The position numbers and the translations under genes were made by a program. From Haloarcula marina (GTDB taxonomy: Archaea; Halobacteriota; Halobacteria; Halobacteriales; Haloarculaceae), in the NCBI RefSeq assembly GCF_024218775.1, contig NZ_CP100405.1, forward strand, positions 248,001 through 312,000: 64,000 nucleotides of DNA, written 5' to 3'. The notes beneath the pieces are model-generated. The model did no database searches. It was given only the letters and a program-made list of their open reading frames with translations, and was not told where the DNA came from. How positions within the stretch are numbered: the stretch's first letter is position 1; each line of letters opens with the position of its first letter. Below, piece by piece: positions 1 through 64,000 of the stretch.

Positions 1-282
1 CAGCAGGCGATAGGTCCCGCACAAGCGAACGCGGGCCCTCCGCAGGGGCCGCAACCGAGCGCCCAACCGTCGCCGGGCGTCGGACAGGGGCCGCCACAAC
101 AGCCACCGACACAGTATCAGGCCGCCCCCGGGCCGTACGAATCCGGGGACCAGACGACGGGAGTACCTGCACAGACCGCCCAGCAACCGCCGGGACAGCA
201 GGCACAGGCACCCCCAGCGGGCGTCGGCGGACCCGCCGACGAGGAGCGTCAGCAGACAGAGTCGGTCGTCGACAACACCTGA
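1..282 (+). CDS. C-terminal part of a Gln/Pro/Gly-rich disordered protein (5' end outside window)
   Basis: Frame 1 is open from the first base to a TGA at 280-282, giving the last 93 residues of a longer protein. The residues are almost entirely Q, P, G and A with an acidic tail ending ESVVDNT, so no fold is visible and the segment is probably intrinsically disordered. The next two genes on this strand but one (468 and 2292) carry similar Q/P-rich segments, which suggests a related group rather than chance. The function is unknown. The true N-terminus must be sought upstream of the window. Confidence 0.6.
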   Translation, partial: QQAIGPAQANAGPPQGPQPSAQPSPGVGQGPPQQPPTQYQAAPGPYESGDQTTGVPAQTAQQPPGQQAQAPPAGVGGPADEERQQTESVVDNT

Positions 283-467
283 GCGGACGACACCGACCGA
301 CCAGCCGTTTTCGCGAGCCCATTTTTCTCTACCGCGCGCTACGGGCGTGACGCCGTGGCGGTCTCTCACCACAGACGGCGAGTAATCTGAAGATACAGCG
401 TGACCCGGACAGCTAGCCAATTAGTACTTAATGGGCGGGCGGCAGAAGCCTCGGCCGGTGATTCACC

Positions 468-833
468 GTGCAAATCATCTGTAAAGACGGAACGACGATA
501 CAGTGTGAGGACTTCGAAGTAATCGGTTCGGGCGTCCTCTTCTTCCAAGAGCGAACCGGCCAGCGACAGGCCGCGGAGGAGGGCGACGAAGACGAGGACA
601 GTGAGGAAGCGATTCAGGACGGGCGGGCAAGCGGATTCATTCCGATGCCCGAAGTGCACTTCGTCCTCCCGGACGAGATGGTCCAGCAGACACCTCAGCC
701 CGCTGGCACCGCGGAGCGGTCCCAGACAGCCCAGGTGCCGCCGAACGCACAGGGACAGCAGAGCGGCGGGATGTCACAGCAACAGCAGATGCAAAACCAT
801 CCCGGCAACTCGGGACCGCAGGGCGGTTACTGA
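468..833 (+). CDS. Small protein with folded N-terminus and Q/G-rich disordered tail
   Basis: 121 residues from a GTG start. Residues 1-75 look folded: alternating hydrophobic strands (MQIICKDGTTIQ, FEVIGSGVLFFQ) and a short acidic linker, then a hydrophobic patch (IPMPEVHFVLPDEM). Residues 76-121 are Q/P/G/N-rich and end GPQGGY. I do not recognise the N-terminal family; a small beta-barrel is possible. The tail resembles the partial protein at 1-282 and the N-terminus of the CBS protein at 2292, so the three may act together. The start is supported by the compositional onset of coding, not by a clear ribosome-binding site. Confidence 0.6.
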   Translation: MQIICKDGTTIQCEDFEVIGSGVLFFQERTGQRQAAEEGDEDEDSEEAIQDGRASGFIPMPEVHFVLPDEMVQQTPQPAGTAERSQTAQVPPNAQGQQSGGMSQQQQMQNHPGNSGPQGGY

Positions 834-1505
834 GCCGACAGGACCCTCTCCCCGATACCCGTGGGTGAGACGGGCCCGGACAGAAGCAGGCACAGAATCG
901 GTCGACCGCCACCGGTGACGCCGATTCGGCGTCGCCACTCGCGATTCGACCGGTTTTTCTCGACCTGGATTACGGCCGACGTGCCCAGATGCCTCGATAG
1001 CGTCGACGGAGCAGTCGGTCAGAAGGTAACGGCGAGGCGCGTGGCGATAAGGAGCGTTGCGACGGGTAACGTCGCGACATCAGCGCCTCACTGCCCGTAG
1101 CCTCGCCGTTCGGATGACGGCCGCGATGGCCGAACACCCGATGTACATGGGGTAGGGTGGTGACTGTCGGGACGAACGGTCCCTCTGAAACCGAGGCGGT
1201 TGTTGGAGCGGCACTCGGAATTCCGTTGCGCCCGACATCTCTCTGTACCGGCCCCACGCCATTAGGGGGACTGCTTGCGTCTGCCAGTCTGGCCCATCGA
1301 AGCCTGGATCGAGGGGTTGGAAACGCGTTTTCCCCCGTCACAGCCTGTTTCACAGTGATTTCGCTGTTAACTCCGGAACGAACTGTGGTGTCGGCAGGAG
1401 GCTCCTCGACGGGCACGGACCACACTCGTCCGTCGAGAATTGTTGACGAAACTACCTAACTCTATAGGGGCCACGTACTTCGGTCCCAGATGTGACCTTA
1501 CAGAC
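834..1505. other. 672-bp gap without a convincing gene
   Basis: Open frames exist on both strands, but their translations are Arg/Ser/Pro-rich and lack the acidic halophilic signature, as expected of non-coding GC-rich DNA. The last 60 bases before 1506 should hold the promoter of the downstream regulator; AT-richer steps such as ctaactctatagg near 1457-1469 are candidate TATA elements. Confidence 0.4.
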
Positions 1506-2207
1506 ATGACTACAATAGTGGAGGCGACAATACCGGCGGACGAGTTCGCACTCGAATCGGCCTTCAACCGGTTCGGAGGCGTCGAGTTTCGGATGGTTCG
1601 GTTGGTCGCCCACGGACGGACGGAACTCGTCCCGTTCCTCTGGGCCGATTGCGCGTGTTCCGACCGCCTCTGTGAGACGCTCGAAACGGACCAGAGCATC
1701 GACTCGTTCGAACTCCTCGCGGAGTTCGACGGCGACTGCCTCCTGCATCTGAACTGGGGACCTCACGTTCGCTTACTCGCCTCTGTCCTCGACGCCGGGA
1801 ACGCCGCAATCCTCGATGCGACGGGCTACGACGGCGTCTGGTACCTCCAGCTATTCTTTCCGGACCACGACGGCGTCTCGACGACGTACGACCAGTGCGA
1901 GGAGTACGGCATCGACATCGGATTCGAGCGCATCAACCACCTTTCGGAACGGTCCCGATACGGCTACTTCGGCCTCACGGACCGTCAGTACGAGACGTTG
2001 CTCACCGCCTACGAATCCGGATACTACGACGTGCCGCGGCGAGTGAATCAGGACGAACTCGCACAGCGGTTCGGCGTCTCCCATCAGGCGATTTCGGAGC
2101 GACTACGCCGCGCTCACGAGACAATCGTCACGAACGGCCTCTACCACAAGATACAGCCGCGCGATCAGTTCGCTTCCCCGTCTCGTCGTCACGAAGCCGA
2201 CACCTGA
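1506..2207 (+). CDS. Bacterio-opsin activator (HTH_10) family transcription regulator
   Basis: 233 residues. The N-terminal about 150 residues form the sensor-like region seen in haloarchaeal Bat-type proteins (opens MTTIVEATIPADEFAL, a recurrent family start). The C-terminal part is a HTH_10 domain: LTDRQYETLLTAYESGYYDVPR followed by the helix-turn-helix ELAQRFGVSHQAISERLRRA around residues 180-205. The ATG at 1506 is preferred over an upstream in-frame start at 1440 because the family begins with this sequence. It probably regulates transcription of nearby or unlinked genes; no target is evident. It stands alone between the Q-rich genes. Confidence 0.85.
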   Translation: MTTIVEATIPADEFALESAFNRFGGVEFRMVRLVAHGRTELVPFLWADCACSDRLCETLETDQSIDSFELLAEFDGDCLLHLNWGPHVRLLASVLDAGNAAILDATGYDGVWYLQLFFPDHDGVSTTYDQCEEYGIDIGFERINHLSERSRYGYFGLTDRQYETLLTAYESGYYDVPRRVNQDELAQRFGVSHQAISERLRRAHETIVTNGLYHKIQPRDQFASPSRRHEADT

Positions 2208-2291
2208 CAATTCCTGGCAAGGTTTTATCGGTTGCTGGAGAGAATCGATAGACCGTCGGCCGCTAGAGGATAGCCTCTGCCGACACTCCCT

Positions 2292-3173
2292 ATGACACCG
2301 AACCACGGATACGACCCGACTGACGAGCAGATACGACAGCAGGGTGGACAACAGCCACCGAACCAACAGCCACCGCAGGGTGGACAACAGCCACAGAACC
2401 AACAGCCACAGAACCAACAGCCACCGAACCAACAGCCACAGAACCAACAGCCACAGAACCAACAGCCATCGCAGGGGGGACCCGCACAGCCCCCGCAACA
2501 GGCACCACCGCAACTCGGTCAGCAACCGCCGCAAGGCATACAGCAGCCCCAGTTCCAGCAGCCCCAGCAGGGACAGCAGTTCGGCCAGCCGTTCGGACAG
2601 GCCCAACAGCCGTTGGTGGGGGCGCACGGTCCGCCTCAACAGCAGGCGGTTCAGCCACCTGTCGGCGGTTCCCAACAACCGCCGGGACAACAGCAACCGC
2701 CGATGCAACCGCAACTCGGCCAGCCGTCTTCGCGCCAGATGCTCCTCAAACCCGCGCGGGTCAACGAGATACTGACCGAAGACGTCGTCACCGCTGAACC
2801 GGACGCGCCGGTTCAGAGCGTCGTGGCGAAGATGGCGGAAAACGACGTGGGCTCCGTCGTGGTGGTCGAGGAGGACCGCCCCGTCGGTATCCTGACCGAC
2901 CGGACGATAGCGATGGCGCTCCGAGAGATGCCCGACGTCGCCCAGCACGCCGCTGGAGAACTGATTCAGGGTGAGGTCGTCACCGGTGACCCCTCGATGA
3001 CCATCTTCGACGCGCTGGAACGCATGCGCACGAACTCGATTCGTCGGCTCCCGATAGTCGACGACAACGGCGCGCTCCGTGGCATCGTCACGCTCGACGA
3101 CGCCCTCGTCCTCTTCGGCGGAGCGTTCGGACAGGTAGCCGAGACGGTCGAGTCCCAGTCGCCGCGACTTTAG
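2292..3173 (+). CDS. CBS-domain protein with long Gln/Pro-rich N-terminus
   Basis: 293 residues. Residues 15-150 are a low-complexity Q/N/P/G region with repeated NQQPQ/NQQPP units. Residues about 158-285 hold two CBS modules, visible as ILTEDVVTAEPDAPVQSVVAKM and PVGILTDRTI, then IRRLPIVDDNGALRGIVTLDD. CBS pairs usually bind adenine nucleotides and act as energy or ionic-strength sensors. The fusion of a disordered Q-rich arm to a CBS pair suggests a scaffold or sensor. It is the third Q-rich protein in 3.2 kb. The DNA of the arm is itself a tandem repeat (2394-2468). Function beyond nucleotide sensing is unknown. Confidence 0.85.
   Translation: MTPNHGYDPTDEQIRQQGGQQPPNQQPPQGGQQPQNQQPQNQQPPNQQPQNQQPQNQQPSQGGPAQPPQQAPPQLGQQPPQGIQQPQFQQPQQGQQFGQPFGQAQQPLVGAHGPPQQQAVQPPVGGSQQPPGQQQPPMQPQLGQPSSRQMLLKPARVNEILTEDVVTAEPDAPVQSVVAKMAENDVGSVVVVEEDRPVGILTDRTIAMALREMPDVAQHAAGELIQGEVVTGDPSMTIFDALERMRTNSIRRLPIVDDNGALRGIVTLDDALVLFGGAFGQVAETVESQSPRL
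2394..2468 (+). repeat. Five tandem 15-bp units encoding QNQQP/PNQQP
   Basis: Five consecutive units of cagaaccaacagcca or ccgaaccaacagcca occupy this stretch; one more copy lies at 2358-2372, separated by a Q-G-G-Q-Q insert. The phase of 15 bp keeps the reading frame, so copy-number change would lengthen or shorten the disordered arm without breaking the protein. Confidence 0.85.
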
Positions 3174-4057
3174 GCGACGGCGTCCGGACCGACCGCATCG
3201 ACTTCTGCGTGGTCACGCAACGGTCAAACCGGATGCCCGCTCGGGGTTTCCCGAGCGGTCCACCGTTCGACCGGCAGGACGAACGGACCGACGAAGACGG
3301 TTCGACCGTCGATGGTCGACGTGCGGAGCATAAACGCGATAAACGTGATGACCGCGCCTCACCGAAGAATGTCGTCAACCTCGTCGGAGGCCCGATTTGC
3401 CTCGGCAGTTGAAAGATGTTCAGTTCGAACATGAGTCGAGAGCAGCGTCGGTGCGTGGGTGGATACGGGTATCCGCGAATGGGGCGTAGATCATGCCATA
3501 CCGGTTGAAACCGTCTCAGAGGATGAGTGTAGCGTCGAGACCGTTCTCGAGAGTGAGAGACGCGCTTTCACGGCCACCGAGCAGAACTCGGTATCGAGGG
3601 CGCAGGCGTCTTTGATACGCCGCGACGGTATCGACCACAGAGCCAAACAAATCTTTGAATATCGGATATTGGAGATGAAACCACTAATTTGGCTGGGAAA
3701 TATGGCATGTGAGAATAAATATTTCCCTAGACCCCTCCTGATGAGCGCTTACAGTATCATAATTTGCTATCCGGGCAGATAGTCTCGATTAAATTGATGC
3801 CATATCAAAAACCCATGTGTTTCTCAGGGATAGATATGTAGATGTTGTTCTCGATGCCGTGAAAAATCTCCATCCAGTATTCCGGTCGATACATCTACAG
3901 ACGGATGCCCTCGCGGGAGAATCCGATACGCAATGGAAGTGGGTAGCTGTCCGTGGAACCGTGAGGCAGAACCTCTCGACGCGGCATGGTCAGTCGACTG
4001 AAGGCCCGGAACTCAGACGTTACCCGCTTCTGGGTGCTAAACCGGGCTACCTGGGAT
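3174..4057. other. 884-bp gap with an AT-rich core (about 3640-3870)
   Basis: No frame here has the acidic bias of its neighbours. The middle is clearly AT-richer than the flanks (for example aaatctttgaatatcgg, attaaattgatgcc), which points to a decayed or acquired segment. Short frames at 3459-3782 and 3817-4233 on the plus strand lack recognisable domains, and the second runs antisense into the monooxygenase gene, so I do not call them. Confidence 0.4.
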
Positions 4058-5293
4058 TTAGTAGTTCCCGGTGGAGACGATGGGCGGCGCGTCGTGTGGA
4101 CCGTACGGCGCGTCGTCTAAGTACTCGCCCGCTGGCTCGAAGTAGTCGGCCAGCGACGCGGCAGCCTCCTTCCGGAGGACGGTGGCCGGGTTCTCGCCTT
4201 GGAGATACTCGAGGGCCTGCCCGGCCGCGTTGAGGTTGTACTCCGCGGCCTTCTCACGGCGGGCCGCGTACAATTCGACTTCATCGCGGGCGACAGCGTC
4301 GGTTTTCGCACGGTAAGCGACGGCGATGGCCGACGCCGCCTCGTCGGCGTCCGCGACCCCAGAGTTCATCCCGCGCGCACCGAAGGGCGCGAGGAGGTGG
4401 GCCGCTTCCCCGGCGAGTAACACGCGCCGGTGGTCGTCGACGAACGTGTCGGCCATGACCTGCAGGAACTTGTAACTGGAGACCCACGACAGGTTATCGG
4501 CGTACGCGTCACCCATCACTGCGGTGACGAACTCTCGCATCTTCTCGTCGGTGACCAGTTCGTCCGGGTCGTCGCCCTCGATACACTGGATGTCGAGTCG
4601 CCAGCCGCCGGTAAAGGGTACGAGCATCACGTTTCGGCCGCCGACCTCGGGGGCGTCGTAGTGGAACAAGCGTTCGAGGGGCCACTGCTCGTCCTCGTCG
4701 TCGAGTTCGTCCACGTCGGCGATGATGAAGGAGTTCTCGGACTGGTCGCCCTCGAATGACGCGCCGATTTCTTTGCGAACGGTCGACCCGCCGCCGTCTG
4801 CGCCGACGAGATACGGGGTCTCCCACTCCCGTCCGTCGGCCGTCTCGACGTGGACGCCGTCGGCCGTCGACTCTACGGTCTCGACGGCGCAGTCCCAGTG
4901 GATATCGATGCCCGCCTCGTCGATGGCCTCGTGCATGAACTCCTCGGTGCGAACCTGCGGAACGCTAGTGAAGTGGGGGAACTTCCCGTCGCCGCCGGGG
5001 TTGTCGTACGTCCGTTTGAACACTTCTTTCCCTCGCCAGCAGGTCCGTCGCGTCGGCCAGACCAGTCCCTCCTCGACGAGGTTCTCGCCGAGTCCCGGAT
5101 GGACTCGTTCGAGCGTGTGGAGTGTCGTCCCGTGGACGTAGATGGCGCGGCTCCCGGACCGGTCGCGGTCTTCCGATTCCGCTTCGAGGATGGTCGCTGG
5201 CACGCCGCGTGCGTTCAGTGCAAGTGCCGTGGTCATCCCGACCGGGCCCGCGCCGGCAATCAACACCGGTCGTTCGGTATCAGTGGTACTCAT
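4058..5293 (-). CDS. FAD-dependent aromatic-type monooxygenase (FAD_binding_3)
   Basis: 411 residues. The dinucleotide fold starts at residue 10 with GAGPVGMTTALALNARG. The DG motif is at about residue 170 (LVGADGGGSTVRKEIG). The second FAD motif is VLLAGEAAHLLAPFGARGMN at about 300, with Glu in place of the usual Asp (GE for GD). This is the class A flavin hydroxylase fold used on phenolic acids and on aryl-CoA esters. It has a plausible promoter (AT-rich aataattatgag about 30 bp upstream). The likely role is ring hydroxylation feeding the gentisate genes 10-15 kb away, but the substrate is inferred only from context; polyketide-type or quinone hydroxylases share the fold. Confidence 0.85.
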   Translation of the reverse strand: MSTTDTERPVLIAGAGPVGMTTALALNARGVPATILEAESEDRDRSGSRAIYVHGTTLHTLERVHPGLGENLVEEGLVWPTRRTCWRGKEVFKRTYDNPGGDGKFPHFTSVPQVRTEEFMHEAIDEAGIDIHWDCAVETVESTADGVHVETADGREWETPYLVGADGGGSTVRKEIGASFEGDQSENSFIIADVDELDDEDEQWPLERLFHYDAPEVGGRNVMLVPFTGGWRLDIQCIEGDDPDELVTDEKMREFVTAVMGDAYADNLSWVSSYKFLQVMADTFVDDHRRVLLAGEAAHLLAPFGARGMNSGVADADEAASAIAVAYRAKTDAVARDEVELYAARREKAAEYNLNAAGQALEYLQGENPATVLRKEAAASLADYFEPAGEYLDDAPYGPHDAPPIVSTGNY

Positions 5294-5425
5294 CGTGTCT
5301 AGCCAATCCTTGTGACACGACCCTCATAATTATTGTGGTCGAGACGTGGAAAATGCCCATCTCGGACCCGCTACTGCCGGATATAGACAATGCTGTCGAC
5401 GGATGTACGCGGTCGGTGAGCTTGG

Positions 5426-5746
5426 TTATAGGTTCAGTTGGGTCTCGACCCAGTGGTCGCGCGCGGCGAACACCATCGATTCCTCGTCTGCGAACGCCGT
5501 GGTTTCGGCGACGAACTCGTCCCAGGTGCCGTCGGGCACCAACTCGAGTTCTGCGGCTGAGTTGGCCTCGGATGGGCTGGCGGCGACCATCGCGTCAAAA
5601 TCCTCGAAGTCGGTGTACTCCCGCATGAACGCCTCGTCGAAGATATCCTCGATGGGTATCTCCTCGTGTTCGCCGACGATGTCGCGTGGATGCGGGAGGT
5701 CCTCGGCTTCGGCAGCCGCTTCTGCCAAGTCGCTTTCTCGAACCAT
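5426..5746 (-). CDS. Small acidic hypothetical protein
   Basis: 106 residues, very rich in E, D and A, starting MVRESDLAEAAAEAEDLPHP. The ATG at 5746 is chosen over a GTG 24 bp upstream because the GTG would add a hydrophobic leader uncharacteristic of the rest. No domain is recognised; the acidic composition supports real coding. It sits between the monooxygenase and the acyl-CoA synthetase alpha subunit on the same strand and may be co-transcribed with the monooxygenase region. Confidence 0.6.
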   Translation of the reverse strand: MVRESDLAEAAAEAEDLPHPRDIVGEHEEIPIEDIFDEAFMREYTDFEDFDAMVAASPSEANSAAELELVPDGTWDEFVAETTAFADEESMVFAARDHWVETQLNL

Positions 5747-5874
5747 AGAGACAATGATGAGCGATACCACCTAAATGTTTCTGGTGCTCGGAGCAGTGTC
5801 TCACCTCCCGACGATAGCGCAGTAAAGCCAGAAAGCGAGCGACCGGACAGTGACGAGACGGTCTCTTGCAGTGG

Positions 5875-7200
5875 TTATCGGGACGTTTCTGCGAGTACGG
5901 ATGTCGCGTAGGCCCCGCGCTCGGGGGCGTCGAACGTCGCCACGCCGAGTTCTTCCATTCGTTTCCGGTCCTCGCTCAGTGCCTCGTTCGGCCCGGCGAC
6001 AGTGAAGACGATGGGCTTCTCTATCTCCTCGGTAAGTCGTTCCAGTTCGTCGACGGGATACCCCAGCGAGTGCTCGAAGATTTCGTAGACCAGAACGATA
6101 TCGACGTTGTCGTCGCGGGCGACGGCGTCGATGACCTCGCCGAACTCCGGCATCGGACGGCCGGTGTCCACAGGGTTCTCGTCGTACGTGAATCCGAGGA
6201 GCAGGTCGTCCAGTCGGTCCTGCGTTTCATCGGTCAGGTCAGGGAAGTTCACGCCTCGCTCACTCAGGTAATCCGCCATCATGATGCCCGGCCCCGCTTG
6301 TGCGGTGACGAGTCCGACGTTCGGACCGTCCGCCGACGGGCACTGCGCGAGCACGCGACTCGCGTCCAGTAGTTCCGTCATCGACTCGGCCATGACGGCA
6401 CCCGCATCGGTAAACGCCCGTTCGTAGCGCTCGTACTCTTGTATCGGCGCCGCTGTGTGTGCCTGAACGAACTCCGCCATCTGATTCCCGGACTTGAGTG
6501 CGACGATTGGCGTACTCGCCTCGTCCACCGATTCGATAGCGGCGTCTATCTTCTCCGTCCCTTCGATGTGGAGCGCTATCGCCTCCGTCTCCGGGTCGTC
6601 GTCGAGAACCGGGATGATGTCGTCGAAATCAGTGTTGACGCGGTTCCCCAGACCGTACATCCCCGCCGTCCCGTAGCCTTCCCGGTCTAACTGAAACGTT
6701 GCAGTCACGCCGACGCCACCACTCTGTGCGACGACGGCGACGTCTCCCGCCTGAATCTCGTCGAAGCCGGGAACGAAAGAACTGAACAGGTTCCGATGTG
6801 GGATGATGTGTCCGGCCGTATTCGGCCCGAGAACAGCGATGTCGTATTCGTCGGCGGTGTCCCTGATTCGTTCCTGCAACTGTTCGCCGCGCTCACCGGC
6901 CTCTGCGAACCCGCCTGCGAAGACGACAGCGGCACCGACGCCCGCTTCCCCGCATTCTTCGAGGACATCCGGTGTCGCCGGGCCCGGAACACAGCAGAGC
7001 GCGAGGTCCGCGTCGGTATCGGCGACAGAATCGACGAATTCGTAGCCGTAGACCGACCCCTCACCGGAGGGGTTGACTGGGTACACGGGTCCGTCGAACT
7101 CCTTCGCGTTCGCCATCGCGTCGTTGCCGAGTTTTCCAGGTGTCTCGGAAGCGCCGATGACTGCGATGCTGTTCGGGTCGAATAGGTCTGTGAGGCTCAC
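5875..7200 (-). CDS. ADP-forming acyl-CoA synthetase, alpha-type subunit, stand-alone
   Basis: 441 residues from a GTG (VSLTDLFDPNSIAVIGAS), placed by alignment with the paralogue at 17299. Residues 1-130 form a CoA-binding Rossmann fold (VIGASETPGKLGNDAM); residues 150-440 contain the succinyl-CoA-ligase-like halves. ADP-forming acyl-CoA synthetases convert acyl-CoA plus ADP and Pi to acid plus ATP. No beta (ATP-grasp) gene lies beside it. The phosphohistidine loop reads AHTAAPIQ, against SHTGALTG in the paralogue, so activity may be altered. It is divergent from the MaoC gene. TATA-like aaattatat lies about 30 bp upstream. Confidence 0.85.
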   Translation of the reverse strand: MSLTDLFDPNSIAVIGASETPGKLGNDAMANAKEFDGPVYPVNPSGEGSVYGYEFVDSVADTDADLALCCVPGPATPDVLEECGEAGVGAAVVFAGGFAEAGERGEQLQERIRDTADEYDIAVLGPNTAGHIIPHRNLFSSFVPGFDEIQAGDVAVVAQSGGVGVTATFQLDREGYGTAGMYGLGNRVNTDFDDIIPVLDDDPETEAIALHIEGTEKIDAAIESVDEASTPIVALKSGNQMAEFVQAHTAAPIQEYERYERAFTDAGAVMAESMTELLDASRVLAQCPSADGPNVGLVTAQAGPGIMMADYLSERGVNFPDLTDETQDRLDDLLLGFTYDENPVDTGRPMPEFGEVIDAVARDDNVDIVLVYEIFEHSLGYPVDELERLTEEIEKPIVFTVAGPNEALSEDRKRMEELGVATFDAPERGAYATSVLAETSR

Positions 7201-7298
7201 GCACGAACTTCTCCAGAGGCTCGAATATAATTTTCGGCTACAGCGGCGGCCATCCACAGCGCGTCGGGTTTTTATCCACCCACTTCGTTCGAAGCCGT

Positions 7299-7736
7299 AT
7301 GCGATTCTACGAAGACATCTCGGTCGGGGACGTGCGACACTCCGACGAGTACCACCTCTCGAAGGACGAAATCATCGAATTCGGCGAAAAATACGACCCA
7401 CAGCCGTTTCACACCGACGAAGCGGCCGCCGAGGACTCCGTCTTCGGCGGACTGGTCGCCTCAGGCTGGCAGACCGCCGCCATCTGTATGCGCCTCCACG
7501 TCCAGAGCAGCGAGAACACGGCGACGCAAGCGGGCCTGGGCGTCGACGACCTCCGCTGGGAGCGCCCGTTCCGACCGGGTGACTCGCTTCGACTCCGATC
7601 CGAAATCGTCGACAAGCGTCCCTCTGACAGCGATCCCGGTCGGGGGGTCGTGAGGACGCGCCATGAGGGCCGTAACCAGCACGACGAACTGGTCATCTCC
7701 TACGAGACGACCGCGATGATTCAACGCCGGGGCTGA
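7299..7736 (+). CDS. MaoC-like (R)-specific enoyl-CoA hydratase
   Basis: 145 residues with a single hot-dog domain. The hydratase signature is visible at residues 33-60: YDPQPFHTDEAAA followed by FGGLVASGW, with the catalytic Asp and His in DPQPFH. MaoC enzymes hydrate trans-2-enoyl-CoA to 3-hydroxyacyl-CoA. The gene is transcribed divergently from the acyl-CoA synthetase alpha gene, with tttttatcc about 30 bp before the ATG as TATA element. The context suggests acyl-CoA or aryl-acyl-CoA metabolism; a role in PHA supply cannot be excluded. Confidence 0.88.
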   Translation: MRFYEDISVGDVRHSDEYHLSKDEIIEFGEKYDPQPFHTDEAAAEDSVFGGLVASGWQTAAICMRLHVQSSENTATQAGLGVDDLRWERPFRPGDSLRLRSEIVDKRPSDSDPGRGVVRTRHEGRNQHDELVISYETTAMIQRRG

Positions 7737-7789
7737 CCACAGTCAGCAGCGTCTCGCGGAACCAACCAAAATCGCTCCTGTGACATATG

Positions 7790-7798
7790 TTTATATAT
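7790..7798 (+). promoter_or_regulatory. TATA box for the transducer gene at 7820
   Basis: The sequence tttatatat lies about 24 bp before the ATG at 7820. This fits a leaderless archaeal transcript and decides against an alternative start at 7787, which would lie upstream of the TATA box. Confidence 0.7.
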
Positions 7799-7819
7799 TG
7801 GGAACGAAGTTGTACGCCC

Positions 7820-9178
7820 ATGTCGAGTCCCGACACAGGTTCCGGGAACGCTACACTCACACCGGAGCGACAGGACGATACTGACGAGGCGGAACAACTC
7901 CGCGCCGAACGCGACCACTGGCGTCACCTGTTCGACCAACTCGTTGCACAGTTCCCCGAACCTGTCATCGTCGTTGAGGACAGCGGACGGTTGACACACT
8001 GGAACGAAGAGCAGGCGGAGTTTATTGGGACCCCAAGGGCGGATGCCCTCGGCCGTCCCGCGCATGAAATCGTGGGTACAGAAGCAGTGACGGAGACCCT
8101 GGCCGAACAGGTCGCACGCACGGGGGAGGCCGTCCGGGAAACCGACATCCGGTCTGGGACCCACGACGATGGGTCCGACTGGCACGTGCGGGCGACAGCA
8201 GTGCCGCTGGTCGCGCCCACCGGTGACGTAGTCGGTTGTTTCGAATACGTTAGTCGTGTCACCGACCTCGTCGAACAGCGTGAGTCGATGCAGCAGGTCC
8301 AACAGAAAGTTAGCGAAGAACTCGAGACGTCGGTCACGGACCTCAACTCCGCCTCGGAACAGGTGACTCGGAATGCCGAGGAGATTGCCGACATCGCCGA
8401 AGAGGAAGCCGAACACATCGACGACGTCGACGAAGAGATACAGGCTTTGAGCGCGACGACCGAAGAAGTGGCATCGAGCGTCGAAACGATCAGTGCTCAG
8501 ACCGACGATGCGGAAATACTGGCCGCGGACTCCGAGACTGCGACTGGTGACCTACTGGAGACAGTCGAATCTGTCACTGACGCGAGCGAACAGATGGCGA
8601 GCGATGCGACCGAACTGGCCGACCAGATAGCCGAAATCGACGACGTGGTCACCACCATCGACGACCTCGCCAAACAGATAAACATGCTGGCGCTGAACGC
8701 CTCAATCGAGGCCGCCCGTGCAGGTGAGGCCGGTGAAGGGTTCGCCGTGGTCGCAGACGAAGTAAAGAACTTGGCCGCGGAGTCCCAGGCGGAGGCCGAC
8801 CGAATCGAGCGCTTGATACGCTCTGTCTCGGAGATAGCGGCTACGACTATCGACAGCGTCGAGGTGACGACCGAGATGGTGGCCGATATCGAGGCGAAGA
8901 TACAGACGGTGAACGAGAACCAGCGGCAGATACAGACTTCGATTGCCGACGTATCCACGCAGTTACATCAGATAGCTGCTGCGACCGACGACCAAGCGAC
9001 CAGCGCAGAGGAGATCGCGGCGCTGCTCGACACGACAGTCGAGGGGGTCAAACGAGTGGCCGACGAAATCGCCGAGCTCGCCGTGGCGAACCAGCGGCAG
9101 ACTCAGCAAATCGCGCAGATACGTGCGAGCGTCGACTCCTTAGAGCGGAATCTCAATGAGGTCGTCGACACGGACTGA
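7820..9178 (+). CDS. Soluble PAS-containing methyl-accepting transducer (Htr type)
   Basis: 452 residues with no membrane segment. Residues 30-150 form a PAS domain (FPEPVIVVEDSGRLTHWN, GCFEYVSRVTDL). Residues 160-450 are a long coiled-coil MCP signalling domain whose hairpin tip is recognisable: LALNASIEAARAGEAGEGFA then VVADEVKNLAAES. Such cytoplasmic transducers sense an internal signal and control CheA, hence flagellar rotation. Acidic A/E/D-rich heptads support a halophilic coiled coil. No che genes are adjacent, so it must work with a core apparatus elsewhere. Confidence 0.92.
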   Translation: MSSPDTGSGNATLTPERQDDTDEAEQLRAERDHWRHLFDQLVAQFPEPVIVVEDSGRLTHWNEEQAEFIGTPRADALGRPAHEIVGTEAVTETLAEQVARTGEAVRETDIRSGTHDDGSDWHVRATAVPLVAPTGDVVGCFEYVSRVTDLVEQRESMQQVQQKVSEELETSVTDLNSASEQVTRNAEEIADIAEEEAEHIDDVDEEIQALSATTEEVASSVETISAQTDDAEILAADSETATGDLLETVESVTDASEQMASDATELADQIAEIDDVVTTIDDLAKQINMLALNASIEAARAGEAGEGFAVVADEVKNLAAESQAEADRIERLIRSVSEIAATTIDSVEVTTEMVADIEAKIQTVNENQRQIQTSIADVSTQLHQIAAATDDQATSAEEIAALLDTTVEGVKRVADEIAELAVANQRQTQQIAQIRASVDSLERNLNEVVDTD

Positions 9179-9181
9179 GTG

Positions 9182-9580
9182 CTACTCCTCCGCGCTGCCA
9201 CAGACCAGGACCGGCCGGTGAGTGCCGAGAATCACGTCCTGTGTGACGCTCCCGAACAACGCTTTTCCAGCGGGGGTTCGCTTGCGGCCGCCCACGCATA
9301 TCTGGTCGACGTCGTACTCCTCGGCGTGTTCGAGTATCTCCCCTGCCGGGTCGCCACTGGATTCGAGCAGTTCGACGGTAACGCCCGCGGCTTCGAGTCG
9401 GTCTTTCGTTTCCCTGACGGCCTCCACTTGGTGGACCGAGGCCCCTTCGGGATTGTTGTCGAAGACGTGGAGGAGGTAAGCCTCCGCGCCGTCGGCCGTC
9501 TCGACCATGTCTTCGATGGCTCGTATCTGTGCGTGTGCCTGCGGCAAGTCGTCGTCGAGCGCCAGTAGTACTCGTACCAT
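9182..9580 (-). CDS. Universal stress protein, UspA family
   Basis: 132 residues, starting MVRVLLALDDDLPQ. The ATP-binding UspA pattern is visible near the C-terminus (VGGRKRTPAGKALFGSVTQDV, then HRPVLVC). Single UspA domain of normal length. The frame stays open far upstream antisense to the acetyltransferase gene, but that extension is a shadow; the ATG at 9580 is the family start. It converges on the transducer gene with only 3 bp between stops, and diverges from the GNAT gene. Confidence 0.9.
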   Translation of the reverse strand: MVRVLLALDDDLPQAHAQIRAIEDMVETADGAEAYLLHVFDNNPEGASVHQVEAVRETKDRLEAAGVTVELLESSGDPAGEILEHAEEYDVDQICVGGRKRTPAGKALFGSVTQDVILGTHRPVLVCGSAEE

Positions 9581-9679
9581 GGGGTTGCCTTCGACGCAGA
9601 TGCCCTTATATCCTCTGCGTGTTCCCGTACGACGACGTTCGTGATGGTCTTTAAGTGCATTTGGGTGGTAGCGTGTAAC

Positions 9680-10279
9680 ATGGGACGGAAAGGCGACTGG
9701 GCCTGCACTGGCTGGGATAACGGTGAATGCACGGCAACGCCGTACTGCCCGCCCCGTTGCCCTCGGTTCCGGGACCGCGAGGCCGTTCCCGGACTGGTTC
9801 GCCCCCAGCGGCCTGCGGACGTGGATGCGCTCGTCGAGATGTATCTCGGACTCGACCCCTCGGACCGGACCATGGGATTGCCCCCTGCTACCGAGACGGA
9901 ACTCAGACGGTGGCTCGGCCGGTTTACCGAGGACGGGTGGAGCCTCGTCGCAGAGATGGGGTCGACCGTCGTCGGTCACACGGGCGTGACGCCGGGCGAG
10001 GCGGCCGCACCACATCTGGTCGTGTTCGTCGCGGACGACGCACAGGGGCGTGGTGTCGGCTCCGAACTCCTCCGGCAACTCGTAGCCTACGCGGCCGACC
10101 ACGGTCACGAGGCACTCACGCTCACTGTCGAGGCGGACAACACCGCTGCGGTGACGGTGTACGACAATCTCGGGTTCGATGTGGTCGAACGATTCCGGGG
10201 CGAACTGGAGATGCGGCTCTCGCTCGACGAGCCGGTGGTAGGGCGCGTGCAGCGACCGCCAGCCGAGTGGGAGGGGTGA
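9680..10279 (+). CDS. GNAT-family N-acetyltransferase with Cys-rich N-terminus
   Basis: 199 residues. The acetyl-CoA-binding motif is VFVADDAQGRGVGSELLRQL at about 112-131, followed by NTAAVTVYDNLGFDVVERFRG typical of GNAT motif B. Before the domain lies a short segment with four cysteines (ACTGWDNGECTATPYCPPRC) that could bind zinc. The ATG at 9680 is chosen because TATA-like ctttaag lies about 28 bp upstream and the upstream in-frame extension is hydrophobic and non-conserved in look. The acceptor substrate is unknown. Confidence 0.85.
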   Translation: MGRKGDWACTGWDNGECTATPYCPPRCPRFRDREAVPGLVRPQRPADVDALVEMYLGLDPSDRTMGLPPATETELRRWLGRFTEDGWSLVAEMGSTVVGHTGVTPGEAAAPHLVVFVADDAQGRGVGSELLRQLVAYAADHGHEALTLTVEADNTAAVTVYDNLGFDVVERFRGELEMRLSLDEPVVGRVQRPPAEWEG

Positions 10280-10388
10280 GAGCCCCAATCCCTAGTGATA
10301 GGACCGACCCAATATTGTTCGACTACACCGAACACATTTGGACGAGGCGACATGCAGGTTTTAGTCCCTTCCCCGAGGTTCACACTGT

Positions 10389-10892
10389 ATGGAACGATCA
10401 TTCGAGGGAACGACCCCGGAGATAGCAGACGAGGCGTTCGTTTCGGAGATGGCCTACGCCGTGGGTGACGTCGAAGTCGGGCCACGGTCCAGTATCTGGC
10501 CGTTCGTCTGTCTGCGCGGCGACGGCGGGGCCGTTACTGTCGGCGAGGAAACCAACGTCCAAGAGTTTAGCATGCTCCACGGTGCGACCCTCGGCGACGA
10601 GGTGACGGTCGGCCACGGGGCAGTCGTCGATTACGCCGATGTCCACGACCACTCGCTGGTCGGTATGGGCAGCGCCGTGATGGGCGGGGCGACGGTCGAG
10701 TCGAACTGCATCGTGGCGGCGAACGCGGTGGTTCGACAGGGACAGCGAGTGCCGGAGGGACACATGGCCTACGGAATCCCCGCTCAGACGCGTCCGCTCA
10801 GCGACGAACAGGTGGCACAGATAGGTGACACGCACGAGAACTACGTGGAACTCTCGGCCAGGTATCGCGGAACCGAGGCCGACGGCAACTGA
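10389..10892 (+). CDS. Gamma-carbonic-anhydrase-like left-handed beta-helix protein
   Basis: 167 residues of hexapeptide repeats (VGDVEVGPRSSIWPFVCLRGD, IVAANAVVRQGQRVPEGHMA). The metal-ligand pattern of the gamma carbonic anhydrase/YrdA family appears in LHGATLG and VGHGAVVD. It is usually a trimer that binds zinc or iron at subunit interfaces. Whether it hydrates CO2 or acts as an acyltransferase-like protein is undetermined in most members. Single gene; the short intergenic regions on both sides suggest its own promoter. Confidence 0.88.
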   Translation: MERSFEGTTPEIADEAFVSEMAYAVGDVEVGPRSSIWPFVCLRGDGGAVTVGEETNVQEFSMLHGATLGDEVTVGHGAVVDYADVHDHSLVGMGSAVMGGATVESNCIVAANAVVRQGQRVPEGHMAYGIPAQTRPLSDEQVAQIGDTHENYVELSARYRGTEADGN

Positions 10893-11045
10893 ACCGAGAA
10901 AAATAACAGTAGTACACTCGTTATATTTGAGTTGTGTGTGAAAAAATATGCAATATTCGACAGTATCGAACGGCTGGTGTCGATAGGGAGTCTTCGGGCC
11001 GAACTTTCAGCAATGTTTAATTGTGGCGTAACCGTTGTACGCGGT

Positions 11046-11813
11046 ATGGAACGGACACAAAAGAACCAAAAGGGTATCAAATCCGACGAGACGCTGTTCG
11101 CTCTCGTCGAAACCCTCCGGGAATTAGACGGGGCTGGGGTGACGGAACTGGCCGACCGACTGGACATCGCAAAGAGCACGGTCCACGGGCACTTGACGAG
11201 CATGCGGGAGCACGGATACGTGGTGAAACGAGGGACTGAGTACCATCTCGGCCTGTCGTTTTTCCACTACGGACAGTACGTTAGAGGGCAACTGGGCATC
11301 TTCCGCTCGGGGATGCAGGCAGTGGACGAACTGGAGAAGGCCACCGGCGAGATGGCGTGGCTCATCACCCACGAGAACGGCAAAGCGATGTACATCTACG
11401 GACGCGGTGGCCAGAACGACATCGACATCAACACCATCCTCGGGACGTGGGCGTACATGCACTGTAACTCCGGTGGGAAGGCTATCTTGGCGCATCTCCC
11501 CGAAGAGGAGATTCACCGTATCGTCGACGAGCACGGCCTCCCGGCCCGGACCGAGAACACCATCACGACCCGCGAAGCGCTGTTCGACGAACTGGAACAG
11601 ATTCGAGAACAGGGGTACGCGCTCAACCGGAGCGAGGACCTCAAAGGCGTCCACGCCATCGGTATCCCGCTGATGTTCGAACAGGAGATTCAGGGAGCTC
11701 TGAGCATCGCGGGTCCCGCACACCGACTCTCACAGGAGCGCTGTGAGGGCGAGGTGCTCGACCAGTTGCGAGCCGCCACTGACGAGATAGAGTTGAATCT
11801 GGCCTACCGCTGA
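11046..11813 (+). CDS. IclR-family transcription regulator
   Basis: 255 residues. An N-terminal winged helix (ELADRLDIAKSTVHGHLTSM, residues 35-55) is followed by the IclR effector domain (GLSFFHYGQYVRGQLG, GVHAIGIPLMFEQEIQGALS). IclR proteins commonly control aromatic-acid and acyl-CoA catabolic operons in response to a small ligand, which fits the gene block that follows. The start at 11046 gives the usual length; the upstream open frame would add 38 non-acidic residues. Its 3' end overlaps the convergent UbiA-like gene by 84 bp. Confidence 0.92.
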   Translation: MERTQKNQKGIKSDETLFALVETLRELDGAGVTELADRLDIAKSTVHGHLTSMREHGYVVKRGTEYHLGLSFFHYGQYVRGQLGIFRSGMQAVDELEKATGEMAWLITHENGKAMYIYGRGGQNDIDINTILGTWAYMHCNSGGKAILAHLPEEEIHRIVDEHGLPARTENTITTREALFDELEQIREQGYALNRSEDLKGVHAIGIPLMFEQEIQGALSIAGPAHRLSQERCEGEVLDQLRAATDEIELNLAYR

Positions 11814-12665
11814 CGGCGTGAATCGGTGGGGCAGTACTGTCCACCCCACGCAGTCTCCGTCACAGAGCCCAACGAACAGTGAGCCGACGAACACGTAGCT
11901 AAGCGCCATCTGCACCCTGACCGCCCAACGAGGTGCGGCGACCACCGTCACCCCCGCGCACCCGAGGGCGGCGGCGACTGCGACGGCCGCCACGCGGGTG
12001 ACGACGCCGCCGATGACGAGGCCGAGGACGACGAGCGCTGTCAGGGTGAACCAACCGACTGCGACCCGCGTGGCCCCATCGGAACCGAGGATGACGGGAA
12101 GGGTCCGTTTCCCGACGGTCCGGTCGAAGTCCGCGTCGAGACGGTCGATACCGACCTTGATACCGGCCAGCAACAGGGCGACGTTCGCGGCGACTGCGAC
12201 AACGCCCGTCGTCACCACACCGGTCTGTGCGGCGAACCCGCCGACCAGCGTGAGTCCAATACCGACGGGGTAGTCGAGTGTGACGGGAACCGGGTGGGTG
12301 TCTAGGTACGGAGCGTGCAACAGCGCCAGCACCAGCAACGCGAGGACCGACGCCGCTGCGAGTAGGCCACTCGTCGCCGCCAATAGGGACGCAAAACCAA
12401 GCGTCACGGCGATTGCTGCTGCCGTGGCCCAGCGGTAGGTCGCCTCCGACAGACGCGGGACCTCCTCACCCCGGCGATGCCCGTCGACGAGGCCGTCTCG
12501 GAGGTGGGCGACGAACAAGGCCCCGCCGACGGCCGCGGCGTGTTGGGCCGCGAGACCCGCGCTCAGGCTCGGTGCCAAGAGCGCGCCACAGACCGACGTG
12601 GCGAGGACCGGCAGCATGAACACCGGTCGAACGTGGGCGGCCAGTCCGACGACCCGTCGTTCCAT
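11730..12665 (-). CDS. UbiA-family membrane prenyltransferase
   Basis: 311 residues with about eight hydrophobic helices. The two Asp-rich motifs of the family are recognisable: LRDGLVDGHRRGEE near residue 55 and GIDRLDADFDRTVGKRTLP near 165. UbiA enzymes transfer polyprenyl chains to aromatic or lipid acceptors in the membrane (quinone, heme O or archaeal lipid synthesis). The last 28 codons run antisense into the end of the IclR gene and look less like membrane protein, so the C-terminus may have been extended by loss of the original stop. The acceptor is unknown. Confidence 0.8.
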   Translation of the reverse strand: MERRVVGLAAHVRPVFMLPVLATSVCGALLAPSLSAGLAAQHAAAVGGALFVAHLRDGLVDGHRRGEEVPRLSEATYRWATAAAIAVTLGFASLLAATSGLLAAASVLALLVLALLHAPYLDTHPVPVTLDYPVGIGLTLVGGFAAQTGVVTTGVVAVAANVALLLAGIKVGIDRLDADFDRTVGKRTLPVILGSDGATRVAVGWFTLTALVVLGLVIGGVVTRVAAVAVAAALGCAGVTVVAAPRWAVRVQMALSYVFVGSLFVGLCDGDCVGWTVLPHRFTPSAVGQIQLYLVSGGSQLVEHLALTALL

Positions 12666-12771
12666 GGCCGGATTACTCGGGGGACGCTCATAAGCGGTCC
12701 CGTCCGCTTACGTGGGTGTAACCAGAACCATTAATACTCCACTTTGACTGATACACGGTAACAGAACTCCA

Positions 12772-14319
12772 ATGAAACTCAGCGAGGCATTCGACCGGAC
12801 TGTCCGGTGTTATCCCGACCAGACGGCTATCGTCACAGAGGACGGACGGCAGTTCACGTACGGGACGCTCGACGAACGACGCACCCGGTTGGCGAACGCC
12901 CTTCACGAGCGCGTCGGCGACGCTCGGTGTGCGGTACTGGCACTCAACGGACTCCCGGCAATCGAGTCGATGCTCGCGGGCCTCCAGCGCGGTGTCGGGA
13001 CCGTCCAGTTGTCCTACCGCGCGACGGCGGGTGAACTGGAGCAGATGTCCGAGACGGCGTCCGCGAGCGCCCTCCTCTTCGACGACGCGAACGTCGATAC
13101 CGCGCTGGAACTGCTGGACCGCCGCGAGTTCGAGGCCGCGATTCACGCCGGGGACCTAGACGTCGACCACGCGGCCGTCGAGTCGTACGAGTCGGTCCTC
13201 GCCGACGCCGACGCCGAACGGTCGGCCTCGCTACCGGTCGGCGAGGAGTGTGGTGTCCTGTACACCAGTGGGACCACGAGTACGCCGAAGGCCGTGCCCT
13301 TCGACCAAGAGCAACTCTGGTACGGTGCCATTCAGGTCGTGATGGAACACGGCATCGACGAGACCGACACCGCGCTGTGTACGACACCGTGGTATCACAT
13401 GGTGACCACGGACGCGTGGCTGTACCCCCACTTCGTCGCGGGCGCGACGGTGGTGTTACACTCCGCGTTCGACCCGACGGAGGCGCTGGAACTCATCGAG
13501 GCCCACGACGTCACCGGCCTCCTCGCGGTCCCGACCCAACTCAGAGCGCTCAACGGCGTCCAACGCGAGGCCGACTACGACGTGGAAGCGTTGGACTACA
13601 TCCGGACCGGCGGGGCCGTCGTCACCGAGGCGCTCGTCGAGTCGACGACGAAGCACCTCTCGGACGGCGTGTACAACACCTACGGGATGACCGAGGCCGG
13701 GCCGGACCTCACGTTCGCCCATCCGAGCCTCCAAGACGAGCACCCCGGCACTATCGGGAAAGCGTCGTTCTCGTGGGAGATTCGAGTCGTCGAGACCGCG
13801 CCGCTGGACGAGGACCCGGACCCCGAGGCGACCGTCGACGCTGGCGAGCGCGGCGAGATAATCGCCCGCGGCCCCGGCATGTCGACGGGGTACATCGACA
13901 ACCCCGAGGCGGAGTCGAAGACGTACTTCGACGGATGGCTCCGCACCCGCGACGTGGCGACGGTCGACGAGGACGGCTACCTCTACATCGTCGACCGGGT
14001 GGACAACATGATAGTCAGCGGCGGGGAAAACGTCTACCCCGCTGAGGTCGAGGCGGCCATCGAGCGCCACCCGGAGGTCGAGGAAGTCTGTGTCTTCGGC
14101 CTCGACGACGAGCAGTGGGGGTCGGTGGTCACCGCCGTCGTCGTCACCGACGGCGACCTCTCGGCGGACGAACTGGACGACTACTGTCTGGAGACCGACT
14201 CACTGGCGGACTTTAAACGACCCAGAGAGTACGCCATCACCGGAACCCCGCTCCCGCGGACGGACACGGGGACCGTCCTCCGAAGCGACCTCGTGGCCGA
14301 ACACTTCCCCGACCGGTAG
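12772..14319 (+). CDS. AMP-forming acyl/aryl-CoA ligase
   Basis: 515 residues of the adenylate-forming superfamily. The P-loop-like motif is LYTSGTTSTPKAVPF near 160; the Mg/adenine motif is YNTYGMTEAGPDL near 300; the hinge and C-terminal domain follow (YIVDRVDNMIVSGGENVYP, then ADFKRPREY and PRTDTGTV). It would activate a carboxylic acid to its CoA thioester with ATP to AMP. Size and motifs fit benzoate/4-hydroxybenzoate or medium-chain ligases equally well; neighbouring gentisate genes favour an aromatic acid. TATA-like ttaata lies about 40 bp upstream. Confidence 0.92.
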   Translation: MKLSEAFDRTVRCYPDQTAIVTEDGRQFTYGTLDERRTRLANALHERVGDARCAVLALNGLPAIESMLAGLQRGVGTVQLSYRATAGELEQMSETASASALLFDDANVDTALELLDRREFEAAIHAGDLDVDHAAVESYESVLADADAERSASLPVGEECGVLYTSGTTSTPKAVPFDQEQLWYGAIQVVMEHGIDETDTALCTTPWYHMVTTDAWLYPHFVAGATVVLHSAFDPTEALELIEAHDVTGLLAVPTQLRALNGVQREADYDVEALDYIRTGGAVVTEALVESTTKHLSDGVYNTYGMTEAGPDLTFAHPSLQDEHPGTIGKASFSWEIRVVETAPLDEDPDPEATVDAGERGEIIARGPGMSTGYIDNPEAESKTYFDGWLRTRDVATVDEDGYLYIVDRVDNMIVSGGENVYPAEVEAAIERHPEVEEVCVFGLDDEQWGSVVTAVVVTDGDLSADELDDYCLETDSLADFKRPREYAITGTPLPRTDTGTVLRSDLVAEHFPDR

Positions 14320-14320
14320 T

Positions 14321-15730
14321 TCAGAACAACAGGGAGAAGATGGCTATCTGAACCGGGACGAGTAAGAGGAGCGTGGCGAGCGAGCAGATGCTCGCCATCT
14401 TCGTCAGTTCCACGGAGTCGACGACGTCCAGTCCGAGGATAGCCACCAGGACGGCCGATTGATACGGGAAAAAGTAGGCGTTGAGCGCGACGGCCTCCGT
14501 CATCGCAACGGGTACCAGCGGGATACCGGCGCTGGCGGCGAAGGAGACCAGTACCGGCGTGAGAACGCTGGCGACGGCCAACCCCTCCATCACGAGAGTC
14601 AGCGCGAGCGCCGCCACGACCACGACGGCGAGGACCAGCGGCAGCGACGGGTCGGCCGGGAGCGTCGAGAGGAGGCGGTTCGCGGCGAGGTCGGTGAAGG
14701 CTGTCTGTCGAAGCCCCTCAGCGATGGCGAAGATGGCACCGAGGAAGAACAGGATGGAGAAGTCGGCGTCACCGACGGCGTCGGCCCCGACCACGCCGAC
14801 CCGTGGTGCGAACGCCAACAGGGTCACCACCACCGCGCCGAACAGCGGGTGGAGTCCGTGGACGAAGTCCGTCGCCCAGATGGCGACACCGAGGAGGAGG
14901 AACAGTAGCATCCGCCGCTCTCGTGCGGTCGTCGTAACGCCCTCGCCCCGGTCCGGCGCAGTCACGGCGTCCCGGTCGCGCGGGCGGTACAGGACGTACG
15001 TGATGGCGACGATGAGCGCCACGCGGCCGACACCCATCACGGGACCGAGCCACAGCGTCCACTCGGTCCACGTGATGGCCGGACCGCCGCTCGACTCGAC
15101 GAGGCCCGCGACGATGATGTTGGCGAGCGACCCCGTGAGTACTCCAGAAGACCCGTAAAACGTCGCGAACAGGGGGCCGAGGAAGATGCCGATCTTCGCT
15201 CGCCGTTCGTCGAACAGGCCACCTAACGACTGGAGGATTGGTGCGAGGATGAGCACGCGAACCAGCGAGGACGGGACCAGCACCGCCAGCGCGAGACTGC
15301 CGAACGACAGCACCACCAGCAGGTACCGGTAGGCCTCGGTGGCGTCGGTCGCCACGGCCGCGGGCATTCGGTGTAGCGCCAGTCGCTCGACGAGACTCGC
15401 TAGCCCGCTCTGACGGGTCGCCTCGCCGATGAGGATGCCCACGACGACCAGCCACGTGGCTGGCGATTGGAACCCGGTCAGCGCGAGGTCCGTCGAGAAC
15501 GTCACTCCGATGAGCGCCACGCCGACCAACGCGGTGAACCACGGTTCGACCGGCGTCCCGACCCACAGCGCGACACAGAACAGCGTGATGGCGAGCATCC
15601 GGGCCGCACCGACCGTGAGGGGTGCGAACCGGAGGACCGCACCCGCCGCGAGCAGGCCGGCCGGAACGGAGAGCCACGCCGGGTCGACGCTGCGGAGGGG
15701 AGTAACGGGACTCGCAGTTTCGTCCGACAT
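14321..15730 (-). CDS. SLC13/DASS-type anion transporter
   Basis: 469 residues, about 11-12 membrane helices, two halves of similar design. Family-like segments include TWLVVVGILIGEATRQSGLA and NIIVAGLVESSGG. Members import di- or tricarboxylates, sulfate or related anions with Na+. Start MSDETASP at 15730 is used; an upstream in-frame ATG adds only seven residues. The stop lies one base past the ligase stop, so the genes converge tightly. It could move organic acids produced or used by the surrounding catabolic genes; the substrate is not determined. Confidence 0.82.
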   Translation of the reverse strand: MSDETASPVTPLRSVDPAWLSVPAGLLAAGAVLRFAPLTVGAARMLAITLFCVALWVGTPVEPWFTALVGVALIGVTFSTDLALTGFQSPATWLVVVGILIGEATRQSGLASLVERLALHRMPAAVATDATEAYRYLLVVLSFGSLALAVLVPSSLVRVLILAPILQSLGGLFDERRAKIGIFLGPLFATFYGSSGVLTGSLANIIVAGLVESSGGPAITWTEWTLWLGPVMGVGRVALIVAITYVLYRPRDRDAVTAPDRGEGVTTTARERRMLLFLLLGVAIWATDFVHGLHPLFGAVVVTLLAFAPRVGVVGADAVGDADFSILFFLGAIFAIAEGLRQTAFTDLAANRLLSTLPADPSLPLVLAVVVVAALALTLVMEGLAVASVLTPVLVSFAASAGIPLVPVAMTEAVALNAYFFPYQSAVLVAILGLDVVDSVELTKMASICSLATLLLLVPVQIAIFSLLF

Positions 15731-15818
15731 TCTGGGTACCGTGTGCCACACGAGGGACCACTATCAGCGTATCGGTGCCGAAAGAGGCTTGCGGGTGCCG
15801 ACCCACACATCGAGTGAT

Positions 15819-16442
15819 ATGCCTACAGAGATTGTGCCGGACGTGTACGACATCACCGTCGGGACCGGTCGGGACGCCCGCTGGCGCGTCTACCTGTTCG
15901 ACGGCGAGATACCGACGCTCGTGGATACTGGTTTCGAAGACACGGTCGAGACAGTCGCCGACGCCGTAGACGACCTCGGCATCGTGCCCGAACGCGTCGT
16001 CGTCACGCACGGGGACCCCGACCACATCGGCGGCCTCGCCGGGTTGGTCGACCGCTACGACCTCGAAACGTGGGTCCCCACAGGCGTCGAGACCGACGTG
16101 GCCGTCGACCACAGATACGGCGACGGCGACCGAATCGGCCAATTCGTCGCGGTCCACGTCCCCGGACACACCGCCGAACACCACGTGCTGGTCGACGAGG
16201 AGCGCGGTATCGCGGTACTCGGGGACGCGCTGTTCGGGTCGGACGCTCGCGGCCTCCCGGCCGGGTATTTCGTCCTCCCGACGGCCTTTTTCTCGGCGGA
16301 CGTGGCCGCCGCCGACGAGAACCTCGAACGCCTGTTGGACTACGAGTTCGACGTGGGACTGGTGTACCACGGGTCCAGCGTCACGGAGAACGCGAGCGAG
16401 AAGATAGCGTCGTTCGTCGACTTCGCCGGAAAGCCGTCGTGA
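15819..16442 (+). CDS. Metallo-beta-lactamase-fold hydrolase
   Basis: 207 residues. The dinuclear-zinc motif THGDPDHIGG (HxxxDH form, with Gly at the second His position of HxHxDH) lies near residue 67, a second His is in VHVPGHTAEHHVL and an Asp in VLGDALFG. The fold suggests a thioesterase, glyoxalase II-like or lactonase hydrolase. It is divergent from the anion transporter with 88 bp between start codons. In this context a thioesterase role is attractive but unproven. Confidence 0.88.
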   Translation: MPTEIVPDVYDITVGTGRDARWRVYLFDGEIPTLVDTGFEDTVETVADAVDDLGIVPERVVVTHGDPDHIGGLAGLVDRYDLETWVPTGVETDVAVDHRYGDGDRIGQFVAVHVPGHTAEHHVLVDEERGIAVLGDALFGSDARGLPAGYFVLPTAFFSADVAAADENLERLLDYEFDVGLVYHGSSVTENASEKIASFVDFAGKPS

Positions 16443-16455
16443 GCGGTGGGTCCGT

Positions 16456-17205
16456 TCAGTCCCCGGATACCGCGCTCGACAGGTCCTCGTTCGCGTGTTC
16501 GCCGAGGTACGCCTCGATGACCTCGTCGTCGTTCTGAATCTGGTCGGGCGTCCCCTCCGCGATGAGACGGCCGTTGTTCAGGACCATGACTCGCTCGCTG
16601 ACGGTCATCAGCGCGCGCATCACGTGGTCGATGAGGAAGACGGTCTTGCCCTCGTCTTTGATGTCGCCGATGAGGTCGACGATGTCCTCGGTCTCCTCGG
16701 GGTCGAGGCCGCCCGCCACCTCGTCGAACAGGACGAGGTCCGGGTCAGTCGCCAACACACGAGCGATTTCCAGTCGCTTCAGTTGCCCGACGCTCAGTTC
16801 GCCCGGTTCACTGTACTGGAGGTCCGCGAGGTCGACGAACTCCAACATCTCTCGGGCACGCCCGCGAACGTCGTCGAACTCCCGGCCGCCGAACTCCGCC
16901 CCGACGGCGACGTTCTCCAGCAGGGTCATGCTCTCGAACGGCCGGACGATTTGGTGGGTCTTCGCGAGGCCGCGGTGACAAATCTCGTGAGGGGATTTGC
17001 CGGTTATCTCGTCGCCGTCGAAGAACACGCGTCCCTCGGTCGGTTCGTGGACGCCGGTGATGGTTCGGAACAGCGTGGACTTCCCGGCACCATTCGGGCC
17101 GATGAGGCCCACCGCCTCGCCGCGTTCGACGGAGAAGGATACGTCGTCGATGGCGACGACGCCGCCGAACTTCTTGGTCAAGTTCTGCCCTTCCAGTAGC
17201 GTCAT
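16456..17205 (-). CDS. livG: LivG-type ABC transporter ATPase (branched-chain amino-acid/aromatic importer)
   Basis: 249 residues. Walker A is GPNGAGKST near residue 40, signature LSVGQLKRLE near 150, Walker B DLVLFDEVAGGLDP, H-loop LIDHVMRAL. The signature differs from the usual LSxGQ only mildly. It starts with MTLLEGQNLTKKFGG, as LivG proteins do. The other components (livJ, livH, livM, livF) lie 4-9 kb away; this ATPase is separated from them by the acyl-CoA synthetase operon, from which it diverges across the palindrome at 17272-17289. Confidence 0.92.
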   Translation of the reverse strand: MTLLEGQNLTKKFGGVVAIDDVSFSVERGEAVGLIGPNGAGKSTLFRTITGVHEPTEGRVFFDGDEITGKSPHEICHRGLAKTHQIVRPFESMTLLENVAVGAEFGGREFDDVRGRAREMLEFVDLADLQYSEPGELSVGQLKRLEIARVLATDPDLVLFDEVAGGLDPEETEDIVDLIGDIKDEGKTVFLIDHVMRALMTVSERVMVLNNGRLIAEGTPDQIQNDDEVIEAYLGEHANEDLSSAVSGD

Positions 17206-17271
17206 TAGCAACTGATTCCCTATCCATTCAGATAAACCTACCCCTGTCACTTCGTCACGAGGGAAAACGCT

Positions 17272-17289
17272 TTGAGCCAGTTGGCTCAA
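17272..17289. promoter_or_regulatory. 18-bp perfect palindrome between divergent livG and acyl-CoA synthetase genes
   Basis: Arms ttgagcca and tggctcaa are perfect inverted repeats around a 2-bp centre (gt). The site lies 67 bp before the livG start and 10 bp before the GTG of the synthetase gene, so a bound dimer could block the synthetase promoter directly. Because it is palindromic, upstream reading frames of both genes begin with the same residues, a trap for start calling. Confidence 0.6.
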
Positions 17290-17298
17290 CTAACGGCC

Positions 17299-18675
17299 GT
17301 GACTCTCAGACAGATGTTCGAACCGTCGGCCGTGGCCGTCGTCGGCGCCTCGAAGACGGAGGGAAAAATCGGCTACGAGGCGATGGCGAACGCGAGCGAG
17401 TTCGACGGTGCAGTCTATCCCGTCAACCCGTCCAGCGACGGGGAGTTATTCGGCGCGTCGTTCGTCGACTCGGTGACCGATATCGACGACGACGTTGACC
17501 TCGCGCTCTGTTGCGTTCCGGGGCCGGCGACGCCGGACGTACTCGAAGAGTGCGGCGAGGCCGGCATCGGCGCGGCCGTCATCTACGCCGGTGGCTTCGC
17601 CGAGGCAGGACCGGAGGGCGAGGAGTTACAGGCGGCGGTCGTCGAGACGGCCGACGAGTACGGCATCTCCCTGCTCGGCCCGAACACGAGCGGGTTCGTC
17701 GTCCCCGCGACCGACCTCCTGTGTTCGTTCGCCAGCGGCGCTGAGAAGGTCCCTCCCGGGAACACCGCCGTCATCGCCCAGAGCGGAGGCGTCGCACACG
17801 TACTGGCGTTCCAGTCCCGTCGACAGGGGCGCGGCGTCTCGGCGATGGTGGGCCTCGGCAACCGCGCGAACGTCGGATTCACCGAGACAATCGAGTATTT
17901 CGACGCCGACGACCGGACCGACGCAATCGTCCTCCACGTCGAAGGAACCGACGACGGCCGTGGTCTCCTCGAAGCGTGCCGCGCCAGCGACACGCCGGTC
18001 GTCGCCTACAAGGTGGGCCAGTCGGACGTGGGCGAGTTCGCCGAGTCACACACCGGGGCCCTCACCGGTGACCACGAACTGTACACGGCCGGATTCGCCC
18101 AGTACGGTGTGCCGACGGTGGACGCGACGGACGACCTCCTCGATGCCGCCGCGGCGCTCGGCGACTCACCGGAACCGGACGGCCCGAACGTCGGCGTCGT
18201 TACCGCTCAGGCCGGGCCGGGCATCATCATCACCGACCGTATCCAGCGCGCCGGTGGCCGACTCCCCGAGTTGACCCGGGAGACGCGGGACCGAATCGAC
18301 GACGTCCTGCCGGGCCTCACCTACACCGGCAATCCGGTGGACACGGGTCGGCCGATGCCGGAGTTCGGTGACGTGGTCACCGCCGTCGCCGAGGACGACA
18401 CCGTCGACATCGTTCTCGTCTACGAACTGTTCGAGCAGGCGCTGGGGTTCCCCGTCGAGGCGCTCGACGGACTCGCCGAGCGCGTGGACAAACCGGTGCT
18501 GTTCGCCACCGACGGTATCGAAGAGGACATGGCCGAGGACGTGGCGGCGTTGTCGGACGTAGGCGTCCCCCTGTTCGAGACGCCGGAGCGGGCCGCCGAC
18601 GCCGCGGCCGTCCTCGCTCGCTACGCCGAGATGCACACTCTCGCGGGGGCCGGGGAGGTGGTCGCCGATGAGTGA
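17299..18675 (+). CDS. ADP-forming acyl-CoA synthetase alpha subunit
   Basis: 458 residues from GTG (VTLRQMFEPSAVAVVGAS). The CoA-binding domain is followed by two succinyl-CoA-synthetase-like domains. The phosphohistidine motif SHTGALTG and the upstream HVEGTDDG with its conserved Glu are intact. It pairs with the ATP-grasp beta subunit encoded next, overlapping by 8 bp. The complex converts acyl- or aryl-CoA, ADP and phosphate to free acid and ATP. The start is set by alignment with the paralogue at 5875; an earlier in-frame ATG lies inside the palindrome. Confidence 0.92.
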   Translation: MTLRQMFEPSAVAVVGASKTEGKIGYEAMANASEFDGAVYPVNPSSDGELFGASFVDSVTDIDDDVDLALCCVPGPATPDVLEECGEAGIGAAVIYAGGFAEAGPEGEELQAAVVETADEYGISLLGPNTSGFVVPATDLLCSFASGAEKVPPGNTAVIAQSGGVAHVLAFQSRRQGRGVSAMVGLGNRANVGFTETIEYFDADDRTDAIVLHVEGTDDGRGLLEACRASDTPVVAYKVGQSDVGEFAESHTGALTGDHELYTAGFAQYGVPTVDATDDLLDAAAALGDSPEPDGPNVGVVTAQAGPGIIITDRIQRAGGRLPELTRETRDRIDDVLPGLTYTGNPVDTGRPMPEFGDVVTAVAEDDTVDIVLVYELFEQALGFPVEALDGLAERVDKPVLFATDGIEEDMAEDVAALSDVGVPLFETPERAADAAAVLARYAEMHTLAGAGEVVADE

Positions 18676-19399
18676 GGCCGACGACCCCATTGCCGCCGCT
18701 CGGGCGGACGGGAGACGGACGTTGACCGAAGCGGAGGGGAAGCGACTCCTCGCGGACGCGGGCGTGGAGACACCGGCCTTCGCAGTCTGTTCGACCGCCG
18801 ACGAGGCCGTCGAGGCGGCCGCGGACATCGGGTATCCGGTCGTCGTGAAGGTGTCGTCGCCGTCGGTCACCCACAAGAGCGAGTGGGCCGACGGGGCGGG
18901 TGTCGTCGTCGGCGTCGAGTCGGCCGAGGGCGTGCGTGACGCGGCGGACGGAGTCTTCGAGGCGGCCGCCGAGCAGGGAATCGACGCGGATGTCCTCGTC
19001 GAAGCGGCCGCGGACGTCGATGCCGGAACGGAGGTCATCGTCGGCGGGTTGCGCGACCCGTCGTTCGGGCCGGTGGTACTGACGGGACTGGGCGGCGTGT
19101 TCACCGAGGTGTTCGAGGACACCAGCCACAGAATCGCACCCATCGACGCCGCCGAGGCGCGGTCGGCTATCGAGGACCTACAGGCCGCACGGTTACTGGA
19201 CGGGTATCGCGGGAGCGACCCGGCCGACGTAGATGCGCTCGCCAACGTGGTGGCGACCGCTGGCGACCTCGTGACCGAGTACCCCATCGCGGAACTGGAC
19301 GTCAACCCGGTGCTTGCGTCGGCCGACGGGGCCGTCGCACTGGACGCACTCGTCGTTTTGGAGGCGGACGCCGAGACGGAGGCGGAGGGTGAGCGATGA
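18668..19399 (+). CDS. ADP-forming acyl-CoA synthetase beta subunit (ATP-grasp)
   Basis: 243 residues. ATP-grasp features: GYPVVVKVSSPSVTHKSEW near residue 55 and GTEVIVGGLRDPSFGPVVLT near 120, then GGVFTEVFED and AELDVNPV at the C-terminus. It begins inside the alpha gene (ATG at 18668) and its stop overlaps the thioesterase start by 4 bp, so the three genes are translationally coupled. It provides the nucleotide site of the synthetase. Confidence 0.92.
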   Translation: MSEADDPIAAARADGRRTLTEAEGKRLLADAGVETPAFAVCSTADEAVEAAADIGYPVVVKVSSPSVTHKSEWADGAGVVVGVESAEGVRDAADGVFEAAAEQGIDADVLVEAAADVDAGTEVIVGGLRDPSFGPVVLTGLGGVFTEVFEDTSHRIAPIDAAEARSAIEDLQAARLLDGYRGSDPADVDALANVVATAGDLVTEYPIAELDVNPVLASADGAVALDALVVLEADAETEAEGER

Positions 19400-19800
19400 G
19401 CTACGAACGCGTCTGGACGGTTCGGTTCTCCGATACCGACCCGTTCGGTATCGCCCACTACCCGCGAATCGTCGACGCCCTCCACGAGACGTCGGACATG
19501 TTCATGGAGGACATCGGCTATCCGTTCTGGGAGATATCGCAGGACCAGGGTTTCGGCCTGCCGCTCGTCGAGATGAACTTCGAGTTCGCGTCACCTGTCG
19601 AGGCCGGTGACGAGGTGACCATCGCGTTGACTCCCGACGTTGGCGACCGGAGCGTACGATTCGAGTACACCGCGACCTGCGAGGGAACCGTCGCCTTCGA
19701 AGGGTACGAACAGCGGGTCTGTGCCGAACACGGCGGCGGCGGTGCCATCGACGTGCCGGACGGGATACGAGATGCGATGGCTGCCTACGCTGTGGAGTGA
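19396..19800 (+). CDS. 4HBT-type hot-dog acyl-CoA thioesterase
   Basis: 134 residues. The 4-hydroxybenzoyl-CoA thioesterase signature is present: VRFSDTDPFGIAHYPRIVDA with the catalytic Asp in FSDTDPFG, then EMNFEFASPVEAGDEV. It would hydrolyse an acyl- or aryl-CoA. ATGA overlap with the synthetase beta gene shows they form one operon. In a gentisate route through CoA esters, this enzyme could release gentisate from gentisyl-CoA; general acyl-CoA hydrolysis is the alternative. Confidence 0.88.
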   Translation: MSYERVWTVRFSDTDPFGIAHYPRIVDALHETSDMFMEDIGYPFWEISQDQGFGLPLVEMNFEFASPVEAGDEVTIALTPDVGDRSVRFEYTATCEGTVAFEGYEQRVCAEHGGGGAIDVPDGIRDAMAAYAVE

Positions 19801-19870
19801 CTGTCCGCGGGTGAAAGTATGATTCTGAGGTAACGAAGCGTTTTTACCGATTCCCCAACGTTGTATCGAT

Positions 19871-20041
19871 ATGGCGGAATTCGAGAACCCCTACGCCGAG
19901 GAAGACCCATTCGTAGAGGCCCACTTCGACTGTCTGGACTGTGGCGGGAAACTCTGGGAGTACGCCATTCAGCGGCAGATGGTCTGTGAGGACTGTCGGT
20001 CGGTGTTCGCCTCCGACGACATCTTCGAGGCTCAGGTGTAG
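19871..20041 (+). CDS. 56-residue zinc-ribbon microprotein
   Basis: Starts MAEFENPYAEEDPF and contains two CxxC pairs, CLDC and CEDC, 18 residues apart, which can form one zinc ribbon. TATA-like gtttttacc lies about 30 bp before the ATG at 19871, so it has its own leaderless promoter. The acidic composition and the zinc pairs support real coding despite the length. It sits between the thioesterase and the gentisate dioxygenase-like gene. Function unknown. Confidence 0.75.
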   Translation: MAEFENPYAEEDPFVEAHFDCLDCGGKLWEYAIQRQMVCEDCRSVFASDDIFEAQV

Positions 20042-20199
20042 CCCAGAGAAAACGACGTGCCGTGCGACGCGGACGCCTGAGTTTCTCTATACGGAAATAG
20101 CCGCGCGGCCGAAAACGCCGTTATGAGCGTTTTCAAGCCCGCTCTACGGGGTCTGTCCAGTACACTTATGATGGTGGTGTGCTAACGTGTAGATACACT

Positions 20200-21300
20200 A
20201 TGGCCCAGACAGAGCCAGAGGATCAGGAGTTGGAAGAGCAACTCGAGTTGAGCACAGATACACGGAATATCCTCGAGGAGCACAACCTCCGTCCGCTGTG
20301 GGAGGTCGAAGACGACTTCGGGAACACCATCGACGACCTCGAAGCGGACATCTGGAAGTGGGAGGACATCCAGGCCGCTATCGACGGCGTCGAAGACGAC
20401 GTTCCGATAGCCGACCTGCCGCCGGGCTTCCAGCGCCGCGTGGCCGTCCCCATCAACGCCTCGTTCGGGAACGCCATCTCGAACACGATTTACGTCGGCG
20501 TCCAGACCGTCTCGCCGGGCGAGACGGCCCCCTCGCATCGACACGGTGCGAACGCACTTCGGTTCACCATCGACGGGAGCGAGGACATGAAAACCGTGGT
20601 CGCGGGCGAGGAGTTCCCGATGAAGGACAACGACCTCATCACCACGCCCCAGTGGGAGTGGCACGACCACGTCAACGACTCCGACGAGACGGCCGCGTGG
20701 CTCGACGTGCTGGACCTGCCGCTGGTGCTGGATTCGCTGAATGCCCGCAACACGTTCGAGAACCACGAACTCGAACGCCAACCGGTCACGAAGACACAGG
20801 GCTACTGGGACTCCCAGTACGGTCGCGGCCGCCCGGAGGACGAAACGAAAGACGGCAGCATCCCCGGCCCCTTCGAGGGCATCCGCGAGGCCACGCCGCC
20901 GTACCGCTTCGGGTGGGCAGAGATGGTCGAGTCGCTCCACCAGCGGGCCGAGAACGACGAGGCGGACCCATACGACGGGTACAGCCTCTCGTACGTCAAC
21001 CCGGCCACCGGGTCGCCACCGCTGTTCCCGACGATGTCGTTCCGCGCGCAGTTGCTACAGGAGGCGACCGACCCGCACTTCCACAACGCGACGGAAGTCT
21101 ACTTCGTGGTCGAGGGCGAGGGCGCGACCCACGTCGACGACGAGGCCTTGGAGTGGAGCGAACGCGACATCTTCGTGGTCCCGCCGGATGCGACACACCA
21201 CCACGAACCAGACGGTGACGAGGCCATCCTGCTGGGGATGACCGACCGGCCGGTGTTCGAGGCGATGAACTTCTACGCCGAGGCCAGCCCTTCGTCGTAA
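20200..21300 (+). CDS. Gentisate 1,2-dioxygenase-like bicupin
   Basis: 366 residues with two cupin domains. The iron-binding pattern of the N-terminal cupin is SHRHGANALRF (HxH) near residue 110 and QWEWHDHVND near 150, both hallmarks of gentisate dioxygenases. The C-terminal cupin shows DPHFHNATEVYFVVEGEG. The enzyme opens the ring of gentisate (2,5-dihydroxybenzoate) between C1 and C2 to give maleylpyruvate, using Fe(II) and O2. 1-Hydroxy-2-naphthoate or salicylate dioxygenases share the fold. The ATG at 20200 follows TATA-like acttatg at about 36 bp. FAH-family hydrolase nearby supports gentisate. Confidence 0.88.
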   Translation: MAQTEPEDQELEEQLELSTDTRNILEEHNLRPLWEVEDDFGNTIDDLEADIWKWEDIQAAIDGVEDDVPIADLPPGFQRRVAVPINASFGNAISNTIYVGVQTVSPGETAPSHRHGANALRFTIDGSEDMKTVVAGEEFPMKDNDLITTPQWEWHDHVNDSDETAAWLDVLDLPLVLDSLNARNTFENHELERQPVTKTQGYWDSQYGRGRPEDETKDGSIPGPFEGIREATPPYRFGWAEMVESLHQRAENDEADPYDGYSLSYVNPATGSPPLFPTMSFRAQLLQEATDPHFHNATEVYFVVEGEGATHVDDEALEWSERDIFVVPPDATHHHEPDGDEAILLGMTDRPVFEAMNFYAEASPSS

Positions 21301-21414
21301 CTATCTCGGCGACGCACTGGCGGCATCTCCGGACCTATATGGCTGTTTCCGTGGTATTCCACCGCACAATAACGGGTATCTTTATAATCAATCATCTTCA
21401 TCAGCCTATACGGT

Positions 21415-22659
21415 ATGGTCAACGACGAAAGCCCAGTCACACGTCGGTCGTATCTCAAAGGAACTGCCGGTGCTGCTGCGATGGCAGGACTCGCAGGTTG
21501 TGCGTTCGGCGGTAGCGGTGGTGGCGGTGACGACACGTTAACGATAGCCGGTACGATTCCCGAAACCGGGGCGTTCTCCTCGCTCGGGCAGGATTTGCGC
21601 CGCGGGTACGAACTCGGGCACGCCCGGATGAACGAACAGCTAGACCGCGACGTCGAACTCATCCTGCAGGACGACGAGAGCGACGCCCAGACGCTCCGGC
21701 AGAACCTCCAGCAGATGACCAGCAACAACGACGTCAACATGATTTGGGGAAGCTTCTCCAGTCTGCTGGTCACCGCGGGGAGTGCCTTCGCCGAGAATCA
21801 GAACCTCCCGTTCCTCGGCATCGCGTTCGCCTACGAGGAGCCACACCGCAACGATAACTACGAGTGGACGTACGCGCCGTTCCCGAAATCGAGGGACGTT
21901 GCCCGGTCGACGCTGGGAACCCTCGAACTCATCCCCGAAGGCGAGCGCCCGAGCCGTGTCGGCATCTGGGAGCCAAACTCCGGGTGGGGCAAAGAGCAGG
22001 CCGACTACTGGGAGAACCGACTGGGTGACGCTGGGTACGACATCGTCCTGCGCGAGACGTTCGAAATCGGCTCGCAGGACTTCTCGACGCTCATCAGCCA
22101 GTCCCAGAGCGCCGACGTCGAGGTGCTGCTGTCGAACCCAACGCCGGGCGGCGGTATCACGGCTGTCAACCAGATGCAGTCCAACAACTGGTCGCCGAAG
22201 ATGCTCAAGTTCGTCCGCGGGGCGGACCCGTCCGCCTGGTGGTCTGCGCTCGGGAACGCCGGTGCCTACGCCCTCATGTGTCCCGGCTGGGTGCCCGGTC
22301 TGACGGGCAACGGCAACCAACGGCTCCGGGAGACCTACATGAGCGAGTACGAGACCGAGAGCCAGTACATGCCGGTCAACGTCGGTGGGTCGTACAACCT
22401 GACGCAGGTCGCACTCCAGGCGGTGCAGGCCGCCGGGTCCACCGAGGCCGAGGCCATCCAAAGTGCGCTCCGCAGCGAGACGTTCCAGACGGTCATCGGC
22501 GAGTTCGGGTTCGAGGACAACGGCCTCCCCGCGGAGGGCGACCTGACCGCGCCGACGGGGCAGTGGTGGGAGGGTGCACAGCGACTTGCCTACCCGAACA
22601 CCGGGTCTCAGCGCGCGCTGGAGTTCAAGTACCCCATCCCACCGTGGAGCGAACGGTGA
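21415..22659 (+). CDS. livJ: LivJ-type substrate-binding lipoprotein, Tat-exported
   Basis: 414 residues. The N-terminus holds a twin-arginine signal (TRRSYLKGTAGAAAMAGLAGC) whose Cys is the lipidation site. The mature part is a type I periplasmic-binding fold (TIAGTIPETGAFSSLGQDLR, YELGHARMNEQL). It captures the ligand on the outer cell surface for the permease pair encoded directly downstream. About half its residues match the second binding protein at 33873. Promoter tttataatc lies about 30 bp upstream. The ligand may be an aromatic acid, as this transporter class also serves benzoate-like compounds. Confidence 0.92.
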   Translation: MVNDESPVTRRSYLKGTAGAAAMAGLAGCAFGGSGGGGDDTLTIAGTIPETGAFSSLGQDLRRGYELGHARMNEQLDRDVELILQDDESDAQTLRQNLQQMTSNNDVNMIWGSFSSLLVTAGSAFAENQNLPFLGIAFAYEEPHRNDNYEWTYAPFPKSRDVARSTLGTLELIPEGERPSRVGIWEPNSGWGKEQADYWENRLGDAGYDIVLRETFEIGSQDFSTLISQSQSADVEVLLSNPTPGGGITAVNQMQSNNWSPKMLKFVRGADPSAWWSALGNAGAYALMCPGWVPGLTGNGNQRLRETYMSEYETESQYMPVNVGGSYNLTQVALQAVQAAGSTEAEAIQSALRSETFQTVIGEFGFEDNGLPAEGDLTAPTGQWWEGAQRLAYPNTGSQRALEFKYPIPPWSER

Positions 22660-22666
22660 GTCGCAC

Positions 22667-23548
22667 ATGGTAGCTGGCGAACTCGTCTCACAGTCTATCG
22701 TCAACGGGATACTGCTCGGCGGTATCTACGCCGTCGCAGCGCTGGGCCTGTCGCTCGTGTTCGGTATCATGGACATCGTCAACCTCGCGCACGGCCACAT
22801 GCTGATGGTCGGCGCGTACGTCGCCATCCTCGTGTTCGCGGCGACGGGCATCACCCCGCTGATCGGGATGTTCATCGCGATGGGTTTGTTGTTCCTCCTC
22901 GGTATCGTCCTCCAGAAGGTGCTGTTGAAACACGTCGTCGGCGAAGGCCTCGAACAACCTATCATCGTGCTGTTCGGCCTCGCGCTGATACTCCAGAACA
23001 TCGGCCAACTCGTGCTCGGCGGTGACGCGCGGACGGCCGACCTCGGCATCCCCGGCAACGGCATCGACCTCGGATTCGCCTTCCTCTCCCTGCCGCGGAC
23101 GGTGACGTTCGTCGTGGCTGTCGTCCTCATCGCCGGGACGTGGGCGTTCCTGCAGTACACCCGGACCGGACAGGCCATCCGCGCGACGGCGCAGAACCGG
23201 ACCGCGGCCCGGTACATGGGCATCGACACCGACCGCATCTACGTCATCACGCTCGGTATCGGGACGGCGCTCGCGGGTGCGGCCGGGGCACTGCTCTCGA
23301 TGCTGTTCCCCATCAACCCCTTCGTCGGGTGGTCGTACCTGCTGAAGGCCTTCGCCGTCGTCGTGCTGGGCGGGGTCGGGAGCATCCTCGGAACGCTCGT
23401 CGGTGGCGTCATCCTCGGCGTCTCCGAGAACCTCGGTGCGCTGTATCTGGGTGGCGGATACCGCAACGTCGTGAGCCTGCTCATCTTCCTCGGCGTGTTG
23501 CTGCTCAAACCCGAGGGGCTGTTCGGTACGGGCGGTGGTGGCGAATGA
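22667..23548 (+). CDS. livH: LivH-type ABC permease
   Basis: 293 residues, about eight membrane helices. Starts MVAGELVSQSIVNGILLGG and contains the family segment GIMDIVNLAHGHMLMVGAYV near residue 40. It forms the membrane channel with the LivM homologue. The ATG lies 7 bp after the livJ stop and its stop overlaps the livM start (ATGA), so livJHM is one operon. Confidence 0.93.
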   Translation: MVAGELVSQSIVNGILLGGIYAVAALGLSLVFGIMDIVNLAHGHMLMVGAYVAILVFAATGITPLIGMFIAMGLLFLLGIVLQKVLLKHVVGEGLEQPIIVLFGLALILQNIGQLVLGGDARTADLGIPGNGIDLGFAFLSLPRTVTFVVAVVLIAGTWAFLQYTRTGQAIRATAQNRTAARYMGIDTDRIYVITLGIGTALAGAAGALLSMLFPINPFVGWSYLLKAFAVVVLGGVGSILGTLVGGVILGVSENLGALYLGGGYRNVVSLLIFLGVLLLKPEGLFGTGGGGE

Positions 23549-24618
23549 GTTTCCTCGAACGGCACCCCGAGGAATCGCTGCTGTCCAACCGCCGTCTCCA
23601 GGCAGTCATCGGCGTCGTACTGCTGGCGCTGCTCGCGGTGCCGTTCACGACGACGGACGCGCTGACCGGCCTCATACTCACGGGACTGGTGTTCGTGATG
23701 CTGGGCGTCTCGTGGAACCTGCTCGCGGGGTACGCGGGACAGATTTCGCTGGGTCACGCCGCCTTTTTCGGCATGGGCGCGTTCGTCGCAGCGTGGCTGA
23801 CGACGCCCTCCGCAGCGGGGTTCCCGGCGTCGATACAGCTACCGATACTGGTCGCGGTCGCGGTGGGCGGCGTGGCCGCCGCACTCATCGCGTTGGTCAT
23901 CGGCCCCATCATCTTCCGTCTGAGCGGGCACTACTTCGCAATCGGGACCCTCGCGCTGGCGGCGGTCATCGAACTGGTGATGCTGGACCAGCGTGGTCTC
24001 ACCGGCGGGTCGACCGGGTACTACGTACAGGGAGACCTCGCAATTAACGAGTTCGTCGGCCACGGGGACGTGATGTTCCTGTTGACGCTCGTCGCGACGG
24101 TCATCACCGTCGCTGTGACCTACCGCATCGTCCGTGGCGCGGGCGGACTGGGCATGAAAGCGATTCACGACGACGAGGAGGCCGCGAGCAGCCTCGGCGT
24201 CAACCCGCTAAAGTACAAGATGTACGCCTTCGTCGTCTCGTCGTTCTTCGCCGGACTCGCGGGCGGCCTTTACGGCCACTACACGCTGTACATCAACCCC
24301 GAGTCAACGCTCGCGGTGACGTGGACCATCGACTCGCTGGTCATCGTCATCCTCGGCGGGATGGGGACGTTCGCTGGCCCGCTTCTCGGCGCGGCCCTGT
24401 TCCTGCTCTTGGACACCGGGCTCGCCGCTATCGTCGGGAGCGTCGCCACGTCCATCGAGGGCGCGCTCATCATCCTGTTCATCATCTTCCTCCCACAGGG
24501 GCTGTACGGCCTCGCGGAGGACTACCTCATCACCGACATCGGTGGCGGTGGGGCGGCAACTTCCCCGCAGTCGGAGGAGTCGCGACCGGCGGCGGACGCG
24601 GTGCCCGACGAGGACTGA
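23545..24618 (+). CDS. livM: LivM-type ABC permease
   Basis: 357 residues with about ten membrane helices. LivM landmarks: LLAGYAGQISLGHAAFFGMG near residue 65 and MKAIHDDEEAASSLGVNPLKYK (EAA-like cytoplasmic loop) near 205. The C-terminus is a soluble acidic tail. The ATG overlaps the livH stop. It converges with livF, whose stop is 56 bp away. Confidence 0.93.
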   Translation: MSFLERHPEESLLSNRRLQAVIGVVLLALLAVPFTTTDALTGLILTGLVFVMLGVSWNLLAGYAGQISLGHAAFFGMGAFVAAWLTTPSAAGFPASIQLPILVAVAVGGVAAALIALVIGPIIFRLSGHYFAIGTLALAAVIELVMLDQRGLTGGSTGYYVQGDLAINEFVGHGDVMFLLTLVATVITVAVTYRIVRGAGGLGMKAIHDDEEAASSLGVNPLKYKMYAFVVSSFFAGLAGGLYGHYTLYINPESTLAVTWTIDSLVIVILGGMGTFAGPLLGAALFLLLDTGLAAIVGSVATSIEGALIILFIIFLPQGLYGLAEDYLITDIGGGGAATSPQSEESRPAADAVPDED

Positions 24619-24674
24619 GCGGCCGCTCACCGCTTTTGACGCTTTCACCCACAGAAATCCGATTCGCGCCGCGC

Positions 24675-25379
24675 TCAGGCGCCGAGATAGGACTCTTCGA
24701 CGCGTTCGTCTTCTGCGAGTTCCGCGGCGGTGCCCGAGAGGGTGACACGGCCCGTCTTGATGACGTAGCCGCGGTCCGCCACCCGAAGCGCGTTGTAGAT
24801 GTCCTGTTCGACCAGTAGGACGGTCGTCCCGTCGTCGTTGATACGCTCGATGGCCTCGAACACGTCGTCGACGAGGACCGGTGCGAGACCGAGGCTCGCC
24901 TCGTCCAAGAGGAGCAGGTCGGGGTCGCTCATCAGGCCGCGACCGATGGCGAGCATCTGCTGTTCGCCGCCCGAGAGCGTTCCGGCGCGCTGGTCGGCCC
25001 GTTCCTCCAGTCGCGGGAAGATGTCGTACACTGTCTCCAGCTGTTCGTCCATCTTGCTACGGTCGACGTACGCGCCGAGTTCGAGGTTCTCCTTGATGCT
25101 GCTGTCCGTGAATATCTCTCGCCCCTCGGGCACGTGTGCGATGCCCTTCTCGACGACGTCTTCGAAGGGCATTTCGCCGATGTTCTCGCCTTTGAACCGG
25201 ACCTCACCAGCGGTCGGCGTCAGGTCGCCACAGATTGTCTTGAGGGTGGTCGTCTTTCCAGCGCCGTTCGCACCGAGCAGCGCGACCGTCTCGCCTTTCT
25301 CGACCGAGAGATTGACGTCCCACAGCACCTGGACGTTCCCGTACGACACGTCTATCGAGTCGACTTCGAGGAGTGCCAT
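24675..25379 (-). CDS. livF: LivF-type ABC transporter ATPase
   Basis: 234 residues. Walker A GANGAGKTTTLKTI near residue 35, signature LSGGEQQMLAIGRGLM, Walker B LLLLDEASLGLAPVLV, and the LivF-typical FKGENIGEMP and AHVPEGREIF. It is the second ATPase of the importer; LivG is at 16456. It is transcribed towards livM from the opposite strand. Confidence 0.93.
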   Translation of the reverse strand: MALLEVDSIDVSYGNVQVLWDVNLSVEKGETVALLGANGAGKTTTLKTICGDLTPTAGEVRFKGENIGEMPFEDVVEKGIAHVPEGREIFTDSSIKENLELGAYVDRSKMDEQLETVYDIFPRLEERADQRAGTLSGGEQQMLAIGRGLMSDPDLLLLDEASLGLAPVLVDDVFEAIERINDDGTTVLLVEQDIYNALRVADRGYVIKTGRVTLSGTAAELAEDERVEESYLGA

Positions 25380-25500
25380 CGATTATCACGTCGTTCGTCG
25401 TCCGTTTTCTTAAGCTTGCCCCTCCGGCACGGCGCGAGCGCTCTTTACGAGGTGAAACCGCGAAGAAGTGGTATGAGACGACCGCGGTCGTTCGTCGCCG

Positions 25501-26379
25501 TTACTCCTGTCCGCCCTTCTGCACGTCGGCCTCGGCGTAGCTCACGTCTCGTTCGGTGACGTCGACGGTCATCGAGCCGATAGACTCGATTTCGGCGTCG
25601 ATGGTGTCGCCGTCCGAGAGTTCGCTGACGCCCTCGGGCGTCCCCGTCGTGATGACGTCACCGGTCTCCAGCGTGGCCCCGAGAGAGGCGTACTGGACGA
25701 TGTCGGCGCAGGTGTACACCATGTCGCCGGTGTTCTCGTACTGGCGGCGCTCGCCGTTGAGTTGCAGTTCCATCTGGAGGTCCTGCGGGTCGTCGATTTC
25801 GTCGGCGGTGGTCACGCACGGCCCGATGACGGTGAACGTGTCGTAGGACTTCCGGTTCGAGCGGTCCTGGTCGCCCCGCAGCGAGATGTCCAGCAGGATG
25901 GTGTACCCGAAGATGTGGTCCCACGCCTCCTCGGCGGGCACGTCCTTGATGTCGCCTTCCATGACGAAGGCCAGTTCTATCTCGTGGTCCGTCCGGCGGT
26001 CGGTGAAGGGCAGTTCGATGCCGTTGTCGGGCCCGACGACGCTGGAGGGTGCTTTCAGGAAGTAGCCTTTGTCCTTGATGGAGAACCACTCGTCAGTGGT
26101 GATATCGCGGTCCGACAGCGCCTCCTCGATGTGGTTCTCGTAGTTCAGCGGCGCGGCGATGACCTTCCCCGGCCGACCGACCGGCGACCCGATTTCGACG
26201 TCCGTTACGTCGTGGTCCGGGTCGGCGTCGGCGTACTCGCTGGCGTCGTAGTCGCCTTCCATGTACTCGACGAGCGGTTCCTCGCCGTCGAGGTCGAGGC
26301 GGTCGTTCAGCGCGATGACGCCGGTGCCGTCGTCTGTGAGCAGGCCTAACTGGTCGTCGTCGTAGCGGACGAATCGCAT
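25501..26379 (-). CDS. FAH-family hydrolase (fumarylpyruvate/maleylpyruvate-type)
   Basis: 292 residues of the fumarylacetoacetase C-terminal fold. Signature elements: GKVIAAPLNYENHIEEA, then DHEIELAFVMEG with the metal-binding acidic cluster, and GDVITTGTPEGV. In gentisate degradation a member of this family hydrolyses fumarylpyruvate to fumarate and pyruvate; other members act as isomerase/decarboxylases. The nearby gentisate-dioxygenase-like gene makes the first role likely. No separate maleylpyruvate isomerase is seen. TATA-like cttttatcag lies about 25 bp before the ATG. Confidence 0.88.
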   Translation of the reverse strand: MRFVRYDDDQLGLLTDDGTGVIALNDRLDLDGEEPLVEYMEGDYDASEYADADPDHDVTDVEIGSPVGRPGKVIAAPLNYENHIEEALSDRDITTDEWFSIKDKGYFLKAPSSVVGPDNGIELPFTDRRTDHEIELAFVMEGDIKDVPAEEAWDHIFGYTILLDISLRGDQDRSNRKSYDTFTVIGPCVTTADEIDDPQDLQMELQLNGERRQYENTGDMVYTCADIVQYASLGATLETGDVITTGTPEGVSELSDGDTIDAEIESIGSMTVDVTERDVSYAEADVQKGGQE

Positions 26380-26459
26380 AGGCGAGGTATCGACGGAAAC
26401 CCTGATAAAAGTGCCTTTTTACTCGGACACCACAGCCGCCGCGGGCGGGGACCCACCGT

Positions 26460-27344
26460 TCAGAAGTGGGCGTCCGTCCGCGTCAGGTCGGCGTCTCCCG
26501 CCACGTCCTCCCGGAAGTGCTCGGCGAGCGAATCGAGCGTCCACCCGCCGGGTTCGACGCCGACGGTCTGCAGTTCTGGGTCCGAGAAGACGCCCACACG
26601 GTCCCCGCCCGCGTACAGGGTGCACCCGGTCACGTCCTCGGCCGCCTCGCTCGCGAGGTAGGCCACCATCGGCGCGACCTTCTCGGGGGGCATCTCCTCG
26701 CGGGTGTACGGCCGATGCTCCTCGGGAACCGTCTCGGTCATCCGGGTGTAGCCGTTCGGGACCAGTGCGTTCACCCGCACGTCCGAGCGGTACATCTCCG
26801 TCGACACCGACCGGACCATCCCCAGGACCCCCGCCTTCGCGGCGGCGTAGTTGGCCTGCCCGAGGTTGCCCCGCGCCGCGCCCGCGCTGACCGCGAGGTA
26901 CGAGCGCTGGCGGTCGAACCCGTCCTCGCCCATCTCGCGCCAGTGCTCGCAAGCCGCCCGGAGCGGTGCGAACTGGCCGGTGAGGTTGTTCTCGACGACG
27001 GCCGTCCAGTCCTCGGGGTCGAGTTTGTAGCTCATCCCGTCACGGAGGATGCCCGCGAAGTTGGCGACGAAGTCGAGGCGGCCGTACTCTGTGACGGTGT
27101 CCCCGATTAGTCGCTCCGCGTACTCGAAGTCACTCACGTCGCCGTGGTGGGCCGTCGCATCGCCACCGTCGTCGCGAATATCTTCGGCGACGCCCTCGGC
27201 CACCGACGGGTCGCTCCCCTCGCCGTCGACGCCCGTCCCGAGGTCGTTGACGACGACGCGAGCGCCGTGGGCCGCGAGTTCACGTGCCGCCGCCTCGCCG
27301 AGGCCGTTACCCCCGCCGGCGACGATACAGACCGTCCCGTCCAT
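26460..27344 (-). CDS. Short-chain dehydrogenase/reductase (3-hydroxyacyl-CoA type)
   Basis: 294 residues. NAD(P)-binding GGGNGLGEAAARELA near residue 10, NFAGILRDGMSYKL near 100, catalytic Tyr-Lys as NYAAAKAG near 165 with a preceding Ser (YLAVSAGAARG). The loop after the cofactor motif is long (NDLGTGVDGEGSDP), as in the 17-beta-HSD4/(R)-3-hydroxyacyl-CoA dehydrogenase group. It starts 4 bp after the aldehyde dehydrogenase stop, so both are in one operon. Probable oxidation of a 3-hydroxyacyl or alcohol intermediate. Confidence 0.88.
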   Translation of the reverse strand: MDGTVCIVAGGGNGLGEAAARELAAHGARVVVNDLGTGVDGEGSDPSVAEGVAEDIRDDGGDATAHHGDVSDFEYAERLIGDTVTEYGRLDFVANFAGILRDGMSYKLDPEDWTAVVENNLTGQFAPLRAACEHWREMGEDGFDRQRSYLAVSAGAARGNLGQANYAAAKAGVLGMVRSVSTEMYRSDVRVNALVPNGYTRMTETVPEEHRPYTREEMPPEKVAPMVAYLASEAAEDVTGCTLYAGGDRVGVFSDPELQTVGVEPGGWTLDSLAEHFREDVAGDADLTRTDAHF

Positions 27345-27348
27345 CCGT

Positions 27349-28848
27349 TCAGAACGGGAACTCGCGCGGTTCGTGCTGGAGCGAAATCCACTTCGTCTCG
27401 GTCACCTCGTCGAGGAAATCGTCGGTGTTGTAGCCGCCGACCCCGGACGCTCCGGTGCCGCTGAACGGGACGTGGGCCTCGTCGTTTATCGGTTGGTCGT
27501 TGACGTGGACCATCCCCGTCTCCATGCGCTGGGCGATGCGCTTGCCCGCGCCCACGTCGCCCGCGTGGACGGACCCCGAGAGACCGAACTCCGTGTCGTT
27601 TGCGAGTTCGACCGCTTCGTCCACGTCCGAAAACGGGATGACCGGGACGATAGGGCCGAAGTGTTCGTTGCAGGCGGCGGCCATGTCGTTGGTCACGTCC
27701 GACAACACCGTGGGTTCGACGACCAGCGAGTCTTCGACGCCGTCGAGTTCGACTGTCTCACCGCCGGTTTCGAGCGTCGCACCCGCTTCGACCGTCCGGT
27801 CGACGTAGTCCAGCATCTCGTCGCGCTGGGACTCGTCGATGATGGGACCGACGACGACGTGGTCGTGGGCGCTCCCGGCGGGGAGATTCGAGGCCCGTTC
27901 GGCCAGTCGGTCCACGTACTCGTCGTAGACGTCCTCGTGGACGAGGTGGCGGTTGATGGAGATACACACCTGTCCCTGATGCGCGAACGACCCGAATACG
28001 CCCGCGTCGATGGCTTGGTCGAGGTCGGCGTCGGCCGTGACGATGTGGGCGTTGTTCCCGCCCAGTTCCATCGCCGCTTCGGCGAGGTTCTCACCGGCGG
28101 CGGCCGCGACGCGGCGACCGACCTCCGTCGACCCGGTGAACGCGACCACGTCGCTCTCGTCGTGGCTGGCGACGGCGTCGCCGATGTCCGAGCCACGGCC
28201 GGTGACGACGTTGAGGACGCCGTCCGGGAAGCCAGCCTCTTCGAACAGACGCGCGAACAGGAGGCCACCGACGATGGGCGTGTTCGTCGCGGGCTTGAGG
28301 ACGACGGTGTTTCCGGCGGCGACGGCGGGGGCGACGGCCCGCGCCGAGAGGTTCAATGGGAAGTTCCACGGGGAGATGACCGTGACGACCCCCTGCGGTT
28401 CGCGCTGGACGACGTTCTCCTTGCCGGGGATGTTCGAGGCGGCGTGTTCGCCTTTCATCCGTCGCGGGAGCGTCGCGGCCTCGGCGATTTGGTCCTCGGC
28501 GAGGTGGACCGAGGTTTCGCCCATTCCCTCGATTTGGCCCGCCTCCGTCGCCAGCAGTTCGACGATTTCCTCGCTGTGTTCGTCCATCGTCTGGAGGAGG
28601 TCTTGGACGAGTGCCTCGCGCCGGGCGATGGGCGTCTCGGCCCACTCGGCCTGTGCTTCGGCGGCGGCCTCGTAAGCGGCGTCTACGTCGGCCTCGTTCC
28701 CGCGCGGCACCTCCGTCACGACCTCGCGTGTCGAGGGGTCTTCGACCGCGATGGTCTCGCCGCTGTCGCTCGCTTGCCACTCCCCACCGATGTAGAGTGA
28801 ACTCCAGTCGGCATCGATGCTGTATCGGGACAGGCTATCCTGTGCCAT
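27349..28848 (-). CDS. NAD(P)-dependent aldehyde dehydrogenase
   Basis: 499 residues. Key features: SPWNFPLNLSARAVAPAVAAG (Asn for catalysis), FTGSTEVGRRVAAAAG (cofactor loop), MELGGNNAHIV (general base Glu) and GQVCISINRH with the nucleophile Cys. The sequence style fits the benzaldehyde/vanillin dehydrogenase branch, which would suit aromatic catabolism, but aliphatic substrates are possible. It is the upstream gene of a two-gene unit with the SDR. Confidence 0.92.
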   Translation of the reverse strand: MAQDSLSRYSIDADWSSLYIGGEWQASDSGETIAVEDPSTREVVTEVPRGNEADVDAAYEAAAEAQAEWAETPIARREALVQDLLQTMDEHSEEIVELLATEAGQIEGMGETSVHLAEDQIAEAATLPRRMKGEHAASNIPGKENVVQREPQGVVTVISPWNFPLNLSARAVAPAVAAGNTVVLKPATNTPIVGGLLFARLFEEAGFPDGVLNVVTGRGSDIGDAVASHDESDVVAFTGSTEVGRRVAAAAGENLAEAAMELGGNNAHIVTADADLDQAIDAGVFGSFAHQGQVCISINRHLVHEDVYDEYVDRLAERASNLPAGSAHDHVVVGPIIDESQRDEMLDYVDRTVEAGATLETGGETVELDGVEDSLVVEPTVLSDVTNDMAAACNEHFGPIVPVIPFSDVDEAVELANDTEFGLSGSVHAGDVGAGKRIAQRMETGMVHVNDQPINDEAHVPFSGTGASGVGGYNTDDFLDEVTETKWISLQHEPREFPF

Positions 28849-28934
28849 ACGAGTGCATACGGCGAAAAGACCATGAAGGTTTGGTAACACCGATGTAATC
28901 GGCCGACGCGGCCGCCACTTCGGACGGTAGGCGC

Positions 28935-31900
28935 TCAGCGGTCGCCCGCAGTCAGCGCGGCGTCGACAGCCTCTATCGGTGTCGGCGGTCCGTCCCGGTC
29001 GACGCCCGCAAACGCTCCGTCGGTGTCGACGGCCAAGTCGGTCAGTTGCGTCCGGCAGGAGGCCCCCGGTGCGACGACCGCCCTCGCCTCGCTCTCGCTC
29101 ACCTGTTCCTCCAGCGTCTCGCCGATGGTCATGCTCATCGCGTGGTGTTCGGCCTCGTAGCCGAAACTCCCGGCCATCCCACAGCACCCGGAGTCCAGCG
29201 GGTCCACCTCGTAGCCCGTGCGACGGAGGACGCCGACGGCGTGGTGGTCCTTCTTCGTCGCCTTCTGGTGACAGTGCCCGTGGTACGCCAGCGAGCGGCC
29301 GGGGGCGTCCACGGCGAGGTTCTCGTCCAGTCTGAACGTATCGAGGTACTCGCAGACGCCGTAACTGTTGGCCGCGAGCGTTTCCACCTCGTCCCCCGAC
29401 AACAGGTCCAGATAGTCGGACTGGAGCATCACCGCGTCGCTCGGTTCGACGAGGACCACGTCCCACCCGTCGGCGACGCGAGGGGCCAGCGACTCAACGG
29501 CCTCGCGTGCCGTCTCACGGGTTGCGTCGACGAACCCTTTCGAGTACGCGGGTCGCCCGCTATCGGTCACGTCGGCCACGTCGACGTGGACGTTCGCCGC
29601 TTCGAGGACCCGAACCGCCGCTTTTCCGACAGCGGGGTGGCTGAAGTTCGTGTACGTGTCCGGGAACAGTACGGCCTTGCGGTCGGCCTCGGCGGCCGAC
29701 ACCTTCGGACCCCGGGCCGCGAACCAGTCCTGTAAGCTCTCGCGTTCGAACGTCGGCAACGAGCGCTCGCGGGCGATGCCTAGGGTCTTCTCCATCACCG
29801 CGCGCGCCCCGGGGAGTTTCGGCCCGAGGTTCGAGAGCGGAGCGAGCGCGCTCCCGACGCGTGCCAGCGTGTCGACGTTGGCGAACACGCGTTCGCGGAG
29901 ACTGGCACCATGCTCCTGATGGTGGGCATGTTCGACTTCGACTTTCAGTTTCGCCATGTCGACTTCGCTCGGACAGTCGTGCGCACAGCCCTTACAGCCG
30001 ATACAGAGGTCCATCACCTCCGAGACGAACTCGTCGTCGGTGGGGTCGTCCGGGAGGTCGCCGCTCATCGCCTGTCGGAGCATGTTGGCGCGCCCCCGCG
30101 TGGCCGTAATCTCCTCGTCGGCCGCCCGGAACGTCGGACACATCACGCCGCCCTCGGACTGCTGGGTGCGACACCCGCCACACCCGTGACAGAGTTCGAC
30201 CATCCCCTGCATCCCGTTCTCGTTGTCCCACGAAAGCGCCGAGTCGAACCCGGCGTTGAACTCGTACTCGGGGTCGAACCGCAGGTTCTCGGTCAGGGAC
30301 ACGTCGCCACAGACCTGTCCGGGGTTGAGCAACCAATCGGGGTCGAACGCGGTCTTCAGGTCCCGGAACGCCTCCCAGAGCCGTTCGCCGTACAGTTTCC
30401 GGTTCCACTGGGTGCGCGCACGGCCGTCGCCGTGTTCGCCGGAGACGGACCCGCCGAACTCGACGACGAGGTCGGTGACGGCCTCCCCGATGTTCTCCAT
30501 CGCGTCGAGGTCCGCTTGCGACTTCGTGTTCACCAGCGGGCGCACGTGCAACACGCCCGGCCCGGCGTGCGCGTAGAAGGACGCGAACGTGCCGTTCTCT
30601 TCCAGTACGTCCTGGAACTCGCTGACGAACTCAGGGAGGTGTTCCGGTGGGATGGCGCAGTCTTCGAGGAAACTGATGTGCTTGGCGTCGCTCGTCCGGC
30701 CGAGTAGAATCGGGAGGCCCGACTTCCGGAGTTTCCATATCTCCGTGCGTTCGTCGGCATCGTAGGCCTCCAGTGCGTCGAAGGCGTAGTGGTCGGCGTC
30801 CGTCTCGTCGCCTGCACCGTCTGGCACTCGGTCGGCCAGTAGGCCCGCGACCTGCTCACGGCCGTGGTCGTCGTCCTCGGCGTAGAACTCCACCAGCAGG
30901 GCGGCCCGCGTCCGGTCGGGAAGTTTGGCGGCCACGTCGGCGAACTCCGTCGTGTCCGACGCGAGGTCGATGAGCACGTCGTCGATGAGTTCGACCGCCG
31001 CGGGGCCGTGGTCGAGGACGTGTTGCACGTCGCTAACCGCTTCGACGACGCTGTCGTAGGTCAGCAGTGCCACCGCCTTCGTCTCGGGAATCGGTTCGAG
31101 CGAGACGGTCGCCTCGGTGACGACGGCAAGCGTCCCCTCGCTCCCGGCGAGCAGTCGGGCGAGGTTGACCGTCCCCGCCTTGCCGTACTCGCCCTCGTAC
31201 TCGGCGATGAGCCGGTCGAGGTTGTATCCGGAGACGTTGCGTTTGAGTTCCGGGTAGCGCTCGGCCACCTCCTCGGCGTGGTCGTCCAGCAGCGAGACGA
31301 CGCCCGCGGCGATACGTGCTTCGAGGTCGTCGGTCTCGGAATCGGCCCGCTCTCGGAGTTCCTCAACGGGCACTTCGCCGAACGTGGTGACGGTACCATC
31401 GGCGAGAACCACCTCGCACTCCTCGATGTAGTGGTCGGTCTTCTCGTACACGAGCGAGTGTGCGCCGGTCGAGTTGTTCCCGATAGCACCGCCGATGGCG
31501 CTTCGGTTTCCGGCGGCGGGGTCCGGACCGAACGTCAGGTCGTACTGGGCCGCCCTGTCGTTGAGGTCGGCGAGCACCGTCCCGGCCTGTACGCGGGCCT
31601 CGCGGTCCTCGGGGTTCAGCGAGCGGACGCTGTCCATGTGCCGGGTGAAGTCCAGCACGACCGCCTCGTTGACGGTCTGTCCAGCGAGACTCGTCCCGCC
31701 GCCGCGTGGGAGAATGGGTATCTCGCGCTCGGCGCAGTACGTGACGACTCTCGCCACGTCGGCCGTGGAGGTTGGAAAGACGACCCCGATGGGGGTCACC
31801 TCGTAGGCGCTGGCATCCGTCGCGTAGAGTTGGCGAGTATACGTGTCGAATCGGACCTCGCCGTCGGCTCGGGCTTCGAGGTCTGAGACGAGACCCGGGC

Positions 31901-32006
31901 GCTCTACGGACCCGCCAACGTAGTCGTAGTCCGCTCGCTCGTCGCTCGCCGTTGGGGCGAGTTGGACACCGCCGTCTGTGGCGGCGTCGCTATCGTCGTC
32001 GCGCAT
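28935..32006 (-). CDS. Giant FAD-linked D-lactate/glycolate dehydrogenase fused to 4Fe-4S/CCG module
   Basis: 1023 residues. Residues 60-290 are a PCMH-type FAD-binding domain (IPILPRGGGTSLAGQTVNEA, GGAIGNNSTGAHS); 300-560 the oxidase C-terminal domain (FYAHAGPGVLHVRPL). Residues 600-700 carry Fe-S ligands (CHGCGGCRTQ and CIGCKGCAHDCPSEVD). The end holds two CCG-type regions (HGHCHQKA, DSGCCGMAGSFGYE). Similar fusions oxidise D-2-hydroxyacids and pass electrons to quinone. The start at 32006 (MRDDDSDA) is preferred over an upstream GTG-type start. It is separated by 86 bp from the aldehyde dehydrogenase gene. Its substrate here (D-lactate, D-malate or other) is unknown. Confidence 0.9.
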   Translation of the reverse strand: MRDDDSDAATDGGVQLAPTASDERADYDYVGGSVERPGLVSDLEARADGEVRFDTYTRQLYATDASAYEVTPIGVVFPTSTADVARVVTYCAEREIPILPRGGGTSLAGQTVNEAVVLDFTRHMDSVRSLNPEDREARVQAGTVLADLNDRAAQYDLTFGPDPAAGNRSAIGGAIGNNSTGAHSLVYEKTDHYIEECEVVLADGTVTTFGEVPVEELRERADSETDDLEARIAAGVVSLLDDHAEEVAERYPELKRNVSGYNLDRLIAEYEGEYGKAGTVNLARLLAGSEGTLAVVTEATVSLEPIPETKAVALLTYDSVVEAVSDVQHVLDHGPAAVELIDDVLIDLASDTTEFADVAAKLPDRTRAALLVEFYAEDDDHGREQVAGLLADRVPDGAGDETDADHYAFDALEAYDADERTEIWKLRKSGLPILLGRTSDAKHISFLEDCAIPPEHLPEFVSEFQDVLEENGTFASFYAHAGPGVLHVRPLVNTKSQADLDAMENIGEAVTDLVVEFGGSVSGEHGDGRARTQWNRKLYGERLWEAFRDLKTAFDPDWLLNPGQVCGDVSLTENLRFDPEYEFNAGFDSALSWDNENGMQGMVELCHGCGGCRTQQSEGGVMCPTFRAADEEITATRGRANMLRQAMSGDLPDDPTDDEFVSEVMDLCIGCKGCAHDCPSEVDMAKLKVEVEHAHHQEHGASLRERVFANVDTLARVGSALAPLSNLGPKLPGARAVMEKTLGIARERSLPTFERESLQDWFAARGPKVSAAEADRKAVLFPDTYTNFSHPAVGKAAVRVLEAANVHVDVADVTDSGRPAYSKGFVDATRETAREAVESLAPRVADGWDVVLVEPSDAVMLQSDYLDLLSGDEVETLAANSYGVCEYLDTFRLDENLAVDAPGRSLAYHGHCHQKATKKDHHAVGVLRRTGYEVDPLDSGCCGMAGSFGYEAEHHAMSMTIGETLEEQVSESEARAVVAPGASCRTQLTDLAVDTDGAFAGVDRDGPPTPIEAVDAALTAGDR

Positions 32007-32105
32007 GTACGTCGACCTGTGTGAACCAGTCACTTAATCCCCCCGTTGTCGGCACGCTGTCAGCGGCAGTAGAGCTTTTACAGCGGCCACCCTTCTCACG
32101 ATACC

Positions 32106-33530
32106 GTGACAGACACGACCACCCCCGACGAGCGGTTGCAGACGCTGGTGAGTCGTCTGATTGAGCGAGATGCTGACGCCCACGCCGACGCCATCGTCGA
32201 ACTCACAGACGTCGGCGACGAACGCGTCGTCCCGCATCTCCTCGAAGTGCTCGTCATCGATGCCATCGGGAACGACTGGGCCAAGTTCGGCTTTCCTGCC
32301 GTCCTCAGGGAACGCGACCCGCCGCGATACCTCGACCTCCCAGAGGTCCGCTGGCCCGGCGTTACGGACGCGCTCGCCGCGATAGCCGAGCCAGATTTCG
32401 ACTCCGCCCATGCGTGGGTTGAATGGGAATCCTGGTACTCCCAACAAGACATCGAGCCGCTTGACGGCTTCGACGACTGGAAGCTTCGGCTGTACCGCTC
32501 GTATCTCCCACCGGTCGGCGGTCTGTTAGACTGCGAGCCACGGGAGTTCGACCTGCAGGACATGCGCTGGGGGAACTGCGACCGGTCGTTCCTCGCGGCG
32601 TTGAACGCTCCCGACTTCGTCGCTGGCGACGACGTCGATACCGCAGGCAGCGGCGGGGACCACGAACGATATTTGGACGCGGACGATACCGTCTTCGGCT
32701 TCGAACTCGACGGAACCGCTTACGCTGTTGCTCGGTGGGTACTCTTCCCACACGAACTCATGAACGCGACTCTCGCGGGCGTTCCGGTAAGTCTCACCTA
32801 CTGCACGCTTTGTAACGCGCCGATCCTCTACGACCGGCGCGTCGGTGAGGAGACGCTCACTTTCGGTAGCTCCGGAATGTTGCTGTCGGGTAATAAGGTC
32901 ATGTACGACGAGGAGACCGAAACGCTGTGGGACCAGCACAGGGGCACCCCTATCGGTGGCCCCCATCTCGAACGTGACTCCGACCTGTCGCTCGACCAGT
33001 TTGCCGTTACGCAAACCACGTGGGCCGACTGGAAGGACGAGTACCCCGACACGCGCGCACTGGACATCGAAACCGGTTACGACTACGACTACTCGTTCTA
33101 CGAAGACAACGTCGGCTTCTTCGAGCACTACTGGAATCGGGAGGAAATCGTTCAGCCGGGCGTCCAGAGAGCCGACGACCGTCTGCCTGAGAAGGCCTCA
33201 GTCTACGGAATCGTCGGCAGTGACTCTGGGGAAGTGTGGGTCGTCCCAGTGAACGAGTTGGACACTGATGCTGTCCTGACCGGGACTGTCGACGGACAGG
33301 ACGTCGTCGCGCTTCTCGACGCCACCGGCGACGTGGCCGTCTACGAGGCCCCGCCGACGCCTATCGAGCGGACCGACGGAAGCCTCATGGATACCGACGG
33401 CGAGATGTGGACGATAAGCCGGAACCACCTCCGGAGTGAAACCGGCGACACCCGGGAACGGATCGCTGGCCGCCACGGCCTCTGGTTCGCCTTCAGGACC
33501 CACTATGACGTGGCGCACGTACTCACCTGA
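32106..33530 (+). CDS. DUF3179-domain protein with HEAT-like N-terminus
   Basis: 474 residues from GTG. Residues 1-120 are helical and repeat-like (VSRLIERDADAHADAIVELT, VVPHLLEVLVIDAIGND). The DUF3179 core follows: GVPVSLTYCTLCNAPILYDR, SSGMLLSGNKVMYDEETE, LWDQHRGTPIGG. The paired Cys in TYCTLCNAP and conserved Asp/His suggest metal or cofactor binding, but the activity of the family is not known. Divergent from the D-2-hydroxyacid dehydrogenase, with 99 bp between starts. Confidence 0.85.
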   Translation: MTDTTTPDERLQTLVSRLIERDADAHADAIVELTDVGDERVVPHLLEVLVIDAIGNDWAKFGFPAVLRERDPPRYLDLPEVRWPGVTDALAAIAEPDFDSAHAWVEWESWYSQQDIEPLDGFDDWKLRLYRSYLPPVGGLLDCEPREFDLQDMRWGNCDRSFLAALNAPDFVAGDDVDTAGSGGDHERYLDADDTVFGFELDGTAYAVARWVLFPHELMNATLAGVPVSLTYCTLCNAPILYDRRVGEETLTFGSSGMLLSGNKVMYDEETETLWDQHRGTPIGGPHLERDSDLSLDQFAVTQTTWADWKDEYPDTRALDIETGYDYDYSFYEDNVGFFEHYWNREEIVQPGVQRADDRLPEKASVYGIVGSDSGEVWVVPVNELDTDAVLTGTVDGQDVVALLDATGDVAVYEAPPTPIERTDGSLMDTDGEMWTISRNHLRSETGDTRERIAGRHGLWFAFRTHYDVAHVLT

Positions 33531-33872
33531 TTGGAGGGTCCGGCTTTCAGTACCTTCGGAAAGCGGGACCGAACGAACAGTCGAGAGAACAGCGCCCAGT
33601 CCCTTTCGACGCTCCCCCGCTTTGTTGCGGGCCGTCGCCTCGCACTCGGCGAACAAAACTCTACGGTGGTGAGGTCAGTGATACACCGCCGAGAGTACGA
33701 AGCGACGACGCTTTCAGTACCTAGATAGCCACCCCGTCAGCACTCGGCCCCCGCTTGCAGCACCTCAATCCGCAACGCTGTCCAAACAATGTACGCGCAA
33801 AAACCCAAATTAGCTCACAGTCGAATCTACAATAACAGAAAAGCTTAACATAGTGTTTGTACAGTAGGATGT
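33531..33872. other. 342-bp gap with promoter of livJ-like gene
   Basis: No coding frame with acidic bias. The last 60 bases are AT-rich (caataacagaaaagcttaac), with cttaacat about 28 bp before the ATG at 33873 as a TATA candidate. A 13-bp direct repeat lies inside (see separate entry). Confidence 0.45.
33543..33722. repeat. 13-bp direct repeat (two copies, 154 bp apart)
   Basis: gctttcagtacct occurs at 33543-33555 and 33710-33722. The intervening 154 bp have no gene. It may be a chance or a footprint of a lost insertion. Confidence 0.4.
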
Positions 33873-35090
33873 ATGGGCAAGTTTGACAGTGAACATGGTC
33901 GGCGGTCGTTCCTAAAAGTCGCTGGCGCAACAGGTCTCAGTAGTCTCGCTGGCTGCACCGCCTTAAACGGTGGCGGCGGCTCGGACGCGGTCACTATCGC
34001 GGCCGCCGTTCCGGAGACCGGACGGCTGGCCCCGGTCGGCAACGAAATGCTCGCGGGCTACGAACTCGGGGTGGAGAAACTCAACGAGCGGGACAACGTC
34101 GACCAGGAGGTCGAACTCATCGTCAGAGACGACGAAAGCGACCCGACGGTGCTCCGCCAGCAACTCCAACAGATCACCAGCAACAACGACGTCGACATGA
34201 TCTGGGGGAGTTTCTCCAGCCCGCTCGTCATGTCGGCGTCGGCGTACGCAGAGAACGAGGGGTTGCCGTTCCTCGCGGTCGCCACCTGTTACCAAGAGCC
34301 CCTCGTCTCCGGGGAGAAAGAGTGGACGTATACGCCGTTTCCGAAAACGCGCGATGTCACGCGTGCGACGACAGGGATGCTCGAATTCATCCCGGAGGAC
34401 GACCGACCGCAGGCGGTCGGTATCTGGGAGGAGAACTCCGGCTGGGGTGCCGAGATGGCTGAAGCTTGGGACACGAAGCTCTCGGACGCGGGCTACGACA
34501 TCACGATGCGGGAGACGTACAATCCCGGCAACGAGGACTTCTCGACGCTCATCTCGCAGGCCGAGAACGCAGGGGTCGAGGCGCTCGTCGCGTGCCCGCA
34601 GCCGCCGGACGGCATCACCGCGATGAACCAACTGAACAACTCCGGCTACATGCCCGATTTCATCGAGTTCGTACGCGCCGCAGACCCGCAGGCGTGGTGG
34701 TCGGCGCTCGGCGAGCAGGGGAACTACGTCACGATGTGCCCGGGCTGGGCACCCGGGATGACCGGAAACGGCAACGAGGAGTTCCTGAGTACGTATGCCG
34801 ACCGGAACGACGGCGGGACGCCGCGCGTGATGGTCGGCGTCGGCTACAACCTCGCACAGACCACCGAGCAGGCGCTGGCCGCCGCCGAGAACAGCGGCCC
34901 CGAGAGCGTGCGGGCGGCGCTCGACGAGACGGAGTTCAGCACGGTCATCGGCGACTTCAGCTTCGACCAGTACGGGATGCCCAAGCAGGGTCAACTCTCG
35001 GCCGCGAGCGCGCAGTGGTGGGACGGCGAGCAACGCCTCGTCTACCCGCAAACCGAGCAGTCCGCTGACCTACAGTTCCCCATCGAGTGA
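33873..35090 (+). CDS. Second LivJ-type substrate-binding lipoprotein
   Basis: 405 residues. Tat lipoprotein signal RRSFLKVAGATGLSSLAGC at residues 10-28. The rest is a close paralogue of the protein at 21415 (shared VPETGRLAPVGNEMLAGYEL-like opening, QITSNNDVDMIWGSFSS, CPGWAPGMTGNGN). It has no permease next to it and probably shares LivHMGF, extending the ligand range. It precedes the side-chain beta-oxidation operon, which suggests the ligand is an aryl-alkanoate or fatty acid. Confidence 0.9.
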   Translation: MGKFDSEHGRRSFLKVAGATGLSSLAGCTALNGGGGSDAVTIAAAVPETGRLAPVGNEMLAGYELGVEKLNERDNVDQEVELIVRDDESDPTVLRQQLQQITSNNDVDMIWGSFSSPLVMSASAYAENEGLPFLAVATCYQEPLVSGEKEWTYTPFPKTRDVTRATTGMLEFIPEDDRPQAVGIWEENSGWGAEMAEAWDTKLSDAGYDITMRETYNPGNEDFSTLISQAENAGVEALVACPQPPDGITAMNQLNNSGYMPDFIEFVRAADPQAWWSALGEQGNYVTMCPGWAPGMTGNGNEEFLSTYADRNDGGTPRVMVGVGYNLAQTTEQALAAAENSGPESVRAALDETEFSTVIGDFSFDQYGMPKQGQLSAASAQWWDGEQRLVYPQTEQSADLQFPIE

Positions 35091-35270
35091 CTGCGGGACG
35101 TACCGACAGGACGGAAGCCGGTCACCGTCCGTGGGTTCGGGGTGGCGAGTCGCAGTCGCTGTGGTCGGCTGTTCGGCTGTCCGAGCGAGTCTTCTAGTTA
35201 AGAGAATTGGGTCGATTAGCAAACATTGTAACCAATATTTTAAGTTGAGCGGCACCATTGTGTGATAGTG

Positions 35271-37211
35271 ATGAGAGAGAGTGACATATCTGAGGTGGCC
35301 GTGCTCGGCGCGGGGAGCATGGGGCACGGTATCGCCGAACTCGCCGCTATTGCGAGCTACGACGTGGTACTTCGGGACATCGAAGCGAATCTCGTCGACG
35401 ATGGCCTCGAACAGATCGAGTGGAGCCTCGGCAAACTCGAAGAGAAGGGCAAAATCGACGAACCGGCCGACGACGTGCGCGCCCGTATCGTTGGCGAGAC
35501 GGACCTCGAAACCGCCGTCGCCGACGCGGACCTCGTCATCGAGGCGATTCCCGAAAACCTCGACCTGAAGCGCGAGACGTTCGCCGAAGTCGACGAGTAC
35601 GCGCCTGACCACGCCATCTTGGCGTCGAACACGTCCGGCCTGAGCATCACCGAAATCGGGGCCGCAACCGACCGCCCCGAACAGGTCGCTGGCGCGCACT
35701 TCTTCAATCCGCCGGTGAAGATGGACCTCGTCGAGGTCGTCCACGGCGAACGCACCAGCGAGGGTACGCTGGCTACCGTCCACGAGTTTGTGGCCGACCT
35801 CGGGAAGCGCGCTATCGACGTCAAGCGAGACGTTCACGGGTTCATCGTCAACAACGTCATGCTGCCGTTCATCGAGGAGGGTGCGTGGATGCTCGCAGAC
35901 GGCAGCGCTGACATCCGCCAAGCGGACGCCGCCATGGTGTACACGCGCGGCTACCCGATGGGGCCGTTCGAACTCGCTGACTACACTGGCATCGACATCG
36001 CGTATCACTTCCGCGAAGACACCGACCTCGACTCTCCGCCTACCATCGCCGAGAAGGTCGAGGCAGACGACCTCGGGAAGAAGACCGGGCGCGGGTTCTA
36101 CGACTGGGAGGCTGACGGCCCCGACTACGAACCGGGCGACGGCGAGGGCTTCGACACGCTCCGCGTGGAGGCCCGGATGGTCAACGAGGCCGCGCGCCTC
36201 GTCGGCAACGACGTCGCAACGCCGGACGACATCGACCTCGGAAGCAGACTGGGCGCGCGCTTCCCGGAGGGCGTCTGCCGACTCGGCGACCAGATCGGTC
36301 TCGACAGCGTCCTCGACAAACTCCGGACGCTCCACGAGGAGACGGGCGCACAGCGGTACGCGCCTGCCGACTACCTCGTCGAACTCGTCGAGGCGGGCGA
36401 GACAGGCGTCGACGCCGGTGTGGGCTTTCACGAGTATCGCGGCGACGGTCCCTACCAGTACATCAATAAGTCGCTCGACGACCGCGGCGTCCTCGAAATC
36501 GAATTCGACCGTCCGGAGCGGCTGAACGCGTTCTCCGAGACGATGTTCGGCGAAGTCGAGGCCGCTCTCGGGAACGCCGACACCGACGCGGTGTCCTGCG
36601 TCGTGTTCTCTGGTGCTGGCGAGGACGCGTTCAGTTCCGGCGCGGACATCACCGGCTTCATGACCTCCGAACCGACCGAACTGATGGATGTCGACGAGAC
36701 TATCCGCGCCATCGACGAGTTCGAGCGCCCCACTGTCGCCCGCATCGACGGCTTTTGTCTGGGTGCTGGCTTCGAAATCGCGCTGGCCTGTGACCTCCGC
36801 ATTGCCACCGAGGACTCCGTGTTCGGCTCGCCGGAGATAAACCTCGGACTGATTCCGGGCGGAGGCGGCACTCAGCGCCTCACGCGAATCGTCGGGGAGG
36901 GGCGTGCGAAGGAACTCGTCTTCCGCGGCGAGCAGATTTCCGCCGAGCGCGCCGAGGACTGGGGGCTTCTCAATCGCGCCGTTCCGGAGTCCGATTTCGA
37001 GGAGACGGTCGCACAGTTCGTCGACGACCTTGCGAACGGCCCACGGACAGCACTGAAGGTCGCCAAGCGGGTCATCGACGACGGACAGGACGCCAGCCTC
37101 GACACTGGACTGGACGTCGAGAGTCAGGGCTTCGGCCTGCTGACGACGACGGACGACATGGTCGAGGGCGTGACGGCGTTCAGGGACGACCGCGAACCGG
37201 AGTTCGAGTGA
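35271..37211 (+). CDS. Bifunctional 3-hydroxyacyl-CoA dehydrogenase/enoyl-CoA hydratase
   Basis: 646 residues. N-terminal dehydrogenase: VAVLGAGSMGHGIAELAA (NAD fold, residues 8-25), HFFNPPVKMDLVEVV, GFIVNNVMLPFI. Second half from about 395 is a crotonase: RIDGFCLGAGFEIALACDLR with oxyanion-hole Gly and FGSPEINLGLIPGGGGTQRL with the catalytic Glu. Order (dehydrogenase first) is the archaeal arrangement, reverse of bacterial FadB. It catalyses the two middle steps of beta-oxidation. The ATG at 35271 follows TATA-like ttttaag by about 30 bp. The stop overlaps the thiolase ATG. Confidence 0.93.
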   Translation: MRESDISEVAVLGAGSMGHGIAELAAIASYDVVLRDIEANLVDDGLEQIEWSLGKLEEKGKIDEPADDVRARIVGETDLETAVADADLVIEAIPENLDLKRETFAEVDEYAPDHAILASNTSGLSITEIGAATDRPEQVAGAHFFNPPVKMDLVEVVHGERTSEGTLATVHEFVADLGKRAIDVKRDVHGFIVNNVMLPFIEEGAWMLADGSADIRQADAAMVYTRGYPMGPFELADYTGIDIAYHFREDTDLDSPPTIAEKVEADDLGKKTGRGFYDWEADGPDYEPGDGEGFDTLRVEARMVNEAARLVGNDVATPDDIDLGSRLGARFPEGVCRLGDQIGLDSVLDKLRTLHEETGAQRYAPADYLVELVEAGETGVDAGVGFHEYRGDGPYQYINKSLDDRGVLEIEFDRPERLNAFSETMFGEVEAALGNADTDAVSCVVFSGAGEDAFSSGADITGFMTSEPTELMDVDETIRAIDEFERPTVARIDGFCLGAGFEIALACDLRIATEDSVFGSPEINLGLIPGGGGTQRLTRIVGEGRAKELVFRGEQISAERAEDWGLLNRAVPESDFEETVAQFVDDLANGPRTALKVAKRVIDDGQDASLDTGLDVESQGFGLLTTTDDMVEGVTAFRDDREPEFE

Positions 37212-38404
37212 TGACCCGGACTGCTGCAATCGTCGGCGGCGGTCACGCCGACTGGGGGCAACGCGAGGCCACGTGGAAAGACCTCACACAGGAGGCCGGA
37301 AAAGCCGCCTTCGACGACGTAGACGGAATCACCCCCAGCGATGTCGAAGGACTGTTCGTCGGCGCGGTGCAACCCGAGCGATTCGCGTTCCAGAGTCATG
37401 TCGCCCCGTTGGCCGCGGAGCTGCTCGGTATCGACGTCACGAAGATGATCTCACGCACCGAACTGGCGTGCGCGAGCGGGCAGGCGGCACTCCGGTACGC
37501 GTGGCTCGCTATTGCCAGCGGCCAGTTGGACGTTGCACTTGTGCTTGGCGTCGAGAAGATGAATCTCGGTGATGACTATATCGAGGAGACGCAGGCGGGC
37601 ATGACGAACGTGCTTGACCGCGAATTCGACGGCGTCAACGGCCTGAACGCCCCCTCGTTCTTCTCGATGTTCGCCCAGCGCCACATGCGTGAGTACGGCA
37701 CCACCCGGGAACAGCTCGCAAAGGTGAGTGTAAAGAACAAGCGCCACGCCGCGAACAACCCCTACGCTCAGTTCCGGCAGGAAGTCAGCGTCGACGACGT
37801 ACTGGACTCCTATCCGGTCGCGCCGCCGCTGTGCCTGTTGGACTGCAGCGGCCTCACGGACGGTGCCGCTGGTCTGCTGCTCGTCAGCGAGGAGAAGGCA
37901 CGCGAAATCACAGACACCGCGGCGTACGTCACGGGCAGCGGCCAGGCCTGCATGGCGAGCAACTCCATCAACAACCTGCCATCGATGTCCGCGTGGCCGC
38001 AGGCTACCGTCGCCGCAGAGGAAGCATACGACCAGGCTGGCATCGATGACCCGGTGGCCGAACTGGACGTCGCCGAGATTCACGACTGCTTCTCCATCAG
38101 CGAGATCATCGAGTACGAGGACCTCGGCTGGGTCGAGAAAGGTGAGGGCGGCCAGTTCATCGAAGACGGCCGCAGCGAACTCGACGGCGACATCGCCGTC
38201 AACCCCCGTGGGGGGCTCTTAGGCTGTGGTCACCCGCTCGGCGCGACCGGCGTCTCGCAGGCGCTGGAAGTGTACAAGCAGTTTGCGGGTAAGGTCGAAT
38301 CCAGCCGTCAGGTGCCCGACAGCCCGGAGACCGGACTCATCCACAACCTCAGCGGTAGCGGGAGCGTACACAGCGTGATGACGCTCGCGAGGGATCCACA
38401 ATGA
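37211..38404 (+). CDS. SCP2-type thiolase (acetyl-CoA acyltransferase)
   Basis: 397 residues. Nucleophile Cys in ELACASGQAALRYAW near residue 85; His region EIHDCFSISE; second Cys in GGLLGCGHPLGATGVSQ. It cleaves 3-ketoacyl-CoA to acetyl-CoA and a shortened acyl-CoA. It is paired with the DUF35 protein encoded next (ATGA overlap), a partner that non-thiolase-superfamily members in archaea commonly need. Translationally coupled to the upstream dehydrogenase/hydratase. Confidence 0.92.
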   Translation: MTRTAAIVGGGHADWGQREATWKDLTQEAGKAAFDDVDGITPSDVEGLFVGAVQPERFAFQSHVAPLAAELLGIDVTKMISRTELACASGQAALRYAWLAIASGQLDVALVLGVEKMNLGDDYIEETQAGMTNVLDREFDGVNGLNAPSFFSMFAQRHMREYGTTREQLAKVSVKNKRHAANNPYAQFRQEVSVDDVLDSYPVAPPLCLLDCSGLTDGAAGLLLVSEEKAREITDTAAYVTGSGQACMASNSINNLPSMSAWPQATVAAEEAYDQAGIDDPVAELDVAEIHDCFSISEIIEYEDLGWVEKGEGGQFIEDGRSELDGDIAVNPRGGLLGCGHPLGATGVSQALEVYKQFAGKVESSRQVPDSPETGLIHNLSGSGSVHSVMTLARDPQ

Positions 38405-38922
38405 CTGACGACACCGACCACACCGACGCACGCACCGATACCGAACCGCCACGGAAGACGGTCTCCGTGCCGGACACTATCGAGATGCCGCGTCTGATGG
38501 ACTTCTACGATCTGCAGGACGCCGACCACACGAGGATTCACGAGTTCTACGACCGCCTCCGTGACGGGTCGCTATCTACGACGGAGTGCCAGGACTGCGG
38601 CGAGCGTCACTTTCCGCCGCGTGTCGTGTGTCCGGAGTGTACGAGCGACAACCTAGAATACGTCTCGTTGCCTCACGACGGCACGCTGTTCGCGTTCTCC
38701 GCCGTTCGGGGGAGCGGCCCGGTCGGGATGGATACGCCGTTCGTCACGGGCGTCGTGGACTTGGACGGCGTCGACATCCAGTTGTCGGCACGCATCGACG
38801 ACGTCGACTACGACGACCTCTCCATCGGCGACCCCGTAACGCTGCAAGTCGTGGACATCGACGGCCCGACTGACCAAGACAGGGTGTTTTATCGATTCAC
38901 ATTGCGGAGTGACACAGCATGA
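38401..38922 (+). CDS. DUF35 zinc-ribbon/OB-fold protein, thiolase partner
   Basis: 173 residues. The zinc ribbon is CQDCGERHFPPRVVCPEC (two CxxC pairs), followed by an OB-fold (LFAFSAVRGSGPVG, QLSARIDDVD). Such proteins bind CoA substrates and assist archaeal thiolases and HMG-CoA synthases. It overlaps both neighbours by ATGA and so is made in fixed ratio to the thiolase and the CoA ligase. Confidence 0.9.
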   Translation: MTDDTDHTDARTDTEPPRKTVSVPDTIEMPRLMDFYDLQDADHTRIHEFYDRLRDGSLSTTECQDCGERHFPPRVVCPECTSDNLEYVSLPHDGTLFAFSAVRGSGPVGMDTPFVTGVVDLDGVDIQLSARIDDVDYDDLSIGDPVTLQVVDIDGPTDQDRVFYRFTLRSDTA

Positions 38923-40559
38923 CGATGGACTACGACCTCACGATAACGAAGTTCCTGGAACGGGCCCGCGACCTCTTCGACCACAAGGAGATCGTCACCG
39001 CGCTCCCGGACGGGAGCACCCATCGATACACGTACGGCGACGCCTACGAGCGCATCAGTCAACTCGCGCATGCTCTGGACGACTACGGGATGGCGCCCGG
39101 CGACCGTTCGGGCGTGATGGCGGTCAACCACTACCGTCACTACGAACTCTACTTCGGACCGTCCTGTAGCGCACGCAGTATTCACATGGTGAACCATCGA
39201 CTGCCGGAGCACCATCTCGTCGAAATCATCGAGGAGGCCGAAGACCGACTGATGTTCGTCGACCCGCAGTTCGTGGAGGTTCTCGAACCTATCGCGGACG
39301 ACCTCGATACCGTCGAGCAGTATGTCATTCTCGGCGACCGAAACGACGTGCCGGATACGTCGCTGGAGCCGGTCACCGACTACGAATCGTTCATCGACGG
39401 CTACGATACCGACTACGATTGGCCCGCCATCGACGAGGACACCGAGAGCGCGCTCTGCTACACGTCCGGGACCACCGGGCTGCCAAAGGGCGTTCAATAC
39501 ACGCATCGTGGTCAGTTCCTGCACACGCTGATGCACAGCCACGTCGACGTGTTCGGCGTCAGTGAGACCGACACCGTGATGCCGGTGGTGCCGATGTTCC
39601 ACGTCAACGGCTGGGGGCTCCCGTACACGACGACGTTTACGGGCGCGAAAATCGTACTACCGGGCCAGCGGACCGATCCGGATGAACTCATCTCCTGTAT
39701 AACCGAGGAAGCAGTCACCGTCGCGGCCGCGGTTCCCACCGTCTGGATGGAGGTCGACCGCATCATCGAGGATTCCAGCGACCTCGGGCCAGACGCGCTG
39801 GACTCGCTTCAGGACGTACTCATTGGCGGGAGTTCCCCGCCGGCGTCGCTCATCCGGAAGTTCGATGAGGTCTACGACGCGCCCATCGGTCAAGGATACG
39901 GGATGACGGAGGCTTCCCCCCATCTTGCGAACACCCTGATGACGACGGAGATGCAGAAACTGCCCGAGGAGGAACAGGACCGCCTCCGGATGAAAGCGGG
40001 CATACCGGCACCGGGTGTTCAGATTCGACTCCGCGACGAGGACGGGCAGCCGGTGCCCCAGGACGGCGAGACGCCCGGCGAAGTGCAGGCGCGGGCACCG
40101 TGGCTCGCTGGCGAGTACTACCAGCGTCCGAACGCGACGAGGGAGTCGTTCACACAGGACGGGTGGTTCCAGAGCGGTGACGTCGCCACCATCGACGAGT
40201 ACGGCAACCTCGATGTGGTCGACCGCCTCGACGATGTCATCAAGAGCGGCGGCGAGTGGATCTCCAGCATCGAACTGGAGAACACGATTATCGGCCACGA
40301 CGATATTGAGGAAGCCACGGTCATCGGCGTCCCCCACGAGAAGTGGCAAGAGCGTCCGGTCGCGTACGTCGTCGCAGCGGACGATGTGACTGCCGACGGC
40401 CTCCGCGACTACTTGCTCGAGGAATTCCCGAAGTGGTGGCTACCGGACCACTTCGAGTTCGTCGACGAGGTACCGAAGACGACCACTGGAAAGTACAACA
40501 AGAAACGCCTCGTCGAGCGCTTCGAGGAGGAGTACGGATCGCTGCCTATCGAGGAATAA
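38919..40559 (+). CDS. AMP-forming acyl-CoA synthetase (medium/long chain type)
   Basis: 546 residues. Motifs: CYTSGTTGLPKGVQYTHRG near 185, GQGYGMTEASPHLA near 325, DRLDDVIKSGGEWISSIELE near 435 and the catalytic Lys in KTTTGKYNKKRL near the end. It is a fatty-acyl-CoA-ligase-like enzyme that would start beta-oxidation of the acid imported by the nearby binding protein. Last gene of the four-gene coupled operon 35271-40559. Substrate may be phenylpropanoid or fatty acid. Confidence 0.92.
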   Translation: MTMDYDLTITKFLERARDLFDHKEIVTALPDGSTHRYTYGDAYERISQLAHALDDYGMAPGDRSGVMAVNHYRHYELYFGPSCSARSIHMVNHRLPEHHLVEIIEEAEDRLMFVDPQFVEVLEPIADDLDTVEQYVILGDRNDVPDTSLEPVTDYESFIDGYDTDYDWPAIDEDTESALCYTSGTTGLPKGVQYTHRGQFLHTLMHSHVDVFGVSETDTVMPVVPMFHVNGWGLPYTTTFTGAKIVLPGQRTDPDELISCITEEAVTVAAAVPTVWMEVDRIIEDSSDLGPDALDSLQDVLIGGSSPPASLIRKFDEVYDAPIGQGYGMTEASPHLANTLMTTEMQKLPEEEQDRLRMKAGIPAPGVQIRLRDEDGQPVPQDGETPGEVQARAPWLAGEYYQRPNATRESFTQDGWFQSGDVATIDEYGNLDVVDRLDDVIKSGGEWISSIELENTIIGHDDIEEATVIGVPHEKWQERPVAYVVAADDVTADGLRDYLLEEFPKWWLPDHFEFVDEVPKTTTGKYNKKRLVERFEEEYGSLPIEE

Positions 40560-40584
40560 CGCGGCGGAGCGCCGCGTGACGACC

Positions 40585-41112
40585 CTAGAACCGATATTCG
40601 GTATCGCTGTCGAGGTAATCGAAGAGGCCGGGACTGGCGCCGAACTCAAGGATATTCGTCATCACGCTTGTGCGAACGTTTAGCACCGTCTTGCCGTGGT
40701 TCTTGTAGAACTCGTGGAGCCACCGCTCACCGTGTTCGCGTGTCGGGAACAGCATGACAGACTTCCACTGGTACTCGCCGTCCGACAGGAAATACATGAG
40801 TGTGTGGTCGTCGTCGCGGATGTGCTCCATCGTTTCGCGCCATGTGTCCGCGAAGTACTCGGGGTTGAACTTGAATTCGAATAGTTCGAATAGGAAATAC
40901 TCCTCGTTGGGAACGATGGCTTCCCGAAACACACTTGCCTCACGCATGTTCCGGATAGATTCGTTGACTGTGACATAGGAGACGTCAATATCGTACTCGT
41001 CGTCGAGAATATCGGCGAGATCCCGGGAGGAGACGCTGGGGTTTTTCGCAAGCTCTCGGAGAATGTAGACGTCACGGTCCTTGAATTCGTACGACGGTGT
41101 GTCGTGTGCCAT
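40585..41112 (-). CDS. Winged-helix transcription regulator, haloarchaeal type
   Basis: 175 residues. The N-terminal winged helix is DVYILRELAKNPSVSSRDLADIL with recognition part YVTVNESIRNMREASVF. The C-terminal half, rich in Phe and Tyr (EYFLFELFEFKFNPEYF), is probably a ligand or dimer domain. It converges on the beta-oxidation operon with 25 bp between stops and is a good candidate for its regulator. The start at 41112 is chosen over an ATG-like codon two residues upstream. Confidence 0.8.
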   Translation of the reverse strand: MAHDTPSYEFKDRDVYILRELAKNPSVSSRDLADILDDEYDIDVSYVTVNESIRNMREASVFREAIVPNEEYFLFELFEFKFNPEYFADTWRETMEHIRDDDHTLMYFLSDGEYQWKSVMLFPTREHGERWLHEFYKNHGKTVLNVRTSVMTNILEFGASPGLFDYLDSDTEYRF

Positions 41113-41199
41113 ACACACGTCTATCCGGGTAACAATGTTAAGATTCAGGATTCGGAGAACGACGATTGGTAGGTCTTTGGGGTCGAGCGAACCGAATTT

Positions 41200-42441
41200 T
41201 TATCGGTCGATTTCTTCCAGCGCCTCCGTCGCGACATCGCCCAATTCCCCTGCCTCGATATGCGAGTACCGCTCTCGCACCATCTCCTCCGAGTTGTCGA
41301 GATAGCGGGCCGCGACTGTGTATCCAAAGGCTCGAACGAGCACTTCACCCATCCCTCGTCGACCGCCGTGCGGTGCGAGATAGTCGTGTTTCGGATGGTC
41401 GATATCAATCTCCCCGTCGTCTGAGAGTCGTTGGAGAATCGACCGTGCCCCATCGGTCGTGACCGACGGCGGTTGAATATCCTCAGCAAGCGCCAGCAAG
41501 AGGTCGCGGGCGAACTCGTCACGTCGCTCGTCGATTTCTTCGGTTTGTCGGCCTCGGTCGGCCAGTTCGTCCTGAACGAGCGTCGCGAGCATCCGCTGGT
41601 CGAACGTGGGAAACACCGGCCACCGATCCGATGGTGGATCCACGAGTTTTCGGTAGCTACGGAGCGGTGTAATCACTGGATCCGGGAGACTCGCGGCGTC
41701 CCACTGTTGTTTCTTCCTGTATACGTCCATACTCCCGTCTTCCAACGAAATCTCCTCCCACCGAACCCCACGCCTGCGCGGGTCGTTCGGGTCCCGGAGC
41801 AGTTCGCCGACGCGAACGGCTGTGTACGCGATAACGAACACGAGGGCCCGGTCTCGCGCCGCCTTCACCGCCTCGTAGCGCGCTCGCTGCCTGTCGATCT
41901 GGTCAGTATCCTCTGGGAGTGTCGTGTACGCCTCGATGGCCGCGCGGGCCCGTTCGTCGACGAAGCGGGTGAGCGCGTGGCGCTGTTCGGAGGTCCAGGC
42001 CTGCTGGTCGCCGGGTTTGCGCCCGTCGTCTTCAGGGAGTGGTGCCGTCGCACTCGCCCGCTGGGCGAAGTGGGCTTCCAGGTAGCCCTCGTTGACACAC
42101 CAGCCACACCACGCAGAGATATAGCGGTAATAGGTTTGTACCGTGTTCTGCTTGAGGCCGCGGTCGCCGCCGAGGTGGCGGGCGTACTCTCGAAACACGC
42201 GTTCGTCGAGGTCCTCGAAGGCCGGTTCTCGGTCACTGTCGTCCGGGACAATCCCGGTCCAGTCGTCGCGACCACGGTCACCGGCGGCCCACTCGGCGAA
42301 TCGCTCGAGTTCGCGCGCCGCGTTCCGTCGGTAGTTCCCGCCGTCGCCACCGCGGCCTTTCCCCTTGTCCTGGAGGTAGCGCTCGAACGACTCGGAGAGT
42401 GAGGCCAACGGCGTCCGTTCAGTCGGTGTATTCCGGTCCAT
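41200..42441 (-). CDS. Tyrosine recombinase/integrase (XerC/D-like)
   Basis: 413 residues. A SAM-like N-terminal DNA-binding domain (residues 15-130; FERYLQDKGKGRGG) precedes the catalytic domain. Active-site residues visible: Arg in AYTAVRVGELLRD, His-x-x-Arg in APHGGRRGMGEVL, and the nucleophile Tyr in MVRERYSHIEAGEL. Complete length suggests activity. It sits at the change from the catabolic block to the accessory region and next to a HEPN/nucleotidyltransferase pair, so it may be the integrase of an element covering part of the right half. No attachment repeat was identified. Confidence 0.9.
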   Translation of the reverse strand: MDRNTPTERTPLASLSESFERYLQDKGKGRGGDGGNYRRNAARELERFAEWAAGDRGRDDWTGIVPDDSDREPAFEDLDERVFREYARHLGGDRGLKQNTVQTYYRYISAWCGWCVNEGYLEAHFAQRASATAPLPEDDGRKPGDQQAWTSEQRHALTRFVDERARAAIEAYTTLPEDTDQIDRQRARYEAVKAARDRALVFVIAYTAVRVGELLRDPNDPRRRGVRWEEISLEDGSMDVYRKKQQWDAASLPDPVITPLRSYRKLVDPPSDRWPVFPTFDQRMLATLVQDELADRGRQTEEIDERRDEFARDLLLALAEDIQPPSVTTDGARSILQRLSDDGEIDIDHPKHDYLAPHGGRRGMGEVLVRAFGYTVAARYLDNSEEMVRERYSHIEAGELGDVATEALEEIDR

Positions 42442-42466
42442 AGTGCTCTTGATGTGTCCAATATAG

Positions 42467-42976
42467 TCAGTCACACAGACAGACGCCGCCTTCCCGGATC
42501 TGGCTTACGGCGAACTGATGGACGGCACTGGCGAGGTCGGTCATTGCTTCCGCCTGTTCTTGGGTTGGACGCCCGCCGCCGTAATAACTCTCTGTCCGGT
42601 TCTCGCTGTAGAGATCCTTCATCGCCTCTGCAGTCTCCCGCTCAAACAGCCCGATCTGGTGGGCACGCTCGTAGCTAAACTGGTGGTCCTGAAAGTCCTG
42701 AAGCGTATCGTTCGTCATCGCGAGCGCATACGCCTCAATCGACCGTTCGATAGCGCCGAAACAGACCTCGATAACGGCCGTATAGTACCCATCCTGTGAC
42801 TGGAGAGTGTCAACGACTTCAAGGAGACGACACGCTTTCGTTAGTTGTGTCTTCCAATCTTCATCGGCACTAATTCCGTCCTCAAACGCTGTCCGACCGC
42901 GTCCGACCATCTCGAAGGCATCCTGTGCGCGGTCGAGTGCTGCGAGCACAGCGGTCGGGTCCGAGCCATTACTCAT
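42467..42976 (-). CDS. HEPN-domain protein (partner of nucleotidyltransferase)
   Basis: 169 residues, all-helical, with CFGAIERSIEAYALAM and a terminal helix after YSENRTESYYGGGRPT. The RTESYYGG turn lies where HEPN RNases have R-x4-6-H, but here Tyr replaces His, so RNase activity may be lost. It overlaps the upstream nucleotidyltransferase gene by 8 bp. HEPN-MNT pairs form toxin-antitoxin modules in which the nucleotidyltransferase modifies the HEPN protein. The start ATG at 42976 lies within the partner's 3' end. Confidence 0.8.
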   Translation of the reverse strand: MSNGSDPTAVLAALDRAQDAFEMVGRGRTAFEDGISADEDWKTQLTKACRLLEVVDTLQSQDGYYTAVIEVCFGAIERSIEAYALAMTNDTLQDFQDHQFSYERAHQIGLFERETAEAMKDLYSENRTESYYGGGRPTQEQAEAMTDLASAVHQFAVSQIREGGVCLCD

Positions 42977-43664
42977 CGACGGCTCCTTCCTCCAAGAGGA
43001 GGTTTTCGACGGTTTCGAAGTCATTCGTCTTGTAGACCGGAATTCCTGAAACGACGATTTCCCGGATATCCTCGGTGTACGCCGGGATTGCCTGGACGGC
43101 CTCGACATCGATATCGTAGGCATATCGGTCTCCATCGAATTCCGTGTCTTCGAGGTCACGGGCAATCGCATTCGCTTCTCGTTGGCTTTCGGCCCGCCCG
43201 GAACGGGTTAGTACCCAGAGATCGATATCACTCCGTCGGTCAGCCTCGCCCCGAGCCACACTCCCGTACAGGATGATGCCGACGACTTCGTTGATGTTCT
43301 CACTGAGCTCTGTGACCGCAGCTTTGACCGGATGGTGATACTCTGATTGGGGAATTCGGAGGATCGGATCGTCTTGGATAGACAAGCGCTGTCTATTGAT
43401 CTGGACGAGTCGCTGATTGCTTTCGGGAGATTCAACGACCAGATCGTTCGCGCTGAGAACGTTTACTGCCCGTCGGACGGACTGGTGTGAGTGACCGATC
43501 TGTGTTGCGAGTTCTCGCAGTGAGAAGTCACTGAACCGGTGATTTGTTAAAAAGAGAAGGACGTCGCTCGTCGCCTTATGTTTGAATAAAGTCGGATCTG
43601 AAGGGGGTATTGAAAGAGAAATAGCTGCCCCAGACGAATTCGTACTATCCGTCTCGCGGTTCAT
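42969..43664 (-). CDS. Winged-helix/MNT nucleotidyltransferase (antitoxin-like)
   Basis: 231 residues. Residues 30-85 form a winged helix (FSLRELATQIGHSHQSVRRA). From 125 a minimal nucleotidyltransferase follows with GSVARGEADRRSDIDLWVL: the GSxxxG and DxD metal site are intact. The fusion to a DNA-binding domain suggests autoregulation. It is the upstream gene of the HEPN/MNT pair. TATA element ctataaaaac at 43685-43694 is about 25 bp before the ATG at 43664, favouring this start over a GTG four codons upstream. Confidence 0.85.
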   Translation of the reverse strand: MNRETDSTNSSGAAISLSIPPSDPTLFKHKATSDVLLFLTNHRFSDFSLRELATQIGHSHQSVRRAVNVLSANDLVVESPESNQRLVQINRQRLSIQDDPILRIPQSEYHHPVKAAVTELSENINEVVGIILYGSVARGEADRRSDIDLWVLTRSGRAESQREANAIARDLEDTEFDGDRYAYDIDVEAVQAIPAYTEDIREIVVSGIPVYKTNDFETVENLLLEEGAVDE

Positions 43665-43684
43665 GTGCCGTATCACGGACCGCT

Positions 43685-43694
43685 ACTATAAAAA
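43685..43694 (-). promoter_or_regulatory. TATA box of the MNT-HEPN operon
   Basis: Reads gtttttatag on the minus strand, about 21-25 bp before the ATG at 43664; implies a leaderless transcript. Confidence 0.6.
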
Positions 43695-43765
43695 CATTAT
43701 ACGTGGATCGGATCCAACGTAAATATCTACCCTGTCAGAAACGGATGTACGGAGAACAAGATGCG

Positions 43766-44305
43766 TCAACTCTGGGCCTCATTATGTTCGGCTTCTGGGG
43801 CTAGAAAATCCCACTCCCGGATGGCAAAACCCACAATTTCGATTCGCCGCTGGAGCTGTTCCCACTCGCGGGCGATCTCTCGGCGGCGGTCCTCTTCGGT
43901 GATATCGAGCACCTGATCAGCGATCGTTCCGCGAAGCTGGTTCGGCGATTCGACATCGAACTTGTCCTTCCATCCTCGGATTTGGGCGTTCATCTCGGTG
44001 AGCCGTTCGGTGAGATCTTCGACGGTGTGGTCGCTGTCCCGAAGGCGTATGGCCTCCTTGATCGCTTGACGACGATAATCGGGGAAGTATGTCGTGTGGG
44101 CCCCGGTGTCGTCACGGTGGAGGACGCCGTTGTCGACGAGACGTTCGAGGACGCGCTTGGTCGGTCCGTGTGACCAGCCCGCGTTCGACGCGATCCAGTT
44201 CGCCGTCCGTTGCTCCGATAGTTGCCGGGCGAACATCCGCACGCGGTCTTCGCCCATGGTCTGGCGGTCCATGAGGCTCTCGGACTCCGATTCATCTTCA
44301 GTCAT
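43766..44305 (-). CDS. Haloarchaeal winged-helix protein (DUF7342-like)
   Basis: 179 residues. N-terminal helix-turn-helix (TANWIASNAGWSHGPTKRVLERLVDNGVL, given here by key parts SHGPTKR and VDNGVLH) followed by a helical, charged segment (LTERLTEMNAQIRGWKDKF). This layout matches small haloarchaeal DNA-binding proteins often found on plasmids and integrated elements. It is on the same strand as the HEPN/MNT pair and the integrase. Targets are unknown. Confidence 0.75.
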   Translation of the reverse strand: MTEDESESESLMDRQTMGEDRVRMFARQLSEQRTANWIASNAGWSHGPTKRVLERLVDNGVLHRDDTGAHTTYFPDYRRQAIKEAIRLRDSDHTVEDLTERLTEMNAQIRGWKDKFDVESPNQLRGTIADQVLDITEEDRRREIAREWEQLQRRIEIVGFAIREWDFLAPEAEHNEAQS

Positions 44306-44846
44306 TCACTATGGTTCACCCACTGTCCGATATAAATGGAGGTCATTAGTACCATATCGAGCTTGTCCTTCGCAATAGCCACGACCTCGGTTGAGGAGAG
44401 CCAAAGCAGAGTTGAACCCCGTTCTTGGCGGCACTATCCTGGGGGAAGCGGCGTCGTGAGCCGGTTGCAGCATTCGTGCTTCACCGACGGCGGCGAGGTA
44501 CTTCAAAGTGGTCGTGATTACGGGCATAATCATGACCACTTCCTCTATTCGCTCCATCAGGAGAATACCGGCATCTGGAGCCTCTTACCGCCGGAATTCC
44601 GTACTACGGGAAATTATATATCGTATGTCGCTATACCAAATCTTGGGCCTGTGGAACACCCACAGTGGAACTCCTCGGATGGGCGGACGTCTCTCGTTCG
44701 TGTACAGCGATTGTTGCATCACGATCGACAATGGCGAGTATCTCACGCTCCAGTTGCTCGAGGACCGTTCCTGCGACGAACGCGATCAAGACCCCTCTGA
44801 CAGTTGCGTCCGCTGACGGATTAGTCTGCAGTAGCTCGCCGCGATA
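44306..44846. other. 541-bp gap with a strong inverted repeat
   Basis: No convincing gene. A minus-strand frame at about 44631-44845 is mildly gene-like (AFVAGTVLEQLEREILAIV) but has no start codon and may be a remnant. A long imperfect hairpin lies at 44506-44541. Confidence 0.4.
44506..44541. repeat. 15-bp inverted repeat with 6-bp loop
   Basis: Arms 44506-44520 (aagtggtcgtgatta) and 44527-44541 (taatcatgaccactt) pair at 14 of 15 positions around the loop cgggca. It could be an operator for a dimeric regulator or a stable hairpin; no gene starts immediately beside it. Confidence 0.75.
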
Positions 44847-45650
44847 TCACGGCTTGGGGTCACGAGCGGTCAACAACCCCTGGGCCATGAGCCGCCGGGC
44901 GATGACGACGAGACCGTTCCCGAATCCTTCGCCGAACACTGCTTGTTCCTTCTTGCTGTCGGGCATAATCGAACTCACGAGGATCGTCGAGCGGTCGGCC
45001 AGAAGGAGCCGGCCGATCGCCGTCTCGTCTTCGGTTGCGCTCTCGCCGTGTAGCCACTCCAGGCCAGAGATGAACGTCTTGGCGTCCGGCACGGCCGTCT
45101 GGATCTGGTCTTGAAGCGACTCCGTCAACGCGCCGACGAGAAGGTCGACCCCGTCACCGATGTCGTTGAGACGGGCAACGAGATCCTCGGTCAGCAGTGA
45201 CTCGTCGCCCAGTACCAGCACGACCTCTTCGGACGCTTTCTCGATGAGCTGGTCCGTCCGGTTTTCGTTCGCGTCGCGCCCGGACATCGCCCACACCTGC
45301 TGGACGGGTGTCTCCTCGTCTTCGTCAACGATTTCGACCGTGTCCAGCGCATCGTGGAGACGCTCGACGCGGGCTTCGTACTGGTCGCGCAGGGTCTCGG
45401 TCGCCTCGTCGAGCGAAACCGCCCGGAACTGCTGCGGACTCGAATGATGTATCTCGACCAGGCCTTGCGCCTCTAGCACTCGAATCGCATCGTACACCCG
45501 CGTTCGGGGAACCTCCGTCATCTCACTCAATTGCTTTGCTGTTCCCGTGTGGAGACGGGACAGGCCGACGAAGCATCGGGCCTCGTATTCTTTCAAGCCG
45601 AGTTGCTGGAGGACTTCAATCGCGTCCTCCAGACTATCATTGGTAGTCAT
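44847..45650 (-). CDS. TrmB-family regulator
   Basis: 267 residues. HTH: LKEYEARCFVGLSRLHTGTA, EMTEVPRTRVYDAIRVLEAQ (residues 18-65), then a coiled linker and a C-terminal TrmB effector-like domain (LVLGDESLLTEDLVARLNDI, RSTILVSSIMPD). TrmB proteins often sense sugars, but haloarchaeal members are diverse. The gene is divergent from a clear paralogue at 46038. The start at 45650 (MTTNDSLED) gives the family's usual N-terminus. Confidence 0.88.
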   Translation of the reverse strand: MTTNDSLEDAIEVLQQLGLKEYEARCFVGLSRLHTGTAKQLSEMTEVPRTRVYDAIRVLEAQGLVEIHHSSPQQFRAVSLDEATETLRDQYEARVERLHDALDTVEIVDEDEETPVQQVWAMSGRDANENRTDQLIEKASEEVVLVLGDESLLTEDLVARLNDIGDGVDLLVGALTESLQDQIQTAVPDAKTFISGLEWLHGESATEDETAIGRLLLADRSTILVSSIMPDSKKEQAVFGEGFGNGLVVIARRLMAQGLLTARDPKP

Positions 45651-46037
45651 GTGTCCCAACCTCACGAAGAGTTCTCCAGTGAGTCTCTGAATGTTCGCTC
45701 CCGGCACGGATAGGGGTTGTCACTCATTTCATGACTGCGGACTCGGACGGTGCGCGCGATGGGTGGTAATGTCGTTCAAAACCGCTTCCAGTACGAATTT
45801 CCTAAATCCATTGTGAGTCTCTCAGTGACTACGGAACGATACGGATTTCACTTTGCAGAGGCGCCCACTAACGGAGTTATTGAGATTCACTCGTTTAATC
45901 ACAAAAAAGACCTATAGCACGAGACCGACCACTCTACTAGAACGAGGTCCAGTTCTGTCTCCAACTACCACACTACTGCGTGCCAACCCGGTCACTCTCC
46001 GTGGCTGGGCTCACAGCGACCCACATTCGCCAGACCG
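45651..46037. other. 387-bp divergent intergenic region between the two TrmB-like genes
   Basis: AT-rich in its right half (cacaaaaaagacctatagc) with a copy of the shared upstream motif at 45887-45901. It presumably holds both promoters. No coding frame is convincing. Confidence 0.5.
45887..45901 (+). promoter_or_regulatory. Shared upstream motif, copy D (loose)
   Basis: tcactcgtttaatca matches the consensus TCACCCGRTTAATCA at 13 of 15 positions. It lies 136 bp before the TrmB-like ATG at 46038, farther than in the core copies. Confidence 0.4.
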
Positions 46038-46835
46038 ATGAGCAACAATCCAAACGAGGACCCAGAGTCCGTCGCAATCGAGCAGCTCGAACGATTCGGG
46101 TTGAGTGCCTACGCTGCGCGGACCTTTGTCGCGCTCGCTAGTCTCGGCACGGGGACAGCCAGAGACGTCAGCCAGGTCTCAGAGGTGCCGCGCACTCGGG
46201 TGTACGACGCGATCGACGAGCTACACGACCGGGGGCTCGTCGATATCCTCCAATCGTCGCCCAAGCAGTTCTGGGCGATCTCCGCCGAAACCGCGAGTCG
46301 GACGTTCGAACACGAGCTACAGCACCGCACGGAACTCCTTCAGACGGCGCTGAGGAAACTCGAACCCATCGAACAACGAGCCGAGCAGCGCGGCGTCTGG
46401 ACGGTAGACGGGCAGACGACAGTCACGGAACGAGTCTTGGAGTTCTTCGCGAGTGCGGAAGAGGAAATCGTCTACATGACCGTCGAGGACCTCCTCACCG
46501 AGGACCTGATCGCGGGGTTGAGCGAGGCCGCAGAGCGGGGCGTTTCCATCCAGCTCGCCGGGGTGTCGACGGACGTACAGGAGCGAATTCAGGACGAGAT
46601 TCCCGGCGCGACGATGTTCGAGTCGCTGTGGGTCTGGTCGGACACATCGGCCGGACGGCTCATGATGATCGACGGTCGGAAGACACTCGTGAGTGCGCTC
46701 GTCAACGGTGCGGACGCGAGTCCGTCCGATCCGCGTTCGGAGACCGATATCTGGGGCGAGGGCGACGAGAACAGTCTGGTCGTGGTCCTGAAAGCGATTT
46801 TCACCTGGCGACTCGAGACGGAGGAACGATCTTGA
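46038..46835 (+). CDS. TrmB-family regulator, paralogue of the 44847 gene
   Basis: 265 residues. HTH GLSAYAARTFVALASLGTGTA and SEVPRTRVYDAIDELHDRGL; C-terminal domain VYMTVEDLLTEDLIAGLSEA and GRLMMIDGRKTLVSALV parallels the divergent gene segment by segment. The two probably arose by duplication and may cross-regulate through the intergenic region. Ligand unknown. Confidence 0.88.
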   Translation: MSNNPNEDPESVAIEQLERFGLSAYAARTFVALASLGTGTARDVSQVSEVPRTRVYDAIDELHDRGLVDILQSSPKQFWAISAETASRTFEHELQHRTELLQTALRKLEPIEQRAEQRGVWTVDGQTTVTERVLEFFASAEEEIVYMTVEDLLTEDLIAGLSEAAERGVSIQLAGVSTDVQERIQDEIPGATMFESLWVWSDTSAGRLMMIDGRKTLVSALVNGADASPSDPRSETDIWGEGDENSLVVVLKAIFTWRLETEERS

Positions 46836-46860
46836 CGGAATCTAGTGGGAGACGTTGACG

Positions 46861-47196
46861 TCAGGGATTCGGCAGCGACACTTCTTCAGGGAGCGAGTCG
46901 AGCACCGTTTCGACCTGTTCGTCGGGACGGTACCGGACGGAACCGCTTCTGTGTTCGTATTCGACGACATCGTGGTCTGCTAACTTTGGCAGGTGGACGT
47001 GGTGTAGTTGGATGGCGAGTGATTCTCGGTCCTGCGGTGGCCCGTCTTTGAAGTCAGAACCACTACGGTGGAACTGTTCGACGAGTTCGTCAACCGTCGT
47101 GGTCCCGGTAGCCTCGTGGCGCAAGTGGTGGATGATCCGGCGTCGGTGAGGATCGGCGACGAGCTGGAGACATGCGTCGAGACTGTGGGTCGTCAT
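46861..47196 (-). CDS. Small winged-helix protein (DUF7344-like)
   Basis: 111 residues. ADPHRRRIIHHLRHEATG and LHHVHLPKLADHDVVEYEHR are the hallmarks of this haloarchaeal ArsR-like group. Probably a DNA-binding regulator without ligand domain. It converges on the TrmB paralogue (25 bp between stops). A variant of the shared upstream motif lies 60 bp before the ATG. Confidence 0.8.
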   Translation of the reverse strand: MTTHSLDACLQLVADPHRRRIIHHLRHEATGTTTVDELVEQFHRSGSDFKDGPPQDRESLAIQLHHVHLPKLADHDVVEYEHRSGSVRYRPDEQVETVLDSLPEEVSLPNP

Positions 47197-47256
47197 ACTG
47201 CGTTACTCTATCCCGAGGTGCATCAACTGTAGATATTTTCACGCCTGAGGAGGTTT

Positions 47257-47271
47257 TGATTATGTGGGTGA
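47257..47271 (-). promoter_or_regulatory. Shared upstream motif, copy G (variant)
   Basis: On the minus strand this reads tcacccacataatca: the TCACCC and TAATCA blocks are intact, the centre differs. It ends 60 bp before the ATG at 47196, close to the 63-66 bp of the core copies. Confidence 0.4.
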
Positions 47272-47332
47272 CGTCCGAAGCCTGCAAATCCCTGCGTCAC
47301 TGGTCAATCGGTTGCTGTACTCTCTCACTACG

Positions 47333-47347
47333 TCACCCGGTTAATCA
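47333..47347 (+). promoter_or_regulatory. Shared upstream motif, copy C
   Basis: tcacccggttaatca is a perfect match to the consensus. It lies 87 bp before the histone-like ATG at 47435. Confidence 0.55.
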
Positions 47348-47434
47348 GAACTCATCTGATTGGTAAAATGTCCTCACTTGACACAATCGAAGCGCGTTAG
47401 TCCCGGTGTCCGCTCACCGGCGGAGTGATCACAC

Positions 47435-47725
47435 ATGGTACGAAATCCGTTCCGATCACGTCGAGAAACGCGGCGCCGAGCACGAGAAGCGGCCGATTCC
47501 GAGAAGGCGAAAACCGTCCTTTCGGAAGCCGCTGATGAAGATGTCGAACCAGATGCTGCGGCTGCAGCGGCGCTACGAGGGGCAGCAGCCGAGGAAACAG
47601 CCGAAATCGCCGAATCGACGGCTCGTCGTGCCCGCCGTCGTGGTCGAAAAACCATCACGTCCGAGGACGTTGCGCAGGCGAACGAACGACATCAGGGCCG
47701 GGAAGAACGTGGACGGCACCGATAA
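47435..47725 (+). CDS. Single-histone-fold protein with basic N- and C-terminal tails
   Basis: 96 residues. Residues 28-81 match an archaeal histone fold: L1 loop region DEDVEPDA, a long central helix (ALRGAAAEETAEIAEST) and ARRARRRGRKTITSEDVAQA, where GRKTI-x-x-ED is the classic L2/alpha3 signature. The first 25 residues (RNPFRSRRETRRRAREAAD) and last 12 are Arg-rich. Haloarchaeal canonical histones are acidic two-fold fusions, so a single fold with basic tails is unusual. It may bind DNA locally or act as a regulator. The upstream motif copy C precedes it. Confidence 0.75.
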   Translation: MVRNPFRSRRETRRRAREAADSEKAKTVLSEAADEDVEPDAAAAAALRGAAAEETAEIAESTARRARRRGRKTITSEDVAQANERHQGREERGRHR

Positions 47726-47774
47726 CACTCGACTACAGAGACGTCCCTGCCAGACCCTCCCAAGCGACTGAACG

Positions 47775-47921
47775 ATGCCAGAATGCAACAAGTGCGGTGC
47801 GTTCGTAACGTCACGATTTGCCCGCGTCTTCGGGGACAACGAGGACGACAGCTACGGTTGCCGCAGCTGTCTGCCAGTCACAGCACTGGTCGACGGAGAT
47901 GCGTCACGGGATACTTCGTGA
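47775..47921 (+). CDS. 48-residue zinc-ribbon protein (DUF7563-like)
   Basis: Starts MPECNKCGAFVTSRFARVFG and continues with GCRSCLPV; CxxC pairs at both ends form a zinc ribbon. The ARVFGDNED segment is typical of this small haloarchaeal family. It lies 49 bp after the histone-like gene on the same strand and may be co-transcribed. Function unknown. Confidence 0.75.
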   Translation: MPECNKCGAFVTSRFARVFGDNEDDSYGCRSCLPVTALVDGDASRDTS

Positions 47922-47985
47922 CGCCGACGCGTGCGTCCGCTCCCGAGCGATGACTGACGTGCGGTACGGCAACCACCAACAGATA

Positions 47986-48129
47986 ATGACAACGATACCC
48001 AACTCCGGTTCAGAGGCAACACTTTACGTATGCCGTGATTGTGGAGACGGCATCGAAGATCCCACCGACACGAACACCTGTCCTCACTGCGGCGGAACGC
48101 TCGTAAATAGTACTGTCCCGCACGATTAG
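47986..48129 (+). CDS. 47-residue rubrerythrin-like zinc-ribbon protein
   Basis: MTTIPNSGSEATLYVCRDCG then DTNTCPHCGGTLVNSTVPHD: two CxxC pairs in the rubrerythrin-like rubredoxin arrangement (DUF7129-like). An upstream in-frame ATG at 47950 would add 12 residues; the inner ATG gives the usual family length. It may bind zinc or iron. Part of the same short gene series as the histone-like gene. Confidence 0.75.
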   Translation: MTTIPNSGSEATLYVCRDCGDGIEDPTDTNTCPHCGGTLVNSTVPHD

Positions 48130-48402
48130 CGGTGCAATCCGACGGAACCCTCGACACTCTTAGTCGACACCGGGAGCAAACTCCGCTCGGTGGAGATTCG
48201 TCCTGACTGGACGAACCCGACTCCCTGCTCGTCTGTCTGTACAGGGGACAAGAGAGGAGTAGGTAGCGCCACTCGGAACCGAATCTCATCACATTCGAAT
48301 CAGCGAATCCGACGCCGTCGCGGTGTGGCAAACGATCGACGTCGGCGGGTGAGATGGTACCGCGGCCACGGTCATGTGAGGACCGATGGCGGAACCGATA
48401 CC

Positions 48403-49443
48403 CTATCGGCCGACGGTCGAGTCCGCTCGCTCCTGGGCAAACAGGTCAAGGACGATCTTCGAGCCGCCGAGTATGACAGGGCCGACGAACAGGCCGATGG
48501 CCCCGAACAGAACGATTCCCCCGAAGATACCCACGACGATAGTCGCGACGTTGATCGCCCCGCTCCGGTTGATGATCGCCGGTCGAAGATAGAGGTCCGA
48601 GGCGCTGACCACCGACCCGTAGACGAAAAACAGTACCGCTGTAGTGGGACGACCGATCGCGAACAGGTACCCCGAAACCGGAAGCCAGACACCGAATGCC
48701 CCAACGAGTGGGAGCAACGTGAGAACAAATGTCGCCACGGTCAAGAACACAACCCCGGGCATGCCAACGAGCGCCAATCCGATGCCAAGTAGTACCGCCT
48801 GGACCGCTGCGACGGCGACGTTCCCGATAACTGACGCCCACATTAGGGCGTCAAGTTCCCTGAGAAGTTCTCGTTCCACACGACCAGAGAGCGGGACGAT
48901 CGACTGCAACCATGTGACGAACTGTTCACCGTCTCGCAACAACGCAAAGAGTACGAAGACCGTCACGGTGAGTCCGACGAGCACCCCAGGGAGACCGCCG
49001 ATGACGGTTACCGCGCCGGTTGCGAGGCGCTGCAACCCGCTCGCGATCGGCTCTTGATAGGTCGCGTACAACAGGTCGAAATCGATCACGTAGCCAATGG
49101 TTTCGAGTCGAACCTGAACGATGTCGAGACTGAGTTCCCCTGCTTGGAGGGCGGTTAGCAGCCCCAGTCCCTGCTGAATTGCAACTGTGAGGATATAGGC
49201 GATCGGGATGAAGAGGACAACTACCGAAAGCGAGATGAGGATGAGGGCGGCTCTAACTGAGCTCGTGTGACGCTCGAGCGTCCGTTGTGCGGGTGCGAGG
49301 ACGTATGCGAGGACGATCGCGAGTAAGATATACTGAAGCTGTGTGAAAACGAAAAGGAGGCCGATAACCCCACTCACGACCGCCAAGATCGACAGTACAA
49401 CATGGTCCGAAAACCAATTCTGAGGGTCTCTCTGTTCAGTCAT
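48403..49443 (-). CDS. AI-2E-family membrane permease
   Basis: 346 residues, about seven or eight membrane helices. Family markers: LAYVLAPAQRTLERH near residue 50 and the C-terminal block GVWLPVSGYLFAIGRPTTA, LRPAIINRSGAINVATIVVG, GAIGLFVGPVILG. Members export autoinducer-like compounds or exchange Na+/Li+ for H+; given the many ion transporters nearby, cation/proton exchange is plausible. Start MTEQRDPQNW at 49443. Confidence 0.9.
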   Translation of the reverse strand: MTEQRDPQNWFSDHVVLSILAVVSGVIGLLFVFTQLQYILLAIVLAYVLAPAQRTLERHTSSVRAALILISLSVVVLFIPIAYILTVAIQQGLGLLTALQAGELSLDIVQVRLETIGYVIDFDLLYATYQEPIASGLQRLATGAVTVIGGLPGVLVGLTVTVFVLFALLRDGEQFVTWLQSIVPLSGRVERELLRELDALMWASVIGNVAVAAVQAVLLGIGLALVGMPGVVFLTVATFVLTLLPLVGAFGVWLPVSGYLFAIGRPTTAVLFFVYGSVVSASDLYLRPAIINRSGAINVATIVVGIFGGIVLFGAIGLFVGPVILGGSKIVLDLFAQERADSTVGR

Positions 49444-49687
49444 ATTCAGTATAGAGATTCCCCTCATCCTTGACTTGTGTGTACAGAATTGGGCCATCTG
49501 TCAGTGGTCGCCACCAGCAGCGACGAGGGGATACAGCGGTTCGAGCGAACCGTGCATACTCGAGAATCGAACCAAATCGACTGACGCTCTGCTCTACTCT
49601 CGATATGTCGGTTGTGTCTTAGTTTTGTGTTTGCTGCCCGAGGGTTACGGATATTGGTGGTGACTGGTTAGTGAACTCAGGATACAC

Positions 49688-50941
49688 CTACAGTAGCAAA
49701 CTGAAGAGGAGATAGGAGCCGACGACCGAGAGCGAGGGTGCCAGGATCCAGAGGATGACGATTCGGCGTGTGGCGGCCGGGTCGAATAAGCTCTCTGCGC
49801 TGAGCTCGTCGATGTGTTCCTCCCCGATCGGGGGAACCGCTGTGTCGCTGTCCCGTCGCCCCGTCCGCTCGCCAGCCGTACTGCTCGCCAGCTCGCCGAT
49901 GGTCGGGCTCGTCGGTTCGTCATCAGACCCCGTAGACGCCGCGAGCGCACCCGTGGTGAGGCCCGCAGCCAACTCACGCTCGGTACGTCGGGTGGCGATC
50001 TCCGCGAGCGTGGCGGCGCGACTCGCTCGTCCCCAACCGAGTCCGATGATACAACAGGTCGTGCTCACCGCGAGACTCGCCGGAATACCGAGATACGAGA
50101 GGACGGTGATGATGGTCGCCCCGATGCTCGAGACGACGAGTGCGGCCAGGATGGGCAGGTCGGTGATCCCATCACTGACCGTCGCGAGCGTCCGCCGGGC
50201 GATCGTGAACCCACCGAGGCCGATGGCGGCGACGGCGAGCACGATGCCTTGCTCTATCGAGATGGACCCGTTGCCGACGAGCGGCGCGACCGCATTCGCG
50301 GCGTTCGACGCCCCTGCACTGAACCCCATGTAACACGCGATTGCAATGACCAGAAACGAGCCGACGAGGTCCCGGGGGGCTGCGTTCGTATTGAGGCGGA
50401 GGCGCGGAACGTTGCCCGAGCGATCGAGCTGGACGAGGTGCCGCTCGAAGCGCGTGAACGACATATGGGCCTCTAACTGGGGGTACAGATATCGGCCGAC
50501 GATGGCACCAGTCACGAATCCGAGGAGTGGCGCAACGATCCACGCGGAGACGATCGTGAACATCAACGCCTCGTTGAGCGAGTCCGTTGCCAGACCGAGC
50601 CCGACGATTGCACCCACGGCAGTCATCGACGTCGAGGCGGGAACCCCGTAGAGATTCGAGAGCAAGAGTGCCAGACCGGTGAAGAACAGAACACCGACAG
50701 TCGCTATTGGCGAGAACTGCACCGCCGGAACGATGCCGTCGCTCATGGTGGCGATGACGTTCCGACCGACCGTCCACGCACCCAGAAACGCGAAGAGCGT
50801 GAACAGGGTTGCGGCAGTGGCCTTTCTGACGAGGCGACTCCCGACGGCCGGTCCGAACGCGACACCGGTCGACGATCCACCAATGTTAAACCCGACGAAG
50901 GCAGCCACGAGCAACCCCACGACAACCAGTGTAGATACCAT
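49688..50941 (-). CDS. PiT-family inorganic phosphate transporter
   Basis: 417 residues. The duplicated signature is present twice: GFNIGGSSTGVAFGPAVGS at 15-33 and GFSAGASNAANAVAPLVGN at about 235-253 (canonical GANDxANA); the first copy has lost the Asp, the second has Ser-Asn in its place. About ten membrane helices; a hydrophilic acidic loop (TGSDDEPTSPTIGELAS) separates the last helix pair. It imports phosphate with Na+ or H+. The ATG at 50941 (MVSTLVVVG) is used. Confidence 0.88.
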   Translation of the reverse strand: MVSTLVVVGLLVAAFVGFNIGGSSTGVAFGPAVGSRLVRKATAATLFTLFAFLGAWTVGRNVIATMSDGIVPAVQFSPIATVGVLFFTGLALLLSNLYGVPASTSMTAVGAIVGLGLATDSLNEALMFTIVSAWIVAPLLGFVTGAIVGRYLYPQLEAHMSFTRFERHLVQLDRSGNVPRLRLNTNAAPRDLVGSFLVIAIACYMGFSAGASNAANAVAPLVGNGSISIEQGIVLAVAAIGLGGFTIARRTLATVSDGITDLPILAALVVSSIGATIITVLSYLGIPASLAVSTTCCIIGLGWGRASRAATLAEIATRRTERELAAGLTTGALAASTGSDDEPTSPTIGELASSTAGERTGRRDSDTAVPPIGEEHIDELSAESLFDPAATRRIVILWILAPSLSVVGSYLLFSLLL

Positions 50942-51164
50942 ATTCAAGCGATCCTTATTCCAATAGTTCGGCCCGGAGACGTAATTCCGTGTCCCTCCTG
51001 GATGGTCGATGGACGTCGATGTATTCGACCCGGCTACTGATACCGATACGGACCGGTCTCTCACTCATTGGTGGGCCCCCATCGGGAGCGGTAATGTTCG
51101 AGAAGATGGTTTGACTTGGCCATCTACATCTCTCGTCATAGCCGTAAATGTGGGATGCAGAAGA

Positions 51165-51313
51165 GTGACATCCCCCCGTGGTAAACGATGGGGCTTCCCG
51201 TACCGCAGTTGGGATATTTGCTGGTCTACGAAACGACCTGTTCTTGCGGGGCGAAAACCCCACTTTCTGCATCGAACAGGTGTACCGATGGCTGTGCCAA
51301 ACAGCCGTTACTG
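51165..51313 (-). mobile_element. IS200/IS605-like mini-element or end fragment, no transposase
   Basis: About 150 bp between hairpins. At 51290-51306 ggctgt/acagcc form a 6-bp stem. Read on the minus strand the other end has gaagcccc ... gggggatgtcac, the sequence pattern I know from right ends (TnpB omega-RNA 3' hairpins) of haloarchaeal IS1341-type elements; a further hairpin ggggcgaaaacccc lies at 51248-51261. It begins exactly where the aldehyde dehydrogenase homology ends. The family assignment rests on recalled resemblance only. Confidence 0.4.
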
Positions 51314-51686
51314 CGAAGACCGGTCCCAGTGGTTCGTAGACGGTCTCGACCGCCGCTCCCGGTGGACTGGGGTGCCCCTCGGGTTCCAGGTACGCGTTCG
51401 CGTGTTCCGCGTAGTGATCACAGCCCCACGCGCACTTTTCGACCTCTGCGAGAGCTTGCGAAATCGGTTTGCCCATCTCGCGAGTCATCGTTTCGGCGTA
51501 CTTGCGCTTGTTCTCGCGCAGGATCTCACCGGCAGCCGCAAGCAGTTCTTCGCGTTCCCGAACCGGCCGGAGGCGCCAGTCTTCGAACGCTGCATTCGCC
51601 CGGTCGAGCGCTTCTTCGACCTCCGACTGGGTGTGGTCCGCGTACGATTCGATCCGCTCGCCAGTCGACGGATCGACTACGTCCAT
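51314..51686 (-). pseudogene. 5' fragment of an aldehyde dehydrogenase (succinate-semialdehyde type)
   Basis: Starts MDVVDPSTGERIESYADHTQ and continues as a normal ALDH N-terminus for about 124 residues (TREMGKPISQALAEVEKCAW, VYEPLGPVFAV). Where the conserved PWNFP should follow, the frame enters unrelated sequence. The catalytic Cys and Glu regions are absent from the window, so the gene is broken, probably by insertion and deletion at the adjoining mini-element. A complete ALDH is present at 27349. Confidence 0.8.
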
Positions 51687-51859
51687 GTCCGTGTGAATTA
51701 GATATGCAAGAGATGAACTCACAGGGATCCCGTTGGCGACACGACGGAGATCGCACGCTGGCGACGGACTCGGTCGTGAACGCGACCGCCATCTGTTTCG
51801 CCGTGTCCAAGTCGCCGGGTCGAGGGTTGCGTGTATCACCGAGAGCAGCGGGGGTAAGC

Positions 51860-52078
51860 CTACAGGATGAACGTGACAATGGCAAGAACGACGAAGATGA
51901 TGACCAGCCATTTGGCGATATCCATACTGAGTCCAGCGACACCCCGAGCACCGAGCACCGCTGCGACGATCGCGAGAATCAAAAAGAGGACTGCAAGCTC
52001 GAGAAAATTACCCCCTAACTGTAACGGTACCGCCTGGATCGAGACCGCGCTATCCAGAACTCCGTATGATGCTATCAT
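51860..52078 (-). CDS. DUF1328 small membrane protein
   Basis: 72 residues with two membrane helices ([18 protein letters not shown] and [20 protein letters not shown]) separated by [11 protein letters not shown], which is the DUF1328/YtjA pattern. Function unknown; found in envelope-stress contexts in bacteria. Start chosen at 52078 (MIASYGVLD); longer in-frame starts add charged residues. Divergent from the amphi-Trp gene. Confidence 0.82.
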
Positions 52079-52173
52079 AGCATATCTACGCCTCTCGAGT
52101 ATGTTAACCCCCGACATATTCATTCCCATCCTGTTTTTGAATAACCGAGTGACTCTGTCCGGGTAGACTCAAT

Positions 52174-52188
52174 TCACCCGATTAATCA
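52174..52188 (+). promoter_or_regulatory. Shared upstream motif, copy A
   Basis: tcacccgattaatca. A TATA-like tactat follows 29 bp downstream at 52218-52223, and the GTG at 52252 another 28 bp on. Flanking sequence (ttcggaaaatcaggg, cagccgtatt) is also shared with copy B. Confidence 0.65.
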
Positions 52189-52251
52189 GAATACATTCTC
52201 GTTCGGAAAATCAGGGCTACTATTCTGTCGTCAGCCGTATTGGGCTGTACT

Positions 52252-52746
52252 GTGTCCCGAGACGACTACGAAGAGGAACTGTCTGCCGGTCGGGAGGAGA
52301 TCGCATCCATACTAAGCGGTGTGGCGGAGGGAATTCGCACAGGAGCCGTTCGGTTAGGCGATAGCCCGGATGCTGTGACTGTCGATACGCCAGACGAACT
52401 CACGCTGGAAATCGAACTCGAAACCGAAGACGACGCGATGAGTCTGGAACTGGAACTGGAGTGGACCGTATCGAGTGCAGCGTCTCCTGTTTCGTCCCTC
52501 GACGTTACTCCCGAGGGTGAGGACGAGGAGGTCGGGCTTATGGGAGCCACTGATGGAGCACAATCACTGGCTCGATTTGAAGTCTACCGGGCTCGAGATG
52601 AGGAATGGCGCTGGCGACTCCGTCATCGAAACGGGAACATCATTGCGAGCAGTGGCGAGGGGTACACCCGAAAACACAATGCCCTGAAGGGCCTTCGGAG
52701 TGTGATAGCGAATTCGGCAGACGCAGCAATAAGTGAAGAGACATGA
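52252..52746 (+). CDS. Amphi-Trp domain plus DUF1508 (HVO_2922-like) protein
   Basis: 164 residues. Residues 1-75 form the amphi-Trp domain (YEEELSAGREEIASILSGVA, then LEIELETEDDAMSLELELEW). Residues about 105-160 form a YegP/DUF1508 module (FEVYRARDEEWRWRLRHRNG and KHNALKGLRSVIANSAD). Neither domain has a proven biochemical role. Start GTG 52252 is placed by comparison with the DacZ-like gene, whose promoter has the same layout; a TTG lies four codons upstream. ATGA overlap with the next gene. Confidence 0.82.
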   Translation: MSRDDYEEELSAGREEIASILSGVAEGIRTGAVRLGDSPDAVTVDTPDELTLEIELETEDDAMSLELELEWTVSSAASPVSSLDVTPEGEDEEVGLMGATDGAQSLARFEVYRARDEEWRWRLRHRNGNIIASSGEGYTRKHNALKGLRSVIANSADAAISEET

Positions 52747-52994
52747 TAGAGATAGTTAATATCATCCTTGATCGACTGAATACGAGGTCCGCCGACGGGG
52801 TCGCTGACGCCTGGCCACTTGGTCGAACGTTGGTCAGCGAGGATGGCGGGACGGAGGACGGAACCACCACGGACGGTTCTGACACCGTCTCACCACCGCA
52901 TCTGTATGAGTGCCGATCGTGTGATCGAGTCTATGTTGCCACCGACAAACGCACGTGTTCTACGTGCGACATTGCCGTCGATCACGTCGCATAG
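52743..52994 (+). CDS. 83-residue protein with C-terminal zinc ribbon
   Basis: Starts MIEIVNIILDRLNTR inside the stop of the preceding gene (ATGA). The middle is acidic and disordered; the end is a ribbon, YECRSCDRVYVATDKRTCSTCDIA, with two CxxC pairs. Translationally coupled to the amphi-Trp gene, so the two proteins probably work together. Function unknown. Confidence 0.7.
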   Translation: MIEIVNIILDRLNTRSADGVADAWPLGRTLVSEDGGTEDGTTTDGSDTVSPPHLYECRSCDRVYVATDKRTCSTCDIAVDHVA

Positions 52995-53066
52995 ACTGAC
53001 GACACTATCCCATCAGAAATTACCCATGGAATCAGACAACTCACATCCACCGCAGGATTCCACGGA

Positions 53067-53225
53067 GTGGGATACCCCGGACTCTGTCCGTTCTGTGGCA
53101 CGGCCTTGCGAGATGGGGGAGCCGGATTCATGGAACACATCGAGACAGCGGATACGTGTCGGGAACGGTTCGAGGCGTGGTTGGAGAACATCAGCGGCGA
53201 TATGGAGGGCACGTGGACGGGATGA
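53067..53225 (+). CDS. 52-residue zinc-finger protein (DUF7501-like)
   Basis: From GTG: MGYPGLCPFCGTALRDGGAG, then FMEHIETADTCRERFEAWLE and SGDMEGTWTG. CxxC plus a downstream His and Cys (HIETADTC) form the CCHC-type site of this small haloarchaeal family. An ATG at 53026 is in another frame and not used; the same frame upstream is closed by the stop of the 52743 gene. It follows that gene by 72 bp on the same strand. Confidence 0.65.
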   Translation: MGYPGLCPFCGTALRDGGAGFMEHIETADTCRERFEAWLENISGDMEGTWTG

Positions 53226-53361
53226 TCCTAGATCGATCACGATCTCGTCACTACCTTCGACTAGAGGTGTCGTACGAACGTTGATTGCCCCGGCCCTACA
53301 CAGAGAACCATGGCCGAATTTCCAGACGAACGACACCTCGTCCTATTCGAGTGGTAGTTTT

Positions 53362-53376
53362 TCACCCGGTTAATTA
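53362..53376 (+). promoter_or_regulatory. Shared upstream motif, copy B
   Basis: tcacccggttaatta. TATA-like tactat at 53406-53411 lies 29 bp further and the ATG at 53442 another 30 bp on: the same layout as copy A. Confidence 0.65.
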
Positions 53377-53441
53377 ACACACATATTCATTCGGAAATTC
53401 GGGGATACTATCTCTCCACCAGCCGTATTCGTACGAGAGGG

Positions 53442-53999
53442 ATGATCGAGCCCATCTATAGTTCTGCGACGTCGGAACCGAAATCTGATGATGTAGACAT
53501 CGACGCAATACTCGAGCGGATCGAGGCGTGCGTTAAGGACATCAGTCTCGGATTCAAGCGATGGGACGATCCCTACGCTCGTGGACCCGGGCTCTATTTC
53601 GTCGTCGAAGGTGATTCCATGGCCGAATTCGCGGCTCCGATGGGGTCGAACCGCTGGCCGGTCGAGGACTGTGGGACTGTCTTTGCTGAGACCGACACAT
53701 TTCTTGAGGCGACACAAAGAGTCGCACTTTCCCATGATGGTGCAATCGTCGTTCACAGCGACGGCACGATCGAGGAGGGAATGGTCCGGATCGATCAGCG
53801 TTCTCCAACCGAATGCCGACGAACAGACGATCTTCCCTACGCCGAGTGGATGGGGACCCGCCACATGAGTGCGCTGGAAACCTCGACCCGCGAAGAAGTG
53901 GTCGCGGCGATCACACTCAGCGAAGAAGACGGACGTGTAACCGTTTTTACTGACGGCACATTCGATGATTCCCTAGCGACGTCCCTGGTGATTGATTGA
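53442..53999 (+). CDS. Diadenylate cyclase (DisA_N/DacZ-like), c-di-AMP synthesis
   Basis: 185 residues. The DAC-domain signatures are both present: SHDGAIVVHSDGTIEEG (DGA motif, about residue 100) and MGTRHMSALETS (RHxxA motif, about 140), followed by VVAAITLSEEDGRVTVF. DAC enzymes condense two ATP to cyclic di-AMP, which in archaea and bacteria controls osmotic balance and K+/Na+ transport. A 30-residue helical segment precedes the domain. It is followed after 22 bp by a CPA2 antiporter gene, probably in one operon. Preceded by motif copy B. Confidence 0.85.
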   Translation: MIEPIYSSATSEPKSDDVDIDAILERIEACVKDISLGFKRWDDPYARGPGLYFVVEGDSMAEFAAPMGSNRWPVEDCGTVFAETDTFLEATQRVALSHDGAIVVHSDGTIEEGMVRIDQRSPTECRRTDDLPYAEWMGTRHMSALETSTREEVVAAITLSEEDGRVTVFTDGTFDDSLATSLVID

Positions 54000-54004
54000 C
54001 CAAC

Positions 54005-54010
54005 GGGGGG
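54005..54010 (+). promoter_or_regulatory. G-rich ribosome-binding site of the antiporter gene
   Basis: gggggg 11 bp before the ATG at 54022 supports this start over the in-frame TTG at 53992 inside the cyclase gene. Confidence 0.45.
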
Positions 54011-54021
54011 TAAAGACACGC

Positions 54022-55272
54022 ATGGTTGTTGAGTCGGATTTGCTACTTCCGTTTCTTGCCGGGCTAACACTCGTTTTGTCCGTTGCACATACGCTTGGAA
54101 TCGTCGCTGATCGACTCGGGTTTGCACCGGTCGTTGGTGAACTCCTCACCGGGTTGGTGCTTGGCCCCTCGGTTCTCGGGTTCGTTGCTCCTGCGGTCAC
54201 GGCTATCGTCGTCCCTGTGCCCGATCGACTGGCAGCCATCTCGTCGCTCGGGCTCATTCTCCTCCTCGTACTGGCTGGAACGGAAGTTGACGTTCAGACG
54301 GTGCGCCGCAATGCCCGACCGACGATAGCGCTCGCTACCGGAGCCTCCGTCGTGCCGTTCCTTCTGGGGTTCGCGCTGGGATGGGCGCTCCCCCCGAGGT
54401 TTCTCGTCACTCCCGGCCAGCGACTGCCGTTCGCACTGTTCTTGGCGACGGCGCTGAGCATCTCGGCGGTCCCCGTCGCCGTCCGTGTGCTGATCGACCT
54501 CGACGCGATGGACCGAACAGTGGGCCAACTCACCCTCACCGTCGCTGTCGTTATCGATGCAGCGGGGTGGATTGCGCTCACGATAGTTTCTGACATCGCT
54601 CGTGAGGGACAAATAGAGCCGTTTGCGGTCGGTCGAACGCTCGTCGTCCTCGGTGTATTCGTCGGAGGTGCCGTTGTTCTCGGGCCGCGAATCGTCGATA
54701 CACTCTTCGATGTCACCGAATACGTTCGATCGCCGGTGTTGACCGGATTTTCGATCGTCATCGTCGTCGGGTTTGCGATGGCCGGGGGGTCGCTCGCACT
54801 TGGATTGGAAGCCGTTCTCGGCGCGTTCCTCGCAGGCGTTCTCGTGAGAAATCGACTCAACGCGGAGACCAACCGAGTATTTCAGATGGTGGCGCTCGGA
54901 CTGTTCGCACCCATCTTCTTTGCGACGGCAGGGTTACGGGTTGACTTGAGCGGACTGTTCACGCTGGATACGCTTCTGGTCGCAGGCGTCACACTCGCCG
55001 TTGCAGTGCTGGGAAAGGCACTTGGCGTGATACTCGGAGCGAGATTAACCGACCTCTCCCGAGCAGAAACCGTCTGCCTTGCCATCGGGCTCAACGCTCG
55101 CGGCGCAATGGAACTCGTCGTGGCGGCCCTGGGCTTGGCAATTGGAATCCTCACGCCCACCATCTATGCCGTCATCGTGCTCGTCGCCATCGTCACGTCC
55201 GTCATGACGCCGCCACTGCTCCGGCGTGCGCTCGTGCACCTTCCATACGACGAACCCGCAGGGGCGGCGTGA
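54022..55272 (+). CDS. CPA2-family cation/proton antiporter
   Basis: 416 residues, about 12-13 membrane helices. Family segments: GFAPVVGELLTGLVLGPSVL near residue 40, LALEAVLGAFLAGVLVR-like GLEAVLGAFLAGVLV near 270, and ARGAMELVVAALGLAIG near 355. CPA2 proteins exchange Na+ or K+ for H+. There is no RCK/TrkA_C domain, so gating by the c-di-AMP made by the upstream gene product would need another subunit or direct binding. Operon partner of the diadenylate cyclase. Confidence 0.9.
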   Translation: MVVESDLLLPFLAGLTLVLSVAHTLGIVADRLGFAPVVGELLTGLVLGPSVLGFVAPAVTAIVVPVPDRLAAISSLGLILLLVLAGTEVDVQTVRRNARPTIALATGASVVPFLLGFALGWALPPRFLVTPGQRLPFALFLATALSISAVPVAVRVLIDLDAMDRTVGQLTLTVAVVIDAAGWIALTIVSDIAREGQIEPFAVGRTLVVLGVFVGGAVVLGPRIVDTLFDVTEYVRSPVLTGFSIVIVVGFAMAGGSLALGLEAVLGAFLAGVLVRNRLNAETNRVFQMVALGLFAPIFFATAGLRVDLSGLFTLDTLLVAGVTLAVAVLGKALGVILGARLTDLSRAETVCLAIGLNARGAMELVVAALGLAIGILTPTIYAVIVLVAIVTSVMTPPLLRRALVHLPYDEPAGAA

Positions 55273-55353
55273 TATTTCAACGACAGATATCTCAGCTATG
55301 TCCGGTCGTCCCGGATGCAAACATTGAGATGCGTTCACTCACTCCAGGACTGT

Positions 55354-56385
55354 ATGCCAGTACGGGAGCACAAGTCCCAGCACGACCACGTGGATTCGCT
55401 CCCGTTGGTCTCGAAGTCCGCGACAGTCTCGGAGGTGTCGGCGATGGATCGGCGTCGACGAGACGAGGTTCGAGCGCGGCTTCTCGACCTCGGCGCTAGA
55501 TACGGGTTCGACGAGTCGGTCCCCGAGCGGGGAGCGATCGACTGGGACACCGTCTTCGAGCGAGCGACCCACTCCAATCGGAAACTGGCGCCACGAATCG
55601 GCGCCCTGCGGGATCGATTCAAGCGGGACCATCCCGCACTGGTGCGGATCGTCCTCGAGACCGATGAACCGGTCGGACACGCCGCGGGCCAGTACGTCTC
55701 GATCCGGTATGGGAGCCGAACCCGGGCGTACTCCATCGCAAGTTCGCCCAATCGTGACGAGACCGAACTGTGCGTCCGTCGGGTGCCGGACGGCCGGCTC
55801 TCGCGGCGTCTCTGTGGCGACCTCTCGGTCGGGGACGAGGTAACCATCCGGGGGCCCAACGGCCACCTTCTCCTAGAGGACGTCTCGCGCCGTGACGCGG
55901 TGTTTCTCGCAACCGGCACGGGCGTCGCGCCGATGAAGAGCATGATCGACTACACGTTCGAGGAGGAGCGCGACGAGTACCGGGGCGACGATCGGGACGT
56001 GTGGCTGTTCCTCGGTGCGGCATGGGAGGACGACCTGCCGTATCACGAGGCGTTTCTGGACCGCGCTCAGACCCACGACAACTTCCATTACGTACCCTGC
56101 CTCTCCCGGGAACCGTGGCTGTCGGATTGGGACGGCGAGACGGAATACATCCAGGACGCGCTGCTGAAATACGTCGACGAACGGTCGCTCGAAGATGCCA
56201 CGTTCGGGCGTCACATGGCCGAACTGCTCGACGACCGACCCGAAACCGACATCGGCGCGCGACTGGATCCACACGCGATGGAGGTGTACGCCTGCGGGAT
56301 TAACGCGATGGTGTACAGTCTGGAGACGGCAGTCCGACGGCTCGGCGTCCCACCCCGGCACGTCCACTGCGAGGGCTACGGGTAA
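55354..56385 (+). CDS. Ferredoxin-NADP reductase-type flavoprotein
   Basis: 343 residues. FAD-binding RxYS motif in SRTRAYSIASSPN near residue 128; NAD(P)-binding VFLATGTGVAPMKSMI near 185; C-terminal VYACGINAMVYSLETAV. The first about 75 residues are a non-family extension (helical, Arg-rich). Alternative starts at 55315 and 55444 exist; 55354 is a compromise. It would transfer electrons between NAD(P)H and a ferredoxin or an oxygenase. It follows the antiporter by 81 bp. Confidence 0.82.
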   Translation: MPVREHKSQHDHVDSLPLVSKSATVSEVSAMDRRRRDEVRARLLDLGARYGFDESVPERGAIDWDTVFERATHSNRKLAPRIGALRDRFKRDHPALVRIVLETDEPVGHAAGQYVSIRYGSRTRAYSIASSPNRDETELCVRRVPDGRLSRRLCGDLSVGDEVTIRGPNGHLLLEDVSRRDAVFLATGTGVAPMKSMIDYTFEEERDEYRGDDRDVWLFLGAAWEDDLPYHEAFLDRAQTHDNFHYVPCLSREPWLSDWDGETEYIQDALLKYVDERSLEDATFGRHMAELLDDRPETDIGARLDPHAMEVYACGINAMVYSLETAVRRLGVPPRHVHCEGYG

Positions 56386-56499
56386 CCTTCGCTGCACAGA
56401 GGGCCGGGAGAGAGCGCCTGGCTACTGCGTCGCCTCGACGTCCGTCTCGGGAAGCGACGACCCGTCGGTCGTCCTCGGTGTTCTCTCGTACCGGATTGC

Positions 56500-57651
56500 T
56501 CAGTGACCGGCGGCGACGCCGAGGACCACGACGTGGTAGACGACGACGGCGATGAACACCACGTAGAGAAGCCCGGCAACGAGGAACGGGGTTGGACGCA
56601 TTCGATTCGTGGATATGAACTGGGTCCGAAGCAAGACCATCGCACCACCAATAAGCGCGAGAACCGCTGACAGCGTGTTCAGGAATCCAATCGTCCCCCA
56701 CGAGACACCGAGGTCCCAAGAGGTAAACAGGATACCGAGCGTGACAGGGAGCGTTCCCTGGAACACCATCGCGCCCGTGATATTCCCAATTGCGAGGGTA
56801 TCTTTACCCTCACCGATCCAGATGACTGAATTGAATTTCTCGGGGAGTTCAGTGGCCAGCGGTGCTAACAGGAGGGCAATCAGCGCTGCGGGAACGTCCA
56901 GCACCTCCGTCGAGAAGAACTCAACCTCGGTCACAAACAGATGGGCACCAGCGATGATCACGAGCAGCGCACACACGGTCTGCGTGACTACCATCCACAG
57001 GGGTGGTTCGTCGATGGGGACGATGGCCGATCCGAACGCCGGGAACGGTCGCTGGCCTTCGGTTAGTAACCCCCTGAGGTGTAGCCGATCGAGTTCTTCC
57101 CCGACGATACGCTGGCCGGCTGCGAGTGTTTGCTTGACGTACACGGCATACAGGGCGACGAGCCCGAGGGCAATACCGATACGGAGCCCGCGAGATGGAA
57201 CGAACGCGGCCACCACTGCGAACGTGTATCCGACGAGGAAAAACGAGAGGTCACGTCGGAGGGCTGGCACGTCGGCCTCGAATATCTGGCCGGCGTCGCG
57301 ACGGCTGCCGAAATACAGCACGCTCGCGCCGACCAAGGTCATCGCGATCGTCGCAAGCATAAACGGCGCGCCAAGGATGGCCCCGACGCCGATCGCGTCG
57401 GCAGCGGCCTGATCCCCCCGACCGAGGAGGACCGAAACGATGGCAATCACGGGGATCATCGTCTCGGGTAACGCCGTCCCGACTGCGGCCAGGATGCTTC
57501 CGGTCGCGCTCTCGCTCACGCCGAGGTGATATCCGAACCACTCGACCGAATTCGTGAAGATCTCCGCGCCACCGAGGAGTAATGCAAACGCGCCGAGAAG
57601 CAGTCCGAGATTCAGCAGTGGAATCGAGAAAACTTCTACTGTTTGGAACAT
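56500..57651 (-). CDS. CaCA-family Na+/Ca2+ (cation) exchanger
   Basis: 383 residues, about 10-11 membrane helices. Both alpha repeats are visible: ILAAVGTALPETMIPVIAI near 60 and LLAPLATELPEKFNSVIWI near 265, with the ion-coordinating Glu in LPE. It exchanges Ca2+ (or K+) for Na+ or H+. The start lies 15 bp after the stop of the aldolase gene, so the two are probably one operon under motif copy E. Confidence 0.9.
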   Translation of the reverse strand: MFQTVEVFSIPLLNLGLLLGAFALLLGGAEIFTNSVEWFGYHLGVSESATGSILAAVGTALPETMIPVIAIVSVLLGRGDQAAADAIGVGAILGAPFMLATIAMTLVGASVLYFGSRRDAGQIFEADVPALRRDLSFFLVGYTFAVVAAFVPSRGLRIGIALGLVALYAVYVKQTLAAGQRIVGEELDRLHLRGLLTEGQRPFPAFGSAIVPIDEPPLWMVVTQTVCALLVIIAGAHLFVTEVEFFSTEVLDVPAALIALLLAPLATELPEKFNSVIWIGEGKDTLAIGNITGAMVFQGTLPVTLGILFTSWDLGVSWGTIGFLNTLSAVLALIGGAMVLLRTQFISTNRMRPTPFLVAGLLYVVFIAVVVYHVVVLGVAAGH

Positions 57652-57666
57652 GGTGGTGTGTTCAAT

Positions 57667-58473
57667 TCAAGTGTCGTTCTGTTCGTAGGCATCGAACCAG
57701 CCAGTGACGGTCTGCTCGAGCGCCCCGGTCGTACTCCCGAGGTTCAGCATCTGGTAGCCGTTCGTCGCTTTTTCGTTGACATCATCCATCCCGAATCCGA
57801 GTCCTGCGATGGGGACACCCGCATCGACGGCCTTCGATCGAACCGTCTCGACGGCTTCCTGCACCATCGGATGATCTATCTCACCGGGGTGACCGAGCGA
57901 CACCGAGAGGTCGAACGGGCCGATGAAGACGAATCCCAGGTCCGGGACGGCTAGGATGTCGTCCAGGTTCTCGATGGACGCCTCGGTCTCGATGGTCACA
58001 CCGACGAGGGTTTCTCTGTCTTCGGTCGCAATGTAATCGTCAGCGAGGCCCCAGCGAGACGCCCGTGGCGAGGCCAGTCCTCGATCACCGGGACCATCGT
58101 CGTAACGGAACCGTGCGGATCGAACCGCATCGCGGACTTCGTCGGCGGTTTCCACGCGGGGGAGGAACACGTTTCTCACACCGAGGTCCAGCGCTTTCCG
58201 GACGAGCGTTAGATCCGTATCGGGAAGTCGGAGAAGTACTTCCACCTCCGTCCGTTCGGCTGCGCGGAGGAGGTCTTCCAACTGACGTGCATCCGACGGG
58301 TTCGGTCCACCGTGTTCGAGATCCACCCAGACGAAATCGACGCCGAGCTCACCGTAGAACTCCACGAGCGTCGGGCTGTACGTATTGTCGAGGACGCCGA
58401 GAGCGATACCGCCGTCCTTCAGGGTTGCGGCGAGGTCGTTGGCTGGCTGTGAAGCTCTCTTTTCGTTACTCAT
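57667..58473 (-). CDS. HpcH/HpaI-family aldolase
   Basis: 268 residues of the phosphoenolpyruvate/pyruvate TIM-barrel group. Landmarks: VDFVWVDLEHGGPNPSD (catalytic His), GVTIETEASIENLDDI (metal Glu), FIGPFDLSVSLGHPG (metal Asp). Members cleave 2-keto-4-hydroxy acids to pyruvate and an aldehyde, as in the last step of homoprotocatechuate or related aromatic pathways. It could accept products from the catabolic block, but it sits with ion-transport genes. TATA gtttttatac at 58499-58508 gives a leaderless start. Confidence 0.9.
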   Translation of the reverse strand: MSNEKRASQPANDLAATLKDGGIALGVLDNTYSPTLVEFYGELGVDFVWVDLEHGGPNPSDARQLEDLLRAAERTEVEVLLRLPDTDLTLVRKALDLGVRNVFLPRVETADEVRDAVRSARFRYDDGPGDRGLASPRASRWGLADDYIATEDRETLVGVTIETEASIENLDDILAVPDLGFVFIGPFDLSVSLGHPGEIDHPMVQEAVETVRSKAVDAGVPIAGLGFGMDDVNEKATNGYQMLNLGSTTGALEQTVTGWFDAYEQNDT

Positions 58474-58905
58474 CGCAAGCGGAGCATTCGGGGCACTCGT
58501 ATAAAAACTCCAACAGTTTTCATCGCATACGCGATTGTGATTAATCGAGAGAAAGGTGGTAGTCGGACGACCGCTGAGTGGGTACGCCTCACGTCCACCG
58601 AGGGTCCGTCGTGGAATCGCGATCGGTACAACCCATCGTCGTCGTCGGATTTGTTGTCGGTGAATGCAGAGCCCTCAACGGATATGGAATACTGGTTTGA
58701 CAATCCGACGCTGAGTCACCTAGCGTTCGACATCGCATCACCGACCGGCTCGGCCGTCTGATTCAGTTTCTGATGAACTCGATTGATCGTCCGGTTCGTC
58801 GGTGAGGTTGAGACCAGCCATGAGACGAGCCGTGATGAACACGTGCAGAGGCTTCTGACGTAGTTGGTCAACAGGCACTCACTCTCTGTGGCTACGACGC
58901 ATTCT
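58474..58905. other. 432-bp gap with promoter of the aldolase operon
   Basis: Holds the TATA box and motif copy E of the minus-strand aldolase gene. A plus-strand frame at 58537-58761 (74 codons) has no recognisable domain and is not called. The rest shows nothing clear. Confidence 0.45.
58538..58552 (-). promoter_or_regulatory. Shared upstream motif, copy E
   Basis: Minus strand tctctcgattaatca: the right block CGATTAATCA is intact. It lies 32 bp before the TATA tttata and 64 bp before the ATG at 58473. Confidence 0.55.
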
Positions 58906-59211
58906 TCAGAACGAAACGTCGGCTTCGTCCGTGGGCCCCACCGCTGCTACGGAGGGGTTCGTGCCACGGTCATCGTAGAATTTGCGCCCGATATACTCGT
59001 CGCTCACGTTACCGATGATGGTCGTGTACAACTCGTCGGCCGAGGTATACCTCTCTTGACCGACGTGACCGAGTATCGTCGAAATCGTCTCGGTTTCCTG
59101 TGCGTCCGGGGCCTCGAGTTCGATGTCTCCAATCTGCTCGATGACCGAGCCGTGATCGATCGGAAAGCTGAATTCGTCTTCGAGGGATGCGATTACGGTA
59201 GGTATCTTCAT
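58906..59211 (-). CDS. DUF5789-like small haloarchaeal protein
   Basis: 101 residues, acidic. The C-terminal part ERYTSADELYTTIIGNVSDE YIGRKFYDDRG is the recognisable family feature (two pieces: SADELYTTIIGNVS and YIGRKFYDDRG). Starts MKIPTVIASLEDEF; a longer in-frame start at 59253 is less likely because TATA-like ctttatg at 59241-59247 then lies inside it. Function unknown. Preceded by motif copy F. Confidence 0.75.
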   Translation of the reverse strand: MKIPTVIASLEDEFSFPIDHGSVIEQIGDIELEAPDAQETETISTILGHVGQERYTSADELYTTIIGNVSDEYIGRKFYDDRGTNPSVAAVGPTDEADVSF

Positions 59212-59257
59212 CAGATACCCGGATACCCGTTCCCCACCAACATAAAGTGACAATAAT

Positions 59258-59404
59258 TTACAAACCGAGTCGTTTTTTGATTAACTGAGATACAGTACTT
59301 GACACACCGTTGGCGGTGACACGTTCGCCCTTGGACCGCTCAAGCACGGTGTACCCGGTGAACGAGGGGACGTTCTCCTCGGCCTTCGTTAACACTGATA
59401 CGGT
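59258..59404 (-). pseudogene. Orphan C-terminal fragment of an unknown protein
   Basis: A 48-codon frame (VPSFTGYTVLERSKGERVTA, QLIKKRLGL, stop at 59258-59260) reads like the end of a real protein, but its 5' side runs straight into the transposase fragment with no start codon. Probably a gene cut by the insertion. Family not recognised. Confidence 0.4.
59278..59292 (-). promoter_or_regulatory. Shared upstream motif, copy F
   Basis: Minus strand tatctcagttaatca; right block CAGTTAATCA differs from CGGTTAATCA at one base. It lies 30 bp before TATA-like ctttatg and 66 bp before the ATG at 59211. Confidence 0.5.
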
Positions 59405-59829
59405 TATCCGCCGAGCCACCACCCGTAGAGCCGTTCCTGCTCGTCAGTGTCGGGATGCTTCTTCGAGTCGCCGTAGGTCTTCCCCTTGAGCAGCTGGCGT
59501 TCAACTGCGTTCGCGAACCGATTGCGCCAGGTGCGTGAGAGAACCGATTCATCCGGGATGCGTTCGATACCGAACACCTCTACGAGTTCTGCGTACTGTG
59601 TCAGGCTTCGATAGCTCTGACCCGTGATTTCTCGGTAAAGGAACAGTCGAAGCATTCCATGGAACGGATATGGTGCCGGATGCCACTCGGGGTAGCCGTC
59701 CTCAAGCGTTTCGAACGGGCCCTCTAGAGCGGTGAGTGTGTTCGTGAGGACTGACCCACCGCGGAGTTGCCGGTGGAGTTTAATGCCAACACTGTACGCG
59801 TCAGTGAGACGAAGCGACCGATTTGCCAT
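59404..59829 (-). pseudogene. N-terminal part of a haloarchaeal DDE transposase
   Basis: 141 residues: MANRSLRLTDAYSVGIKLHR, then YPFHGMLRLFLYREITGQSY and RIPDESVLSRTWRNRF, the recurring N-terminal domain of IS5/IS4-like haloarchaeal transposases. The frame ends without the catalytic DDE domain, so the gene is truncated and presumably inactive. No terminal inverted repeats were found around it. Confidence 0.75.
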
Positions 59830-60135
59830 ACGGTGAACTTGAGACGCTCACGCAATCTGATTTATATCCGTTTGACAGTGGCGAAGTGACAGACTATCCC
59901 GAATTCACTATCTTGTAATACGAATACTATTTCAAACCTTATATATAGGAAACGAGTTCACGGAGTCCACCGTATCCAGCCGTGTATACGCAAAGTTGAC
60001 ATCTGGAGTTCTGTGAAATTATTCTCAAATACACCGTCTACAGCCTCTGACGTAACGTAAGATATCCCTGAAATCCAGCACTGTATTCCGATCCTACAGA
60101 GCAGTTTTCTCTTAATACGAAGTTGGTGGTAGATT
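59830..60135. other. 306-bp AT-rich gap
   Basis: Base composition is strongly AT-rich (caaaccttatatatagg and similar). The left end carries the promoter side of the transposase fragment. No coding frame is seen. Confidence 0.45.
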
Positions 60136-60633
60136 CTACACGCACCGATACGACGCAAGAGCTCCCCCCGGCGGATTGGGATAACTGATTACTTCGACAT
60201 ATGTCAATACTGACTCATCACAATTGGCACTGACCCACCAAGTTATTTTGCTCTCTTCTTGGTAAATCACAACGATGACTGCAAAGTTCTGAGGGAATTC
60301 CTCGATCAAGCTCTGATTTTCATCGCCAGGTTTGAGTTTGTAACGCCCATGGAAGTGGGCAGACTGAGGGAGTTCGATTGACGTCCACGCATAATTCTCA
60401 CCAGGGGAATATGATCTCAGGCCTTGTCCTATTTGATAATTGCCGGTAAGCCCATCGTTTCGTCTATTGGTTAAATTCGCTGGGACTTCTACCACCGATA
60501 CTTCATACGAATGAGTCACGTTGGCTGAATTATTGACGATTACTTTTACCGGATCCTCTTGTCCAGATGGTGCTGTTGTGCACCCTGCAAGCACCAGTAA
60601 CAGCCCCAGACATAGAAGTGTGATTAGTCTCAC
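60136..60633 (-). CDS. Hypothetical lipoprotein
   Basis: 165 residues with a Sec-type lipoprotein signal MRLITLLCLGLLLVLAGC and lipid-attachment Cys at 18. The mature part is beta-rich (VKVIVNNSANVTHSYEVSVV, IVVIYQEESKITWWVS) and could be an Ig-like or beta-sandwich surface domain. Codon use is AT-richer and residues less acidic than in the rest of the window, pointing to acquisition. No family recognised. Confidence 0.7.
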   Translation of the reverse strand: MRLITLLCLGLLLVLAGCTTAPSGQEDPVKVIVNNSANVTHSYEVSVVEVPANLTNRRNDGLTGNYQIGQGLRSYSPGENYAWTSIELPQSAHFHGRYKLKPGDENQSLIEEFPQNFAVIVVIYQEESKITWWVSANCDESVLTYVEVISYPNPPGGALASYRCV

Positions 60634-60725
60634 GAATCGCTAATTTCGTTATTATCTATAGTTCTCACTTCTCAAAACGATAACCCTCTTAGGGAAGTGG
60701 TGGAAAAAGTGGCTCTGTTGAAATC

Positions 60726-60956
60726 CTATCCTTCCGACATATTATCCTGCTGAAACAGCCGGTCGATAGAGACTGCGAACTGCTCAATTTCGTCACCGGT
60801 CCATTGTCCACCGTCGGTGACGAGTCGACATTCGGGCTGAAGTGCGACATGGTTATCCCTGTCTGGAGAGAAGGTAAGGGAATGACGCCCTCTATTTCCA
60901 CTACTGAGCGACAGCCGATCGGCAAGGTGATGCTCTATTGCCCTGAGTGTAGTCAC
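60726..60956 (-). CDS. Possible small protein divergent to the zinc-ribbon gene
   Basis: From a GTG at 60956 the frame encodes about 76 residues ending GQWTGDEIEQFAVSIDRLFQ plus a short acidic tail. SLTFSPDRDNHVALQPECRL looks like a small beta domain. It overlaps the 5' part of the plus-strand zinc-ribbon gene by 75 bp, so at most part of it is real. Family not recognised. Confidence 0.35.
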   Translation of the reverse strand: MTTLRAIEHHLADRLSLSSGNRGRHSLTFSPDRDNHVALQPECRLVTDGGQWTGDEIEQFAVSIDRLFQQDNMSEG

Positions 60957-61064
60957 GAAAGTCGCATTAATGACGACTGGCTCATCCGCGTCCTCGCTGA
61001 TTCTCAGACCTACGAGTGTCCGAATTGTGGAGCAATGATACCCGCTCATATCAAAAAGAATTGA
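60882..61064 (+). CDS. 60-residue zinc-ribbon protein (DUF8106-like)
   Basis: MTPSISTTERQPIGKVMLYC then PECSHESRINDDW and YECPNCGAMIPAHIKK: two CxxC pairs at the family positions, with the GKxxLYCPxC-HES pattern I know from small haloarchaeal zinc ribbons. An upstream in-frame ATG at 60804 would overlap the opposite gene more. Function unknown. Confidence 0.65.
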   Translation: MTPSISTTERQPIGKVMLYCPECSHESRINDDWLIRVLADSQTYECPNCGAMIPAHIKKN

Positions 61065-61206
61065 CCAAGCGGAGAGGTGAATCGCTTCATAGGGAGTAGC
61101 GTAAGCCCTCTTACTTCCAAATGTGACGGAACCCTGATGTATTGAAATCAGTATTCAAGATTGAGCAGCTGAAACAGCCGTTCAGTATGACTGCTGTATT
61201 GACCGT

Positions 61207-61773
61207 TTAGAGTGATCCATCTACGCTATGAATGAGACAGGAGATAGTGAGTTCACGGAACTGTTTCCACCAGCGGCGTGAGCGGACGAGCGCGCCGTAC
61301 TTCCGCTTGAGTGTTGAGTTGACGGTCTCAGATTGACTCCGTTGGGCGTGGAGATCAGCGTCTAAGCGTGCGTTCTATGCCTTGTGGAGCGATGTGAACT
61401 CACGGTGCTTGATCAGTGGGTAAATCTCGTGTTGACGGGCAAGCCGTCTGGTTTTCTGATCGTCGTAGCCTTTGTCACCGAGCAGGATGTCAATGGTCTC
61501 GGGGTTGCGCTTGATCAAGGACGGAGCAATCTGGCTATCGTGTTTTCGTGTCGTCGTCACGTGTAAATCGATGATTGCGTTCACCCTCGTATCGATCAAT
61601 AGTGTCGCTTTGAGTTGCTGAATCCTCAGTTTCGCTCGTTTCGTGTAGTGTTTCGAGGCGTGACTCCGCTCGAGGCCTGAGGCATCGATGCTAACAATAC
61701 CGTTCGTCGGCAGCTGGGTTACTGAGAGAGTGAGAAGCACGCGCCAGATAGCCATCTCTAGGCGGTCGAACAT
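61207..61773 (-). pseudogene. IS5-type transposase fragment with in-frame TAG
   Basis: Catalytic part of an IS5-family haloarchaeal transposase: GIVSIDASGLERSHASKHYT (first Asp), ILLGDKGYDDQKTRRLARQH (second Asp), HREFTSLHKA, then a TAG, then NARLDADLHAQRSQSETVN and KRKYGALVRSRRWWKQFREL (Glu region) to a TAA at 61207-61209. The TAG falls where I expect Trp (TGG), so it is a nonsense mutation. The N-terminal DNA-binding part is missing. Not functional. Confidence 0.85.
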
Positions 61774-61960
61774 TTTGCATAAAGCACACTGGCGAGGGAG
61801 AGAGATGCGTCCGTTCGGGAAGGACTCCAGAAAGCAACCACGACTGGCCGCTCCAGCCCATCTGCTCTTCGATCTCGATCCATCCCTGGCTCAGTACGAC
61901 GTACCAGAAGTGAACCAGTCCGTGCAGTACGAGGAAGACGGCTACCGCGATTTGAATCAT
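61774..61960 (-). pseudogene. 5' fragment of a small membrane protein cut by the IS5 remnant
   Basis: MIQIAVAVFLVLHGLVHFWY and SQGWIEIEEQMGWSGQSWLL form a good membrane-protein N-terminus, after which the frame enters the transposon remnant. The rest of the gene is absent from the window, so it was truncated by the insertion. It is next to the SRPBCC gene on the same strand; the two were possibly one operon. Confidence 0.6.
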
Positions 61961-62018
61961 AGGGTACAGCCTCCTCGGTACGCACCGACTTTCCCGAAAC
62001 GTTCGTGTACGGCTAGAC

Positions 62019-62615
62019 TCACATGCGGGCACCTCGCTCCGAACTGACCTGCGAAGTTGGTTGCTCCGCGAGCCGTTCCGCCCGCTCTTGTAGTCCCCGC
62101 AGCATACCGTAGGTCATCAAGAACGTGACCGGGTCGAGCACCGATCGAGCGCCGATACGAACCGCGGGGTTCGCTGGCAGACGATTCCGAGAGCGGACGA
62201 GCAGTCGCGTCGCTCGGTCGTCGAGCGGTTCGAGGACGAACGACCAGACCCACCACGCCGGCTCGTCGGGCGTTCGGAGGACCAGCGCCCACTCCGGATT
62301 GAGCTTGACCACCTCCAGCGTCGCGTCCGGGAACCGATCAGCCTGACCGAGACGGTTGGTGTCGCCCACAGCAAGGTCTTGCCACTCTGGAACGATGCAG
62401 TCGGCGCTGTGGATGTCGAGGACGACGAGGTTCTCCGCCCACTCGTAGCTGTAGAACCGGTCCCGTTCTTGACCGAGTTGGCGCAGCCACGGCCAAATGG
62501 CGTTGGACGGGACGTCGATAGTGATCGCCATCGTCGACGCTGCATCTGCGTCCGGTAGCAGGTCATCGCCGGGAAGTGACCGTTCGACCTTTGCCGCTGT
62601 TGCTCCCCAGTTCAG
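62019..62615 (-). CDS. SRPBCC-type polyketide-cyclase-like protein with unusual start
   Basis: Core: MAITIDVPSNAIWPWLRQLG, FYSYEWAENLVVLDIHSADC, VPEWQDLAVGDTNRLG. Related proteins begin about 28 residues before the internal Met (NWGATxxEVxxxxPGDDLLPD), and that sequence is present here in frame (NWGATAAKVERSLPGDDLLP) but without ATG, GTG or TTG: the codon before NWGAT is CTG (62613-62615), and a TGA lies eight codons further up. Either CTG is used, translation begins at the ATG at 62531 with a short protein, or the gene is damaged. Ligand unknown. Confidence 0.65.
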   Translation of the reverse strand: MNWGATAAKVERSLPGDDLLPDADAASTMAITIDVPSNAIWPWLRQLGQERDRFYSYEWAENLVVLDIHSADCIVPEWQDLAVGDTNRLGQADRFPDATLEVVKLNPEWALVLRTPDEPAWWVWSFVLEPLDDRATRLLVRSRNRLPANPAVRIGARSVLDPVTFLMTYGMLRGLQERAERLAEQPTSQVSSERGARM

Positions 62616-62666
62616 TCCGCTGGTTCCACCAGGTGGTCACTGTCTGCGTTCGAACCTGCTCTGGAC

Positions 62667-63791
62667 TCACTCCGACTGGTCTCTCCTAGTTTCGGTTGGC
62701 TCAGTATCCCGGATGCGAACTGAATCACCCTCCCCTCGCTTGGTGAGTTCCCGCTGCGGGAAGGGAATCTTGATACCTTCTCGGTTGAACGCAGATTTGA
62801 CGCTGTGGATGACGGCCTGGACCGACAGCCACTTTCGCTGTGGCGTCGGATTGTCTATCCAGAACCGGAGTTCGAGTACGACGGCTGAATCATCGAATCG
62901 AACCGGAAACACCTGCGGGGCTGGCTGGCTCATTATCTCGTTGAGGTCCGCGATCGCCTCCAGCGCGATCGCCCCCGCACGCTCGGGGTCCACGTCGTAA
63001 TCGATCCCGATTTCGACACGCTGTCGTAGTTTCCCTTCCACACTTCGGTTGATGATCGTTCGATTTCCGACGGCTTCGTTCGGGAGGACGACGTGCTCAC
63101 CGTCGAGATTACGGAGCCGGACGTGATTGACCGTGATTTCAGTAATAAAGCCTTCGTGCTCCCCGATTCTGACCCAGTGGCCGACGTCGAACGGCCGTGA
63201 GAGCATCAGGACGAACCCCGCGAGAATCGACGCGAGCGTGCTTTGGAACGCTAAGCCGAGAATAATCCCGAGGACGCCAGCACCCAACAGGAGATTGCTC
63301 AGCTGAAACCCCCAGAGTGAGAACGTTCCAAACACCGCGAGGGTGTAGAGTACGATCTGGCCGACGTAGAAGCTGACACGACGCTGGTGGGCCGATGTCA
63401 CTCGGATTCTAGAGCGGGTTCCGTCCAGAAGCAATCCTTTGAGAAGCCGTGTGCCAGTGTACGCGGCGACGAAGAGGACGACCGAGAGGAGTACACGGAC
63501 ACCAGTATCGACACCGACCTGGACGAAGCCCGCGATTTCCAGCGCGTCAGTCGTTGCGTCCCACCTGTCCAACAGGACGAAGGCGACGACGGAAGCCAGT
63601 ACAAGAAGCAGTCCCGCTCGCACGATTTCGGCGGTCTCGGTTCGAACGTAGGACTGAAGATACGTTCCAAGATACCAAATCACTCCTCCGATGACAACTG
63701 CTCCGGCGATGATCGTCAGGGCCTCGTCAAACGAAGGGCTGGACTGGAGCGGGACTTGAAGGGGTAGAATACAACACGAAGTTCCTCGCAT
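62667..63791 (-). CDS. MscS-type small-conductance mechanosensitive channel
   Basis: 374 residues. Three to five N-terminal membrane helices, the pore helix LGAGVLGIILGLAFQSTLAS near residue 175 (Gly/Ala packing of TM3), then the beta domain FDVGHWVRIGEHEGFITEIT and VVLPNEAVGNRTIINRS. It releases solutes on hypo-osmotic shock. It complements the ion-transport genes to its left. It is the last complete gene of the window. Confidence 0.92.
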   Translation of the reverse strand: MRGTSCCILPLQVPLQSSPSFDEALTIIAGAVVIGGVIWYLGTYLQSYVRTETAEIVRAGLLLVLASVVAFVLLDRWDATTDALEIAGFVQVGVDTGVRVLLSVVLFVAAYTGTRLLKGLLLDGTRSRIRVTSAHQRRVSFYVGQIVLYTLAVFGTFSLWGFQLSNLLLGAGVLGIILGLAFQSTLASILAGFVLMLSRPFDVGHWVRIGEHEGFITEITVNHVRLRNLDGEHVVLPNEAVGNRTIINRSVEGKLRQRVEIGIDYDVDPERAGAIALEAIADLNEIMSQPAPQVFPVRFDDSAVVLELRFWIDNPTPQRKWLSVQAVIHSVKSAFNREGIKIPFPQRELTKRGEGDSVRIRDTEPTETRRDQSE

Positions 63792-63969
63792 GAGACGTTG
63801 AGAGACGAGCTACTTTGATAAAGAACGGGCGATGTCGTGTTCCGCAGGTAACTGTTAAGAATCCAACTCCGTTGAAGCACTCAGAGAACTACAGATTCCA
63901 CCGAGAGCGCACCCGTTGCAGGCCCTGCGACTCGATGAAGACAGATGACTTGTCGCGCAGTACTGGTAA

Positions 63970-63988
63970 GGCGTTATTCTGTAACGCC
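63970..63988. repeat. 7-bp inverted repeat near the window end
   Basis: ggcgtta and taacgcc flank the 5-bp loop ttctg. It could be a terminator or operator for a gene beyond the window. The 209 bp after 63791 hold no visible gene. Confidence 0.4.
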
Positions 63989-64000
63989 ACCCAGACTCGT

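Follow-up and report, generated by a model that had tools for sequence, protein, structure and literature searches.

A coupled four-gene haloarchaeal operon predicted to shorten the side chain of aryl-acrylic acids ahead of a gentisate route

We analysed a window of 64,000 nucleotides from Haloarcula marina and found an operon of four coupled genes, with all frames and domains in place, that encode a fused 3-hydroxyacyl-CoA dehydrogenase/enoyl-CoA hydratase, a thiolase, a DUF35 protein, and an AMP-forming acyl-CoA ligase (Table 1). Judging from the sequence, with a probability of roughly 0.6, the operon carries out one round of CoA-dependent side-chain beta-oxidation of aryl-acrylic acids, most likely hydroxycinnamates, and feeds a gentisate route that operates at the CoA level. 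Directly supported here are the gene order, domains, motifs, and co-occurrence. A ligase, a hydratase, a 3-hydroxyacyl-CoA dehydrogenase, and a thiolase encoded together are the gene set of a CoA-dependent beta-oxidative phenylpropanoid pathway.

Table 1. Genes and other features of the operon, its flanks, and the gentisate side of the window
Feature	Position	Strand	Basis or context
FAD monooxygenase, proposed hydroxybenzoyl-CoA hydroxylase	4058..5293	-	Pfam; in 46/48 operon genomes
Resembles alpha part of ADP-forming acyl-CoA synthetases	17272..18675	+	Pfam; below NCBIfam cut-offs
ATP-grasp subunit, likely partner of the 17272..18675 gene	18668..19399	+	Pfam
4HBT-type thioesterase, proposed gentisyl-CoA thioesterase	19396..19800	+	beside dioxygenase gene
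Gentisate 1,2-dioxygenase-like cupin protein	20179..21300	+	Pfam; below NCBIfam cut-offs; solved-structure matches
Fumarylacetoacetate hydrolase family, proposed fumarylpyruvate hydrolase	25501..26379	-	Pfam, NCBIfam
Branched-chain-type ABC substrate-binding protein (Peripla_BP_6), candidate substrate binder	33873..35090	+	Pfam; directly upstream of operon
Conserved promoter region	35196..35270	+	11 aligned upstream regions
Fused 3-hydroxyacyl-CoA dehydrogenase (N-terminal) and enoyl-CoA hydratase (C-terminal)	35271..37211	+	Pfam 3HCDH_N, 3HCDH, ECH_1; motifs; PDB relatives
SCP2-type thiolase	37208..38404	+	Pfam; solved relatives; motifs ACASG (cysteine), HDCF, GHPLGATG
DUF35 protein, expected thiolase partner	38401..38922	+	Pfam zf-ChsH2 and OB_ChsH2_C; zinc ribbon with two CxxC pairs, OB fold
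AMP-forming acyl-CoA ligase	38919..40559	+	Pfam AMP-binding and C-terminal domain; NCBIfam; solved match; motifs
Lrp/AsnC-like winged-helix protein, candidate regulator	40585..41118	-	convergent to operon; structure model and fold match

A preliminary description had the four genes overlapping by 1-4 bp, and the frames and domains agree. The fusion/thiolase junction reads GTGA/TGATG, an overlap of 4 or 1 bp, and the thiolase/DUF35 and DUF35/ligase junctions each read ATGA, an overlap of 4 bp; if the ligase starts instead at an in-frame ATG six bases further, its overlap is zero. Because the overlapping starts are kept in all ten loci of close relatives (L057-L066), the overlaps are not due to chance. 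In the aligned upstream regions, the ATG of the fusion is invariant and a GTG at 35262 is not. The conserved promoter region contains AGTTAA, a AAACAnnGTAACC-like element, and a TATA-like TTTAA, with the ATG next, and most relatives carry a GGTTAAC-like right arm.

In the pathway that we infer, with all of its substrates, the ligase would convert an aryl-acrylic acid such as coumarate to a cinnamoyl-type CoA ester, the fused enzyme would hydrate the existing double bond and then oxidise the 3-hydroxyl, and the thiolase, with DUF35 as its presumed CoA-binding partner, would release acetyl-CoA and leave hydroxybenzoyl-CoA. The FAD monooxygenase would then hydroxylate the ring of the CoA ester to gentisyl-CoA, the 4HBT thioesterase would yield free gentisate, and the dioxygenase would open its ring. 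It is possible, and we propose it tentatively, that haloarchaea keep the substrate as a CoA ester all the way from coumarate to gentisate: hydroxybenzoyl-CoA would pass directly to the FAD monooxygenase and, if it is the para isomer, reach gentisyl-CoA by an NIH shift of the CoA-carbonyl group. A single ATP-dependent activation would then cover both the side chain and the ring. The four-gene operon itself would most likely remove two carbons from plant-type aromatic acids, by chemistry that is known but in an archaeal arrangement that is new.

To place the operon among haloarchaea, we counted matches in a sample of 391 genomes at thresholds of E <= 1e-120 for the dioxygenase, E <= 1e-90 for the monooxygenase, and E <= 1e-30 for the thioesterase. 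The operon thiolase occurs in 48 genomes. As raw counts that ignore shared ancestry, a dioxygenase-like gene is present in 46 of these 48 (62/391 overall and 16/343 of the genomes without the thiolase), the FAD monooxygenase likewise in 46 (63/391 overall), and a thioesterase match in 43 (58/391 overall). In 29 of the 48, no more than 30 kb separates the thiolase gene from one for the dioxygenase or the monooxygenase. Two operon genomes, G003 and G128, have neither a dioxygenase nor a monooxygenase match at these thresholds; five have no thioesterase match, and in two of the 43 (G222 and G380) the thioesterase is just 43-44% identical. Because 46 of the 48 operon genomes have the dioxygenase-like gene and 46 the monooxygenase, the operon seems to be accessory to the gentisate pathway and not part of general fat metabolism. 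The link to gentisate genes that had been suggested is thus a strong one.

The unit had also been described as lacking an acyl-CoA dehydrogenase. Consistent with this, a Pfam scan of 40 ORFs of the window, those of the operon included, detected no acyl-CoA dehydrogenase domain. Whether homologous operons lack the gene too has a divided answer: of 53 other loci, 10 have a dedicated acyl-CoA dehydrogenase as the fifth gene, directly after the ligase, and the rest have none at that position, with some match within the stretch read in 17 of the 53. The largest contig carries all five PF00441 matches of the genome (E <= 0.001) and the contig of the window none; with a housekeeping enzyme of this kind, the unit could also accept saturated arylpropanoates. 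It is conceivable, if unlikely, that the operon serves 3-phenylpropionate or hydroxylated forms of it and that the first oxidation falls to one of the five chromosomal enzymes, acting in trans. The fifth gene of the 10 loci and the five genomic matches speak for this, as does Haloferax sp. D1227, which uses both 3-phenylpropionate and cinnamate via gentisate according to the part of PMC4005966 consulted. However, the operon-type acyl-CoA dehydrogenase is absent from the genome: the best match is 56% identical and falls in a separate clade (support 98/100), and matches at about this level also occur in genomes without the operon.

Less probable still, the operon could belong to ordinary beta-oxidation of fatty or branched acids and simply lie close to aromatic genes. 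The ligase scores above the cut-off of the NCBIfam subfamily "long-chain-fatty-acid--CoA ligase" (511.1 vs 476 bits), its best match among solved structures is a Thermus fatty-acid ligase, and a paralogue of the fusion with 45% identity is encoded on the largest contig, all in keeping with this reading. Against it stand the distribution of the dioxygenase-like gene (46/48 vs 16/343) and a unit without an acyl-CoA dehydrogenase. The fusion did not qualify as a FadB/FadJ alpha subunit, scoring 347.6 bits against a cut-off of 869 for the FadJ model (NF008363) and having its domains in reverse order: the hydratase is N-terminal to the dehydrogenase in the known subunits, and in FadJ-type chains among the PDB relatives it is the C-terminal part that matches the dehydrogenase of the fusion.

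The thiolase has the nucleophilic Cys (ACASG) and the HDCF motif, and the adjoining DUF35 gene has zinc-ribbon cysteines, as expected of an SCP2-type thiolase/DUF35 pair. That the pair is instead an aldolase like Sal and Ltp2, which have DUF35 partners of their own (PMC12329534, in part), and cleaves a hydroxyacyl-CoA to acetyl-CoA and an aldehyde, is highly improbable, since CtSal has Gly and YDCY at these positions in the same source, the thiolase has neither the Gly that takes the place of the Cys in Sal nor a YDHF or YDCY motif of the steroid aldolases, and the unit encodes a dehydrogenase domain. We rejected the retro-aldol reading on the motifs, which indicate hydration, oxidation, and thiolysis. 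In known complexes the same type of thiolase is bound to a DUF35 protein, a pairing that is expected here too; those complexes act on other substrates, and the archaeal one includes HMG-CoA synthase, which is not encoded in the operon. Among the annotated plasmid matches listed, the thiolase is named just "beta-ketoacyl synthase N-terminal-like domain protein".

For one round of beta-oxidation of aryl-acrylic acids there are precedents. The HcsA-FoxA-KatA hydroxycinnamate pathway of Aspergillus niger resembles the operon in its ligase, multifunctional hydratase/dehydrogenase, thiolase, and thioesterases, with no acyl-CoA dehydrogenase among the genes named in the abstract; it differs in being fungal and predicted peroxisomal, and the abstract mentions neither an operon nor a gentisate route (PMC8140964). 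The Phd phenylpropanoid cluster of Corynebacterium glutamicum (Kallscheuer 2016), whose pathway also acts on hydroxycinnamates, likewise has a CoA ligase, a hydratase, and a 3-hydroxyacyl-CoA dehydrogenase, and no acyl-CoA dehydrogenase listed in the portion of PMC5479773 used, whereas its hydratase and dehydrogenase are separate and its last step is described as a 3-oxoacyl-CoA ketohydrolase, leading onward to protocatechuate. Growth of one haloarchaeon on cinnamate and phenylpropionate via gentisate was reported in the 1990s (cited in PMC4005966). Haloferax sp. D1227 resembles the operon's host as a haloarchaeon using aromatic side-chain acids through gentisate, but the excerpt of that paper does not name its side-chain genes, and no title or abstract opening among the literature matches listed names such genes in haloarchaea.

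These analogues favour the earlier proposal of already unsaturated substrates; its benzoyl-CoA branch fared poorly, with no recognised ring hydroxylase. Neither PaaA/PaaC (PF05138) nor BoxB had a match in the genome, the BoxB absence being soft because its positive control was weak (a signal below the cut-off in 1/14 control genomes). Because of these missing matches, hydroxycinnamates fit better than cinnamate, and hydroxybenzoyl-CoA appears the better product candidate than benzoyl-CoA.

On the gentisate side, the 4HBT gene stands beside the dioxygenase gene, which points to hydroxylation of the ring in the CoA-bound state. Its product is similar to one named 4-hydroxybenzoyl-CoA thioesterase, and Pfam assigns the 4HBT family to a homologue in L074 that is 74% identical. 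Compared with the class I gentisyl-CoA thioesterase, it has the Asp of DTDPFG, taken as the catalytic one, and sits in a gentisate cluster, as does the enzyme of Bacillus halodurans (PMC516016, in part); by alignment, the substrate-binding Asp that this source assigns to known 4HBT enzymes is apparently His here. The gene also formed one cluster in neighbour clustering, which skipped ORFs that overlap reference hits, filtered by amino-acid composition, and returned antisense noise as well. Solved relatives of the FAD monooxygenase are polyketide, rifampin, and other oxygenases that do not name its substrate, and its fold model has a mean pLDDT of 61.2 with a poor substrate half. We call the dioxygenase gentisate-dioxygenase-like because it scores 207.8 bits against the TIGR02272 cut-off of 442.1, even though gentisate dioxygenases are its closest relatives of solved structure (6/7 matches so named); its best NCBIfam model is 5-aminosalicylate 1,2-dioxygenase (214.5 bits, cut-off 650).

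With its acyl-CoA dehydrogenase variant, a possible CoA-level route for the ring, and a candidate regulator, the operon offers a testable set of genes through which the fate of lignin-type aromatics in brines can be studied. The regulator, the Lrp/AsnC-like gene, may control the operon and recurs in 19 of the 53 other loci (>55% identity, >=85% coverage). A candidate shared operator, an exact ACATTGT or its complement, precedes both the operon and the Lrp-like gene in the window and in L061. It was rejected as too rare among relatives and is not claimed because it is in few upstream regions: 3/48 for the fusion and 5/20 for the Lrp-like gene, two of the five lying >100 bases from the start. 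The thioesterase by the dioxygenase, the downstream Lrp-like gene, and the upstream substrate-binding protein are additions to the preliminary description; L057, L058, L059, and L061 have a gene for the last upstream of their operons as well.

The preliminary description had linked the four-gene operon, encoding a 3-hydroxyacyl-CoA dehydrogenase/enoyl-CoA hydratase fusion, a thiolase, a DUF35 protein and a CoA ligase, to gentisate genes, and its co-occurrence with them bears this out. Among the 48 thiolase genomes in a 391-genome haloarchaeal sample, 46 have the dioxygenase-like gene, 46 the FAD monooxygenase and 43 the 4HBT thioesterase, with all three present in 43 (one-sided Fisher 1e-43, 5e-43 and 9e-39, respectively, genomes being counted regardless of ancestry); in the whole sample these genes occur in 62 (E <= 1e-120), 63 (E <= 1e-90) and 58 (E <= 1e-30) genomes. 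Two thiolase genomes, G003 and G128, have neither a dioxygenase nor a monooxygenase match. Sixteen genomes have a dioxygenase but no thiolase, which makes the operon an optional feeder of the gentisate pathway. In 29 of the 48, no more than 30 kb separates the thiolase from the dioxygenase or monooxygenase gene. The dioxygenase-like protein scores below the NCBIfam cut-offs; of its seven solved matches, six bear the name gentisate 1,2-dioxygenase, qualified as 'putative' in the best match. The gentisate cluster of the window also holds a large oxidase, FAD-linked and containing Fe-S and CCG domains, adjoined by aldehyde dehydrogenase and SDR genes.

Features of the window discussed in the text
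Feature	Position	Strand	Basis
4HBT-type thioesterase, 134 residues	19396-19800	+	
FAD-linked oxidase	28935-32033	-	
Fusion, dehydrogenase/hydratase	35271-37211	+	
Thiolase	37208-38404	+	
DUF35 protein	38401-38922	+	
Ligase	38919-40559	+	
Lrp/AsnC-like protein, candidate regulator	40585-41118	-	predicted fold
Phage-integrase SAM-like domain protein	41200-42474	-	

The window lies on a 363,878-base contig of a 3.74-Mb, three-contig genome, and those of its relatives that carry a name are haloarchaea. The plasmid record NZ_CP100408.1 of Haloarcula marina has a dioxygenase and a thiolase with 99.2% and 99.5% identity to those of the window, at an equal spacing of about 17 kb. The overlapping arrangement first described is confirmed: all junctions overlap by 4 bp, or alternatively by 1 bp at the first, via an ATG three bases downstream, and the ligase has an alternative start, an ATG six bases on, that gives no overlap. 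All 10 of the loci L057-L066 keep this coupling: their second and third junctions allow a start that overlaps by 4 bp, and their first junction one that overlaps by 4 or 1 bp. Eleven aligned upstream regions share an invariant AGTTAA and an invariant start ATG; AAACAnnGTAACC and a TATA-like TTTAA, ~30 bases 5' of the ATG, show few changes; and most of the sequences then have a GGTTAAC-like arm, which is less distinct in that of the window. A single promoter likely serves the whole operon.

In the fusion, the dehydrogenase domain is N-terminal and the hydratase domain C-terminal, opposite to the order in FadB/FadJ, and the protein scores below the FadB/FadJ equivalog cut-offs. The fusion retains GFEIALACD and GSPEINLG, glutamates included, as well as AHFFNPP in its dehydrogenase part; we take these to be the catalytic segments. 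The thiolase contains the motifs ACASG, HDCF and GHPLGATG. In the CtSal aldolase, by contrast, Gly replaces the nucleophilic Cys and the motif is YDCY, while HDCF and YDCF are given for two related groups, which we interpret as SCP2 thiolases and as thiolase-like proteins (excerpt of PMC12329534). With ACASG and HDCF, the enzyme of the operon is by motif a thiolase. Its best solved match is 6ESQ, an archaeal acetoacetyl-CoA thiolase, and its fifth is BbsB (7PXP); each has a DUF35 partner. The DUF35 protein encoded beside the operon's thiolase, its expected partner, has two CxxC pairs. At L068-L072, a thiolase-DUF35 pair (thiolases 81-84% identical to that of the window) stands close to other genes without a same-strand fusion and ligase; L068 includes an ORF that encodes an AMP-binding_C_2 domain. 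The two genes apparently travel as a module. The closest solved match of the ligase is 1ULT, a fatty-acid ligase from Thermus, followed by 6IHK/6IJB, named solely AMP-binding domain protein in the structure listing and, we assume, methylthiopropionate-type ligases. The ligase also scores above the cut-off of the NCBIfam subfamily long-chain-fatty-acid--CoA ligase. Given these matches, its sequence does not by itself argue for an aromatic substrate.

The operon had also been described as lacking an acyl-CoA dehydrogenase, and the genome's five PF00441 matches do all lie on its largest contig. Of 53 other loci, 10 carry such a gene directly 3' of the ligase and the rest have none at that place; 17 of the 53 have some acyl-CoA dehydrogenase match within the stretch read. 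These 53 are the 54 thiolase matches less the window's own, and one of them (L109) stops at the end of its contig. All four genes are together on one strand in 33, among them L067, whose fusion aligns over only 20%; 12 have the first three genes together, and other arrangements make up 8. With the operon-linked dehydrogenase as query, matches of at least 68% identity were found in 12 of the 391 genomes, each of which has the thiolase (in G319 the match lies ~160 kb from the operon), and matches of E <= 1e-110 at any identity in 315. This genome's best match has 56% identity and falls in a separate clade (support 98/100) of a tree in which the operon-linked sequences form one weakly supported group (63/83) and long-branch warnings apply to the genome's four other own sequences and to that of locus L124. 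Thus, the operon comes in two forms, and this genome is without a dedicated dehydrogenase. The preliminary description stands on this point, but a housekeeping acyl-CoA dehydrogenase could act in trans. The ten loci that have a dedicated dehydrogenase in the operon also contain a MaoC-like hydratase gene (L090:15445-16452, with similar ORFs in nine other loci).

The proposed branch from cinnamate to benzoyl-CoA fared less well. The genome has no PaaA/PaaC match and no BoxB match (the BoxB positive control being weak). The benzoyl-CoA that plain cinnamate would yield thus lacks a recognised follow-up reaction in this genome, and hydroxycinnamates are the better substrate guess. The 4HBT gene overlaps the end of the ATP-grasp subunit gene and sits 5' of the dioxygenase-like gene; the best solved match of its product is 5WH9, named 4-hydroxybenzoyl-CoA thioesterase, and Bacillus halodurans has a gentisyl-CoA thioesterase in its gentisate cluster (excerpt of PMC516016). 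From this position, this match and this precedent, we infer that the ring is hydroxylated as the CoA ester. Gentisyl-CoA is reachable from 2-, 3- or 4-hydroxybenzoyl-CoA, the 4-isomer requiring an NIH shift. A reference title cited in PMC6140281 concerns 4-hydroxybenzoate in Archaea with an NIH shift.

The operon represents a known pathway type in a new archaeal form. For hydroxycinnamates, the abstract of PMC8140964 gives A. niger a ligase, a multifunctional hydratase/dehydrogenase, a thiolase and thioesterases. Excerpts also describe the Phd set of C. glutamicum (PMC5479773) and the degradation of cinnamate and 3-phenylpropionate via gentisate in Haloferax D1227 (PMC4005966). Among the matches listed from the open-access literature on gentisate or haloarchaeal aromatics, no title or abstract opening names side-chain genes in haloarchaea. 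The hydroxybenzoate part of such clusters has reportedly been investigated of late.

The Lrp/AsnC-like protein encoded next to the ligase has no Pfam or NCBIfam match, and its gene is present in 19 of the 53 other loci (>55% identity, at least 85% coverage). The predicted model (mean pLDDT 72.7, pTM 0.49) consists of a winged helix and, after it, a beta-alpha-beta-beta-alpha-beta domain. Lrp/AsnC structures match it with a best E of 5.5e-07; the TM of 0.40-0.47 and rmsd of about 11 reflect a different placement of the two domains. We consider the protein a candidate regulator. The gene for the phage-integrase SAM-like domain protein, directly past the operon and this candidate, possibly marks the edge of an acquired block.

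Follow-up and report, generated by a model that had tools for sequence, protein, structure and literature searches.

A divergent single-fold histone with an Arg-rich N-terminus in a gene island of Haloarcula marina

Analysis of a 64,000-nucleotide stretch of the Haloarcula marina genome (hereafter the window) showed that the ORF at 47435-47725 (+), which starts with ATG and encodes a product of 96 amino acids, is a genuine, divergent and dispensable single-fold histone, a variant rather than a new category. In the literature on archaeal and prokaryotic histones covered here, with supplementary lists outside that coverage, this Arg-rich variant was not found described. The protein may be a histone variant that is expressed only under certain conditions and binds DNA as a dimer without polymerising, a reading to which we give about an even chance and whose mechanism we infer.

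The protein scored 20.1 bits (E 8e-4) against PF00808 (CBFD_NFYB_HMF) and 24.1 bits (E 4e-5) against the archaeal histone model NF043032, in both cases under the curated cut-offs of 21.4 and 50 bits, respectively. Against an HMM trained on HMfB and 24 singlet histones of archaea, the protein scored 14.2 bits, a value reached by none of about 5000 composition shuffles (maximum 9.0). Since it falls below the curated cut-offs but above the shuffles, the protein is, judged by its sequence, a divergent relative of the PF00808 and NF043032 families. Profile-profile comparison with archaeal histones yielded P values of 8e-6 and 3e-6, and a profile search of the PDB placed the archaeal histones HPhA and HMfA at the top. 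The family signals, the HMM score above the shuffles and the profile-profile matches bear out the single histone fold proposed in a preliminary description of this DNA, in place of the two folds of haloarchaeal doublets, and the signature GRKTITSEDV named there was found at residues 70-79. The extent given for the fold (residues 28-81) held in part, as the sequence strongly supports alpha2-L2-alpha3 (residues 41-86) but alpha1 only weakly.

Structure prediction, a check that had been proposed together with comparison to archaeal histone structures, gave a helix-loop-long helix-loop-helix arrangement in which the position of alpha1 is not secured. AlphaFold2 on four sequences (the window protein and orthologs) placed helices at residues 5-33, 41-68 and 76-95 with a mean pLDDT of 73; with an ortholog placed first, the helices were at 5-34, 41-68 and 76-95, with a mean pLDDT of 80 and values of 89-94 over residues 51-90. 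The protein was accordingly divided into alpha1 with its extension (5-33), an alpha2 of 28 residues (41-68), L2 (69-75) and an alpha3 of about 20 residues (76-95), full length or longer. The pLDDT of the window model is 58-65 over residues 21-50, where alpha1 placement is of low confidence, and its position is insecure because histones fold as dimers and the models are of a monomer. For the ortholog model, the best Foldseek matches were HMfA, HPhA and HMfB (prob 1.00, rmsd 0.5-0.8 A over 42-45 residues of alpha2-L2-alpha3), and NF-YB/NF-YC structures also ranked high; the window model matched nucleosome histones best (E 0.2). All Foldseek E-values lay above 0.001 for both models, which is not surprising for such a small element. 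VIA-align gave Z values of 5-7, which alone do not decide the matter, and the fold assignment draws its weight from the sequence profile and from the superposition by Foldseek. The expectation that a single fold would have to dimerise is supported by what holds for the family. The core is alanine-rich with few large hydrophobic residues, and dimer stability is therefore uncertain.

Comparison with HMfB was performed on an ungapped HMM alignment over residues 41-85, with a separate alignment for R10 and R19. In HMfB, the residues L46, H49, D59 and L62 belong to the dimer-dimer four-helix bundle, and R10, R19 and T54 contact DNA. HMfB R52, K53 and D59 are conserved as R71, K72 and D78, and the RxTxxxxD motif of L2/alpha3 is present as R71, T73 and D78. 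T54 corresponds to T73 here and to N in the orthologs L022, L023 and L024. At the bundle positions, L46, H49 and L62 are replaced by R65, R68 and Q81, leaving one of the four (D78). In the core, M35 and L32 are replaced by E54 and A51. R10 and R19 align to T27 and D36, and two extra residues are found around L1 compared with nucleosomal archaeal histones. On these alignments, the residues through which alpha1 and L1 would contact DNA are replaced, and so is the dimer-dimer interface. Among the five intact copies, R71-K72 of L2 are conserved in four and E77-D78 in all.

The predicted pI is 10.5, and the ends are basic, as had been described (residues 1-22 net +5, residues 83-96 net +2, the middle net -3); the orthologs lie nearer neutral (L023, pI 8.3). 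The Arg-rich N-terminal extension MVRNPFRSRRETRRRAREAADS (codons 1-22, 47435-47500, +) has eight arginines and lacks lysine. In the model, it runs together with alpha1 into a single helix over residues 5-33 at a pLDDT of about 60-75, and on this basis the Arg-rich N-terminus would be a helical extension of alpha1, not a flexible tail. A eukaryote-like tail, that is a disordered, lysine-bearing basic N-terminus, was not found: because the modelled helix runs on into alpha1 and residues 1-22 hold no lysine, the likeness to tailed eukaryotic histones drawn earlier is not supported.

The histone operon is preceded by a promoter box, GTCACCCGGTTAATCA (47332-47347, +), which is retained in orthologous promoters and matches, with variants, the consensus TTCACYCG-N-TTAATCA. 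A TATA-like element GTAAAAT (47363-47369, +) follows about 31 nt after the box start, and neighbouring box promoters are similarly spaced. Motif search located the box GTCACCCACATAATCA of the divergent DUF7344 gene at 47257-47272 (-), and further copies precede a TrmB-like gene (box 45886-45901, +), a DUF1328 gene at 51860-52129 (-) (box 52138-52153, -), an Amphi-Trp/DUF1508 gene at 52240-52746 (+) (box 52173-52188, +) and a DAC-domain gene at 53442-53999 (+) (box 53361-53376, +). In five of these first six boxes, a TATA-like element lies at a near-constant 30-33 nt. Weaker copies at 58538 (-), for an HpcH/HpaI-aldolase-like gene (57667-58473), and at 59278 (-), for a 115-aa ORF (58906-59253), bring the span of the local regulon up to about 14 kb. 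At least six, and probably eight, local promoters thus carry the box. Seven matches to the box core lie in the window where 0.8 were expected, with none of 100 shuffles as high, which confirms the shared upstream motif reported in the preliminary description. Allowing at most one mismatch, no box sites were found in the whole genome outside the local cluster; with two mismatches there were 42 sites versus 34 in the control, mostly background besides the local cluster. Because the box promoters are co-located, co-regulation of their genes is likely. Folding of a 5' UTR hairpin before the histone start was no better than in shuffles in two of three orthologs.

Among the box genes, the product of 53442-53999 matched the DAC (diadenylate cyclase/DisA) domain with 37.5 bits and carries DGA and GTRHM motifs, the RHR motif being not exact; since Pfam assigns DAC, its designation as a HalOD1 protein was ruled out. 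The end of this gene overlaps an Na/H exchanger gene (53992-55272, +) in an operon. A link of c-di-AMP to ion control through the DAC gene is possible, and the predicted functions of the genes sharing the box suggest ion or osmotic stress.

Full-length orthologs with 74-89% identity were found in four other haloarchaeal genomes: Haloarculaceae archaeon H-GB1-1 (G046, L023), Halobellus inordinatus YC20 (G252, L022), Haloferax prahovense DSM 18310 (G335, L024) and genome G302 (L017). In the order-wide sample an intact copy was present in 5 of 392 genomes, and an order-wide profile search added none to those of the single-sequence search. The weak order-wide matches L018 and L021 were frame-shifted or unrelated translations, and L005 and L007 are acidic miniature histones. 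Mostly acidic, single-fold-like proteins of 89-101 aa at L008 (1471-1755), L006 (1486-1752, -) and L004 (326-628, -), from further genomes of the same taxonomic family, carry an ARRRxR..TPEDV-type motif. They align with the window histone, but alone score within its shuffles; they are possible distant relatives, and possibly a second divergent histone family. No relatives of the histone were found in a translated search of plasmid and phage records or in viral contigs, leaving a viral origin without support.

Codon comparisons showed that the histone coding gene is under purifying selection, which is strong between the closest copies. Against a neutral expectation of 74% nonsynonymous changes, L022 and L023 differ by 10 synonymous and 1 nonsynonymous changes (P 1e-5), L022 and L024 by 18 and 4 (P 6e-8), and the third pair among these copies by 9 and 3 (P 5e-4); dN/dS is 0.03-0.11 in the closest ortholog pairs. 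The gene was intact in five of the genomes whose module copies were examined. In G241 it is frameshifted at the C-terminus only, and in G266, G370, G322 and G038 it is stopped, truncated or internally deleted. In two copies (L042 and L044 of G290 and G389), the histone and DUF7563 genes are cleanly deleted with promoter and leader kept, and the DUF7129 zinc-ribbon gene begins exactly at the histone start codon, which supports 47435 as the true start codon. In at least seven further genomes the histone is absent and the TrmB pair and DUF7344 are kept. Since frameshifts, truncations or clean deletions affect about half of the copies identified, the histone is evidently dispensable.

The window lies in the second-largest contig of the assembly (364 kb, C2), the companion contig C1 being 3.36 Mb. 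The genome also encodes an acidic doublet histone (C1:556659-557057) as well as L012, a miniature histone that is likewise acidic. The earlier statement that haloarchaeal histones are normally acidic doublets is overstated, as acidic single-fold histones of the miniature or face-to-face kind are known in haloarchaea and this genome has one besides its doublet. The module consists of a TrmB-like regulator (44847-45707, -), a second TrmB-like core gene with its own box (46038-46835, +), a DUF7344 winged-helix-like gene conserved in most module copies (46861-47196, -) and, diverging from it, the histone gene followed by two zinc-ribbon microprotein genes. These were anticipated in the preliminary description and were assigned to DUF7563 (47775-47921, +; 48 aa, 62.9 bits) and DUF7129/rubrerythrin-like (47986-48129, +; 47 aa, with its ATG at 47986). 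Synteny of the histone module was seen in ten genomes. Module proteins are roughly 75-93% identical in other haloarchaeal genera and families, and the flanking PHO4 transporter is 97% identical in the compared module copies, versus 77% (108/141) for the chromosomal doublet histone when this genome is compared with a single member of a different family. On these identities, horizontal transfer of the histone island is likely. Transposase-like fragments at 59404-59829 (-) and 61375-61773 (-) adjoin the island, consistent with mobility.

The protein resembles nucleosomal archaeal histones (HMfA/HMfB, HPhA; PF00808) in its GRKTI..ED motif, its full-length alpha2 and alpha3 and the close superposition of the ortholog model, but differs from them in the fusion of alpha1 to an Arg-rich helix, the extra residues around L1, the absence of R10 and R19 and the altered dimer-dimer interface. 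Prokaryotic histones fall into 17 categories, and Halobacteria carry one chromosomal face-to-face histone, with more on plasmids, archaeal ones being generally tail-less (PMC11390915). Face-to-face histones have a truncated alpha3, a shortened alpha2 and a conserved N at HVO_0196 position 45 (PMC11390915), none of which was found here, this N being replaced by R69. The window protein shares with face-to-face and acidic miniature histones (HVO_0196-like, DUF1931-related) a single fold and an occurrence in haloarchaea, whereas theirs are acidic with truncated alpha2 and alpha3 and its alpha3 is long. Bacterial face-to-face histones, and those Asgard histones whose N-terminal tails are basic, are likewise single-fold with a positively charged N-terminal extension; the Asgard tails are described as disordered, whereas the present extension was modelled helical and has no lysine. 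Archaeal histones have also been grouped into five clusters, with combinations of single basic and acidic doublet histones mentioned for Halobacteria (PMC13260811), and the protein would resemble those basic singlets by length and pI. The doublets HpyA and HstA are nonessential and occupy few discrete binding sites (PMC10128011). Like the present histone, they come from the haloarchaeal clade of organisms, are probably regulatory and are nonessential, which for the present histone is judged from its loss, but they have two folds, are acidic and belong to the core chromosome, in contrast to one basic fold encoded by an accessory island gene.

These doublets (PMC10128011) served as the model for the evenly weighted reading given above. 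The histone would be made under control of the local regulon and would fold only as a dimer, either with itself or with the other histones of the genome. DNA would be contacted through the L2 loop (R71, K72) and the Arg-rich N-terminal helix, the latter substituting for the missing alpha1 and L1 contacts. Polymerisation into hypernucleosomes would not be expected, because the equivalents of HMfB L46, H49 and L62 are Arg and Gln. The dimer may be a dispensable accessory factor that bends, coats or bridges DNA and tunes transcription locally once the island is switched on, analogous to haloarchaeal doublet histones, which are described as regulators rather than packagers. The many broken copies indicate a function that is not important to most carriers.

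The position of the gene among three regulator genes, the box common to at least five neighbouring promoters and the NF-YB/NF-YC fold matches could instead indicate a local transcription co-regulator (NF-YB/NF-YC-like or a repressor partner) that works at box promoters with the TrmB-like or DUF7344 proteins and is not a general architecture protein. We regard this as rather unlikely: box and TrmB pair persist without the histone (L040 and others), so the regulon does not need it, and no specificity element was identified. Similarly doubtful is a basic helical microprotein of histone descent, whose Arg-rich helix would bind RNA, ribosome or a partner and whose fold would be a relic or dimerisation device. 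The loss of alpha1/L1 DNA residues, the Ala-rich core, the adjacent zinc-ribbon microproteins and the N at the T54 position in three orthologs fit such a protein, but R71-K72 and E77-D78 are kept under purifying selection and the fold is kept in the structure model. The chromatin reading of the preliminary description, a nucleosome-type DNA-wrapping histone with extra Arg-rich arms, agrees with the nucleosomal length of alpha2 and the long alpha3; with Arg/Gln at the HMfB bundle positions and T27 and D36 for R10 and R19, it is very improbable. Equally remote is the possibility that the gene is not functional here but decays as a passenger on an island that moved horizontally. A low GC3 of 0.46 and the broken or deleted half of the identified copies would suit it, but the gene is intact in five genomes with synonymous-biased changes, and even the less constrained pair of the window copy and L023 (15 to 12) is below neutral expectation (P 9e-4).

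A dimeric, conditionally expressed variant remains the preferred reading. In its boldest form, which we hold to be rather unlikely, the protein would represent a separate haloarchaeal histone class, in which an Arg-rich helix replaces the alpha1 contacts and a regulon-controlled, non-polymerising dimer reshapes promoter DNA, with two zinc-ribbon proteins as partners, under osmotic or ion stress, spreading and decaying with a mobile stress island. Published surveys rely on Pfam models or InterPro membership, and because the present histone just misses the cut-offs of both Pfam and NCBIfam, divergent haloarchaeal singlets may be undercounted. The gene puts a histone under a promoter box that can be defined, and its product offers a natural test of how much histone function survives the loss of the dimer-dimer interface and of the alpha1 contacts and the gain of an Arg-rich helix.
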